From assembly GCA_914767715.1 (NCBI GenBank), contig OU612075.1, forward strand, positions 620,001 through 684,000: a stretch of 64,000 nt of DNA, written 5' to 3'. This document shows, in pieces, positions 1 through 64,000 of the stretch. The translations under genes were made by a program, and so were the position numbers. The notes under the pieces were generated by a model. That model searched no databases. It was not told the DNA's origin and saw only the letters and a program-made list of their open reading frames with translations. Source of the DNA: Membranipora membranacea. Lineage: Eukaryota; Bryozoa; Gymnolaemata; Cheilostomatida; Membraniporidae. Numbering within the stretch: position 1 is the stretch's first letter; every line of letters begins with the position of its first letter.

Positions 1-187
1 CTTGGCTGGAATGTGTACATCAAGTTTAAACTCTTCACCTGTGATTGGAGCTACCCTCTCTGTGATCCTTGTACTGCGCTTACTCCTCACAGAGTCGAAG
101 AGCTCAAACTCAATGCTGAGATACGTCCCGATAGTCAAAATATGCATCATATGCCAAGAACTACGATCTGCTGATTGTACGTTGTAG

Positions 188-1064
188 ATTGTATAGAGTG
201 TATGGCGACCTCAGATAATGTAGTAAGAGCTGGTCTAACCCCTAAATACAAGGATGTAGATACTCTAGTCGAGATGTTAGACTACACTCCTCGTACTAAA
301 GCTGATAATATCATGTCTTACTCTACCAGGGGAGACGATTCTAACATCCGTGTGTTCCAACCACCTGTTCCTGATTTTGGTGTTCACAGTATTCAGGTAA
401 GAACACTAAATTCTTCTCAGGGAACTGAATTATTAACATAACACTCTACAGTTAGAACACTCATCGCAGGGACTGGTCAGATTATGATCTGATTGGCTAC
501 CCCTACTTACATACATAATATAGCCATTAGTTAATAATCATATTTACTATATATGCGAACAGTAACAAAATGCCTTCAGCGACAATGACTTGGGCGTTTC
601 TAGGATGCTACTCTCAAATTGCCAGACTTGCATGGTCCTTGAACAATCGTCAGACCTAATACTCACCATTATTTTATTTGTTTGTCTCTGCATCTTATCT
701 GAACTGCTCAATCGTCAGCCAGAAAACAGTGTCTTGAAGCTTTTGGTAACGGAACGAAATACTTGACTAAACCGGCTACCTCTAACTACGTAATGTAACT
801 AATTGTAACTAACTTTTATAACTAACTTTTGTAACTGATTTTCTTTTAAATTTTCAGATTAAAGCATCAGAATCGTATAGTTTATCAGCTGAAGCCAGTG
901 CTAGCATTCTCATTATAACAGAAGGTCAATGTGAAATATCACAACTAGGTCAAGTGAAATCAGGTCATGTTATATTCATATCTGCAAATGAAGAACGTAC
1001 GATCACATCTGGTGAGAAGGGGATAGTCATGCACAGAGCACTTTGTATACCGTCAACAAATTAG
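188..1064 (+). CDS. Mannose-6-phosphate isomerase (type I), C-terminal two exons
   Basis: Two exons, 188-396 and 858-1064, join in frame. The first begins after a TAG acceptor and the second follows TTTTCAG. The first encodes CIECMATSDN, VRAGLTPKYKDV and FQPPVPDFG, which are landmark segments of type I phosphomannose isomerases (established family knowledge). The second encodes the terminal beta-barrel part, with LIITEGQ, SGHVIFISA and MHRALCI, and ends at TAG 1062-1064. The enzyme interconverts mannose-6-phosphate and fructose-6-phosphate in the cytosol, feeding GDP-mannose and glycosylation. The catalytic metal-binding N-terminal half lies outside the window, so activity cannot be judged. 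No lesion is seen in the visible part. Confidence 0.85.
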
Positions 1065-1299
1065 GGCATTTTCCAATGTTAAAAACGTCCGTTTACAGTC
1101 TCGATACCCTGTGATACCGTGTGAGAAACCTTGATGTTGCTTGGTTTTTTATTTCCGGTATCAGTACGGGTCTACAGACTGTGTCCTTATGTTGCACAGA
1201 AGCATTTCAGGTCGGATGCCCTTCCTGAACCTCGGCCACTCCCTGATAAAGATCTATCAAATATCTCACTTATTATACAATTGAGGTGCAACTAAATTA

Positions 1300-1305
1300 A
1301 ATAAA
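1300..1305 (+). promoter_or_regulatory. Candidate polyadenylation signal for the isomerase gene
   Basis: AATAAA lies about 235 bases after the stop codon of the isomerase gene, in AT-rich 3' sequence. The position is plausible for a 3' UTR. No transcript evidence is available. Confidence 0.4.
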
Positions 1306-2534
1306 ATTTATTATGTTGCATTAATTTTTCTATGATGTTTATTGGTAAAAGAAAATTGAAGCCAAGAATAGATATGCAGCATAAGAATGTTCTGGATGAT
1401 TATCAGTGTTAGAGTGAATTGAGGAAAGTAAGAGTCTTGTTATTGATAGTAAATGTGTTGAGGCCATGACTACGTTGATGTTTTATTGGTAAATTGGCTT
1501 AGAAGTTAAATCCACTTACCATCACAGTATACATAAAAGGCAGGGAGGGGGGAGGGTGGAGAGAGTAGCGGTAAAATCATTGAATCATAAAGAGTTATCT
1601 TCTCATGCAATAAGAAAAGACAACTAATTATCACTTTTACTAGGCTGTATAATACATAGATAATCAGCCTGAAGTAAGCGATCACAATGTAGCTGAATCG
1701 ATAGTTTGTTTAATTGATATTTCTACTTTTACCAGATGCCTCGATACTACAGCCAATTAAAGGCAGATGACTAATCTTCGCTCTGGGAGTCTTTCAATTA
1801 GAATACGCGATCAATTTTTAGCCAAATTACTATATTGACTTCTCTTTGCTCAAAATTCTTAGAGTCATTCAATGAATAACAGTGGCAGTTTGTAACTGCA
1901 AGACCACTTTGGGCATTTTCACCTCTCAAACAAAAATTCTTGGACAGCACTAAACTAAAAGTTTTGAGGTGGCCTATTTAAAAGCACTGTTCAATTTGAA
2001 TTTAGAATGAGCCTTTTGATGCCTTTGTCATACATGTTTGATTATTGTTTAGATAAAAAATAATGGAGTGAAAAGCTTAGGATTGTTCCAATATTGGTTT
2101 TGTTAATTATGAAAGACAACATATTGCATTGGTAAAAATACAAAGGAAATAATCAGTACCTGCTCGTAACTATGGTTGCAAGTCTTCATATATGTGTTAG
2201 CGCTGTAAGCGTTCAATATTATTGTGTATAGAGCCGGTCGTGTGCAGGTTCTGCAAAAAACGCTATCCCTTGACAATATTATAATACTGGACTACTTGTT
2301 GTGGCTTGGCAGATTCTAGCACTAGACTCCAATGATACTATCTATCTATCCCCTACTAAGATAATGGCTGTGATATGATTGTCAGAATCTAATACAGGTG
2401 AGCGCAAGGTAGTATTACATCACAAGACTGCTCTAATGTCAAGGTTCGCATCTATGATAGTACTATCACTGTACACTTTATATCAGGGTCAACAGTGTAG
2501 TGTTGGAGAGATGTCTGTAGCTTTTGGAGGTAAC

Positions 2535-2592
2535 TAGTCTAAGTGCTCAGACTCCAAGGCGCAGGCAGTTACTTGCGCCAGCTATCAAACTC
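2535..2592 (+). repeat. Single arm of the TAGTCTAAG foldback element
   Basis: This 58-base stretch matches, with two differences, the left arm of the perfect palindrome at 56903-56960. The complementary right arm is not recognisable here, so it is a decayed or half copy of the same foldback family. Confidence 0.7.
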
Positions 2593-4208
2593 CCCGACCC
2601 CGAGGTGCGGCTTGGGTGCTCCCCGATCAAGCCTAGACATTCACATCCGATGGTTTCCCCTTTATACTTTTATCTAAACCTGCGGATGTCAATGGTCTGT
2701 CAATCTTTTTACACACATTGTTTTTGTATTACAGCGTATCGGAGCAAATCTCATTAAAGACTTTGGATTCTCTCAATGACATGATGTCATCCCCTCTCTA
2801 GACTTTAGTCATGTGACCTGGTCCCTGACGGTAAGTGCAATCATATGTTTTGATTTTGATTGAGAAAAATGGAGCAAAAATTTAGCAGTTTTCTGTAACT
2901 CCTATATTTATGACAGTGAAAACGAGTGTGATTGGTTGGGGGGGGGGGGGGGTTGGGGATCAAAATAATCGATAAGTGGCCATCTAACCACCACTTTGTT
3001 ATACCCAACAAAATAAAGTCAAGTTACCTAATTCTTTTCTCTGTGCAAGGATAATCAGTGATTCTATCTTATGATACGGTATTCTCTCTGTTGTCAAAGG
3101 AAACGCTGCGTAATTCAATAAACCATCAATACTAGATAACAACTTTAGGCGGCCTTTCAGCATGATTACTTATCCACTCTAAAAATGATGATTATTCGTT
3201 TTTTGGTTATTATCTTTTGCAGTCTGTACATCTATCGTCAACCTATAAAAGCCGCGCTATCAGAAGCTGTCTCATAAATACCCAGAAGTCAATGGAGCTG
3301 TTCTGATTGGTGAGTAGAACCAAAGTTGGTACTGGCCGTTTAGAACAACAATCACCGTGCGCACTAAGGTCTTGGGGCTAAGACTAGTTCTTATATATTG
3401 CTGATACGCTTTCTTCGAAAGAAATACGGCATCGGTGTAATGTAATGTAATGTAATGTAGTGTGTTTGTGCCGTTTACTGGTCACATGGTTTAGTTTTCA
3501 ATGTCATTTCAAAGGGTATTTTAAAAGCTTGGTATGAAATAATATGGACCTAATAAAATCTGCACCTTTGTTCAATCAGATGCGTTTTGTGTGAAGCGAG
3601 AGCTTTGTATGCATATGTTAGCATGCTCAAACCTTTTGACCTATTGAACAGTTATGACACTCACTTTGTTTTTATTGCGACACTGACAGAACTTGTAAAT
3701 GTAAAAAAATGTAAAAATATAAAGCTCATCTATCTATCAGGCTGTGATAGTTGTGATTTTTAATCAGTGCCGTGTCTGCTGTGATTGAAACTTACCACAG
3801 CCAAATTCAATCTTCTGATAATCTGTGATATATTACAGTGAGTCGAGCAGGTTCCACTGCTGAACTAAATCTTATACTGAGAAGAACATCACCAGAGACA
3901 CTGATCACTGATTGCTGGGTACTGGTCACTGGACACTGGTCACTAGGTACTGTTAACAAGTCACTGGTCACTGGTCACTGATCGAGGTAAGAGATATAAT
4001 GTGTTAAAGCCATTCACAGACAATAATTTCTTGGTTATAATATTTCGGAAATGATCTGTGATGTTTAGTTGTGGTGAAGCCGGTAATTATTATCCTATTT
4101 CTATGCACCAATCGATGAATGAGGCTAAATTTTAGATAGCTGACATTTTCAGATTTGGTTTCCAAGTTTAGAAACTTAAACCTTCCCTTACCTTCACCCA
4201 TACTTATC

Positions 4209-4313
4209 TAGTTAAAGAGCTCTAACTCTGGTGGTTCAGTGGCATTACATTTTCATCTCCGGGAGATGATAATGTAATGCCACTGAACCGCCGGAGTTAG
4301 AGCTCTTTAACTA
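4209..4313. mobile_element. Foldback (long hairpin) element with 9-bp target duplication
   Basis: A 105-base near-perfect inverted repeat starts TAGTTAAAGAGC and ends GCTCTTTAACTA, with almost no loop. The 9-mer ATACTTATC occurs directly before it (4200-4208) and directly after it (4314-4322). This is the signature of transposition with a 9-bp target site duplication. It shares its TAG...CTA ends, hairpin form and duplication length with the element at 56903-57015, although the internal sequences differ. Confidence 0.8.
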
Positions 4314-6800
4314 ATACTTATCACTCACAGTGAATGTGAGCAGATCTTACATTTGAATGTTTATGAATTTGATAAACATATTGATATCATATGGTCTTAA
4401 AAGGTTTTTTACATTACTTCATATTCACTAGGTTGTACAAATCACAATGATTTATTGTTGTTTTGTAATTTATTGTAGACCACACTTGAATTGCTAACAT
4501 TTAGAAGGCTGTTCACGTAACATACCGAGAAAATCATCCACTGTCACCACAGTAAACCCAATCCATCAGTAATCAGTAATCCAATCTGTTATATTTGGTG
4601 AGTACCGCAGAAGAGTGGGATGTTGATTCAATAGATAATGATATTAACATTCCTAGCTGTCATTATCTTCAACCACAGAAAATAGTAACAATATTCTAAC
4701 AATATCCTAATTACTTCAATTTTTTGACACAATGATATCATGGTATTTGAAGTAACTTGTGTTATAAAGGGAATTTCCTTATAGGAATGTCATCAATCAT
4801 TCAGCTGTCATTAAAAACTTTAAAATTTTAAACCCTGAGATGTAGATTCTATGAAGTGAAACTTACAAATGGACTTATATTGGGAATCATAGCTAAAGAT
4901 ATTTCCTGACGTATCTGAGCGGTGGAGTCATGCTCTTAGGGTTCTGTGCTTTGATTGGGGAGTCCTACCATCTCTAGAGTCTTAGTGTTTTTCTTATCTT
5001 GTCTGTTTATTTTACAGCTTACATTGGCTGCATTTACTGGGTAGTCCGAGCTTAGCATCAGAAAACTCCAAATTGGATTGATTGATAATTTCTTCTCGTG
5101 AAAACTCAGCAAAGAACCTATCTAACATCTCAGTAAGTATCAGAAAATTAAGAGCTCATGTAGATTTGACTTAAGGGCAGCCAAGCATACACAACATGTC
5201 CCACCTAGGGCTCAGCCCAGAGGGCAAATAGTTGTCTAAACTGAGCTGGAAAGAGGTTACCGGAAGAGGCTGAACGCTGTAGCCAATTGTATGCCATATG
5301 GACCGGTGAAAGAGGTTGCCAAAAAGGGATTTTTAGCAACCTCTTCAAGAAGTTAAATAGAGGTTTTATATCCTTCTCAGGGAAGGATATATCAGGGATA
5401 ATATTAACTGTCTCTACCCAATTTCGATATTAAGAGCAAGCTCATTTATTGACAAAGTATATGCATCCTTTTCTCGCAACATTTCATGTTTGTGATAGCA
5501 AGTAAATCAATAAAAACCTAGAGCATAAACATAAACATAAAATCGTAAATAATTTTAGATTTGATCCAGATGAACCAATACATATGGACTAACCAAAGCC
5601 GTCACCACAGGTGAAAATGAATCCCCATGGTGCTAAAATATGATGTTTGTAAAGATATTGATTTAAAGGCTGACGTATCGAGGCGCCAGGGTAGAAAGGC
5701 ATTATTAATGTAATGTGATGCTATTGAAATCACTGCCTGGATTTATCCGGTTCACCTGCAAAATCACTTTTTTAACATGTCTAAGATCCCAATTTCTATT
5801 TAGCCATAATAATCTATTTCGCAAATCTCTGGGATTGGCAGTTCAATAAGAGCATAGCTTATCACAAATGAAATCAAATACCCACAACAAATACCACACA
5901 TTATTCTTATGCAAAAGTTTGATGTTATCTTTATTATTCATCTCAGTATGGGGTGTAAAGTGTTGAAATTCTATAACGCTTAGAAATCATTGTTTTCAAA
6001 CAATTTTAAAAAGCGTTTCATAAATGAACTTTATTATTCTCATTATTGTATTCAAATTAGAGACTAGATTTTTTAAAAGCATTCTCAAATGCAAATTGGA
6101 ATTTAGAAATGACTTGAATAGGCAGTGCAGTGAGAGTATTATTACAGTGAGTGCAGTGAGAGGCATTATTAGTATAGGCAGTGCAGTATTATTTACATAG
6201 CTTATCACAACCTAGAATCTAATACCTGATCATTCATCAATAATATGGCATAAATTATTGTAAGGCAACATTTAGCATTGTTTATATATTATTCATCTCT
6301 GTCAACGAGCAAAATCTGAGATTTTAGCTTACATTCTAAAATCCCCTGAGTAGCCTGAGTTGAACCCAAAAATCTGAGTAACTCGGACTAAACCTGAGTG
6401 GTTGAGAGCCCTGTCGAAAACAATGGGGAGTAAACTGTTCTCATGCTGGAGCCATACTAATAGATGATAAATACATTAATATTTGAGTGTTGGCTATGTG
6501 TTGTCAGTCCAGAAAAGTTATTTCTGCAACCGCCAATGGCAAGAAAATGGAGTATAAAAGCAGAAGCATCTACAACCAATTATATCTTTTGCTTGGAAAT
6601 GGGATATCTGGCTCCCTCTGGCATACCTATCAAAGACAGGTGATGTCAGAGGATATTGGCTAACAATAAAGCTGCCCATTGGCAACCTCTACAGAAGGTT
6701 GCTGGCTAAACCTTGCCGGCTGGGAGACCTGATACACTCAACACCAGTCCCACAGCACCATCAACCACACAACTAAATTATCTCTGAAAACTGGTGTGAA

Positions 6801-7314
6801 TAGACAGTTTTCTGAGCTCTTAATTATGCCCCCAATTCGGAGTTGTCCTCTCTCCAGTTTGGTACTTTTAACCCACGCCGCATAGGAAAAACCTGCCGAA
6901 AGAGGGTTTTATTGAAAACCGCTGATGCTAGGATAAAAACGATTTTTGATTCAGAGTCTGCACCATTGAAAACCCTGGGAGACAGGGTTTCCAAATCATT
7001 GGAGGCTTGACTGTTGATAAGTCTTAATTTTAGTCACGAAACTCATGAAAGATTCTGCCAAGTTGTCCGCAAAACTGGCAGAAAATGCTATAATTGACTA
7101 TCCAAATACTAAAATTATTTACCAAACATTGTTCGTTATGAGTTTTCAATGTTGCAGATTCTGAATCAAAAACAATTTTTATCCTATTATAAGCGGTTTT
7201 CAAGATAACCCTCTTTTCAGCATGTTTTTCCTATGCGGCGTGGGTTGAAAGTACCAAACTGGAGAGAGGACAATTCCAAATTGAGGCCTAAATCAGAGCT
7301 CAGAAAACTGTCTA
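6801..7314. mobile_element. 514-bp MITE with long terminal inverted repeats
   Basis: The ends are TAGACAGTTTTCTGAGCTC and its reverse complement. The inverted similarity runs inward for more than 150 bases on each side (CTCTCTCCAGTTTGGTAC and its complement, and the ACCCACGCCGCAT motif). A second copy of exactly the same length, in the opposite internal orientation, lies at 51175-51688. No transposase is encoded. The second copy shows that the target is TA, which suggests mobilisation by a Tc1/mariner-type transposase (inference). Confidence 0.85.
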
Positions 7315-9573
7315 TGCTATGAGCTGTCTTCCCCTTCTTCATATATGAAACGGTTATGCAGCCTTTATATGGAACCGGCTAAAATCGCAGCACAGGCTCA
7401 TTTCATGATTAAACCCCTCCATTGTGGACTTTGCTAAGATAAACAGGAAGTACCAGCCGAAAGATTTTTCCTCTTAATTTTAGAACCATTGCTAAGAATT
7501 AGTCTGTGGCATTTAGCATTTATGTATACAAATCACAGTCACGCTTGTAGCCTCATCAGTCCTCCCAGACTTTAGGGTGTATCGGATAAAGTGCCATAAA
7601 ATCACTGCGTGCAGCAGGGTGTGGGTTCCTAGACTAATATTTATATCACTGATATACTTTCTTCATGACTAGCTAGCTAGCTGTATATGACCTAGTTGTC
7701 AAGTTTTAGTCTTATGATTCTCTTATCTTTGATAGCCTGCCAAGTTTCTTTTGAAGTTGTCAAATTCAATTGACTTCATTCAACCAGCTAAGTATATGTG
7801 TGAAATGAGATCTTCACATGCATACAAAGCAAGATTTTAGCTAAAGCACAATCTAGATTTTTATCTTTTGACCAAATGATCCGAGTCTGATGTTTTTGCT
7901 TTGCTATAAGGACAGATTTATTGTGAAACCAAATGTATTCCCAAGAAAGCTGTTTTATAGCAAAACTGGATGTAACGACTTCGTCATTGGTCATTGGTGT
8001 GCTTTGGTGATACTTGATCCAATAAACAAATGTTAAATGTAAACCCCACAAACAGGATTGATTGATGAATCAAAAAACTAGATTTTAATCTCATGACCTA
8101 ATGAGCCAAGTCGGGTGTTTTTGCATTGCGTCAATGATAGAACTTTCTTGTACAAAGTCCATCTAGTGATCAGGTTATGAGGTTGTGATTTGTGAGCATT
8201 AACCTGACCACTGTCATATACATCCAGTTCTGCCCATAATCAGATACTCAATTATTAAATTACAGTTTATGTGAGCAGATCTTACTACTAAACCAAATCT
8301 CATAGTGAGAAGATCGACTTTGGAGATCATCAAAGCTGTGATATCATCAACCCCAACTGGTCACTGATACCTTCAGAAAAGCTCAGCACGAAGCCTCCCT
8401 AACATACCAGTGAGTGTTAGAAGATTGATAACCATTGTTAAAAACAAAATACAAGACCTGATCCACCTTGATGTACCAGTCAAACGAAATGTGTCTTAGT
8501 TCTAGAACCAATGTTCAGATTTAACATGCTCCATGTAGCATTTATGGATACATCTCACAGAAGATGAACCTTGGACTTTGGGGCAGATTATATTCATTAC
8601 TGAATCCAACTCTATGCTGTTGCATCAATAGTTAATTAATAATTTGCATTAATATTTCAAACGGTGATTAAATATCTTACCCAGTATCAGTCTCCGTCTA
8701 TATTCCCCCTCAGACATCTGATAATTTTATACCCACATTACTCACAGGACATTGTGATCTGATCTCGCCATTGATAAATCACTGCACATAGTGACATCAG
8801 ATATACTCAGCACAGAGCAATCCTAGTGGTGAACATCTCTATCAGTATTCTCATCTCTACTCTACGATAGAGGTTAGTGAAGGGTGCTTGAGATTCAGGC
8901 CCGGCACCTATTTGTATTAAAATGTTAAATGGCTAAAGATAATGGTTCTGCAGCATTGAGCTTTTTTGAATAAATCTAGCCCTTCTTTTTGTGTTCTCAT
9001 CCTAAACATTGTGGCACAGACTCTTCCATTTATCTGTACATTGTAGATCATTGTCTGAATCTGGACAGTAGACAGATAGACTGTATAACATTATCCACTA
9101 GTATCTCTTGTTTCTAAGTCTAGTCTTTCTAGCTAGTAAGTGAAAACTTGTGTAGGATCTAGTAAATTTTAATGCATTAGAAAGATGTTTCAAAGAACTT
9201 TTCAAATTGTTGATACATGTGTTTGGAATATTTTTGCATTGATTGCTTATTATATTGTCTTACCATTAGTAAATATGGCGTGTGTTTTGTTATTGAAAAA
9301 TTGCACATAATTCTCCAATTTCAAGGATGGAACAAAATCTATATGTGAGTTTAAAACTTAGTTCAGACTGATGTTCTCCATAAATTGGCATATATTGGGA
9401 GGTATAGGTACATTGTGGTCCATCTGCCAGCTTTTGGAGTTGCTCCCCCTCCAGTCAAAATACAGACTAATGAATAAAACTCTAGCTAATCAGTCATTGT
9501 CTCTGACTCGTGAAAACCATGTCCCGTTTTAACTCTCACTGGGGACTGTATTACATATACTATCTGCTTTCAG

Positions 9574-9723
9574 CTAAGATGCTTGGTGCAGTGAAACGGT
9601 TTTTCAAGAGGAAGAGTAAAAGTGAGAAAAAAAATAAGAGTGAGAGTGATGGTGTTGATGAGGATGAGAATGAGATTGAGAGTGAGAGTGAGGACGAGGA
9701 CGAGGACAGGGATGAGGAACCGG
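9574..9723 (+). CDS. Roco-caspase exon 1: basic/acidic N-terminus
   Basis: The exon follows TGCTTTCAG and its ATG is at 9579. It encodes MLGAVKRFFKRKSKSEKK, then a run of Glu/Asp/Ser ending DEDEDRDEEPG, and ends phase 1 at GTAAGT. It is strongly charged and probably disordered. An ATG at 9510 in the same frame would add 23 residues, but it would read through the acceptor, so 9579 is preferred. Confidence 0.65.
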
Positions 9724-12700
9724 GTAAGTAACCACAAATTTTTTGCTAATACCAGCTTAGTTCCCCCCCCCCGCTCATACAAGCTTCATAACAACAAAAA
9801 TAACCTCTTCACTATTATGACCCCCTGTACTTTACTCAGGGGACCCTCACTAGGTTTGGGGCAATCAAAGGCAGATCTCATTTTGGAGCTAAGTAGACAG
9901 ATGAAATTAAAATTTCCATTTCGTTCTCGACAAGATATGATGATTCCAAATCTTGAGCTTGTAAATCAATAGGGTATGCTCCCATCTCGCAAGATTATTT
10001 AGTCATTTGCACGCAATTGTATTTTCAGTACAGAAAACAGACAGTCAAATTGTATGTTAGTTATTTCTATACGGAAGCCAATAATTTATTCAAAACCACT
10101 ACCTTTAAACGTCCTGATAAAACCATCACCACAACAATTGGCCATACCAGGAATTGTGAGGCTATACAGTAAAGGATTTTTTATTTAGTCTGGTGTTGTG
10201 ATCTCATACATCATAATAAGCTAATAGCTAATCAGCCCATAATCATATTATCATATCATATGATGAGAGACAAGATGATTATCAGTATAAACAGATAAAT
10301 ACCAGATTACACATTAACAAGAATTTATTTTTATGTTGGTTATTTCTATACAGAAGCCAATAAGTTATTTTATAACCTACCAACGTCCTGGTAAGACCAT
10401 CGCCACAGCAATTGTTTATACCAGGAAGTGTTAGGCTGTACAGAAAACCTTAATATAATGTTAGGAGTTTTGATCTCATACATCATAAGATGCTAATAGC
10501 CCATAATCATATCATATCACAAGGGACAAGATGATTATCAGTATAATCAGATAAATACCAGATTACACATTAACATGACCTTATTAGGATGACATCACTG
10601 ATTATATATGATTAATATTATTATATTATAGAATATAATGTCTGGTACAGACACAGTGGAGAGGCAGAGTTAGAGGTAGAGAGTGTGAGAGTAGGATATG
10701 GTGATCTGTCTATAATACGTAGAGGTGAGGCTGGTGAGATCAGAGTTACTACCAAACCTCAGAAGATCAGTGAGATAAAGAGTAGAGTAGGATCTCACTC
10801 TATTACTCACATGTTTATATATGACAGTGAGGTACCTGATAGTCTGAGGTCTATAGCTCCTCATCTTACACATCTCTATCTGAAGGGTACAAGAGGATCA
10901 CTTACAGGGTGAGTAGATTAAGATGGAAATTGTAATTATTGTTATGATTATTTCTAATTCATTCATCAGTTGTGAATGCAACAATTTGTGTTTTTGAAAA
11001 TACTTGAACTTTACCTAAACTGCCGCACCAATTGTGTATTCACAATATTAAAATTGTCCCGACTGGGAACAAATTGTCAAATGATCTCACCTCAACCCAG
11101 CCTGGTATCCACCATAACACGCCTTCCTGGTTTATCATTTCAACAAAGTCTTATTTTCAAATTGCCTAACTGTAAAAGAGATAACATGATAAATGATATT
11201 CTTATAATCAAATATAGATAATTTAGACATAATATGTCCAAATTATTTGATTAGTATATTATGATAGCAATGGGACATAGAAAAATCAATTACTGGCTAA
11301 TTATATTTGATAGACTAAGATAGATGGAGTAACTGTGTAATATAATGTGATATTTGATGATACATTATGAGAAATATTGGAAATCTTGTATCTTGTATCA
11401 TGTACTGATTGATTATATATAATATTATTTTGTACATATTTTACAGACTGTCTGAGCTTAGTCAGCTGGAGAAGCTGGATATAAGTTATAACGACTTCTC
11501 AGTGGGTGGTCTGCCTCCTGTTATACCCAGTCTTACCTCCCTCAGAGTGCTGAGTCTGACTGACTGTGAGCTATCATCTCTAGATGACAGGTGAGTCTGG
11601 TGTGTGTGTATCTCAATAGATAAGAGCTTCAGATAAGTTTGAATGGTTTTTCCCTCATTGCTTATTTTCTGAAGTTCAATTTTTCATTTGTGAGGCTGTA
11701 TAAAAAGATAGGAGGGTTCCAGAAGAATATATTATCCACAATTTTAAAACTTTACACTCTATCAGTTTCAATTTTTGACTCATGAGGCTCTTATAGGATC
11801 AGTTCTGTTAGTAATGATGTTTATATCAGACAGAAAGGGATACAATTTGTTCACCACACTGTCAGCGGTTTGCAGGGGCATTTAAATTAGAATAGGAAAA
11901 TTTGAGGGTCCTAAAAAGATGACTGGTGAAGTCTCAACCTGATCCTGTGATAGATACAACAATCAATAAAACATTGAACTACGGCATCCATTATGATTTT
12001 ATGGAGTAAAATTAAAGTTTCTAATTTTTTTAATGTAATTTGGTGTTTGAAAATATACTATAAGATGTGTCAGGAAACTTAAACATTTTACATCTTAGCA
12101 ATACATAATAATATTGACAGGCTATCTTGGGCTGACCCAGCAAATTTAATAGATGCATTTCTTTTACCAATTTACCAGTCATCAACATGCAAAATATACA
12201 GCAAAGTCAACAATAAAGTTTGGTATGTCGTATTGACAGGCTGAAAAATGGCGGGGGGGGGGGAGGTGCAGGGATGGGATGGGGAAGATTGAGGATTTTC
12301 ATTATATTTCCTTTCTCCATGCTAATTAATTCAAATGAATGAACCATAATGTTTATTAGTTATGTTTTTATCCCCCCTAATTAAAATTAAGGATTTGTAG
12401 ACTTTGTTTTGCTAGCTAATGAATTTTTTTTTATATTTTTTGGTTATAAAAGGGTAAGTTTAATGGCATTGTCATGCCTGCTTCCCGATTTTATTTGATC
12501 TTAAATTTGACCAGTTTAGTTAAATCAATATAGAGAAGTTTTAAATTTAGTTTTCATGGTCTAAGTCTAAGTGTTCAATGTGGAGAGAGCTGTTCCCATG
12601 GTACTTGAACCGCGCTCCATACCCAATTTGTGTTTTTGAAAATACTTGAACTTTACCTAAACTGCCGCACCAATTGTGCATTTACAATTTTAAAATTGTC

Positions 12701-15700
12701 CCGACTGGGAACAAATTGTCAAATGATCTCACCTCAACCCAGCCTGGTATCCACCATAACACGCCTTCCTGGTTTATCATTTCAACAAAGTCTCATTTTT
12801 AAATTACCTAACTGTAAAAGAGATAAAATGATATATGATATTCTTATAATCAAATATAGATAATTTAGACATAATATGTCCAAATTATTTGATTAGTATA
12901 TTATGATAGCAATGGGACATAGAAAAATCAATTACTGGCTAATTATATTTGATAGACTAAGATAGATGGAGTAACTGTGTAATATAATGTGATATTTGAT
13001 GATACATTATGAGAAATATTGGAAATCTTGTATCTTGTATCATGTACTGATTGATTATATATAATATTATTTTGTACATATTTTACAGACTGTCTAAGCT
13101 TAGTCAGCTGGAGGAGCTGTCGATAGATGGTAACTTCTCAGTGGGTGGTCTCCCTCCTGTTATATCCAGTCTTACCTCCCTCAGAGTGCTGAATCTTTCT
13201 TACTGTGAGCTATCATCTCTAGATGACAGGTGAGTCTGGTGTGTGTGTATCTCAATAGATAAGAGCTTCAGATAAGTTTGAATGGTTTTTCCCTCATTGC
13301 TTATTTTCTGAAGTTCAATTTTTCATTTGTGAGGCTGTAAGATAGGAGGGTTCCAGAAGAATATATTATCCACAATTTTAAAACTTTACACTCTATCAGT
13401 TTCAATTTTTGACTCATGAGGCTCTCATAGGATCAGTTCTGTTAGTAATGATGTTCATATCAGACAGAAAGGGATACAATTTGTTCACCACACTGTCAAG
13501 GGTTTGCAGGGGCATTTAAATTAGAATAGGAAAATTTGACGGTCCTAAAAAGATGACTGGTGAACCTGGTCCTGTGATAGATACAACAATCATTAAAACA
13601 TTGAACTACGGCATCCATTATGATTTTATGGAGTAAAATTAAAGTTTCTAATTTTTTAATGTAATTTGGTGTTTGAAAATATACTATAAGATGTGTCAGG
13701 AAACTTAAACATTTTACATCTTAACAATACATAATAATATTGACAGGCTATCTTGGGCTGACCCAGCAAATTTAATAGATGCATTTCTTTTACCAATTTA
13801 CCAGTCATCAACACGCAAAATATACAGCAAAGTCAACAATAAAGTTTGGTATGTCGTATTGACAGGCTGAAAAATGACGGGGATGGGATGGGGAAGATTG
13901 AGGATTTTCATTATATTTCCTTCTCCATGCTAATTAATTCAAATGAATGAACCATTATGTTTATTAGTTATGTTTTTATCCCCCCTAATTAAAATTAAGG
14001 CTTTGTAGACTTTGTTTTGCTAGCTAATGAATTTTTTTTATATTTTTTGGTTATAAAAGGGTAAGTTTAATGGCATTGTCATGCCTGCTTCCCGATTTTA
14101 TTTGATCTTAAATTTGACCAGTTTAGTTAAATCAATATAGAGAAGTTTTAAATTTAGTTTTCATGGTCTAAGTCTAAAGTGTTCAATGTGGAGAGAGCTG
14201 TTCCCATGGTACTTGAACCGCGCTCCATACCCAATTTGTGATTTTGAAAATACTTGAACTTTACCTAAACTGCCGCACCAATTGTGCATTTACAATTTTA
14301 AAATTGTCCCGACTGGGAACAAATTGTCAAATGATCTCACCTCAACCCATCCTGGTATCCACTACAACACGCCTTCCTGGTTTATCATTTCAACAAAGTC
14401 TCATTTTTAAATTACCTAACTGTAAAAGAGATAACATGATATATGATATTCTTATAATCAAATATAGATAATTTAGACATAATATGTCCAAATTATTTGA
14501 TTAGTATATTATGATAGCAATGGGACATAGAAAAATCAACTACTGGCTAATTATATTTGATAGACTAAGATAGATGGAGTAACTGTGTAATATAATGTGA
14601 TATTTGAGGATACATTATGAGAAATATTGGAAATCTTGTATCTTGTATCATGTACTGATTGATTATATATAATATTATTTTGTACATATTTTACAGACTG
14701 TCTAAGCTTAGTCAGCTGGAGGAGCTGGATATAGGAGGTAATAACTTCTCAGTGGGTGGTCTGCCTCCTGTTATATCCAGTCTTACCTCGCTCAAAGTGC
14801 TGAATCTGTCTCACTGTCGGCTATCATCTCTAGATGGCAGGTGAGTCTGGTGTGTGTAGCTCAATAGATAAGAGCTTCAGATAAGTTTGAATGCTTTTTC
14901 CCTCATTTCTTATTTTCTGAAGTTCAATTTTTCATTTGTGAGGCTGTATAAAAAGATAGGAGGGTTCCAGAAGAATATATTATCCACAACTTTAAAACTT
15001 TACACTCTATCAGTTTCAATTTTTGACTCATGAGGCTCTTATAGGATCAGTTCTGTTAGTAATGATGTTTATATCAGACAGAAAGGGATACAATTTGTTC
15101 ACCACACTGTCAGCGGTTTGCAGGGGCATTTAAATTAGAATAGGAAAATTTGACGGTCCTAAAAAGATGACTGGTAAAGTCTCAACCTGGTCCTGTGATA
15201 GGTACAACAATCAATAAAACATTGAACTACGGCATCCATTATGATTTTATGGAGTAAAATTAAAGTTTCTAATTTTTTAATGTAATTTGGTGTTTGAAAA
15301 TATACTATAAGATGTGTCAGGAAACTTGAACATTTTACATCTTAACAATACATAATAATATTGACAGGCTATCTCGGGCTGAGCCAGCAAATTTAATAGA
15401 TGCATTTCTTTTACCAATTTACCATTCATCAACACGCAAAATATTTATTCATTTGTTTAAAGAGGTTTTCTAGAAAGTTTACAGATAACAGAGTAGTTAT
15501 AAAGTAACTTGTTGACCTCTACACACAGTTAAATACCCAAAAAAAAGGGGTTATACATAAATAAATGACGATGTTCTAGAAATGGGAAATTAAGTAAGTT
15601 ATATATGGCTTTATAGAAATAGAAAATGATATATATATATATATAAAATTATTGTTCTTGTTACAATTATTATAAAAAGTATTAGTTAAAAAATAGTAGG

Positions 15701-18700
15701 CTGTCAGCCGTTTTGCATTTCAGTTTGAAATTGTGCAGCAGATTTAAGAGAGCTGTTTTGCCAAAATGTGTCCTAAAAGAGGGTTTTATTACTGAACATT
15801 TACTTCTAAGGGAGCGTTGGTGTTTATTGGACTTTTGCACCAGGCGAAGAATATGCTTTGATGCTTTATTTTTGAATAATTTCTTATGTGTAAATTTGTG
15901 AAATAGGTAATGTCTTCTACTTTTTAGGGTGGGTAAGTTTAAGAGTGATCTACCAGTCGTGACAGAAAACTTTTTAGGTGCAGATATTATGATTCTAATT
16001 GCTTTATTCTGAACTTTTTCAATTGTATCGGATGTTTTTTGAGTGCCTTCTAGGTAGATAGATGAGCAGTATTCTAGGATAGGTCTGACGAGAATTTTGT
16101 AAGTCCTTAAGGATTCCTCAACGTTCATGTATTTTCTCAGTTTTGAGAGTAGGTATACTACTTTGTTTGCTTTGGTTGCCGTTTCATTGGCATGGATGTG
16201 GAAAGATAAATCAGTATCCAGGGTAACCCCTAGTACATTGATAGAGAGTTTTGTCTCAATTTTTGAGTTTTGAAAATTGATGTGGTAAAAGTTTTTAATT
16301 TTTCTGTTGGAAAATATGCACAATTGTGTTTTCTCAATGTTGAGTCTCAGTAAGTGGCTATGATACCAATCTGATGCTTTCTTTAGCAGAGTATTGGACT
16401 CCACTAGTACTTCATCTATGCTTGTGGCTGTACAGTAGATTAGCGTATCATCTGCATAAGCGAATGAATTGTCAAATGTTGCTAGCAATCCATTGATGGC
16501 TAAGTTAAAGAGGATAGGACCCAGAATTGAGCCTTGAGGTACCCCACAGGTGATTGCTTGTGAATTAGATCGTGACAACCCCACTTTCATTACTTGGGAT
16601 CGGCTTTGAAGATATGATCGAAGTAGTGCTATTGCAGAACTGGAGAATTGTTTTTTATCCAGTATGTATAGAAGAAGTTTGTGATTGATTGTATCAAAAG
16701 CTTTTCGGACATCTAGGGATAAGGCTCCAATGTAACATGGAGTGGATTGGTCAAGTTTAGTTTTCCATTGTTGCAGCACAGATAGCAACATTTGCTCGGT
16801 TGAATGATTCTGACGAAATCCGAATTTTTGGTCTGAAAATAGGTTGTGTTTCTCTATGTAAGACATCATCTGATTTTTCATGTCATGTTCAAATATCTTT
16901 GACAGAAATGGAAGCGAGGATATTGGTCGATAATTTGACGGGTCACATTTTTTACCCTTTTTATGAATTGGCGTGACAAGGGCAGATTTAAAGCAGTCAG
17001 GGAAGATTGATTTATGATAGCATTCATTGGCCAGAATGGATAGCGGGTAGGCAATTAAGTCAACTATTATTTTATAAATCATTGCTGGTATGCCACTTAG
17101 ACCACCGCGCTTGTCTGAGTTGAGTGAATTTATGAGCAAAGTAATTGTTTTACTAGTGATTGGACTGAAAGAGAATTTGAAAGAATTTGTTTCTGTAGGA
17201 AAATGCGGGAAATTTGCCGGATTGAATTCAGAGCGCCCGGCAACGTTTATGAAGAAATCATTTAAGGCGCAGGCAATATCTTTTTCATCCGTATGTTCCA
17301 CACTTTTGTATTCCAGGCACTCTATAGACGTATGGGATTTCTGTTTCTTGGTTATGGATTTTAAGCAGGAATAAAAACTTTTGTCGTTTGCTGATAATGA
17401 TTTGCTAATGTAGTTTTTCTTAGCGGTACGAATTTGGTTGGTAACATAGTTTCTGAATTTCTTGTAATGTTGGACTTGGCCATCAGTTGGGGCTTTAGAC
17501 GCTTCGTATACTTCCTTGTAAAATTAGTTTTTGAGTGAAATCATGTGCAGCACATCTGAAGTGATCCATTGGTTTTTCTTGTTGCGTACTCGCATAGTTT
17601 TTTCTGGCGCGTGTTTGTCTACAATGTTTATTATAGATTGGTCAATCATTTCAGCTCGTTTATGGATTGAAAGATTGGGGTCGGCGGCTATTTGCTGAAA
17701 AGGTAACAGTGCACATTCTTTATAGAATAACAAGGGGTTTAATTTCTTGAAACTTCTGGTTTTGATGAGTTGACGTTTTTGGCTTTAAAGGTTTTATCCT
17801 GTCAAGCATTAAAAGTGTGGCATAGTGGTCTGAGATTGATCGCTCACATGTTAAAATTTTGGAAGTTTTGACTTTTAGATCACAATTAACATAATTGTGA
17901 TCGATGAGGCTTTCATTACCATGGTAACTTACAAATGATGAACCTGTTATCACTTGATATAGGCCTGTAGAAATGAGACTCTGTTGTATAAGTTGTTTTT
18001 CTCTAGAGTTAGAGTTCCAATTTATATGTTGAAATCCCCTAATAACACAACATTTTTTTGAATGAACTGTTTTTGATGTAAAATATCACTCAATGATGAG
18101 ATAAATTTCATTTTATCAGCGTCAGGTGGAAGATAGATGGATGCCACGATCAAGCTACCTTCATCTTGTTGAGTTTTGATGTTAATCCAAACAGAGTCAC
18201 ATAATTCTCGCAGTTTAGATTGAGGCTGTTGAATAGTTTTAAACTTTAAAACATTATTTATATAGAGAGCTGCCCCACCGCCACGTGTTTTTGTGGTCGA
18301 TTTTCTGTCACATCTGATAATATTAAAGCCGGAGAGGTCCACAATGAGTTTGGAATTTCAGGTTTCAACCATGTTTCCGAAATAGAAAAAATGTCAATTG
18401 AGTTTGATAAATTTAGACTTTCATAGAAATAAAGTTTGTTCATTAAAGACTTAACATTGTTGTGAAGAAGGCTGAGAGTGTTATGTCCAGAGGTCCTGGT
18501 AGCATTGGCTAGTGATGAGATGTTATCCCAGAGTCGGTTGCGGAGGTCTAGGTTGTATTCAAAGATATTTCTAGATTGCTGAGTTGAGTTAGCCATTGTT
18601 TATGTTTAGTTTTTCTGCTCGGAGTTTTAGATTTAGATGTGGAGAGTGACATTGTCACGAAGTGCTCTCTCTAGTTGATTATGATTATTAAATGTTACTT

Positions 18701-21700
18701 TTACTGTGCGTAGGTATTTCTTTTCAGCTGTCTGTAGTCGGTATATTGATGAGACTTCGCCAAAAATATCTTGAATCTGCTTCAAGAGTTCTTCATCTGA
18801 TACGTATGTGGGAACTTCTTTCAACATTGCGATGTTTTTGTTTGGTTTTATTGGGAGGCGAGCTGTACTTCCTCCTAGCGTTTCCTTGTTCCAGTTTGTG
18901 GTCATGTGTTCTCTTATGGTGGGGTCGGACAGTTGGACGATAAATTTGGGGTCAGTAGAGTTAAACTTATATTTGTTGATGAAATCAATCATAACCGGCT
19001 TTTCTGCAACTTGACTAACTGCCTTACGGACATCATCATGGTTGACGTTGCTGAAATCTTTGCTGTTGCTGTGTATTATTATGCATTTTGCAGGTTCGAA
19101 TGTCGGATCGTTTCTTTTTGTTTCCCTCGGTTTTTGTCCAGAAGAAGGTTTGTCGTGTTTGTCTTGTTTTGGTGGTGGATCTGGTTTTTGCGATTTCTGT
19201 GAATTACCGTTATTTTGCTGTGCTGATAGTTGTTATGGGGGTGGTTTATGCTGTTGGTACTGCTGTCTCAATTGTGTTTCTGGTGGCGATGCTGGTGCAG
19301 GTGGTGGAAGCCCCACGGCTGCTGCATTTCTGTAGCTGAGAGCCATATGGGTACTGGTCGGTTTTTCAGGCAACTTTTCAATCTTTTTGTTAAGAGTGGA
19401 AACCTCAGATTGCAAAGCGGTCAGTTTGGCTGACATCTCTTTTACGATTTCCAGCATGTTGACACATGTGATACATTCTGTTGTTATGCGGTTTTCATGT
19501 AAACTTAGGGTATCCCAGTCATCCAAACTTGTAGGTGTGTGGTTTGTTTGACAGCTTTCTTCCTCTCCAGTTGCAACTGATTTCATTGGCGTGTTTGATT
19601 GATTGTTAGAGGATTTCACTTCATCTGACAGGTCAATAGGTGTGCTTAATCCAGTGCCAACTTCCTTGGTGGCCATCGGATTGCTTGACGATTTCAGAAT
19701 AACTGATGTGTTAATTGGCTCGTCTGGTCCAGTGGCAATTTCATTGGTAGCCTTTAGATTGCTTGATGATATCATGACATTTGACTGGCTAAGCGGTTCA
19801 TTTGGTCCAGTACTAACCTCCTTGGTAGCCATTGTATTGCTTGACGCACCTGTGGAAGTTGTGGTGGTGACAGTAGAGGAGAATGTAGTATGTTTAGATG
19901 TATAGAATACCTGTGGTTCTTTAAATCCTTGTTTTTTCATAAAGTTAATAGCTCCTTATTCTGTCGTGTATCCTTGATAGAGGTTGCCACTATGTCCATC
20001 AACTTGTTTCTTTGCGGTTTCCCAGTCGTCGAAAATACCACATCTGCGACCTATGGCGACTGCGTAATATTTATGCTTGGGGTTTGGTTCCTGCGGCATT
20101 TTTTATCCGTATTAAGTTGTCTCAATCCTCTAAGATCAGAAGAGGTAATCAAAATACGTGGCCATTGTTTTTCGTGACCTTGACCTATACAGCAAAGTCA
20201 ACAATAAGGTTTGGTATGTCGTATTGACAGGCTGAAAAATGGCGGGGATGGGGAAGATTGAGGATTTTCATTATATTTTCTTTCTCCATGCTAATTAATT
20301 CAAATGAATGAACCATAATGTTTATTAGTTATGTTTTTATCCCCCCTAATTAAAATTAAGGCTTTGTAGACTTTGTTTTGCTAGCTAATGAATTTTTTTT
20401 ATATTTTTTGGTTATAAAAGGGTAAGTTTAATGGCATTGTCATGCCTGCTTCCCGATTTTATTTGATCTTAAATCTGACCAGTTTAGTTAAATCAATATA
20501 GAGAAGTTTTAAATTTAGTTTTCATGGTCTAAGTCTAAGTGTTCAATGTGGAGAGAGCTGTTCCCATGGTACTTGAACCGCGCTCCATACCCAATTTGTG
20601 TTTTTGAAAATACTTGAACTTTACCTAAACTGCCGCACCAATTGTGCATTTACAATTTTAAAATTGTCCCGACTGGGAACAAATTGTCAAATGATCTCAC
20701 CTCAACCCATCCTGGTATCCACCATAACACGCCTTCCTGGTTTATCATTTCAACAAAGTCTCATTTTCAAATTACCTAACTGAAAAAGAGATAACATGAT
20801 ATATGATATTCTTATAATCAAATATAGATAATTTAGACATAATATGTCCAGATTATTTGATTAGTATATTATGATAGCAATGGGACATAGAAAAATCAAT
20901 TACTGGCTAATTATATTTGATAGACTAAGATAGATGGAGTAACTGTGTAATATAATGTGATATTTGATGATACATTATGAGAAATATCGGAAATCTTGTA
21001 TCTTGTATCATGTACTGATTGATTATATATAATATTATTTTGTACATATTTTACAGACTGTCTAAGCTTAGTCAGCTGGAGAAGCTGTGGATAGAAGGTA
21101 GTAACTTCTCAGCGGGTGGTCTGCCTCCTGTTATATCCAGTCTTACCTCCCTCAGAGTGCTGAGACTGTCTGACTGTCAGCTATCATCTCTAGATGACAG
21201 GTGAGTCTGGTGTGTGTATCTCAATAGATAAGAGCTTCAGATAAGTTTGAATGGTTTTTCCCTCATTGCTTATTTTCTGAAGTTCAATTTTTCATTTGTG
21301 AGGCTGTATAAAAAGATAGGAGGGTTCCAGAAGAATATATTATCCACAATTTGAAAACTTTACACTCTATCAGTTTCAATTTTTGACTCATGAGGCTCTT
21401 ATAGGATCAGTTCTGTTAGTAATGATGTTTATATCAGACAGAAAGGGATACAATTTGTTCACCACACTGTCAGCGGTTTGCAGGGGCATTTAAATTAGAA
21501 TAGGAAAATTTGACGGTCCTAAAAAGATGACTGGTGAAGTCTCAACCTGGTCCTGTGATAGATACAACAATCAATTAAACACTGAACTACGGCATCCATT
21601 ATGATTTTATTGAGTAAAATTAAATTTTCCAATTTTTTAATTTAATTTTGTGTTTGAAAATATACTATAAGATGTGTCAGGAAACTTGAACATTTTACAT

Positions 21701-24700
21701 CTTAACAATACATAATAATATTGACAGGCTATCCTTGGCTGAGCCAGTAAATTTAATAGATGCATTTCTTTTACCAATTTACCAGTCATCAACACGCAAA
21801 ATATACAGCGAAGTCAACAATAAAGTTTGGTATGTTGTATTGACAGGCTGAAGAATGGGGGGGGGGGGGGGGGGCGGGGATGGGATGGGGAGATTGAGGA
21901 TTTTCATTATATTTCCTTTCTCCATGCTAATTAATTCAAATGAATGAACCATAATGTTTATTAGTTATGTTTTTATCCCCCCTAATTAAAATTAAGGCTT
22001 TGTAGACTTTGTTTTGCTAGCTAATGAATTTTTTTTATATTTTTTGGTTATAAAAGGGTAAGTTTAATGGCATTGTCATGCCTGCTTCCCGATATTATTT
22101 GATCTTAAATTTGACCAGTTTAGTTAAATCAATATAGAGAAATTTTTAATTCAGTTTTCATGGTCTAAGTCTAGGTGTTCAATGTGGAGAGAGCTGTTCC
22201 CTCTAGGATACAGGTGCTTGGACCCATGGTACTTGAACCGCGCTCCATACCCTTGCCCGCTCAAGATCTGGTAATTCTTTGGTTTGTTGGTTTCTTTTGT
22301 CATGCTGAGAAAATTGGGTGTTTATACTGTTGCATGGGCGAGGGATAACAAAGAGTAATATAAAAAGAATATGAGGAATGTAAAAGTGTATCGAAAAACC
22401 AGAAGGGGATCTGTTCACTGCATGTGAGGTGTGAGGTATTCTCAATTGAATTCGGACGCCACAGATCACAAGTCCACACCATTAACATTTAGACCACTCC
22501 TGACTCCTATTTTCAATAGTGAAATTTCCTGTGGTTCAGTTTGTCGTGTTTGTTGACGTCTCTTGATAACCAGATGAGACCAAAGTCCTGCAAAAATGTG
22601 GACCATATCGGAAGCAGAATATAAACATTCCTTTATTTTAGCTCACAGCATTTTTCTCATATTTTTGATTCACCAAAGATTTGCCCTATATTCTGTAAGA
22701 AATAGGTGTTTGAAGTTATGTAGTTCTATGACAATTCAAATATATCGAAATATATGGTTAAATATAAATACCTCATCGAATACAATAAAATTCAGTGTAG
22801 GAAGGAGTCAGGGAATAAGCAGACAATTTTGCCAACAGAATAATTCCAGGTGTATTATTTTATTGATTTAAATTGAGGATTATTTTGAATTACTAAAAAT
22901 ATAAATGCATTAATATAAGTTGAAAAAAATTTCTTGAAGAAGTCATTTAGACTGACCTTTGTAGTTTGTGTACTAAATTCTAAGCTGGATCGTTTTTATC
23001 TGTGTTTATCTTAATATTATTTACCATAATATATTATATAGATAGTATCAAATTAAATGTGTAAATTCTGGTTCAATTAAGTAGTTTGAGCATAAGATGC
23101 ATATAAATATAAATATAACTAAATTCCTTAAAATTACATGGTGATAAGATTTCAGATCAATCACAACACTAACTGTGGACTTAGATTCAAATATACGTTT
23201 TCCAAATCACACGTGATCAAAATATAAAAGGAGAATATACATTTTCCAAATGTAAGTGACCTGCTCTCTTGAGCACTCACATAATATAGTGCATCATCAT
23301 CCGTTCAATAATGAGGGAAAACTATAATGGGTGAAAACTCCTAAGAACAGCAGCCGCCATCCACTGAGATTTATGTCAATATTCAAATCGGGTCAATTCT
23401 ACCATTTACTCATGATGAAGTACAGGTGCAGCTTTTGTATTTGACCATCCCAGTAATCCCAACAAACATATTGTAATCTTACTTCCAGGACGGATAATGT
23501 ATATTTTAATCTAAGACCGCAGTAAGCGTGGTGTTTTATCTGAAATAGTTATTTTTAGGAATTAAGTTTTAAAACAAAAAAGTGATGAAACAGGACTTTA
23601 CATTGTTAGCTGCTTGCTAAATATTTTAGACGCTTATTATTCTACTTACATTAACACTTACTTTTATGCATTGACTGCATGTAGGGATTGTCATAAATTA
23701 GGTAACAAATTGGGAATTTTGAGTGTATAACCAAAAATCTGTCTGCTGTCGCACATACATCATTGTGATAACCCTCAATTTCAAAGCCAAATAAGTCATA
23801 ACATATATAACAAATACTGGTGGATAGTTAGAAGGGTATAAAACTCAGAAATTTTAAAATTCAATTCATGTGCTAAATGCAGAAAGAAAATATGGCAGTT
23901 GTGTCTGCAATTTTAACACCGAGTTTTAACATCAAATGTGTCAGTCTGTCACTCCCCATTTTAGTGTCACCTACATTATTGTATACAGATTTTTGTTTTG
24001 TCTCTAATTGCTTTATTGACTTCCTCTCAATTTCATCTATTCTTATTCTTATAGCCTGGATGGTCTGACCCGACTAGAGAAGTTAGGTCTCAGCTCCAAC
24101 AACTTCAGTTCTCTGCCTGCTGTTGTGACCAGACTGAAGTCTCTCACACATCTGAGTTTGTTTGGGATACAATCTCTAAGGGAGCTTCATCCAGCACTGA
24201 TAGACTTACAAAACCTGATAGAGCTGGACTGTCGTGAATGTCATAATCTCAAATCACCTCCATATGCAGTCTGTAAACAAGGATTACCTGCAATCAGGAA
24301 ATACTACACGGATTTAGCTGAGAAATCTGGTGTCAGGCGACCAATCATATCTGCCGCAGTCATTGGAAACAGAATGGCGGGAAAAACTAGTCTGATAAGG
24401 AGTCTGAAGAGTCAGACACGAGAGCTCACACATCGAGATGAGTCTGCTGAGGATGATGAGACAACCAAAGTGTTTGAAGTCAATGAAATCCCTGTAGGGC
24501 AGAATATGCTGAGAATGTTTGACTTGGGAGGTGATAAAGTTTATCACCTCTCATATCAGCTCACCATAAGGCCCAGTTATATCCCTATTGTTGTAGTGAA
24601 TATGGAACAGTTTGACCAGCTAGTCAGGTCCAAGAACATTGAAGAGGCCACTAAACAGCTTTGCACAGATTTTCTCTCCCACCTGTACATCTCCTGCCCG

Positions 24701-27700
24701 AAGTTGGGACCCCCGTTCCTTGTTCTCACACACAGAGACAAACTAACAATAGAAGACTTTAATCTACGGAAATCTGAGCTCCTGGATTCTGTGGAAAGGC
24801 TACGTTCAAGGATGCTTGAAGAGGAGAGGACACTAGCAGCACAAAGAAGAAAGAACTTAATCTCGGAGATTGAGTGTTTTTCTAATAAGAGGAATACAAT
24901 ATTCAGCGCTATGCATACATATGTGGTGAGCAATGACTTGAATGACCTCAACAGCATTTATGCTCTACTCAAAGCATTGTCTGAGAAGTGCCTGGAACAT
25001 AGCGTGAAGATTCCTTTCATATGGGAGAAAATAGCCGGTTTTATTGAGAATCAGGCCGAAATGCCCTTTATATATGTTTCTGACATTCTGGCCAAATTTC
25101 CAGCTGAAAAACATGTTGAGATCGTCATTAGATACATGCACAATGAGGGCAGATTAATGTGGTTTGAAAAAGAGGACATGTTGAAGGGGATCGTGTTTCA
25201 CAAAACATCTGCAATCACCAAAGTGATAGCTACCCTGTTCGATCACAAAGGGGAAGAGATGTGGGATCAACGTATTGATGAGTTTGAGCCTTTTGAGTTT
25301 GGCAATAAGATAGTTAGTGCGGAGAAGTACATCTCAATGGTCGAATGCTTCAAAAGAAGTGGAGTCCTTGATGAGTGTCTTCTTATGAGTCTCTATGACA
25401 ATCAGATATTCCCAAGAGATGTGGCGATCTGTCTCCTGCAGACTTTCTACCTTATCTGTGGACCAATAAAAACATCATTAAGGGATAAGTTCATCATACC
25501 GTACCTATCATCGGATGTCATTGAGCTCCTTCCCACCACAGCTGGTCTTCTGAGAGTTAAACTGGCTATCTGGTTTATTGGTTTACCCCCTCCCTCTTAT
25601 GTCTACCACTTGCTTGTCGTTGCATTCTTGAATCAGTTCACGGACCCTAGGTACAAAATAAGAGCTGCAAAGAATGGAGCACTAGTTCATCATGGTCAGA
25701 AGATCACAATACTGCTTCACAATCACAACAAGCGAGAAGTTCTCCTCTACTCTGACACCCCAGTAGATCAGCTAGAATCCTGCTGGAGACAAGCTATCGA
25801 TGTCTTAGAAGCTGTAATAAAGAACCTGAAGTCTGTATGGGTAGCTGCTCATCCCGTCTGTAAGTTCTTCTGTGCCCACTGTATCTACACAGGAGAAGAG
25901 AAACCAGACTGTGACACAGATCCAGATTGGTACACACCACCATCAGACCCTGCCACAGACCCTCCACTCAGAAGTAGATTGAGGACCTTCCCAGGTGTAG
26001 AGCCTGTTGAATGTCTTAATGCCAGATCTAACGGAGGATCTCTTGTAGTCCCTTCTCCACTCAGATATCCTAGTAAGTATTTTTACTTTTTCGGGCATAT
26101 CAAGTGAAGATAACTTTAATTGATACCTATATCTTAAATGATATCTATAATAATATTTACTAAAAAGTTAGTCTTTTCTATCACTGGAATATCAGATCCA
26201 GAGAACTTCTTGAAAACTTAAATTTATACTAGAAGGCTTTTCTTAATACTTGCGCACATAAGTATAAACTTAATTTTCAATTTTACAGGTTTCGAGTTGA
26301 CGGCTGATGAGAAGACACAAATCAAGGACTATCTGAGATCGATCCCACATCGTCAAAGTTCTCAACCTTCACAAACAGCAATGATAAATACTGGTCAGAA
26401 TCCTACATCACCACCAGCCTCTAACCGTATGTACAAATCTTTGTCTCTGTATGTATACAGTGTTATGTTCTGTTATAGCTGAGATTGTGACACAACATAG
26501 ATAAACAGGCCTGCTCAAAAGTAGCTTGATCAATGATAATAATCCTGGGAATGAGAAGGCTTGTTATCCACTTTCTAAAACCACAAGACTCATCGGAATT
26601 TTGATTTTTCACTTCTAGAAGCTGCAGCCGTAGACAGAACAATGATTGATGAGATAATGAAGGAGATGAGAGAGAAGCCAGCTCTTATAATTCAGGACCC
26701 TGTGATAAATACTGTCGGACTCTCAGCCAATCAGGTTACACTGACTCCAGCAGTATATCTTTATGTCTTTTTATTGTGTTATTTAATGTGATAGTTATAT
26801 CTTTTGCAAGATGCTGTGTATCTCATGTGCTTAAAATTACATGCGGACATTCTCCCTCCCTATCAATTACACAATATTCAGAAATTCTTTTTATCATTTT
26901 ACAAGACAGATAAACTTTATGATGTCAGCTGTTTTATCACAGCCTCAATTATTTATTAAGTCGGGTAGGAACAAAACACAGATTGTGTTGGTACTTATAT
27001 ATTTGCCTTTTATTTCCAGTATACAATGACTGAGACACGAGGGAGAGCACTCCTAATATCTAATGAGTACAAACTGCCCAACCGCTCATACAGGAAAGGC
27101 TCAGAACATGACCACAGAAATATGAGAGATCTTTTAGTGAAGCTTGGGTTTGTTGTTGTAGGTGGTCATCAGAACTACACAGCAAAGGTATCGATCGTGT
27201 AAATCTAACATGAGTGTAAAATATGTCTTAAAAAAACTTATCTATTTCTTTACCTTACTTATAGACGCAAATATTATCCGTAACTAAAAATACTCTTTCT
27301 TGACACGTACACACATTTTTTGTGATAATGTTGTTAACCTTGCAGGTGTAGCTTATTGATTTCACAACTTGATTTATATTTCAGGAAATGGTGGAGGCAA
27401 TTCACAGAGAAACACAACTGGTAGATGAAACAGGAGAATCTGTCTATAAGAACCTCGGAGTGTTTGTACTGATGATCACAAGTCATGGCACTGAAGGCTG
27501 TGTGGCAGGTGTGGACAGTAAACTGGTCAAGCTCACAGACATATGCAAGATGGTCTCCGCAAGAAATTTCCCAGCCATGCGGGGCAAACCAAAACTCCTC
27601 GTAATACAAGCTTGTGCTGGAAGTAAGTGAAATATTAACCTATCTTTTAGTTTGAGCAGCCGGCCACGATCTCCAGGTAAAGTTTATCCCGTGTTAAGCG

Positions 27701-29758
27701 ATGAGCAGCCTCTGCAATATTTCACAATCTTGAAAGCTGTCAAACATCAACACAGGGGTCATTGAGAGTATTGGATATATATATTAAACATGTTGTAAGT
27801 GTTATTGTTGATGGAAATAATGTAGATCAAGTTTGATCCATTTGCCTGTGTTTGGAGTTGCCCCTTTCTACTGGTGACGTCGCAGTAGAGGAGGGGCAAC
27901 TCCAAACGCAGGCAAATGGATCAAACTTGATCTATTGAATAATATGTAAAATTTACACAATGCTGCTCTGCCATGTTGCTATATCGATCAAGTCTGAACT
28001 CGTAATTCTAATTTGGAGTTGCTCTCCCAGGTCTGACAACTGTGCAGTCAAGTGTAAGCTACTCCATACAAATCAATGAGATCTGATTTGATACATATTT
28101 AGTAGGTCAACACAACAAAATCACCAGATTATTGTGTGTACGTGGCTCTCTATATGATGTATGTTTACTACTGTGTTCTGGTATCAGTTACTTGTGATTG
28201 TCCTTACAGGTAGTAGAGAGATGTTGTTAGATACCACAGACTCAATACCCTCAATCTCGGAACTGAGTGCAGCTGCACCTGAACCTCTCCCCACTACATC
28301 CGATCTAGTAGTGACATCATCAGCACCTAGAGAAGGAGATCTGTATCAGATGGGACGTGATGTCATACAGCTATTACCTGAAGTAGACAGTATCAATGAA
28401 ACAATATCAGTGGCTGATCTGATAATTATGCAATCAAGTTTTGACAGTAAGTTTTATATTTGGAAGTTCCTCTCATACATTGGCTGTTAACAAAAATGAC
28501 TAAGGAGTAAGGTATTCGAGAGTATATGAGTCCAAATTTGAGTCTTTCAACATCATTTACTTACTCGACTATTCATAATCATCTGTTCTACATCTTCCCT
28601 CTCCCCTTCTCCTATCCCAATCTTTGTGATGTCATAAAATCAGGTTTAATGCCCATTTTATTCAGATTAATTTCATAATAAATAATTGTTTTGTAGCATT
28701 TGTGTCTCCTAGATCACCTGTAACAGGATCGGCATTCATCAGAGCCCTGGTCGTAACGCTCTACAAGTTTGCAGGACAGTTTGATGTCGTAACTTTGGGT
28801 GAGCTAGTGAGTATTACCGCATATGGCCATAATTCGAACTAGGATGTGTGAACTAGAATGAGAGGTTGACACAGCAATATAAAAAACTCAATTCTGTCAG
28901 GGATAACGACAACCCTCAGCTACAAGAACACTATCCACACCAGAAATGTGATATATTGCCCCAAATTCCAAATCATGATAAACATACATATAACTAAAAA
29001 TTGATCTCTACTTGATATGGTTATATTGGAATTGTTTAGCATATGCGCCCATCTCCATATTGATGTCTTTGGTATAATTTTAATTTTTTACACAAAGGTA
29101 AGAGAGGCTGTCAGTAGATATGGAGTAGAGCAAACACAGGCTTACCTTGCAGCTAATCCTGGTCAGAATGCAGCTTACGTAGCTCAGATGCCTAAGATGA
29201 TATCTACTCTCACAGACCTAAGAAAGTTATACCTCAGACCTGGAGTTAATATGAGAAGAGCTGGAGAACATCCACAATCTCTGACAGATCCCAGATATCC
29301 TGATGGTAATACTACCACAACTATAGAATGGTTACCAGGTAAAAATTATTAAAGATTACAAATTGAAAATAGCTCAACACAATGTGATCTTGACTTTTAC
29401 ATCACTCTCCAAAGTCCAAATTATAATTTTGGCTTAAATAAAATTATGAAAGTGGGAAGAATACGCCGCTCCATTTTTTGTTTTACAGAAGCTGGTTGTT
29501 TACACTTTGAAATGCCAAAGTACTGTTGAAATCTTTTTTTTCCAAAATAATCTGTTTGGTTACATTCTAGATTTGAAAACCACCGAGGCGGTCGGAAACA
29601 CTCGGCCTCAAGTACGGAATTACATACGATGGAGAATCAGGACAGCAGCACCCATAGTGAGACCTAGACCTATTCCTAGACCGAGAACAAGGCCTGTTCC
29701 TAGACCGAGAACACGGCCTATTCCTAGACGGAGACCACTCCCGGCTCCAAGGCCATGA
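9574..29758 (+). CDS. LRR-Roc-COR-caspase fusion protein (Roco-caspase)
   Basis: Exons: 9574-9723 (ATG 9579), 10632-10908, 11447-11590, 13089-13229, 14697-14840, 21057-21200, 24055-26072, 26289-26426, 26619-26734, 27020-27187, 27385-27622, 28210-28446, 28697-28806, 29098-29338, then an alternative last exon (29489-29529 or 29571-29758). Every junction is GT-AG and the phases agree throughout, giving about 1,480 residues. In order (approximate residues): lysine-rich then acidic N-terminus (1-48), LRRs (about 135-420), Roc GTPase with P-loop GNRMAGKTS, DLGG and THRDK (about 425-570), COR-like region (about 600-870), linker, caspase p20 with SHG and QACAG (1090-1224), p10 (about 1305-1415), tail. 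The LRRs should sense a ligand, Roc should switch on GTP, and the caspase should cleave after Asp; the joint function is inferred. The start follows a CAG acceptor, so an upstream untranslated exon is likely. Confidence 0.85.
10632..10908 (+). CDS. Roco-caspase exon 2: region leading into the LRRs
   Basis: It joins exon 1 in phase 1 and ends phase 2 at GTGAGT. It encodes about 92 residues rich in beta-forming segments (VRVGYGDLSIIRRGEAGE, THMFIYDSEVPDSLRS) and ends with HLTHLYLKG, which resembles the first LRR strand. I do not recognise the first 60 residues as a named domain. Confidence 0.75.
11447..11590 (+). CDS. LRR exon, repeat copy 1
   Basis: This 144-base exon encodes 48 residues, two leucine-rich repeats (LSQLEKLDISYNDF and LTSLRVLSLTDCELSSL). 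It is phase 2 at both ends (acceptor TTTTACAG, donor GTGAGT), so it can be duplicated or skipped without a frameshift. It is the only copy with VIPSL where the others have VISSL. Confidence 0.9.
13089..13229 (+). CDS. LRR exon, repeat copy 2
   Basis: The exon has 141 bases, one codon shorter than its siblings, with the deletion in the exposed LRR segment (LEELSIDGNFSVGG). Phases and splice sites match the other copies. The variation falls mainly at the surface positions between the conserved leucines. Confidence 0.9.
14697..14840 (+). CDS. LRR exon, repeat copy 3
   Basis: The exon has 144 bases and encodes LEELDIGGNNFSVGG and LKVLNLSHCRLSSLDG. It is phase 2 at both ends. The following intron carries the LINE insertion at 15440-20186, so this exon and copy 4 are now more than 6 kb apart. 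Confidence 0.9.
15682..17301 (-). CDS. LINE ORF2 C-terminal part: reverse transcriptase
   Basis: This open frame of 539 codons contains the classic RT motifs in order: DVRKAFDTINH (motif A), GVPQGSILGPILF (motif B) and FAYADDTLIY (catalytic YADD, motif C), then a thumb region with RKYMNVEESLRTYKILVRP. This part is intact. The upstream endonuclease of the same ORF is split among other frames, so the enzyme would not be made as one protein from this copy. Copying would be by target-primed reverse transcription. Confidence 0.92.
   Translation of the reverse strand: MEHTDEKDIACALNDFFINVAGRSEFNPANFPHFPTETNSFKFSFSPITSKTITLLINSLNSDKRGGLSGIPAMIYKIIVDLIAYPLSILANECYHKSIFPDCFKSALVTPIHKKGKKCDPSNYRPISSLPFLSKIFEHDMKNQMMSYIEKHNLFSDQKFGFRQNHSTEQMLLSVLQQWKTKLDQSTPCYIGALSLDVRKAFDTINHKLLLYILDKKQFSSSAIALLRSYLQSRSQVMKVGLSRSNSQAITCGVPQGSILGPILFNLAINGLLATFDNSFAYADDTLIYCTATSIDEVLVESNTLLKKASDWYHSHLLRLNIEKTQLCIFSNRKIKNFYHINFQNSKIETKLSINVLGVTLDTDLSFHIHANETATKANKVVYLLSKLRKYMNVEESLRTYKILVRPILEYCSSIYLEGTQKTSDTIEKVQNKAIRIIISAPKKFSVTTGRSLLNLPTLKSRRHYLFHKFTHKKLFKNKASKHILRLVQKSNKHQRSLRSKCSVIKPSFRTHFGKTALLNLLHNFKLKCKTADSLLFFN
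17302..18596 (-). pseudogene. LINE ORF2 N-terminal part: APE-type endonuclease, frameshifted
   Basis: Endonuclease signatures lie on the minus strand in several frames: ISETWL (catalytic Glu) near 18.4 kb, GGGAALYINN, LLGDFNI near 18.03 kb and SISDHYA near 17.83 kb. These are the conserved motifs of APE-type LINE endonucleases. The open segments are 18258-18596, 18022-18342, 17720-17953 and 17524-17733, and they overlap or change frame. The domain is therefore broken by small indels. About 200 bases at 17302-17523 link to the RT frame. Confidence 0.85.
18633..20099 (-). pseudogene. LINE ORF1 with RNase H1-type hybrid-binding N-terminus, broken
   Basis: Reading from ATG at 20099-20097, the first 47 codons include YYAVAIGRRCGIFDDWETAK and VDGHSGNLYQGY. 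This matches the N-terminal hybrid-binding domain of RNase H1 (the caulimovirus-viroplasmin fold). A TAA at 19958-19956 then interrupts the frame, which continues (GAINFMKKQGFKEP) into 19940-19233. That part is Ser/Thr-rich with a coiled-coil-like segment, LEIVKEMSAKLTALQSEV. After a frame change, 18992-18633 holds a possible RRM-like domain (VPTYVSDEELLKQIQDIFGE, TVKVTF). ORF1 proteins bind the LINE RNA; the hybrid-binding module is unusual. Confidence 0.75.
21057..21200 (+). CDS. LRR exon, repeat copy 4
   Basis: The exon has 144 bases and encodes LEKLWIEGSNFSAGG and LRVLRLSDCQLSSLDD, phase 2 at both ends. It differs from the other copies mostly in exposed LRR positions (WIEGS). It joins the long Roc-COR exon in phase. 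Confidence 0.9.
22200..22506 (-). mobile_element. tRNA-derived SINE-like element
   Basis: On the minus strand, TGGTCTAAATG (near 22485-22495) fits the pol III A-box consensus exactly. About 34 bases further on, GTCCGAATTC resembles a B box with two mismatches. The region between reads like a tRNA anticodon arm (GGACTTGTGATC). The body runs to about 22200. The end toward 22200-22245 is also present, shortened, at each internal junction of the LRR array. The 5' and 3' limits are approximate. Confidence 0.5.
22507..24054 (+). other. Intron before the Roc-COR exon
   Basis: This AT-rich intron follows the LRR array. No further LRR exon, no array-like sequence and no open exon with matching phase were found. 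It ends at the acceptor TTCTTATAG before 24055. Confidence 0.6.
24055..26072 (+). CDS. Roco-caspase exon: last LRRs, Roc GTPase and COR
   Basis: This long exon of 2,018 bases (about 672 residues) starts in phase with every LRR exon (LDGLTRLEKLGLSSNNF). Two or three more LRRs follow, then a capping segment with CKQGLPAIRKYY. Roc motifs are GNRMAGKTSL (P-loop, near 24364), MFDLGGDKVYH (switch II) and LTHRDKL (base recognition, variant of NKxD). A basic helix-rich stretch with coiled-coil character follows. The COR-like part contains VSDILAKFPAEKHVEIV, LLMSLYDNQIF and FIIPYLSS. It ends with a Cys/His cluster (HPVCKFFCAHC) and an Asp/Pro-rich segment. No lesion is seen. Confidence 0.92.
26289..26426 (+). 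CDS. Roco-caspase linker exon 1
   Basis: The exon has 138 bases, phase 1 at both ends. It encodes LTADEKTQIKDYLRSIPH followed by a Ser/Pro/Thr/Gln-rich stretch that ends PTSPPASN. It is probably a flexible linker between COR and caspase, with no named domain. Confidence 0.8.
26619..26734 (+). CDS. Roco-caspase linker exon 2
   Basis: The exon has 116 bases and enters in phase 1 after ACTTCTAG. It encodes VDRTMIDEIMKEMREKP and then VINTVGLSANQ, and ends phase 0 at GTTACA, a weaker donor. It corresponds to the segment just before a caspase p20. Confidence 0.75.
27020..27187 (+). CDS. Roco-caspase exon: caspase p20, N-terminal part
   Basis: It encodes TETRGRALLISNEYKLPN, then GSEHDHRNMRDLLVKLGF and a VVGGHQNYTAK segment. 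This matches the first strand (G.ALLI.N) and the DHRNM..LL..LGF helix of caspase p20 domains; the Arg before NM sits near the usual substrate-binding Arg region. Phase 0 at both ends. The exon is absent from the partial paralogue downstream. Confidence 0.92.
27385..27622 (+). CDS. Roco-caspase exon: caspase p20 catalytic part
   Basis: It encodes VFVLMITSHGTEG with the catalytic His (codon 27484-27486) and KPKLLVIQACAG with the catalytic Cys (codon 27613-27615). The two are 43 residues apart, close to the usual caspase spacing. Between them lie LVKLTDICKMVSARNFP and GKPK, as in typical caspases. The exon ends phase 1, and the next exon completes QACAGSSRE. Both catalytic residues are present, so proteolytic activity is expected. 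Confidence 0.95.
27831..27935. repeat. Long hairpin repeat (TAGATCAAGTTTGATC family)
   Basis: An imperfect inverted repeat reads GATCAAGTTTGATCCATTTG, then GGAGTTGCCCC with a short loop, then the complement. It has TAG...CTA ends like the foldback elements, but a clean target duplication is not visible. It lies in the intron after the catalytic exon. A right-arm remnant is at about 42785-42848, and a diverged relative is at 60860-60993. Confidence 0.75.
28210..28446 (+). CDS. Roco-caspase exon: inter-subunit linker
   Basis: The exon has 237 bases, phase 1 at both ends. It carries an acidic, Ser/Pro/Thr-rich segment (LLDTTDSIPSISELS, PEPLPTTSDL) and ends with SVADLIIMQSSFD. Several Asp residues (LLDTTD, TTSDL, PEVD) could serve for cleavage between the large and small subunits; this is inferred from position only. 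Confidence 0.88.
28697..28806 (+). CDS. Roco-caspase exon: caspase p10, first part
   Basis: It encodes FVSPRSPVTGSAFIRALV and KFAGQFDVVTLGEL. This matches the p10 start of caspases (VSWRNPxxGSWFI..L), including the Arg of the substrate pocket. Pro replaces the usual Trp after Ser. In the paralogue at 44664-44773 the end reads TLWEL instead of TLGEL. Confidence 0.92.
29098..29338 (+). CDS. Roco-caspase exon: caspase p10, second part
   Basis: The exon has 241 bases and encodes VREAVSRYGVEQTQAYLAAN, then QMPKMISTLTDLRKLYL, which fits the last p10 helix and strand (QIPxxxSTLxKxLYF). It then runs into PDGNTTTTIEWLPG and ends phase 1. Both alternative last exons accept this phase. Confidence 0.9.
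29489..29529 (+). CDS. Roco-caspase alternative last exon, short form
   Basis: After a strong acceptor (TTTTGTTTTACAG) the phase-1 join gives EAGCLHFEMPKYC and a TGA at 29527-29529. The same acceptor, frame and stop are kept in the paralogue (45450-45490, EAGCLHFERSMYC). If used, the protein ends 14 residues after the p10 exon. Confidence 0.55.
29571..29758 (+). CDS. Roco-caspase alternative last exon, Arg/Pro-rich tail
   Basis: After ACATTCTAG the phase-1 join gives DLKTTEAVGNTRP, VRNYIRWRIRTAAPIV and then repeated RPRP(I/V)PRPRTRP units, ending at TGA 29756-29758. The tail is very basic and proline-rich, like an SH3-binding or membrane-attracted segment (inference). It is conserved in the paralogue at 45529-45716, which supports real coding. 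Confidence 0.65.
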
Positions 29759-30290
29759 ACAGGGCATACCTGATACATTTATTTATTTATCTATAAGCTC
29801 TCTGATGTGAGAGTCTCGAGTAATCCCAGCCTCCACTCATATTCTAACTAAGAGAGTTTTGTATAGTGTGTATAGTGTATATAATTTTATTACTCTTCAT
29901 GCTGCTGTTTTGTTAACGATGTAGCCAACCTTTCATGATTGTGAGACAGCTTGTATTTGTACATTGTTATAATTATCTATGATATATTATTTACTATGAT
30001 ATTATTATATATGTGGAGGCAGCTGGTGTGAGTTATACTTTAGGCAGCAGTTATACTATGATGTTGTCCTACTGCTGTGTGATTTACTGTAGTTTTCATA
30101 GGTCTACAGCTCAACATATTGTACAACACATGGCGGTTTTGATCTGTATAGTGTGTAAAATAATTAATCATATGCTGCATTTGCCTCCCTGTGTCGTATG
30201 CTGTATTTTGTTACCTATTTCCCATTTCCTATGATATTCTTTTCAAGTCATTTTCATTCGCTTTCTCAATATTATTACATGTATTGAAAC

Positions 30291-30296
30291 AATAAA
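30291..30296 (+). promoter_or_regulatory. Candidate polyadenylation signal of the Roco-caspase gene
   Basis: AATAAA lies about 530 bases after the long-form stop. An equivalent AATAAATCATA occurs at the same place in the paralogue (46116-46121), which supports use. Confidence 0.5.
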
Positions 30297-30827
30297 TCAT
30301 ACATTGTTCATTGCCAATGATTATGAAAGTTAGCGTCTAGACCTTTGATTATCATTGAATGGAGCGGTTTAACCTTTTTTTACTCCAGTTTTTGAGATAA
30401 GTGACTTCATGAGTTGACAGGCGAATTTTAACTTCATCCAAGCAAAGTAGTTGAATAGAATACACTAGTCTCAAGTCTTCTACTAGTTTTGCTTTATTTT
30501 CTGCCTCTGCAAGAAAAGTGGAAAATGGTTTTTCACTTGCAATTTGGTGATAATGCTTAAAGTAGCAGACAACCATAAAAGTTATGTTTTGATATTTGAT
30601 GCGTAATGATTTACTCTTTCTAAACTTGCTTGTATGTTTTTGTGTCAAGTCTTGTCAAATATGAAGTGGGAGTTGTGTGCACATACTCTCAGTCGTATCA
30701 TTATGGATACAGGCTGGTCATGCTTTTCAATACGAGCCAATCGTTGTTTTAAATTCAATATTTTGACTAATTATACATTGTTTCCTGTAGATAGCTAGCC
30801 AACTTAGATCATTTTCAAAAACTGAAC

Positions 30828-33800
30828 ATGGACAAATCAGAGAAGAAACCCAAAGGTTATTATACCCTTGAGAAACCTGTCATGGGTATTAGCAAGGAGT
30901 ATTCCGCCATGGTATGAGATATACTATGACCCTTGAACCAGTCTAGCTTAGCAGTTAGTAGGTCACGATAAACTACTAACTATAGCAAGGACTCCTTTGC
31001 TTCTAGTAATACTACTCTACTAAGTACCAACAAGAGCAAGACTTTCTATCTATTAATTAAATGGCATGCTACCACTTTGTACTTTGTCTTGATATTACGG
31101 GCAGATTTCCTCTTCCATTGTCTAGGTAATTATACATGATATATTATCCTATATAGATTAGGTATGCAACAGGGAAACTGGTTAATCAGTTCAGTGAGTT
31201 TGCATAATAACCACAGGTGTACTCCAGGAGGTGGGTTGGGCTTTATATCTTTAATGAGATTCAATATTTGATGTTATATGTGAGTTTTATATGTGAGGAT
31301 ATCTTTTTAGTTGTATATCATATATACCCGCTGTGTGATTGAGGCCTGTTTCTTAGAAGTCAGGGAGATTCAGATCAACAGATACAGCTGTGTTTGAGAT
31401 TATCAGAATATCAGCAGAGGATCACAAGGTAATTAATTATTCATAATTACGTAGTATATAGATATAAGTGGTCTGTTGTACCTATATTGTCTTATCATGT
31501 TGTGATACCCTAGAGCATGGGTGGGCAACCTTTTTTTGAAGAAGGCCGCATTTTATGCAGAATCATCACAAAAGGCCACAACATATTTTTCCGTCACAAA
31601 CTTGTAACGCGAAGTTTAATTTCGCACTGTGCATTTTATACAAACTAAAGCAGATTTATGTGTCGATAAAAATGTTATTGTTATGTTGCAATAAGCATCA
31701 GATTTTTCAACTGCATCAGTTTAGCTTTATCTTGTTTATCTACTGAATTTTTGTCTCTGGGAAATGGTTGTGGCTGTTTCCCAGTGTTTCGAGCAGTAGG
31801 GCAAAGGGCAGGATGAGCGCTCAAGAAGTGCAGTAAATATTTGCATACCTGTCAATGAGATTCAATCTGGAACATTTCAGGCAAACTGCTGGCGCACTTG
31901 TAACAATGTCAAATTTTTGATAGAACAACTTTTCCATTCTTGCTCAAAATGACAGCTTTGCAAAAAACAGTTTGCAGTTAATTATCCAAAGGTGAAAGAA
32001 TTGAGAAAATTGCTTTTCTCTCACAATATTACGACAATTTCTTCACTGTTTGGGGTATTAATTCAAATGGAAGTGCGTGAAATAGTAGTTGGCACCAGTA
32101 CATTCATGATGCTTTTGTGTAGAATGGCTTGGGAATTTCCTTTTTTTTCTACATGTTAGTAACTTAGCGCATGGTTGATACAGAATGCCAATATTTTGGT
32201 ATCCCAACAATGAATTGGGCTTGTACAGGGGAATGCATACTTGGACATCCACATGACAGTTAAAACTTGAATGTGTGATTTTCACAGACATAAGGCCACA
32301 ATTAGGCCGCAAAAGATTACCCATTAGGCCGCACTGGCAAAAAGGCCGCAGGTTGCCCACAGCTGCCCTAGAGGATTAAAGTATTCAAAAGAGGAAACGT
32401 TTTACTTTTTGTACAAGGTTGAAATAGTGAAATTTATAACTAGCTGAATATTTACCCAACTGTTTTACTTTATAAAAGCTGGCTGACATAGCAGGTGTTA
32501 GCTTTAATTTTTCCAATGTCGATTGTGTCGCTTTTTTTCATAAGACGGCTTTATTGGCACTTACCGAAGGTAAAGTTAGGTAGGTTTGCAAAGTGCACCA
32601 ACTCGCCAAACACCTGAGGAAATTATGGTGATAGATATATTTAGCTAATCTCAAATTCAGCTACATCACTAATTTAGAAGGGACTATCTAGTCAGCACAC
32701 CAGAGCATGTACTACATGTATGGACATATTTGTATTTGCACGAAACTTTTGTCCGATTAATAGATTGAGAGTAGATAGTAAAAAAATAAGTACCTGATCA
32801 GCACCAGGCTAAGTGTATGGAAGCTTGATGCTAAGTCATACTGTATGTTACTCATGTTGGTCACCAGTGTTTTGACACTCTGATTGTACGTTGATATTGA
32901 AAGTTTCTTTGAGCTAAGAAGACAGCAGCAGAGCTCAAATATTGAAGAAAGGAGATGTGATGTCAGGCTATGCAACCATATTATAGATCTCAGGCTACAC
33001 TAACAAGGAGTTACCTCACACACCAGAGAGTTGAGAGAGACACTCTGATACTAGAGACTTTACTGACAAGTCACCAGCTCTATACAGGTGTGTGACTTAT
33101 ATCACTAGTCCTTCCTTTATCTCAGCTACATTACAGACTCAACACTTAGACTGGTGAAATGATGAGGACACTTAGCCACCATTTGGTGATATCTTAAGGC
33201 GACCTAAAGCTTATCAATGTAAACAGTCCTGAAATCGTGTGATAAAAAGAGTAACAACATAAATACTGTATTAAGTCAGTCAGTTATGTTTTACCACTCC
33301 GCTCACCTGTACATATTGTCTATACTGGACAGGTAAGCCTCCAGTCCTATTGTTCAAGAGGTTACAAATATAATTCACCTTTTTTGCAAACTTGAGAAAT
33401 GTTATCATGATGATTCGACTAAAGATGACACAAGACCAATTATCATCAGCTATACTCTAATTTGTTGCTCACTTTCTGTAACTTCTAGCTGATGAATGAT
33501 GTGGTCAGCACACAGACCAGAGATGGATTGAGATGCTCAGATCGGGAGTTGTCTATAGTTTGTGTGAAAAAGAGATATTCTGAATCATACAATGAAACGC
33601 TGTCATTGTCATGACATGTAAGAACCAAGTAAGTGATACCTAGATCAAGTATACTTAAAATACTGCTGCCACTCAGAGAAATGTGTGCTATGTGGACTCT
33701 GTGTAGGTCAAAGACAACTAATTGATGATTTGCACAAACTGATGTCAAAATCAGAGTATGAAATCAATGCACTAGGTGTTGCTGTCATCAAACCCACCTA

Positions 33801-36800
33801 GCAAGGCGGTAATTATTTCACTATTTCTGCTAGATTATTAATTGTATATCCTGATTTTGACAGTCAGTTTGTGCAAATTATTTGCCCAGTGGGTGAAACT
33901 GCTCATTTTGTTAGTTTTGAGCTATACAGAATGCGATCAGCACGTATTTCCCTGAGTGGCAGCAGTAGTTAAAGCTCAAGTTAGCCAAGATAACAGATGG
34001 CCCGTATTTGGGGTTGCTCCCCTCCACTGATAAGCCGTAATCAGGAGTTCTGAATCTTATCAGTGGAGGAGAGCAATGCCGAATACAGGACGACTAGATA
34101 TAACTTGGTCTTAGATATATCCTATGTGATGATAATCCCACAGTATTGAGGCTAGCCACCTCACTGACCGAACCCTAGGAGTGTATATACAGTAGCTTCG
34201 GATCACTGGATTTGCACAATATCCTTATAGTATCTATTTTATGTGGATAGTGAGCACTTCCTCGCCTTCTAAGTAATGATGTCATACTTGACAGGATAAG
34301 TTGTCAGTTTTTTTGCTGTATGTTTATCTGGAGTTCTCTGACATTCGCCGTTGTGTGATTTTCTTCTGTCAGCATGTGCTTTTACTTATATTTTTAATTG
34401 TTTATTGGCTGATTTACTGGTGTGTGGGATGACTTGATTTGGCTCGTCTCATACATCATTAAATCTGTCAACTACAACACACAGCAAGTTGTTCTCATAA
34501 ACAATATGAAATACAAACTAATAAACATAAAAATTATGTAAACCCGGTCATTAATTCTGATGTCAGAGCTCATATGTTTCACTTTATATTACAGCTAATA
34601 GTATAATGATGATGAAGTTTGTGTGGAGTTCACGAAATCCAAATCACCTGACACAGCTGGCGGTGTCAGAGCTCTCTGAAGTAGAAGTTCAGAGAGGTAA
34701 CAGCTCCATATTATTGAAGGCTGATTTACACAAGTTATAAACTTCATGAGTCGTCTGGCAACCTGTCCAAGCTCAATAAATCAGATACATGTTAAGATAT
34801 GCCAACTGTTCTAGGAACTCGTTGTGTAGATCCCATACATTGTTACTTATTTATATACTGATGTCCCTCTAAGCCTGTTCATACCTACATGAAGACCACA
34901 TCCTTAATGTCTAGTCAATATATAGTACAGTATAGTAATATTGAGAATTACACAACTATTATCATTAATTACCACATTATTTCTTTAATTTCAGATGCCT
35001 GTATAGTACACTGTAGATATATGACCTTGAGTGATGAAGCTGTCATATATGGACATCACACAGAAATCATTAATATGGTACCAGGACTGCTGTGGTCTTC
35101 ACTGAGGCCAACAGAAAAGTTTGTAAGCACTTGTCACATATCAGCTATCAACATATACTGACAAGCCTTGTTGGAGATGAGACCCCTTCCCTCTACCACA
35201 ACCAAGGCTTGTCGATATAAGCTATGTGACTTTGAAACATAAATTATTTAAACAATTGCCTAATGTAAAATCGCAATAAATATTGTTAATGTGGATATTT
35301 TCTGATGATGGGACAGAACAAAAGCTGAAGGCAAGTCTTTGGGATACAGTTGAATGGTTGTTTTTTTCCACGTTGATCATTGAACAATTTGGCATGTTAA
35401 CGTCAATCCCACGATGCAAATAAAATTTAACCTTGAATTCCCTAGTAGCACACATTCCATTTTATGCTGAATGTGACATTTGCAGATGGAGTCCACCAGA
35501 GAATTCTCTAAAATTGTGATAAGTGTTACTCAGGATTTGGGTCGACTCAACACACAGAGAAGATATTCCAATGAAAGGATATCACAGAGAGAATGTATAT
35601 TAGCCTCTACTGGATCACATGATATCAGAGCTATTCACCAGTAAGTGTGAGGTATAATCCCTCATAGACTATTCCACTGAGTCACTTCTGATTTCATTTC
35701 TCTCAAACATATATAATGGTCCACATAAGAAAGGACATCAAAGAGCCTGGTAGGATCACCTCTTGACCTCTCAGAGTTACTTCGACTCAGCACCGACAAA
35801 GTCTGTCATCGTTCCATGAGCATCGTATGATAAACTACTGATACAGCTGATGGAAGGTGAATAATTAGATCTAGGCTGTAAAGTAGTATATTTTAATACT
35901 CACTGTAGCTCCATGTTATATCAGGCTTTAGCACAACGCATACTGGCAAATTCACAGGGGAGACAACTACCATAACTCCTATTTAGCTTTGCGCTAGTAA
36001 AAGTTATTATAATTTATCTGGTCTTTATTCTGTAGATAGTGACATATAAGCTTACTGGAGATGTTTGTTAGGAATCAGGAGACCGGCTCCAGTGTCCGCT
36101 TACTCCTCTCAGTATGTATACAGTACAATACAGAGAAGTCACCGGAACAAATATCACTACACCTCCAGGTTTGTAGTCCTGTCATAACGTCTTTACCCTA
36201 ACGCAGTCACCGGCCTGTGGTATTCAATTTAACTCGAGTTGAGCATTTGGGTGAAAAATTAGGTGTTTTTCCTGCATCTCAGCAAGAGGTCCTATATGAC
36301 TTGGCAATTATTTCAGTTTGAGAATTGTATAAAAAACGGCCAGATTGCAGACCATAAAACCTCGGTTTTTGTGGTCACTCACTGCGTACAAATGCTTTAA
36401 AAATGACATCATAACATATAGTTCCTTATTTCAATCTGTCACACGTGGCTGAGATATCCCGCCTGATTTCCAAGCCCATGGTCTGGTCTGACTGTAAAAG
36501 AAATGGTAAAATGAGGTGATTTTTTACCCTTAAAACAACCGTCCTCGATGTTGCAGCATGAAATCATATATGCCTTGAGACTCGAAATAGACTGAATGAA
36601 TATATGAACTGCCTGAAGTGTAGTTTAGACTCCATGAAAAACATACGAATATTTATCTACCCTTGTAACTGTGGTCCAAAAATAGGCTGCTGTAATAACG
36701 GTAAGATCTACATTGAACCAATTGTTCACCTTTCACCGCCATGTCCTGATCGGGTGGCGGGTTTTTGCCTGACTCCTAGTTCCACCAAACTTCTCCACCT

Positions 36801-37269
36801 TATTCGGTCACTTGTATCACCTCGTTCTAGATCTAGCCAGCGAAGGTCGGCATTGATTGTGTCACTCCAGCGCTGTTTTGGCCGTCCACGCCCTCTGCTT
36901 CCCTCTACCCTCATCTCGTACACTCTCCTGATATCTTCATTACTCTCACGTCGACAAACATGACCATACCATTCTAGCCTCTTTTTCCTCATGACATCCC
37001 TGATTGGCATTACATTTGCTTCGGCAGTTATCTCTTCATTCCTTCAATGTTCCTCTAAGCTTATCCCCATGCAGTACCTTAGTATTCGCATTTCACAAGA
37101 GCTAACCCTGTCCATAACGGTTCTTGTTACGGGCCAGGTCTCATTCCCATACGCCAGAGCTGGCCGTATAGCAGTCTTGTAGATGAGGATTTTCAAGTTA
37201 GCAACCAATTAGAATAGTTATAACTATCTGTGTTTCTTTTCCCAGGTTTATCTGCACGGTGACGTCTGA
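30828..37269 (+). CDS. Unrecognised nine-exon gene, 272-residue mostly helical protein
   Basis: Exons: 30828-30911, 31364-31428, 32987-33087, 33284-33332, 34602-34696, 34995-35122, 35486-35640, 36051-36168, 37246-37269. They add up to 819 bases and read as one frame from ATG to TGA, with matching phases (0, 2, 1, 2, 1, 0, 2, 0). The protein starts MDKSEKKPKGYYTLEKPVMG and includes IQLCLRLSEYQQRIT, LILETLLTSHQLYT, DEAVIYGHHTEIINMVPG, FSKIVISVTQDLGRL and FVRNQETGSSVRLLLSVC. It looks alpha-helical, with no signal peptide or membrane segment. I do not recognise it. Substitutions in the copy at 37.4-42.0 kb are often synonymous in this frame, which supports coding. Some acceptors are weak (31364, 34602, 36051). 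Confidence 0.65.
31516..32365. mobile_element. Non-autonomous hAT transposon, 850 bp, with 8-bp target duplication
   Basis: The ends are CATGGGTGGGCAACCTTTTT and, reversed, CAGCTGTGGGCAACCTGCGG, typical hAT-like terminal inverted repeats. The 8-mer CCCTAGAG flanks both sides (31508-31515 and 32366-32373). The paralogous segment has the empty site with one CCCTAGAG at 37581-37588. No transposase frame is present. It lies in the intron between exons 2 and 3 of the unrecognised gene. Confidence 0.93.
33990..34100. repeat. Hairpin repeat in an intron
   Basis: Arms of about 31 bases (CTCCACTGATAAG and its complement) enclose a loop of about 20 bases. A copy with a few changes lies at the corresponding place in the duplicate (about 39236-39330), so it was there before the duplication. 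Confidence 0.7.
36724..37202 (-). mobile_element. 5'-truncated LINE fragment (RT C-terminus) with 8-bp target duplication
   Basis: The fragment is flanked by AACCAATT at 36716-36723 and 37203-37210 and is missing from the paralogous intron, so the insertion is exact. On the minus strand it encodes the end of a reverse transcriptase ORF: IYKTAIRPALAYGNETW, then KKRLEWYGHVCRRES and GRGRPKQRWSDTI. It has one internal stop, just before 37010. The final TGA lies 2 bases from the 3' edge, so it has almost no 3' UTR. This is a different LINE family from that at 15440-20186. Confidence 0.85.
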
Positions 37270-37433
37270 GACATACTTCACTTATTAATACTGACTGACT
37301 TTGAGGTAGGGAGGGGGTTTGGGCTTTTTATAAGATTCAATATTTGATCTTATATCTGAGTTTTATATGTGAGGATATCTGTTTTAGTTGTATATCATAT
37401 ATAAACGCTGTGTGATGAGGCCTGTTTCTTAGA

Positions 37434-40400
37434 AGTCAAGGAGATTCAGATCAACAGATACAGCTGTGTCTGAGATTATCAGAATATCAGCAGAGGATCA
37501 CAAGGTAATTATTTGATCATAATTACTTAGTATATAGATATAAGTGGTCTGCTGTACCTATACTGTCTTATCATGTGATACCCTAGAGGATTGAAGTATT
37601 CAAAAGAGGAGACAATTTCCTTTTCATACATGATTGAAGTAGTGAAATTTATAACTAACAGAATATTTACTCAACTGTTTTACTTTATAAAAGCTGGCTG
37701 ACATAGCTGGTGCTAGCTTTAATTTTTCCAATATCGATTGAGTCGCTTTATTGCATAAGACAGCTTTATTGGCACTTACCGAAAGTAAAGTTAGGTAGGT
37801 TTGCAAAGTGCACAAACTCACCAAACACCTGAGGAAACTATGGCGATAGATATATTTAGCTAATCTCAAATTCAGCTACATCACTAATTTAGAAGGGACT
37901 ATCTGGTCAGCACACCAGAGCATGTACTACATGTATGGACGTATTTGTAGTTGCACGATACTTTTGACCGATTAATAGATTGAGAGTAGATAATATAGAA
38001 ATAAGTACCTGATCAGCACATCAAGGTGAATATTTCTATTACCTAGCTAAGTGTATGGAAGCTTGATGCTAAGTCATACTGTATGTTACTCATGTTGGTC
38101 ACCAGTGGTTTGACACACCGATTGTAGGTTGATATTGAAAGTTTCTTTGAGCTAAGAAGACAGCAGCAGAGCTCAAATATTGGGTATTGAAGCAAGGAGA
38201 TGTGATGTCAGGCTATGCAACCATATTATAGATCTCAGGCTACACTAACAGGAAGTTACCTCACACACCAGAGAGTTGAGAGACACACTCTGATACTAGA
38301 GACTTTACTGACAAGTCACCAGCTCTATACAGGTGTGTGACTTATATTACTAGTCCTTCCTTTATCTCAGCTACATTACAGACTCACTACTCAGACTGGT
38401 GAGATGATGAGGACACTTAGTCACCATTCGGTGATATCTTAAGGCGACCTAAAGCTTTTCAATGTAAACAGACCTGAAATCGTGTGATAAAAAGAGTAAC
38501 AACATAAATACTGTATTAAGTCAGTCAGTTATGTTTTATCACTCCGCTCACCTGTACATATTGTCTATACTGGACAGGTAAGCCTCCAGTCCTATTCTCC
38601 AAGAGGTTACAAATATAATTCACCTTTTTTGCAAACTTGAGATATGTTATCATGATGATTTGACTAAAGATGACACAAGACCAATTATCATCAGCTATAC
38701 TCTTATTTGATGCTCATTCTCTGTAACTTCTAGCTGATAAATGATGCGGTCAGCACACAGACCAGAGATGCTCAGATCAGGAGTTGTCTGTAGTTTGTAT
38801 GAAAAAAGAGATATTCTGAATCATACAATGAAACGCTGTCATTGTCATGACATGTAAGAACCAAGTAAGTGATACCTATATCAAGTATACTTAAAATACT
38901 GCTGCCACCCAGGGAAATGTGTGCTATGTGGACTCTGTGTAGGTCAAAGACAACTAATTGATGATTTGCACAAACTGATGTCAAAATCAGAGTATGAAAT
39001 CAATGCACTAGGTGTTGCTGTCATCAAACCCAACTAGCAAGGCGGTTATTATTTCACTATTTCTTCTAGGTCATTAATTGTATATCCTGATTTTGACAGT
39101 CAGTTTGTGCAAATTATTTGCCCATACGGTGAAACTGCTCATTTTGTTAGTTTTGAGCTATACAGAATGCGATAAGCACGTATTTCCCTGAGTGGCAGCA
39201 GTAGTTAAAGCTCAAGATAGCCAAGATAATAGATGGCCCGTATTTGGGGTTGCTCCCCTCCACTTATAAGCCGCAATCAGGAGTTCTGAAGCTTATCAGT
39301 GGAGGAGAGCAATGCTGAATACAGGACGACTAGATATAACTTGGTCTTAGATATATCCTATTTGATGATAATTCCACAGTATTGAGGCGAGCCACCTCAC
39401 TGACCGAACCCTAGGAGTGTATATACAGTAGCTTTGGATCACTGGATTTGCACAATATCCTTATAGTATCTATTTTATGTGGATAGTGAGCACTTCCTCA
39501 CCTTGTCAGTTTTTTTGCTGTATGTTTATCTGGAGTTCTCTGACATTCGCCGTTGTGTGATTTTCTTCTGTCAGCATGTGCTTTTACTTATATTTTTAAT
39601 TGTTTATTGACTGATTTACTGGTGTATGGGATGACTTGATTTGGCTCGTCTCATACATCATTAAATCTGTCAACTATAACACACAGCAAGTTGTTCTCAT
39701 AAACAATATGAATTACAAATGAACATAAAAACTATGAAAACCCGGTCATTAATTCTGATGTCAGAGCTTATACGTTTCACTTTATATTACAGCTAATAGT
39801 ATAATGATGATGAAGTTTGTGTGGAGTTCATGAAATCCAAATCACCAGACACAGCTGGCTGTGTCAGATCTTATAAGAATATCAGCTGAGAGTCAAAAGG
39901 TAACCTATCATAACTGGTTATACTTTGTAGTTTACATGTGGTGCAATTTGGTTGTTAATAGAATATTAAATCTTATTACACAATATTACTACAAATGGAA
40001 GTTATTTACTCTCTGAAGTCTGAGTCGTCTGGCAACCTGACCAAGCTCAATAAATCAGATACATGTTAAGATATGACAACTGCTCTAGGAACTCGTTGTG
40101 TAGATCCCATACATCGTTACTTATTTATATACTGATATCCCTCTAAGCCTGTTCATACCTACATGAAGACCACATCCTTAATGTCTAGTCAATATTTAGT
40201 ACAGTATAGTAATATTGAGAATTACACAACTATTATCATTAATTACCACATTATTTCTTTAATTTCAGATGCCTGTATAGTACACTGTAGATATATGACC
40301 TTGAGTGATGAAGCTGTCATATATGGACATCACACAAAAATCATTAATATGGTACCAGGACGGCTGTGGTCTTCACTGAGGCCAACAGAAAAGTTTGTAA

Positions 40401-42025
40401 GCACTTGTCACATATCAGCTATCAACATATACTGACAAGCCTTGTGGGAGATGAGACCCCTTCCCTCTACCATAAACAAGGCTTGTCAATATGAGCTATG
40501 TGACTTTGAAACATAAATTATTTATACAATTGCCTGATGTAAAATCGCAATAAATATTGTTAATGTGGATATTTTCTGATGATGGGACAGAACAAAAGCT
40601 GAAAGCAAGTCTTTGGGATACAGTTGAATGGTTGTTTTTTTCCACGTTGATCATTGATCAATATGACATGTTAACATCAATCCCACAATGCAAATAAAAT
40701 TTAACCATGAATTCCCTAGTAGCACACATTCCATTTTATGCTGAATGTGGCATTTGCAGATGGAGTCCACCAGAGAATTCTATAAAATTGTGACAATTCT
40801 ACATTGAGAGCCAAGTTATACTCAGGATTTGTGTCGACATGACACACAGCGAAGATATTCTGATGAAAGGATATCACAGAGAGAATGTATATTAGCCTCC
40901 GCTGGATCACCTGATATCAGAGTTATTCACCAATAAGTGTGAGGTATAATCCCTCTTAGGTTATTCTACTGAGTCACTCTTGACTCTGTGCCTCCCAACC
41001 GTAAATAGTTGTCTTCATAAGAAAGATCCTCACAAAACCCGGTAGGATGACCTCTTGACCTCTCAGAGTTACCTCGGCTCAGCATCTCTGTAGTCTGTCT
41101 TTGTTCTATGAGCATGAGTATGGGGAAATACTGGGTACAGCTGATGGAAGGTGAATAATTAGATTTAGGCTGTAGAGTAGTATATTCTAATACTCACTGT
41201 AGCTCCATGTTATATCAGGCTGTAGCACAATGCATACTGGCCAATTCACAGGGGAGACAACTACCATAACTCTTATTTAGCTTTGGGCTAGTAAAAGTTA
41301 TGATAATTTATCTGGTCTACATTCTGTAGATGGTGACATATAAGCTGACTGGAGAAGTTTGTTAGGAATCAGGAGACCGGCTCCAGTGTCCGCTTACTCC
41401 TCTCAGTATGTATACAGTACAATACAGAGAAGTCACTGGAAGAAATATCACTACATCTCCTGGTATGTAGTCCTGTCACTATGTCATAACATAACACAGT
41501 CACAGGTCTGTCGTATTCAAATGCATGTAATATTTTAGCTCGAGTTGAGCATTTGGGTGAAAAATTAGGTGTTTTTCCTGCATCTCAGCAAGAGCTCCTA
41601 TATTACTCGGCTAATTCCTTTGTTCGAAAATTGAATAAAAAAATGGCAGAATTGCAGACCACTTAGTCTCGGTTTCTGCGGTCACCCATTGAGAATAAAA
41701 TGAATTGAACATCCAAAAAAAATTTTGAGTTTTGATTTCAGTATGTGACACGTGGCTGAGATGTATCACCTAATTATTCTTCCCTCAATGTTGCAGCATG
41801 ATGTCATATTTGCCTTGAGACTGTCTTGACAAAAACTTACTGGAAATAGACTGAGCAAATATGTGAACTGCCTGGAGTTTAAAATTGATGAAAAGATGAA
41901 CTTCCCCTTATAACTGTGGTCCAATAATTGGCTGCCGTGATAAGGGTAAGATTTACCTGGAACCAATCACAAGAGTTATATATCTTTGTTAACTTTACTA
42001 GGTCTATCTACGCAATGAGATCTGA
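37434..42025 (+). pseudogene. Second, broken copy of the 272-residue gene
   Basis: Counterparts of exons 2 to 9 are present, but the start exon is not. Exon 2 has lost its acceptor (TCAGGGAG became TCAAGGAG). Exon 3 (about 38237-38337) is intact. Exon 5 has CGA to TGA in the WSSR codon (about 39831). Exon 6 (about 40269-40396) is open, with two changes (TKIINM, PGRLW). Exon 7 is rearranged. Exon 8 begins with TGA where the other copy has TTA (about 41354). Exon 9 keeps its short frame and stop near 42002-42025. Taken together it cannot make the protein. Confidence 0.75.
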
Positions 42026-42419
42026 GACATACTCCCTTATCGATACAAGTATATACTGACGTAGTCGCGGACTGACTTTGAGGACGTCTTCTATCAGTTT
42101 ACTATATGCAGCTCTGCTGTTGCAGTCAGAGTTAAAGACAGATGTGGTATGAATATCACCATGTCAACGGAGTCTGACTCTAAACTACTACTATCAACTT
42201 AAGTTCAAGCAATGTGAACTCGTGTTAGTTAAGATCAGAGTCTGACTCTAAATGTGAACACATATTAACATAGTGATATGCTGGGTTCGCTGCCTCATTG
42301 ATATAACTCTATTAGTAAATCTGATACTAAATCCTCTTATAATTATTTGTCCAGTGTTCAGTCCAAGCTGCCGCAAAGTACGAAGAAACAGGCTGCTGAT
42401 TGGTTAAGCATCAATAGGC

Positions 42420-42615
42420 ATAACATAATATATATATCCAACATAACATTATATATCCAGTATAACATAATATATATCCAATATAACATAATATATATAT
42501 CCATTATAACATAATATATATATATCCAGTATAACATTATATATATATATCCAGTATAACATAATATATATCCGATATAACATAATATATATATATCCAG
42601 TATAACATAAAATAT
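42420..42615 (+). repeat. AT-rich minisatellite at the duplication breakpoint
   Basis: Eight to nine imperfect copies of a 20-25-base unit (TATAACATAATATATATCCAG). It lies exactly before the point where similarity to the Roco-caspase gene starts (42616). Confidence 0.85.
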
Positions 42616-43304
42616 ATATCTCATGTGCTTAAAATTACATGCGTACGTTCTCCCTCCCTATCAATTACACAATATTCAGAAATTCTTTTTATCATTTTAC
42701 GAGAAAGATACACTTTGTGATTTCAGCTGATTTATCACAGCCTCAATTATTTATTAAGTCGAGTAGGAACAAAACACAGGTACTGGTCACGCCGCAGTAG
42801 AGGAGGGGCAACTCCAAACGCAGTCAAATGGATCAAACTTGATCTATTAATAATATGTAAAATTTACTCAATACTGCTCTGCCATGTTGATATAGCGACC
42901 AAGTCTGGACTCATAGTTCTAATTTGGAGTTGCTCTTCCAGGTCTGGCAACTGTGCAGTCAAGTGGTAGCAACTCCTTACAAATCAATGAGATCTGATCT
43001 GATACATAATTAGTAGGCCAACACAACAAAATCACCAGATTATTGTGTGTACGTGGCTCTCTATATGATGTATGTTTACTACTGTGTTCTGGTATCAGTT
43101 ACTTGTGATTGTCCTTACAGGTAGTAGAGAGATGTTGTTAGATAACACAGGCTCAACACCCTCAAACTCAGAGCTGAGTGCAGCTGCACCTGAACCTCTC
43201 CCCCCTACATCTGATCTAGAAGTGACATCATCAGCACCTAGAAAAGGAGATCTGTATCAGACAGGAAGTGATGTCATACAGCTGTTACCTGAAGTAGACA
43301 GTAT

Positions 43305-44369
43305 GGTCCAACACCTCTATTTATTTCCCCATTGCTTTACATGCAAATTATGTTGACTTCTCACCTCCAAAAGCCTGCTTCAGCTTCTTTCAATTCTTTA
43401 ACCAGACCACTCAAAACGATGGTCTGCTTCTGCTCTGACATACTTGAGAATATTGAAAGGAAATTCGTTGTCAGATTTTTTCGGTGCTCAATCAAACGGA
43501 GCAAGTGCATTTTTACAGGTTTTCCAGCTAATTTTGCCTCAACTGACTTGTCTGCATAAAGCGCCCCAAATTGATTTTGCTAAAATTATTTAAAACCTCA
43601 AATCACCAAAATTTCAATTGCAAATACGACAGGCAACACTTTCATGCCTCAATATTACTGACTGCAGTACTATCAACTTGCTGAGATACTTTTACACACA
43701 ACCTGTAGTAATTAAAATATTATTGCACTCAACTAAGGCTTTCTGCATTGATAGCTACTGAGTCATCATCATAATTACTGTAGGCTATTCTCAACTGTAC
43801 TTATTCCAGTCATTATCTCCTCCAGCCAGCACAATAGCACACTATTTAGGTTGTAACATCGAAAAGGTGGGGTTAAAAACATTGGCATAGCTCTGGGAAC
43901 TGGCGCGTTCTGGGCTGTCGCTGACACATAGTCAGAAAACCCTGACTGGTATTCTTGGATGCCATCGGCTTCGCCGGGAAAACCCATGACTGGTGGTATT
44001 CCACTACATATATCAAGCATAGATACATATGGTCAACTGGCCATTACAACTAACTAGCTCACTTATATGACCTAACAAGGTTACACACTTATCATACACC
44101 ATTGGTATCCAATCCATTCCATTCATACTCTCACCTGGACATACTGACAGACTCACTCGACATCTATCTCTCTGGTAATTATTATTTACATCTAAACCTT
44201 CTTGCATACTGATATAAATCTTAGCTGGGCTAAGTTGAACCACCTTACGATTGCTTCCAACCACGTATCACACTTGCCTGGGTCCTGATTTGTCATCAGC
44301 ATACTAGTCATTTTATTTTGGAGGATGGGTGCAACAAGTTGACCTTCACCTAATTACAGGTGTATTACC
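43305..44369. mobile_element. About 1,065-bp insertion that splits an exon of the paralogue
   Basis: The exon reads ...GTAGACAGTAT up to 43304 and continues TATCAATGAGACAATATC from 44370. The intact gene has GACAGTATCAATG without a break. At most a 3-base TAT is duplicated. The insert has no clear inverted repeats, no poly(A) and no long frame. I cannot name its type. Confidence 0.75.
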
Positions 44370-44663
44370 TATCAATGAGACAATATCAGTAGCTGATCTG
44401 ATAATTATGCAGTCAAGTTTTGACAGTAAGTTTTATATTTGGTAGTTCCTCTCATACATTGGCTGTTAACAAAAATGACAAAGGAGTAAGGTATTCAAGA
44501 GTATATGAGTCCAAATTCGAGCCTTTTCCACACAATTTACTTTATCAACTATTTATAATCATCTTTTCCACAACTTCCCTCTCCCAATCTATGTGATGTC
44601 ATAAAATCAGGTTTAATGCCCATTGTAATCAGGTTAACATCATAATGAATACTTGTTTTGTAG

Positions 44664-44773
44664 CATTTGTGTCTCCCAGATCATCTGAAACAGGATCGGC
44701 ATTCATCAGAGCACTGGTCGTAACGCTCTACAAGTTTGCAGGACAGTTTGATGTCGTAACTTTGTGGGAGCTA
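44664..44773 (+). pseudogene. Paralogue p10 exon, first part
   Basis: Same length (110 bases), phases and splice sites as 28697-28806. It encodes FVSPRSSETGSAFIRALV and TLWEL. It is open and well conserved even though the p20 exons are gone. Confidence 0.8.
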
Positions 44774-45066
44774 GTGAGTATTATAACGCATTAATTTAAT
44801 ATGGACTAGGTGTGTGAACTTGAATGAGAGTTAAACCTTGCCATATAAAACTTGATTCTGTCAGGGTCAACAAAAAACCCTCAGCTACGAGAACGCCATC
44901 CACACCAGATGTGAGATGTATTGACCTTACATTCCAAATCAAATTTGATCTCGACTTGATTATGCTTATATTTGAATTGTATAGCGTTGTATATTGTATA
45001 TTGTTTAGCATATGGTCCCGTCTACATATTGATGTCTTTTGTATAATTTTCATTTTCTACAAAAAG

Positions 45067-45307
45067 GTAAGAGAGGCTGTCAGTAGATACGGAGTAGAGC
45101 AAACACAGGCTTTACGTGCAGCTAATCCTGGTCTGAATGCAGCTTACGTAGCTCAGATGCCTAAGATGATATCTACTCTCACAGACTTAAGAAAGTTATA
45201 CCTCAGACCTGGAGTTAATATGAGAAGAGCTGGAGAACATCCACAATCTCTGACAGATCCCAGATATCCTGATGGTAATACTACCACAACTATAGAATGG
45301 TTACCAG
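45067..45307 (+). pseudogene. Paralogue p10 exon, second part
   Basis: Same length (241 bases) as 29098-29338. It encodes VREAVSRYGVEQTQALRAAN and QMPKMISTLTDLRKLYL. Splice sites are kept. Confidence 0.8.
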
Positions 45308-45528
45308 GTAAAAATTAATAGCAAACTACAAATAGCTTAACACAATGTGATCTGGATTTTTACATCACTCTCCAAAGTCCAAATTATATCTTTGGCTTAA
45401 ATGAAATTTTGAAGGTGGGAAGAATACGCCGCTCCATTATTTTTTACAGAAGCTGGTTGTTTACACTTTGAAAGGTCAATGTACTGTTGAAATCTTTTTC
45501 CAATGTAATCTTTTTGGTTTCATTGTAG

Positions 45529-45716
45529 ATTTGGAAACCAGCGAGGCGGTCGGAAACACTCGGCCTCCAGTACGGAATTACATACGATGGAGAATCAGGA
45601 CAGCAGCACCCATAGTGAGACCTAGACCTACTCCTAGACCGAGAACAAGGCCTATTCCTAGACCGAGAACACGGCCTACTCCTAGTCCGAGAGCAGGCCC
45701 GGCTCCGAGCCCATGA
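45529..45716 (+). pseudogene. Paralogue Arg/Pro-rich tail exon
   Basis: It encodes DLETSEAVGNTRP, VRNYIRWRIRTAAPIV and RPRPTPRPRTRP repeats, ending at TGA in the same position as the main gene. The last units have drifted (SPRAGPAPSP), losing arginines. Confidence 0.75.
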
Positions 45717-46466
45717 ACAGGGTATACCTGATACATTTATATTAATCTATAAGCTCTCTGATGTGAGAGTCCCGAGTAATCCCAGCCTCTCATCATAATA
45801 TATATTACGGCTTCTAACTAAGGGAGTTTTGTATAGTGTGTATATTCCATTAATCCTCTCTATGCTGCATTTCTGTTAACCTCCATCACCCTCAGTCATG
45901 ATGTAGCCAACCTTTCAGTTTGTATTTGTATATTGTTATAATTTTCTATGATATATTATTTACTAAGATATTATTATATATGTGGAGGCAGCTGGTGTGA
46001 GTTATACTTTAGGCAGCAGTTATACTATGATGTTATCCTACTGCTGTGTGATATGCAGTAGTTCATAAATTCTATATCTGTACATATCGGTTTTAAACCA
46101 TTTTATGTGTAATACAATAAATCATATGCTGTTTTTTGGTTCTCTGACTTGAGTGCTCTAATATTAAATGTTTCAAGTCTCATTTTCATCGATTTTTTAA
46201 TGATGCTACGTTTATAGAAATTTTGAATTTGTTATCACTTATCCTTGTGCATTTGTAGGTATGTTGCTAACAAAAATAAAACTTGGCATGTAAACCTTTT
46301 GTTATCACCAAATATGGTGAATTATACTTGATTCCTTTCTCAGATAGATGATAGATAGATAAATACTTGAGTTGAAAGGACCTATCTTCCCTCGAGATGT
46401 AAGAAGACAACTGAAATATCCACCGAATACATAATTACAATCATTGTCCAACTCATGCATATGGTC

Positions 46467-46512
46467 TAGCCTGGGCAGGCTGTCGGGTCGACCCGACAGC
46501 CTGCCCAGGCTA
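46467..46512. repeat. Perfect 46-base palindrome without loop
   Basis: TAGCCTGGGCAGGCTGTCGGG is followed at once by its exact reverse complement, centred on GGGTCGACCC. ATGGTCTA occurs on both sides (46461-46468 and 46514-46521), which suggests a target duplication of about 8 bases. It has TAG...CTA ends like the other foldback elements. Confidence 0.85.
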
Positions 46513-47385
46513 CATGGTCTATACATGAAAAAGTACCCTTATTTAGTAACACCGGATGTTTGGACTTATCACCCTATATGATATCAGATGACCCTATAAC
46601 CACGCCATTTTTGCCCCTATGAGCTGTTGGTAAAATGGTTCGCTTGTATTTACTGCATCAGGTCGTCAATGAAAACAAGAACCTAGAAATTTGCTTGGCC
46701 GGCTGCATGAAGTTTGGTTTTCAACCATTTATAACAGATTTCATTCAGTATGACTAAGTGGGGGAGGAAACGGAGTTTATGGTGCATATCCCCGTACCCC
46801 AAGCTACGTAGGTAGGTGATGCAATATCAGATATGGTGCCCAGCCAACAATCTGATCTCTAACATCAATTGCTTAGTGGAATGGAATGATGCATGTTAAA
46901 GTAATGGTGGCATAATCATGTATTAGAACACCTGGCACATGTATTACCTTTAGATGAGTAAACACAGCAGTTAAGCAGCCATCTGCATCTGCACAAACTA
47001 TACTGGGTTGATACTATCAGTGCACATACCCAATCTATCCACACTCTGGTTCACGATTTCTGGAATGTGTTATGGAAAACCTGCAGTCCAAACCGGGCTA
47101 TCAGGGTATGAATGTACAAGAAAATCAAGTCACTACACTGTCTTATCTATGGTGAGAGTTATGTGCCCGTATATTTTTTATATCAGCGAGCCAACCAATT
47201 TCATTTACATGTGGGATTTCCGTCCATTCTCACTTGGAGTAACATGTTTTTTCATCGTACTACCTTATTAACCGATTATATCAGCTAGTCTAGGCAGCCA
47301 TGTCCTTTCAGTGACCACAGAGACAATGCTGACTTTGTCATGGACTACAGTTGCCGATGGACTGAGTTTTAAACATATGAATTCT

Positions 47386-47588
47386 CTCAGGGTGTTCATG
47401 GCGGTTCAGACAAATTGCAGTACTGAGCACTGCAAATTTGTCTGAACCATGAACATACATGGGCACCTGGGGGATCTGCCCAGCAGTACACTTTGCCCAT
47501 GTCCACTATCAACCATTGGTTAGTGGACATGGGCAAAGTTTACTGCTGGGCAGATCCCCCAGGTGCCCATGACCATGAACACCCTGAG
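47386..47588. repeat. Nested palindromes (three inverted-repeat pairs)
   Basis: Outer arms CTCAGGGTGTTCATGG (47386) and complement (47573-47588) enclose two further hairpins side by side. One has arms GGTTCAGACAAATTGCAG (47403-47448). The other has arms of about 50 bases (CATGGGCACCTGGGGGATC..., 47459-47571). This looks like hairpin elements inserted within a hairpin. Confidence 0.8.
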
Positions 47589-47600
47589 TACTCATTTGAC

Positions 47601-48735
47601 CATTACTAAATAAAGTACAGTTGTGAAATACCCTTTACCAGTGGTTCCTACATATCGTAGCAGTGGGTGGATTGTGTATACCCACAAATGAGTGTAGCAA
47701 AAGTAGAGAGCTGAGCCTAGCATACACGCGCCCCAGCATGCAATCACATGAATCCAACATGCATTCAGACAAGCACACTTTGCCTGCCATTGTACTCCTT
47801 TGTTCACCAAACAAAAGGCCTTATGTTACACAACTCTCATAGGTGCATTGGGGCATGTCTCCCTGACATCGGCCCCCAGGGCCTATCCAACATACTACAG
47901 CATAGGTGTACTTTATTTTGTAATGACTTTGACAGAGAGTCTCTGAGCAATGAACTCTGAGAGCTCTGAGAGAGTTACAATTTGCCAATGAAATGGAACT
48001 TGTTGTGCTAATCATACTTACATCAACGATGAAATCACGCTAGACCGCCTAGGGGGGCGTAAGGGGTGTGCTCCATTCATTACAAAATAATGTACAGTTC
48101 TAAAATACTCTCATTACAAAATAAAGTACAGTTGTGAAATACCCTTTACCAGTGGTTCCTACATATCGTAGCAGCGGGTGGATTGTGTATACCCACAAAT
48201 GAGTGTAGCAAAAGTAGAGAGCTGAGCCTAGCATACACGCGCCCCAGCATGCAATCACATGAATCCAACATGCATTCAGACAAGCACACTTTGCCTGCCA
48301 TTGTACTCCTTTGTTCACCAAACAAAAGGCCTTTTGTTACACAACTCTCATAGGTGCATTGGGGCATGTCTCCCTGACGTCGGCCCCCAGGGCCTATCCA
48401 ACATACTACAGCATAGGTGTACTTTATTTTGTAATGCTGGGGGCCTATGTCTGGGAGTCTGACTTCAGACATGTCCCAAGACACTTATGTTATGAGACTT
48501 GTATATCAAAAGGCCTTTTGTTTGGTGAACAAAGGAGTACAATGGCAGGCAAAGTTTGCCTGTCTGATTACATATTGGGTGGTTGATTGGGTGGTTGGGG
48601 CACGTGTATGATAGCCTCAGTTCTCCACTTTTGCTATACTCATTTGTGGGTATACACAATCCACCCTTTGCTACAATATGTAGGAACCACTAGTTAAGGG
48701 TATTTCACAACTGTACTTTATTTTGTAATGTTTTT
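47601..48735. repeat. Cluster of a CATTACAAAATAAAGTAC-ended element, two direct and one inverted copy
   Basis: Copies at about 47601-47926 and 48110-48437 are direct and nearly identical over about 320 bases. An inverted, partly shortened copy lies at about 48510-48735. The end motif CATTACAAAATAAAGTAC, or its complement, marks the edges. Short open frames over this region are repeated because of the repeats and are not taken as genes. Confidence 0.8.
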
Positions 48736-48785
48736 TTGGCATCGGGTAGAGCATTGTTCCAGTTTACCATCCGATGGGGGCATGA

Positions 48786-48852
48786 TGGTTAGTTGTAGCC
48801 TGTCTTAACAAGCTTTGTTGGGACCACCGAACAAAGCTTGTTAAGGCAGGCA
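48786..48852. repeat. Short hairpin repeat
   Basis: TAGCCTGTCTTAACAAGCTT and its near-complement flank a short loop (GGGACCACC). Same general form as the foldback elements, without a visible target duplication. Confidence 0.7.
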
Positions 48853-49261
48853 TGGTAAGTTGGTCCTCTGGTGTTGGTGATTGTATACCTTTGAAGACGT
48901 TGAACGCTTTCCTTCCGTATAATCCTTAATGTCCGTGTTACGGGTGCAAAAAGATAACTATTCAATTGGTGATAATCATAGTCACATGGCAGTCAAAAAA
49001 AGAGATGCACATAAAAGAGAGTAATTACTTATATATTACTTATATCACCGGTAATACTTGTTATCAAAATGTATGACTTAGTGACTGGAAAAAAGTCACT
49101 ATCTTGGCCAAGAGTAAATGCAGTAGTTTGAGCTTATGATGTGTCGAGACATACCTTTTCCCTGATACAGTTATAGTAGCTATAACGCCAGGGATTTACA
49201 TGATGTTGCCTGCTGATTTGCCACACGTGTTATAATCATGTGTACTTCGAATGTAGTCTGA

Positions 49262-49610
49262 TAAGTTCATCTTGAAGACTTTGCTTCAACTTTACGCAAA
49301 AACTGAGTATCAAGCTCATTGCGTCTAATTAGCAAAGTTGGTATACAATTATCGCACATACACTCTGTTACACTATCTCTCTTATAAAGGAAGTAAATCC
49401 ACTTTACTGCATCCCGTTGAACCCTCTCAATGTTTTTTTCTGGAGTGCTACCTGATGTGGGGCCACACCTGTACAGCATTTTTCAGTGTAGGCTTAACAA
49501 AAGTCTTGAAGGCAAGTGATTTTGATCTGACAGGAGCCCATCTAAGACCTCATTTGATAAACCCTAGTGCTCTGTTAGCCTTACCAATAATTCTACTGAC
49601 ATGAACACTA
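49262..49610 (-). pseudogene. Decayed LINE reverse-transcriptase fragment
   Basis: Minus-strand reading gives RIIGKANRALGFIK, then RWAPVRSKSLAFKTFVKP and, after a frame change, NIERVQRDAVKWIYFLYKR and CIPTLLIRRNELD. This is the C-terminal part of jockey/CR1-type RT proteins. At least two stops and one frameshift are present. Confidence 0.75.
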
Positions 49611-51010
49611 AGGAAATTTTAAATAAAAGGAGTCTCTCATTTGGCTAACACTGTTGGAATATGTTTTGCAATACCAATACTAGGATACAGCTACTACATT
49701 CTTACACTCTTTTGTAATTAATAGTAGTAGGCCTGCTTTTGATACCATAAATGGTAATATACAAGAATTATCTTGTGCATTTTTATCTGTAGTCATATGC
49801 GTTAATGAGATGAGGGCTTTTCCCTCTATATAATAAGGGAGAAGAAAGTTAGAATTATATTTATAAATTGTATGTTGTACTGTATAGGCCTAAGGTATGT
49901 TCTATATCAGACTCAGCCACTGATGTATATTCATGGATTAGAGGAACCCTGAACATATGGCAATTTATGTATGGTAGCTGGAAACAAATGCTCATCTTTG
50001 ATTGATCACAAAGTTTAGTAATGCTACAGCCGACCCCTTCTAAACTTTTGTCAAGTAGCTTGTCTGAGTTTTTAAACTTTGTTACTGGGCCATCAGACAA
50101 TGCATAACGTTAAAGCTGCCAGAATTTTAGCTAGATCCAATTACTGACACAAAATCATTAACTGACGTTATTTCTCCACAAATAGCCATACTGTGTATTT
50201 TACCACTAATCCATCAATTCATATCAGTGGACTCAGCGCTCCGACTGATATGATGCTGACAGTCTGTTGATGGCTGCTATTAATGGGTGTGATAACTGAT
50301 TACATAAACTGAAGCTTAGCACATAGATTAGACCAACGACATCCATGTACAGGAAGAACAACATTAATACCATATTATATGTTTTCATTTTATCCATTTT
50401 TGTCCAGTAGTTCACTAGTACGCAAACTCTAATCGGATGGTAATCACATTACATTACCATCAGCGTTAGAATGTGGGTAATGTAGCTGATAGTTAAATTA
50501 TACTTCAATCAAACAGGTCGAGATTGAGCACTTAAACTATCAGTTCACCTGTCCTGTTTGTCTCTGCATGGCAGCTAATAAGCTCCCACTGCTCAGCTAA
50601 TAAGCTCCCACTATTCTGTTCTCAGTTCTCAATACTAACAGACAACAGACCACTAGTTTTGCAAAAACTTTATTTCTGTATGTCGGGTAGCCCTATCGTG
50701 TCGGGCTGATTAAACACAAGGTCGCCATAAAGTTACATATTATGGCTTCTAGTGTTATCTGTTTGTGTGTTATAGAATATAGCTGAGTTGTGATGTGGAC
50801 AGTAGCAGACCATATATTGAATATGAGCCATAGATCAGGAGTTATCTGGTGTTTCTGAGAAGAAAATCTAAATATTCTGGTAAGCCGGTATAAATCCACC
50901 AATCTCTTCAAAACTCTCTGTAGTTAAAGATACTGATAATTGAAACTTGCAAATCTAGAATAGATAAAAGCAAAAAAGTGATTCATATGAATAATTCTTG
51001 TTCAACCCTG

Positions 51011-51731
51011 AAGACTTAAAGACTTAGTTTGAGGCTACTATTTTGTATCACATCTTATTCTCCATATTCTATTCTATCATGTAAGCGAATTTCAGCTTTA
51101 GAATCCCAATATTGAGGAAGTTATGGCCTCTCAAACTTCCAAGGTGACGGCCTGATAGAATAAAATATAGAGAATAGACAGTTTTCTGAGCTCTGATTTA
51201 GGCCTCAGTTCGGAGTTGTCCTCTCTCCAGTTTGGTACTTTTAACCCACGCCGCATAGGAAAAACGTGCTGAATAGAGGGTTATTTTGATAACCGCTTAT
51301 AATAGGATGAAAATTATTTTTGATTCAGAATCTGCAGCATTGAAAACTCATATGGACATAGTTTGGGAAATCATTTTAATATTTGGATAGTCAATTATAG
51401 CATTTTCTGCCTTTTTTTGCGGACAATTTGGCAGAATTTTTCGTGAGTTTCGTCACTAATAATTAAGATTTATCAACATTCAAGCCTCGAATGATTTGGA
51501 AACCCTGTCTCACAGGGTTTTCAATGGTGCAGACTCTGAATCAAAAATCATTTTTATCCTAACATAAGCGGTTTTCAAGAGAACCCTCTTTCAGCAGGTT
51601 TTTCCTATGCAGCGTGGGTTAAAAGTACCAAACTGGAGAGAGGACAACTCCGAGTTGAGGCATAAATAAGAGCTCAGAAAACTGTCTATAAGAAGTGATA
51701 CAAAATAGCAGCCTGAAACTTAGTCTTTAAG
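51011..51731. mobile_element. Hairpin element interrupted by the MITE
   Basis: The left arm starts at about 51011 (AAGACTTAAAGACTTAGTTTG). The right arm is split: TGATAGAATAAAATATAGAGAA up to 51174, then AAGAAGTGATACAAAATAG onward to about 51731. Removing the MITE restores an arm complementary to the left one. Without the MITE the element is about 207 bases. Confidence 0.8.
51175..51688. mobile_element. 514-bp MITE, second copy, nested in a hairpin element
   Basis: It has the same length and ends as 6801-7314, with its internal sequence in the opposite orientation. The host hairpin proves the insertion site: GAGAA-TA-AGAAG was split as GAGAATA[GACAG...CTGTC]TAAGAAG, a TA duplication. Confidence 0.9.
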
Positions 51732-53314
51732 TATATACTATGATAATCACCGGATTATATCTTGGCAGGGAAGAGATAGTAAAATATTGACCTGCCATTG
51801 TGAGGTCTATCAATAAATGCAAATAAATGATGCTCACCGCAAATTGTATTAATAAAAGTCAGACCCAATTTTACTTCAGTCTCTTCCTGTACTCCGGAAA
51901 GATCTGACCGCAGTCAATCTCTTTGGAAGAAGATTGAGATACAATGTCAGTGCGAAGTTAGTTCTAACATCACAACTGTTTAGATTTAGATGCTAGAACA
52001 TTTACTCAGTAGTTGTATCTGATGAATTTTTAGTTTGGCGGAACGATGAGGTCAAGGTGGTGTTTTTAACTAATGTCATATAAAATGTATCATGTTACAT
52101 CAGACTGATTTTTGCGTCTTATTCTTTTAGAAGTTTGTCTGCAGTTTGAGAAATCTCGATCCCAAGATGCATATGTGTCTGAGAGTAACATAATATCTGT
52201 AATCAGCCACAAGGAAGCTTTCTCTCTTATTCGCCTACTTGACTAGCCAGGAAAGTCTTGTTAATCTGCAGACACGCTTATTCATAAAGTGACCTTATTT
52301 AAATGAGTGGAACTGATGATTACCTAAAACCTACTGGTCACTAAAGGTATAACAACTTGTAGGAGTTGTCTTGTCACACATATAACATAGACAACTTCAT
52401 GTAAGATGGAATTCAGGTCATTTTCATGTGTCTTATACCACTATAGTTCTCCAATGATATGAACACATCTCCATCTGAACAAATTATGTAACTGTAACAG
52501 CCACACCGAATTAAAATTCTAAACATTCTACTAAGTTGTGACCAGTTGTATTATTACCATTTATTCATGCACATCAATTTAACATTCAATGTGATACTGA
52601 ATGCTTTTAGAGTACTGTTTATGTTGTCTAAGAGTATCTCCTTTCTCACATTCCTTTACTTTACTTTACTTTATCAACAGCGGTTGTAAAATGATTGCGA
52701 CGAAATGACTGACTAGATGTTCTTTTTAATTATCATAAAATGTTCTATTTTTGCTAATTTTCATTTTTCTATACTTTCAAAAAGATTTGTGTTACTTGTC
52801 CGCTCATAGCATACTCATATCACTCTTATATCAAATCCTAAACAAATATATGAAATCAAATATGTGAAATGCTTTTCACCTAATAGCCTTGATACAGGAA
52901 AACAAGTTGGTACGGAGGAGTCAAATGAGATGAATAGCAATGTTTGAAATGTTAAGGATTGTTCTCATTGGGAAAGTGGACCAAAAAATGTGGAGAATAC
53001 TTTTTAGGATAGTTTAGTTACTGCATCTAAACAATTTTTTCTTTCTCTGAAAATGAGTTCCATCCTGGCTGGATTTCCAAATTCAGGTAGATAGGCATTA
53101 ATCAATACCCCTCTCTCTATGCTATTTGAGCTGCTACGATATAGCTAATGGTTCACAGTTCCCCAGTATGGTGTCAACAAAATCATCGATACACAATCTT
53201 TAAATTAGTGGCATTTCCAAAAAGTTATTGCAGCACATTAAATTGCAGCTTGAAAAAGAATTTGCTGCTCACCAATTTTGAGAAAAATAATATCTTCTAG
53301 ATAGTTTTTACCTG

Positions 53315-56300
53315 CCCCCCACCCTGTCATGTGTGCTAGGGGATAATTATTAACATTGCTGCACCAGAATGTTGACCCAGTTATACTTGATTGGGGTCAC
53401 AAAGATGTTACATAACTCTTTGTGTCATTATCTAGGTATATAGGACATACAGGATGAAAAGGAGGACATAGCTTGTTTTTGGGATAAATCCTAATTTTCC
53501 TGCAAAACTCAACTAATTTGAGAAAATCTGAGTCGCAAAAGCCATGTAATGTAGAAAAAACGGCACATTTATAAGCATATTATCTGGCTATTACAGTATG
53601 AGCCTATTGTTGGTACTTACCAGTAGTATGAGCTGGCTATCATGTGAGTTTTCACCATTCTGAATGGTTTGGCAGCTGAAAGCTTAGTACTGTATTAATC
53701 AAATATCAGAATCATTCTGTCGCGCGTATATATAATGATGAGTAGGTAAATAACCAAATATCCAAGACAGTTACGCATGTGAAACTATGAACTTTATAGG
53801 AGTTTTACAGTAGAGCCAATCCTTGCATGCATAATGTTATGTACAGTGTTCTCCCCAACAGCACCAAGGGTGGAACTCAAATCTTTCGATACACCAGATA
53901 TTACAGGATGCTATTGACATGTAGGAGAGACACCAGAATACAAGAAGTAAATGTATGAACCGTTCATCTACATGATATTAATAAAACAAAAATAGCTGAA
54001 TTCTAAAGCATGCCTGGGTTCGCTCAAATACCTTCGACTTTTTACACATATTTAATTCAATTATTTAGGCTAGCCCACCCTGCCATGTGTGTTAGGAGGT
54101 AACTATTTTTGCTATTAATAATAGCATTATATGTTTGAGCCAGAAAGCTGACCCAGTTGGTCTGTGGGTAGATTTGGGTCACAGATACATTACATAACTC
54201 TATGGGTCATTATCTAGTTATATAGGACATACAGGATGAAAAGGAGGACATACCTTGTTTTCGGGATAATTCCTAATAATCCAGAAAAACTCAACTAATT
54301 TGAGAAAATCTGAGTTGAAAAAGCCAAGTAATGTAGAATAAACAGCTCATTTATAAGCATATTATCTGGCTATTACAGTATGAGCCTATTGTTGGTATTT
54401 ACCAGTAGTATGAGCTGGCTATCATGTAAGTTTTCACCATTCTGAATGGTTTGACAGCTGAAAGCTTAGTACTGTATTAACCAAATATCAGAATTATTAC
54501 CTCACCAGTATATACAATGATGTATACGTAAATATCCGATTAACCAAGACAGATACGCATGTGACACTATGAACTTTATAGGAGTTTTACAGTAGAGCCA
54601 ATCCTTGCATAGAGAATGTTATGTACAGTGTTCTCCCCAATAGCACCAAGGGTGGATCTCAAATCTTTCGATACACCAGATATTACAGTGTGTTATTCAC
54701 ATGTTGGAGGGACACCAGAATACAAGGAGTAAAAATATGAAACCAAGGAGTATCCTTGATGAAACATTCATCTACATAAAATTAATAAAAACTAAAATAG
54801 CTGAATTCTAAAGCATGCCTGTGTTTGCTTAAACACCTTCGACTTTTTACACATATTTAATTCAATTATTTAGACTAGCCCACCCTGTCATGTGTGTTAG
54901 GGGGTAACTTTGTCCTTGACGTAAATAAAAGCATCATATTATTGTTGTGCCAGAAAGCTGACCCAGTTGGTCTGAGGGTAGATTCGGGTCACATAGATGT
55001 TACATAACTCTATGGGTCATTATCTAGTAATATAGGACATGCAGGATGGAAAGGAGGACATTGCTTGTTTTTGGGATAATTCCCAACTTTTCAGCAAAAT
55101 GAGAAATACTGATTTGAATAGCCAAGTAATTTACAAGAAATGGCTCATTTATAAGCATATTATTTGGCTATTACAGTATGAGCCTATCATTGGTACTTAC
55201 CAGTAGTATAAGTTGGCTATCTCGTGGACTTTCACCATCCTGAATGGTTTGACAGCTGAAAGCTTGGTACTGTATTAACCAAATATCAAAATTATTACCT
55301 CACCAGTATGTACAATGATGTATAGGTAAATAACCAAATAACCAAGACAGTCACGCATGTGAGACTATGGACTTTATAGGAGTTTTACAGTAGAGCCAAT
55401 CCTTGCGTACAGAATGTTATGTACAGTGTTCTCCCTAGCAGCACCAATGATGGATCTCAAATCTTTCGATACACCAGATACACTGAATTAGATTCTTCTC
55501 TTAGAATGGAAATAGTATCATAGCGTTATACGGTTAGGACACTAAACACAGGGACCCATCTGACTGTTATCTGATTGGCTGTCCCTAGTAGCCTGAGAAA
55601 TTGTCTTGTTTACAAAATTGCAAACAGTAATTATACCCCTACAGTGTCGATGATTAGGGCATTTCTAGATTGCTACTAGGGACTGGCTATTTTTGCAAGC
55701 CCTTTGTTTTGCAAAAGAAAGCCATACTGACTCTCGTGATCTGACTGGGCATGTAGATCACTGATAAACTAGGCTATCATTACCACAAAGAGAATGTCGT
55801 AAGGCTAAGTATGTATCATGCGTGACTTGAATTTGCGCATGTGCAAGAACAATGAGTTTAGTCTGGGTTCTAATTGCAATTTTGGTCTGGGGAGATAGTA
55901 CACCCCCTGCATAAATTGCCAGTCAACTTTGGCTAATAGTGACAATAGAAGATAACTCTTTCTAACAATTCCGCACGCATTTGTGAGTGTGCCACCAGAG
56001 CAGGTAGCCAATCAGATGGCTTCGGAATTCTGAGGCCCAATTTTGCAGAGATCAGCTCATGCCCAGAGCTGAGCATGCGCAGAATGAAAGAAAGCTAATG
56101 ATGCTATTCCAGATATGGAATTCAATGACCAGATATTACTTGGTGTTATTGACATGTTGGAGGGACACCAGAATCCAAGGAGTAAATGTATGAAGTGTTT
56201 ATCTACATGATATTAATAAAACAAAAATAGCTGAATTCTAAAGCATGCCTGCGTTTGCACCTTCGACTTTTTGCACGATATTAAATTCAATTATTTAAGC

Positions 56301-56485
56301 TAGCCAACCCTGTCATGTGTGTTAGGGGGTAACTTTGTCGTTGACGAAAATAAAAGCATCAGATTGTTCCTCCAGAAAGCTGACCCAGCTGTGCTGTGGG
56401 TAGATTCGGGTCACAGAGATGTTACATAACTCTCTGGGTCATTATCTAGTAATATAGGACATACAGGATGGAAAGGAGGACAGAG
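53315..56485 (+). repeat. Tandem array of about 0.76-0.82-kb units, noncoding
   Basis: The motif CACCCTGTCATGTGTG and the following sequence (GCTGACCCAGTTG, GGGTCATTATCTAG, TATAGGACATACAGGATG, AAGCATATTATCTGG) recur from about 53318, 54079, 54893 and 56305. Units 1 to 3 are nearly complete. Unit 3 is interrupted by the hAT-like element at 55481-56127, and unit 4 stops near 56485. No frame is shared between units. Confidence 0.85.
55481..56127. mobile_element. Non-autonomous hAT-like element, 647 bp, in the tandem array
   Basis: The uninterrupted sibling units read ACACCAGATATTACAG. Here ACCAGATA occurs at 55473-55480 and again at 56128-56135, an 8-bp duplication. The ends CACTGAATTA and, reversed, CATTGAATTC form a short inverted repeat. 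Related sequence (GTTAGAACACTC..., CTGATTGGCT) occurs in the intron of the isomerase gene after about 422, a probable second, diverged copy. Confidence 0.8.
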
Positions 56486-56902
56486 TCTGTTTTCCCATTT
56501 TCACATTCAATTATGTTCTCTACCAGCAGACTGATGTTCTCTAGTTCTGTTCTCTAGTCAGAAGTAGGCAAATTAATGTAAATTTAGTAAGAAAATAGAC
56601 AACGTTTACCAATACATTTATAAGAAAAAAAGTTTTACGAGTCGTTTTTATTGTTTGATTTTCTTTTTCATAAATCTTTTTAACTAGAGATCATTCCTCT
56701 GTTTGCAGGTCTTCAGGACGCCTCTGCTCAAAAGTTACCAGGCTACATAAAGTAAACATTTGGCCATAAGGACAACAGGAACCAATTAGCTAACCATGCA
56801 ATAACATCAAGAGATATAGCCGACAGATGATAAAACAGAGTCATCTGTCAAAGTCTCTAAACTCCTCTTGTCTTATCAACAACAAAAATATCCCAGACCT
56901 CC

Positions 56903-57015
56903 TAGTCTAAGTGCTCAGACTCCAAGGCGCAGGGAGTTACTTGCGCAAGCTATCAAACTCTTTGATAGCTTGCGCAAGTAACTCCCTGCGCCTTGGAGTC
57001 TGAGCACTTAGACTA
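56903..57015. mobile_element. Perfect 113-bp foldback element with 9-bp target duplication
   Basis: Two 55-base arms are exact reverse complements with a 3-base spacer (CTC). The element starts TAGTCTAAGTGC and ends GCACTTAGACTA. CAGACCTCC flanks it at 56894-56902 and 57016-57024. It has no coding capacity. Perfect arms suggest a recent insertion or gene conversion. Confidence 0.92.
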
Positions 57016-57761
57016 CAGACCTCCTAGCTTCTATTATCCGGTCAGTGTGCAATTCGGAGTTCAACAATAATAATATGATGATTCTAAATACAATTTTTTA
57101 TTATTATTATTATTACTATTTGTACGTCAATTGTCACTTTGCAAGCTTTCAGAACAACTAGTCAGATTTCAATTTGACAAAAACAATAGGCACCAAAACG
57201 TCACGTCAGGTAGTTAGACGATCTTTATTATCAGAGTATATATAATTTAGTTTTGAGAAAGAACTGCTATCACGGCATATTAGACTGGCACTTTGAAAAA
57301 GGGCAGCCGCTGTGGTAAAAAAGTAAAATTTGATCAGTTTGGACGGATTATCAATTTATCGGACGGCTTTGAAGTTAAAGATTCATCAAAATCTATAAAT
57401 AACAAAATATCGTTGGAAAAAAATCTGAAGCACAAATAATTTACACAGCATACAACAAAATAAATAGTCTGGAAAGTATCGTTGCCTTCAAAGCTACATG
57501 TCATGTACAGGCAAAACCTTCTTGATGGAAACCTCTATGATTTGAAAAAATAAAACAAGAAAGAACTTGCAAGCTGACAGTTTGAAGTCACCACGGCAGT
57601 AAGTTGTTGGTAATACAGGAAAAAGTTTGAGATCGTCCACCAAGAGAATCCCTACACTGACTCACTTGTGGCCTCCCAGATGGCAAAAACATTCAGGCAT
57701 AAATAAACACCTAGCAATCCAGAATACGAGAGTATGCTGACACAGGCCTCATATTTAGGAG

Positions 57762-60700
57762 TTATGCTCCCACATCTTCAGCGGCGTAGAAATCGAAGGG
57801 GTTGTTTTTGTTAATTTTGAGCTGAGGAGGGTCAGGTTGTGGACAAGTACTGAGATCGTAACATCGTATCATCTGATACTCACTCGGACCTCCCCGGTCT
57901 ACCATTGTGTGCTTCAGCTTTTCGTGACGTAGTCTGAAATAAGAATAGACTTTGATAAGACAGGATCACAATCATACTCCGCGGGAGAGAGGAACAGTAC
58001 CGCTTGAATTCACTCCACTGTTTTTTCTGAATAATGAGCCTATTTCGTACACTAAGATGAGTGTCATCTCAAAAGCCGCTGCCAATGCTGCTGCTGAGGA
58101 AAGACTTTTAAAGGCAGGAAGCCTGTTGCGTAGATGTATAACAAAATCAAAAGAGAGTTGAGAATTGGCTCAAGCTGATCAAATGTGTTAATCATAAAGG
58201 ATAGAAGCTGTAACTAATGGAAATCTTAAACATTCAGAATGACTTGATGCTAGGTCTGGAACACTGACACAAATATCAGTAAAATTATTCTATTTCAGCC
58301 AGGCCGGAACTCAAACAGTCATCAATAGACATTTGGGGTTTCGGAGCTTTAAATTTCAATTGTAATCACAACATTATCTGGTACCTGCTATGATACAATT
58401 TGTTGACTCGAAGTCTCGTCAAAATTAAGACTTTGGCTTACTTTAGTCACTTGTTGGTGAATTGTGATGATAAGTGAAGACAAGGGTCTTGAAGACAAGA
58501 GAATCATGGCCCTAACGTTATTTATTTATTTATAGAGGTTTTCTTAGAAGTGTACAGATAACAAAAAGAATTCTATTTTAGGTAACTTGTTGACCTCTGA
58601 ACACAGCAAAAAAAAACATGTTATGCTTACTACCAAAGTTTAACACAGAGTTTATTATAATTAATAAAATGTGGCACTATGAGTAACTTATGATAAGTGA
58701 CATACGACCTAATGCCTTGTGACTCGTGGGTCATAAACAGAGAACCTTACTGCAGCAGCAACTAAACACATTAGTATCTGAATCTGCCTAAACTGTAAAT
58801 TTTGCGCCTTGAAAAGACGCTCATTCTTGGCTCAGAGTTTTGCTTTGGACTCCTAAACTTGCGACTCACAAATATTGACTTGGTTACTACTGTTTGGCAA
58901 TATCACAATATTTTGTTTCTAATATCAATACAGCATCATCATTTCATTCAGGTGTCAATTCGTGGATACCTGCCTGCTACTCAGAGGAGTACAGAATATA
59001 TATTATGATATACAGGAAAGTTCTCTACAAACGAGACAAGGGTATTGATCGGGATCAAACTCTCAATAAGACATGACAGGACATCAAAGATAACAAGCAA
59101 AGAATGGGAGAGGCTAGTCTAGGTGTCCAGACATTGGTGAGGGTAGTCTGGACCCTTAGACTATGGAGAGGCTGAAGCTATACTAATAAGACATTCAGGC
59201 TCATATAAGAGCTGACTAGGACTATCGTACAAGTAGTGGGGAAAGTCAAGCAGGAGGTCAAGTAAGAAAACATTTCTATAAATCATTGATATGTTTTTTG
59301 TGTAACTAAAGAGTCTAACTTCTAGTGGTGAAAAGAATATCCAAAGAATAACAATTTCTATTTTGAACTTTTCATACAGAATTTTGATTTCTCTGGAGGA
59401 TTTTGTGGGCACAATGTGTCTCAGAGAGCTTCTCCTAATGATATCTGACACAGTTTTAATGTGGAACTCATGGTAATAATGGGTAGATAAGAAAACTGCT
59501 TTCAACTTTCTGTGTAGTAAAAAATGATTAGGTAATAAGACAGAGAAAGGATAATTCTACATATATAGGGTGTTATCCAGTACTCAACTATCACCCTCAT
59601 CAGGGTGGGGGGCAGGGTACGCCCCAAACAAACCTCTGATACAGGGTAGAGTAAAGTACAGGCTACACATAGCGATATCTTACCTGATACCGGCGTGTCT
59701 CGGGTTATAAGCTGAAGTCGATTTGTCTCTATATTTAACATTCAATAAATCTTTTTAAATATCGACTTCCTTCAACATTATTTGGCTTCATTAAACATGC
59801 AGTCTTAAATACAGCTGGTGCGCCTTGTTTAGACAGGGAGTCGACTCGAAACAAAAAATGAGATTCTTGTTTTACTGTAACATATTGTTGGCGAACTACT
59901 AGTGATTTTGTTCGCATAGCTATAAGGCCGGAATGTAAAGCTACTGAGGAACACTACCAACCTTTTGCCAACTTTAGGTGGAGCTGTAAACGTTCTGTCT
60001 CTGAGTTGTTTGGCTATCGTAGCGTCGTCTACATGGAAAGTCTGTCGGGCGTGGTTCAGTCTGGCCTGGATCTCTCTCTGTATCTCCTACGATTAGAACA
60101 AAATTTTAACAATCTCTATGACAAGAAATCGGTATTTTTAGGAATGGTTGTTACGTCTCTCTTTTTTGTGATAGAATCCTTTAATAGTTGCTCTGATGAT
60201 GAACCTGATAGTTAAGTTCCATTGCAGCTATAGGCATAATGGTGCATGTGATGTATATGATGTATTTGATGTATTTGTTGTTTTTGATGCATATGATGTA
60301 TTTGACGTACATGATGTATATGATGTATATGATGCATATGATGTATATGATGCAATTGATGCATCTGATGCATATGATGTATATGATGTATTTGATGTAT
60401 ACGGTACATATAATGTATATGATGTATACCTCTTCCCCGTCAGAGTTAGCAGCTGAGTCCTCGTGTACGACTTGATGTGTGTTTATCTTCCCCTCAATCA
60501 CCGGATGTTCAGGCATAGACATCGGGTCGACCAGCACATCAAACGGAGCCATAGGGTGCTGCCAGGTACTAACATTGTATATATCCCACGGCTCTGGCTG
60601 TCCAAATTTACCTACAATACGCCGAGAATATATAACAATATGAATGGTGTAATCCAGTACTCCACTATCACCCTTATCAGGGTGGGGGGCAGGGTGCACC

Positions 60701-63700
60701 CTAAAAAACCTCTGATACAGGGGAGAGTAAAGTACAGGCTACACATAGCGATATCTTACCTGATACCAGCGTGTCTCGGGTTATAACTTGAAGTCGACCT
60801 GTCTCTAAATTTTAATTAGAAAATATATAACAATATTAATGGTGGTTAGGTAAGGGGGATAGATAAAGTTTGATCTGCTTGCCTGCATTAAGATGCTCCT
60901 CCGCCACTGGTCACGTCACAGCGGCATGCAGCCAGCGGCATGACCAGTATGGAAGCAACTCCAAATGCTGGCAAATAAATCAAACTTGATCTAGTCGGGG
61001 GTGGGGGGGGGGGGTGGCTGATATCAGAACAATCCTCTTATCATTTCTATCTGACATGTAAGTTACTGGGACAGACAAGTCACAAAAATCCAGCCTGACA
61101 CAGACCCCTGTTATCGGATTTCTTGGCCCTGTCACAGAGCCTTCAATGTCGGAGCCTTCAGACCCCCCCCTCCTCCCTCATATGAGACTAGCACTAGAGA
61201 TAAGTAAACTACTATTGTTTAGAACAAAAAAAACCTCTTTTTGTAAATAAAAGATCTGCAATGAAGATACAAGTACTATGAAGGGGACAGATCTGAAATC
61301 ATCTCTGTGTTACATTAATCTTATATCTGCAATAGCATGTTATAGTCAGGCAGTTACTTATATTAAAGTTGTGTCAGATTTTCATGGTGAAAAAATTCAA
61401 TGCTCTACTTGGCATGAATTATTGATTGTGGAAAGAGTGCCTGTACAAAGGGAAAGTAACTCTCATTCTCTGCATTATGATGTCACAGTCTCCCGGAAGT
61501 GCTTATTAGTTTACTTATTAAATTTTTCTGATTAAATAATAAGTGCTTATTAAATTTCCTTGTATTGCATATCCGGGAGACTGGAACATCATAATGTAGA
61601 GAAGGAGATTTACCTTCCCTTATGACAGGCACTCTTTTTCACTATCAATATTTCATATAGAGCATTGAATTTTTTTACCCTGCAAATCTGACACAACTTT
61701 ATCATAAGGAACTGCCTGACTATAACATGCTTTGGTCTTTGGGTAAGTCTTTAAAAACTACTATATAAAACAATATTATTAAACAGTTTGATGAACAAAC
61801 TGACCAGGAATGAATTACACTTACACTAAAACATATCTGCAGGGCGTCATGTCTGTATAAATAACACTTAGAGATACTAATCTGTCTAGCCAAACAAATC
61901 ATTAAAGTAAGATATCGCTCAATTTGTGAAGCACATGTTGACTATTTGAATCGGGAAAGTCCGAGGAAAAATCATAGGAAATGTCAGACAATCACTATCT
62001 CATCACAATTAACACAACTTGGTAGTTATTGAGATTCACTGCACAGCTCAATCTACCTTTTCCGCTACATTAAGTTAATTTTTTAGAAAACTAGCTCGCT
62101 GATAGATTATTCTGCCCCTGACACAGTCTTCTTGAGTAAAGACATTACAGAATCTTTAAAAGAAAATTGATCGATCTAACACCTAGAGATGTTGATGAGA
62201 CATAATTAACATTCCAACATACCGATATAGTCACCATCTTTGTTCCACAGTCTGACAGAGCAGTCATTGGAGGCTGTGATCAGCAGCTTGTGTTCATCTA
62301 TAAAATCTAGTTAGTTCATTACCTCCACATGGGCTCGCCATGTTGTAATCACTGAAAAATAAATAAGAGTTTTGTACGTAACTGAGAACAGGGTGCAGTC
62401 GATCACTCCACTTTATAAATATTAATAAGACAGCAATTGCTGAGACAAAAATTGTCGTTGATCAAAAGGCTGGAAGAAGCTCAGTTATTGTGTTCCTGGA
62501 TTGTCATGCCCATATCTCATTACATAAGGATATAACAAAGTTGACAAAGATAGTTCTATGGGCATAGCTTTCAATACTAGAGGACGGTCATTTTTCAGTC
62601 CAAGGTTAGAAGTCTGAGGATGTTTGGCTGTGTTTCCTGCAGTAGTATGGGCACAACTGGAATGCAACTTTGTATTACTTAAAGCACCCTGGCAGTGAAG
62701 CCCCTAGGAATATTTTAATATGATTTTACATCATATGATACACATTTTACAGCCATTCAGGTTGACACTTACACTCTGGTGGTTTAGTTTCTTTTTGATT
62801 GAGTCCATAGTCTGATACATTCCAGCAGTGTATAAATTCAAAGTTATCTCCACTATATAATACCTGATCTCCACCGTCCAGTACTAGCGTAGTGATCATT
62901 ACATTAGAGTGCTTACTCTACATCAAACATAATTTAAGTTTAGGTACCTTTACTTTGATTGAGATTTGCCGTCATTCTCTTTTCATTGAGATTGGATAGG
63001 AGATGGTGAAGTTACAGTGCCTGCCCTTCAACATGCGAGTGTTGCAGGTGTTAGGTTTGAATTTCCCTGCCGGTCAATGACTACTGGGTTTGCTGGTACC
63101 CCAAGGGTGCGCAGAGTGGAATGCCATCGAGAGCAACTCAACGCAGTCAATGCAGTCTCACCCCTTAGATTTTGTTAATAGACAGATTCAGAGAAACACC
63201 GCAGAAATTAGACATTAAAAAGAGACACTCGATCGGAGGTCTAGACCCACATGATTTGTAGCTCTCAAATATGACAACAATACCAATATAGATTCCATCA
63301 AGTTTAACGAAATAAAAGTGACAGCACTTACTCCTTTGAACTTGGCTAGCAGATGTCCATCTTGGAACACATTCCAGAAGTGTATACACCCTCTTGGTCC
63401 TGAGGCTATCAGAGACGCAGCGCCTTTGCTATAAGCTCGAGTTTTCATAAACACCACTTGATTGATAGTCCCATCAATGAACTCCCTTCATTGGTCCCAT
63501 CACCATCCACTGTGTGTGAATATAGAAATATTATACCAGCATTCATGCAAAAATAAAATGGCTGAGCTTTTGGATGTTTCTGCAAAAAAAGGGAAGGGTA
63601 TATTTCATAAAAATTTACACAGGTCTTTTGGCAGGGCAAAGCTATTAGTTAAGTAAGGTCCTTGCTTACTCATTGGAGAAGAAGAATCAGCTTTCAGGCA

Positions 63701-64000
63701 ATCAATCCAATGTCCAAAAATACTTATACAACATATATAAACATCAACTCAATGATAACAGGAGAAACACACAAAAAGAAACATAGTATACTGTAACAGA
63801 TGGAGGAACACACTGAATATGGGTTCAATCATGGCAATTTTCCTGTATCAATTGTCAATGACCAAAAGGATGGATTCTTGAAGTGAAAGTGCAAAAAGTG
63901 GCAACGCTGAAAATAAAGTAAATGAGAAAAGTGGAAAGTTGCAAAACGGAAGACAACTCATACTTAAAGATCTGCTGTCCTCTTTTCAGAGTTTTGGTGC
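57762..64000 (-). CDS. WD40-repeat protein (possibly WDR49/WDR64-like), C-terminal part, one in-frame stop
   Basis: Minus-strand exons: 63964-64000 (partial), 63332-63485, 62773-62917, 62223-62351, 60430-60611, 59962-60086, 57762-57933, with matching phases (2, 0, 1, 1, 0, 2). WD repeats appear as SLIASGPRGCIHFWNVFQ, DQVLYSGDNFEFIHCWNV and KLLITASNDCSVRLWN. Then come KFGQPEPWDIYNVSTWQHP and FDVLVDPMSMPEHPV, a helical segment (REIQARLNHARQTFHV), and the end NNPFDFYAAEDVGA. The FGQ...W...HPMAPFDVLVDP part recalls WDR49/WDR64-type proteins, from memory and moderate only. A TAA at 62313-62311 interrupts the fourth listed exon, so this allele is truncated, a pseudogene, or contains a sequence error. 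The acceptor at 63486 is weak. Confidence 0.75.
58519..58620 (-). mobile_element. 3' end fragment of the LINE family found at 15440-20186
   Basis: TTTATTTATTTATAGAGGTT, then TGTACAGATAAC and GGTAACTTGTTGACCTCT, match the 3' UTR edge of the LINE near 15440-15540 in the same orientation. It is a strongly 5'-truncated copy of about 100 bases in an intron of the WD40 gene. Confidence 0.8.
59568..59742 (+). repeat. Short dispersed repeat, copy 1
   Basis: About 170 bases (GTTATCCAGTACTCAACTATC ... GTCGATTTGTCTCT), 85-90 percent similar by eye to 60646-60815. It lies in an intron of the WD40 gene. Confidence 0.85.
60245..60429 (+). repeat. Imperfect ATGATGTAT microsatellite
   Basis: The sequence is made of GATGTATAT, GATGTATTT and GATGCATAT units. 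It lies in the WD40 intron between 60430 and 60086. It creates long open frames in several phases on both strands, which are not genes. Confidence 0.9.
60646..60815 (+). repeat. Short dispersed repeat, copy 2, flanked by direct repeats
   Basis: This copy is bounded by AATATATAACAATATGAATGG (60627 onward) and AATATATAACAATATTAATGG (60822 onward). Direct repeats of about 22 bases fit a SINE-like target duplication made by a LINE endonuclease (inference). No pol III boxes are clear. Confidence 0.7.
60860..60993. repeat. Diverged hairpin repeat of the TAGATCAAGTTTGATC family
   Basis: TAGATAAAGTTTGATCTGCTT and AAATCAAACTTGATCTAG form the outer arms, with imperfect pairing inside around GGTCACGTCACAGCGG. 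Related to 27831-27935. Confidence 0.65.
61334..61731. repeat. About 400-bp imperfect inverted repeat
   Basis: AGCATGTTATAGTCAGGCAG (61334) pairs with its complement ending at 61731. Pairing continues inward through GTTGTGTCAGATTT, GAGTGCCTGT and GTCTCCCGG to a loop near 61510-61550. It is MITE-like. No target duplication was recognised. Confidence 0.75.

Follow-up and report, generated by a model that had tools for sequence, protein, structure and literature searches.

Gene model and domains

The window, i.e., the whole stretch of DNA that was analyzed, comprises 64,000 nucleotides of contig OU612075.1 of the bryozoan Membranipora membranacea. On its forward strand, reading frames and splice sites were joined by a script to a model of 15 exons (9579-29758), which forms a single stop-free frame of 1482 residues. 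All 14 introns have GT-AG borders and the exon phases agree, the exon ends having been picked to suit the splice sites and the open frame. The encoded protein starts with an acidic N-terminus, which is followed by LRRs, a Roc GTPase, a COR-like region, a linker, a caspase of the CED-3/caspase-2 type, and a Pro/Arg tail. That LRRs, Roc motifs, a COR-like region, and a full caspase reside in one polypeptide had been proposed in the first-pass annotation. The model bore this out, as all motifs are in frame, i.e., GNRMAGKTSL (residue 436), DLGGD (488), LTHRDK (556), YRKGSEHD (1113), TSHG (1177), QACAG (1220), and VSPRSP (1306). The start, in contrast, had to be corrected from 9574 to 9579.

All exons lie on the forward strand. 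Exon 1 (9579-9723) contains the start codon, encodes an N-terminus that is basic and then acidic and of low complexity, and ends with the donor CGG/GTAAGT. Exon 2 (10632-10908) encodes about 92 residues ahead of the LRRs and yielded no Pfam match at E 0.01. It is followed by four LRR cassettes, exon 3 (11447-11590, 144 nt), exon 4 (13089-13229, 141 nt), exon 5 (14697-14840, 144 nt), and exon 6 (21057-21200, 144 nt). The large exon 7 (24055-26072) encodes the last LRRs, the LRR-Roc junction (PP..V.KQG..AIR.Y), and the Roc GTPase, and its 3′ part encodes the COR-like region and the start of the linker. The linker to the caspase is continued by exon 8 (26289-26426) and exon 9 (26619-26734); the latter has a weak donor (CAG/GTTACA), and one other GT slightly downstream, noticed by eye, would also keep the frame. 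The p20 subunit of the caspase starts in exon 10 (27020-27187), the first codon of which is the Y of YTMTETRG and which contains an Asp-pocket Arg in YRKGSEHD, and it continues in exon 11 (27385-27622) with the catalytic His (SHG) and Cys (QACAG). Exon 12 (28210-28446) encodes the inter-subunit linker with the candidate self-cleavage sites DTTD/S and PEVD/S and the start of p10, exon 13 (28697-28806) the p10 part with the second Asp-pocket Arg (SPRSP), and exon 14 (29098-29338) the p10 end. Exon 15 (29571-29758) encodes the Pro/Arg-rich tail, made of 24-nt tandem repeats, and the stop codon. Near the beginning of the window (822-1064, forward strand) a frame resembles the terminal part of a gene for mannose-6-phosphate isomerase, with a weak MPI cupin match of 17.1 bits at a cut-off of 27; a frame at 175-438, which had been taken as another exon of such a gene, gave no match.

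A domain search with the joined protein placed the LRRs, the caspase, and, for its own segment only, Roc above the cut-offs, whereas COR-A stayed below. The N-terminal LRRs, which are frequent but not universal in the Roco family, reached 111.1 bits with LRR_4 in the whole model, far over the cut-off. For Roc (cut-off 27) the score was 24.3 bits when the whole model was searched and rose to 28.1 bits with the Roc segment alone, and the motifs G1, G3, and G4 of the GTPase are present (GNRMAGKTS, DLGG, THRDK). When exon 7 was compared by hhalign with a profile built from 11 bacterial Roco proteins, a match with 98.5% probability (E 2.5e-15) was obtained; it covers only residues 3-176 of the exon, from the last LRRs across the LRR-Roc junction into the first part of Roc. 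For COR-A (cut-off 35.3) the scores were 15.7 bits in the whole model and 18.5 bits (E 0.002) in the segment. It was the sole Pfam family listed for this segment at E ≤ 10, with filters that remove most matches above 0.1, and COR-B was not listed under the same settings. The comparison with the bacterial COR part of the Roco profile gave a score of 10.8, which was equalled by 194 of 200 shuffled sequences. A PDB search with Roc-COR yielded a proteasome subunit as best match (E 0.042) and the Chlorobium Roco at E 0.13, two structure models were too poor for use (mean pLDDT 44.5 and 36.7), and the five NCBIfam families listed for exon 7 were all far under the cut-off. From the Pfam and hhalign scores the LRR, Roc, and caspase domains are regarded as firm predictions, while a COR domain after Roc is probable, mainly by its position; as COR-A is below its cut-off, the cautious wording "COR-like" of the first-pass annotation was apt.

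Among the 14 Pfam families listed for the whole model at E 0.1 there was neither NACHT nor NB-ARC, and a NACHT receptor (NLR) was rejected. The same list contained no CARD, DED, death, or pyrin domain, so that a CARD/DED prodomain of the initiator-caspase type was also rejected, although a diverged one could escape a sequence match. No match was obtained with PADLOC (exon 7-14 model, E 0.01) or in plasmids searched with the caspase, and in viral contigs searched with the Roc-COR exon one stretch fitted the pattern and was no relative.

The caspase domain matched Peptidase_C14 with 107.9 bits (cut-off 21.4) at residues 1096-1380 and over profile positions 1-230 of 233. The closest solved structures were CED-3 (E 1.3e-15) and caspase-2, followed by caspase-3, caspase-9, and others, and the best 60 of the 178 matched structures were all animal caspases or designs derived from them; a metacaspase or a bacterial caspase was rejected. 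Both halves of the caspase align with CED-3, although p10 by itself reached a weak score (9.5 bits, E 4.6); the Pfam and caspase-9 matches also span p20 and p10. In caspases a His and a Cys are catalytic and two Arg hold the substrate Asp. When aligned with caspase-2 and CED-3, the domain retains this His and Cys as well as the Gln of QACxG and both Asp-pocket Arg, of which the p10 Arg falls into the weak stretch of 9.5 bits. DTTD/S in the p20-p10 linker aligns to DSVD/G of CED-3, and PEVD/S is found further along. The preference next to the Asp may be unusual, because the substrate cleft has Pro and Ala in place of two Trp in CED-3. The caspase is complete and apparently competent. With CED-3, caspase-2, and caspase-9 it shares the p20-p10 organization, the His/Cys dyad, and the Asp pocket; it differs from them in that no CARD or DED was matched and that LRR-Roc-COR takes the place of the prodomain.

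LRR cassettes and a partial downstream copy

A new feature of the locus are the four symmetrical LRR cassette exons. They are hypervariable, and each lies in one of four repeat units (about 1.6 kb) that are approximately 95-97% alike. Each cassette exon of 141 or 144 nt runs from phase 2 to phase 2 and encodes two LRRs, and because the exons are symmetrical and multiples of three, gain or skipping of a cassette is neutral for the frame. The third unit is split by an insertion of about 4.7 kb that bears a LINE. The LINE-like element itself (15682-19955, reverse strand), located between LRR exons 5 and 6, is degenerate; its reverse transcriptase frame comprises 613 aa (RVT_1, 112.3 bits), and the frames upstream of it are broken into several pieces. 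Together with the introns and the type of the caspase, this LINE-like reverse transcriptase points to an animal host.

In cassettes 2-4 the variable sites are concentrated in the exons (18 of 141 sites, compared with 31 of 1008 in the flanking introns; Fisher p 5.7e-6). The test was weaker when cassette 1 was included (24 of 141 compared with 77 of 1005 for all four, p 7.1e-4), and this cassette is less clear, as its upstream flank differs from the others by about 9-10% (90-91% alike), almost as much as its exon (88-89% alike). The dN/dS values of the six cassette pairs, which are not independent and were calculated from few changes, were 1.81, 2.25, 4.23, 0.76, 1.48, and 4.04, and thus above 1 in five of six cases. 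At the exposed strand positions of the two motifs in the four cassettes, which were set from the general LRR motif after the cassettes had been seen, 8 of 8 positions are variable, compared with 7 of 40 others (p 1.7e-5). Such a pattern is what a diversifying recognition receptor that tracks changing ligands would show. However, synonymous changes in the LRR exons (dS 0.03-0.12) seem to be more frequent than changes in the introns, and therefore an exchange of exons between cassettes could be an alternative or an addition to positive selection.

Sequence comparison revealed a partial copy of 26819-30094 at 42617-46063 on the forward strand, which looks like a pseudogene. The segment corresponding to 26982-27868, and with it both p20 exons, is missing from this copy, and its version of exon 12 (linker) is interrupted at about 43305-44369 by an insert of about 1.07 kb; a second working gene was therefore rejected. 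Between the gene and the copy, 28 of 592 exon sites differ, compared with 147 of 1060 non-coding sites, so that the exons are about threefold less divergent. The dN/dS values of three caspase exons were 0.69, 0.49, and 0.61, which, given the few changes, indicates a mild constraint only. As judged from these comparisons of sequence, the LRR end of the protein is fast-changing and the protease end is held. Tandem repeats of 24 nt (29669-29765 and 45627-45719) encode the Pro/Arg-rich tail in both copies, and the tail is the only one of the four compared exon stretches with a dN/dS above 1 (4.92). The region between the gene and its copy (31250-41762) contains large direct duplications, e.g., 32366-34268 with 37581-39504 (93%) and 34747-36455 with 40021-41762 (89%).

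Connection of the Roc-COR and caspase exons

Whether the Roc-COR exon and the caspase exons belong together was analyzed with several features of the intervening DNA. Codon usage was compared for exons 8-14, i.e., seven of the eight exons after the Roc-COR exon, with stop-free windows of the introns, and none of the 436, 694, 195, 38, 43, 788, and 33 windows, respectively, matched the exon in question (the windows overlap and the LINE-bearing intron was left out). The two exons between the Roc-COR exon and the caspase, 8 and 9, thus have a coding-like codon usage and keep the frame. Within 25817-28676 no AATAAA starts, and the sole ATTAAA (27783) is located inside intron 11. A separate caspase would most obviously start with the ATG at 27026, which sits within the stretch aligned to CED-3; this stretch begins at the preceding Tyr, the first codon of exon 10. 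Taken together, these three features favor one gene, and a single mRNA would span the LRR, Roc, COR-like, and caspase exons. Two adjacent genes, a Roco gene that ends soon after exon 7 and a short caspase gene that starts with ATG 27026, are quite improbable, even though animal caspases stand alone as a rule, an in-frame stop (26105-26107) would be reached about 30 bases beyond exon 7 if the intron were retained, the ATG is close to the start of exon 10, and the donor of exon 9 agrees with the consensus at only six of nine positions. Such a pair of genes would leave the splice sites and matching phases of exons 8 and 9 and their codon usage to be explained, as well as the missing AATAAA and the position of the ATG inside the CED-3 alignment. 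It is also unlikely that one gene gives rise to several products, with a shortened caspase or Roco made next to the full fusion through an alternative promoter, splicing, or a retained intron. The same ATG and retained-intron stop would serve this purpose, the LRR cassettes could be skipped with the frame kept, and alternative splicing of LRR exons has been reported in the matched passages on brown-algal ROCO genes (PMC11378527).

A single gene that encodes the full fusion is preferred, and two further readings concern its function. The caspase might be a regulatory or decoy domain as in cFLIP, and the protein a scaffold and not a protease. The two replaced Trp of the substrate cleft and the motif QACAG instead of QACRG in CED-3 would fit to this assumption, but the domain retains its catalytic His/Cys dyad, both Asp-pocket Arg, and linker sites with Asp, and we regard it as improbable. 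That the gene is a recently broken one or a pseudogene in a duplicating region is very improbable indeed: the downstream copy is broken, the intron between LRR exons 5 and 6 carries a degenerate LINE, and the region is rich in repeats, but the 1482 codons contain no stop and the exons have diverged about threefold less than the non-coding DNA between the copies.

Proposed mechanism and related proteins

Usually, separate proteins provide the recognition region, the GTP-binding switch, and the death protease. The gene rather probably encodes a receptor and an executioner in a single chain, with an LRR sensor whose array diversifies, a Roc-COR switch, a linker, and an initiator-type caspase. A ligand or a modified host protein would bind to the concave LRR face and thereby alter Roc-COR, either in its nucleotide state or in its oligomerization. 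This change might bring two caspase domains together, which would cleave themselves in the p20-p10 linker, putatively at DTTD/S and PEVD/S, and would thereby become active. The active caspase would then lead to cell death or to an inflammatory-type output without any adaptor, and the LRR array would diversify through duplication of its symmetrical two-repeat exons. Activation of the caspase by the fused GTPase had been suggested in the first-pass annotation and is also assumed here; the simple idea of a GTP-driven dimerization, however, needs care, since a published model, in the matched part of the source, has Roco proteins alternate between a monomeric and a dimeric form as GTP is turned over (PMC6337361).

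The first-pass annotation also held that no described protein has this order, which was too strong. For bacterial proteins with LRRs, an AP-GTPase (Roc), and COR, Kaur et al. (2021) describe, in the passages matched, that the C-terminal position is taken by one of at least 24 domains, including a caspase (PMC8195603). These conflict proteins share the order of LRR, Roc, COR (COR-like in the bryozoan), and C-terminal caspase and also the fast-evolving LRRs with the gene described here (PMC8195603), but they are bacterial, while the caspase of this study is nearest to animal CED-3 and caspase-2 among the best 60 of 178 structures. On account of these best matches, the animal fusion probably arose separately from the bacterial one.

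The peptidase IPR009003 is presumably trypsin-like. It, and not a caspase, is found at the C-terminus of group 3 of the brown-algal ROCO genes, which are from algae and not from animals (PMC11378527, matched passages). These genes have the LRR-ROC-COR order, phase-2 LRR exons, and positively selected sites on the concave face, and the bryozoan gene is similar in its order with a COR-like region, its phase-2 LRR exons, and its putatively selected exposed positions. Shuffling of LRR exons is reported for the algal genes; however, their LRR exons comprise 72 nt and one repeat, in contrast to 144 or 141 nt and two repeats here. In amphioxus, LRRs-caspase and TNFR-caspase hybrids were reported in 2008 as direct connectors (PMC2575513). 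Together with a death-caspase hybrid, they also join a receptor and a caspase in one animal protein, and a bypass of adaptors was proposed, but no Roc-COR switch is named in the matched passages (PMC2575513). Roc-COR is joined to immune or death domains in other metazoan proteins, with CARD and death domains in Trichoplax (PMC4104024) and as TIR-ROCO proteins in Aplysia (PMC9334734), but the matched passages of these sources name no caspase enzyme alongside Roc-COR. For NLRs of the sponge Dysidea avara a figure legend names caspase (CASc) and COR among the domains of the architectures as a whole, and the switch that defines them is NACHT and not Roc (PMC12909245). An animal LRR-Roc-COR-caspase protein was not found among the literature matches listed (open-licence papers, without supplementary files). 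The idea of a one-piece LRR-GTPase-caspase protein is thus known from bacteria, and that of a receptor-caspase from amphioxus, while the combination of LRR, Roc, COR, and caspase in an animal is new among these matches.

It is tempting to speculate, though we would stop somewhat short of calling it probable, that the protein is an animal one-protein inflammasome or apoptosome, in which a GTPase, and not an ATPase, directly gates a fused caspase and the recognition face diversifies via two-repeat LRR cassettes. If so, it would be an animal counterpart, probably of separate origin, of bacterial Roc-COR-caspase defence and of the shuffling of LRR exons in algae, with both united in one gene. Animals and bacteria would have arrived at one design of LRR, GTPase, and caspase whose recognition part changes fast by exon duplication, and a Roc-COR switch would control a death protease within the same chain. 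The effect of Roc-COR on its partner, which is debated for LRRK2 and DAPK1, would become readable, as caspase cleavage could report the action of Roc-COR when both are part of one chain.

In a scan of bacterial genomes for Roco, 55 stretches fitted the pattern and 13 encode a relative, a set that is biased by the Chlorobium-type query. By eye, no caspase was seen in the last 420 or fewer residues of these 13 reading frames. L006 (short frame) and L013 (fragment) were excluded from the alignment, and for the 11 proteins kept (L001-L012 without L006) Peptidase_C14 was not among the 25 of 30 domain families listed. The C-terminal ends of these Chlorobium-type proteins are variable, with MCU in three of the 11 and EAD11 in one.
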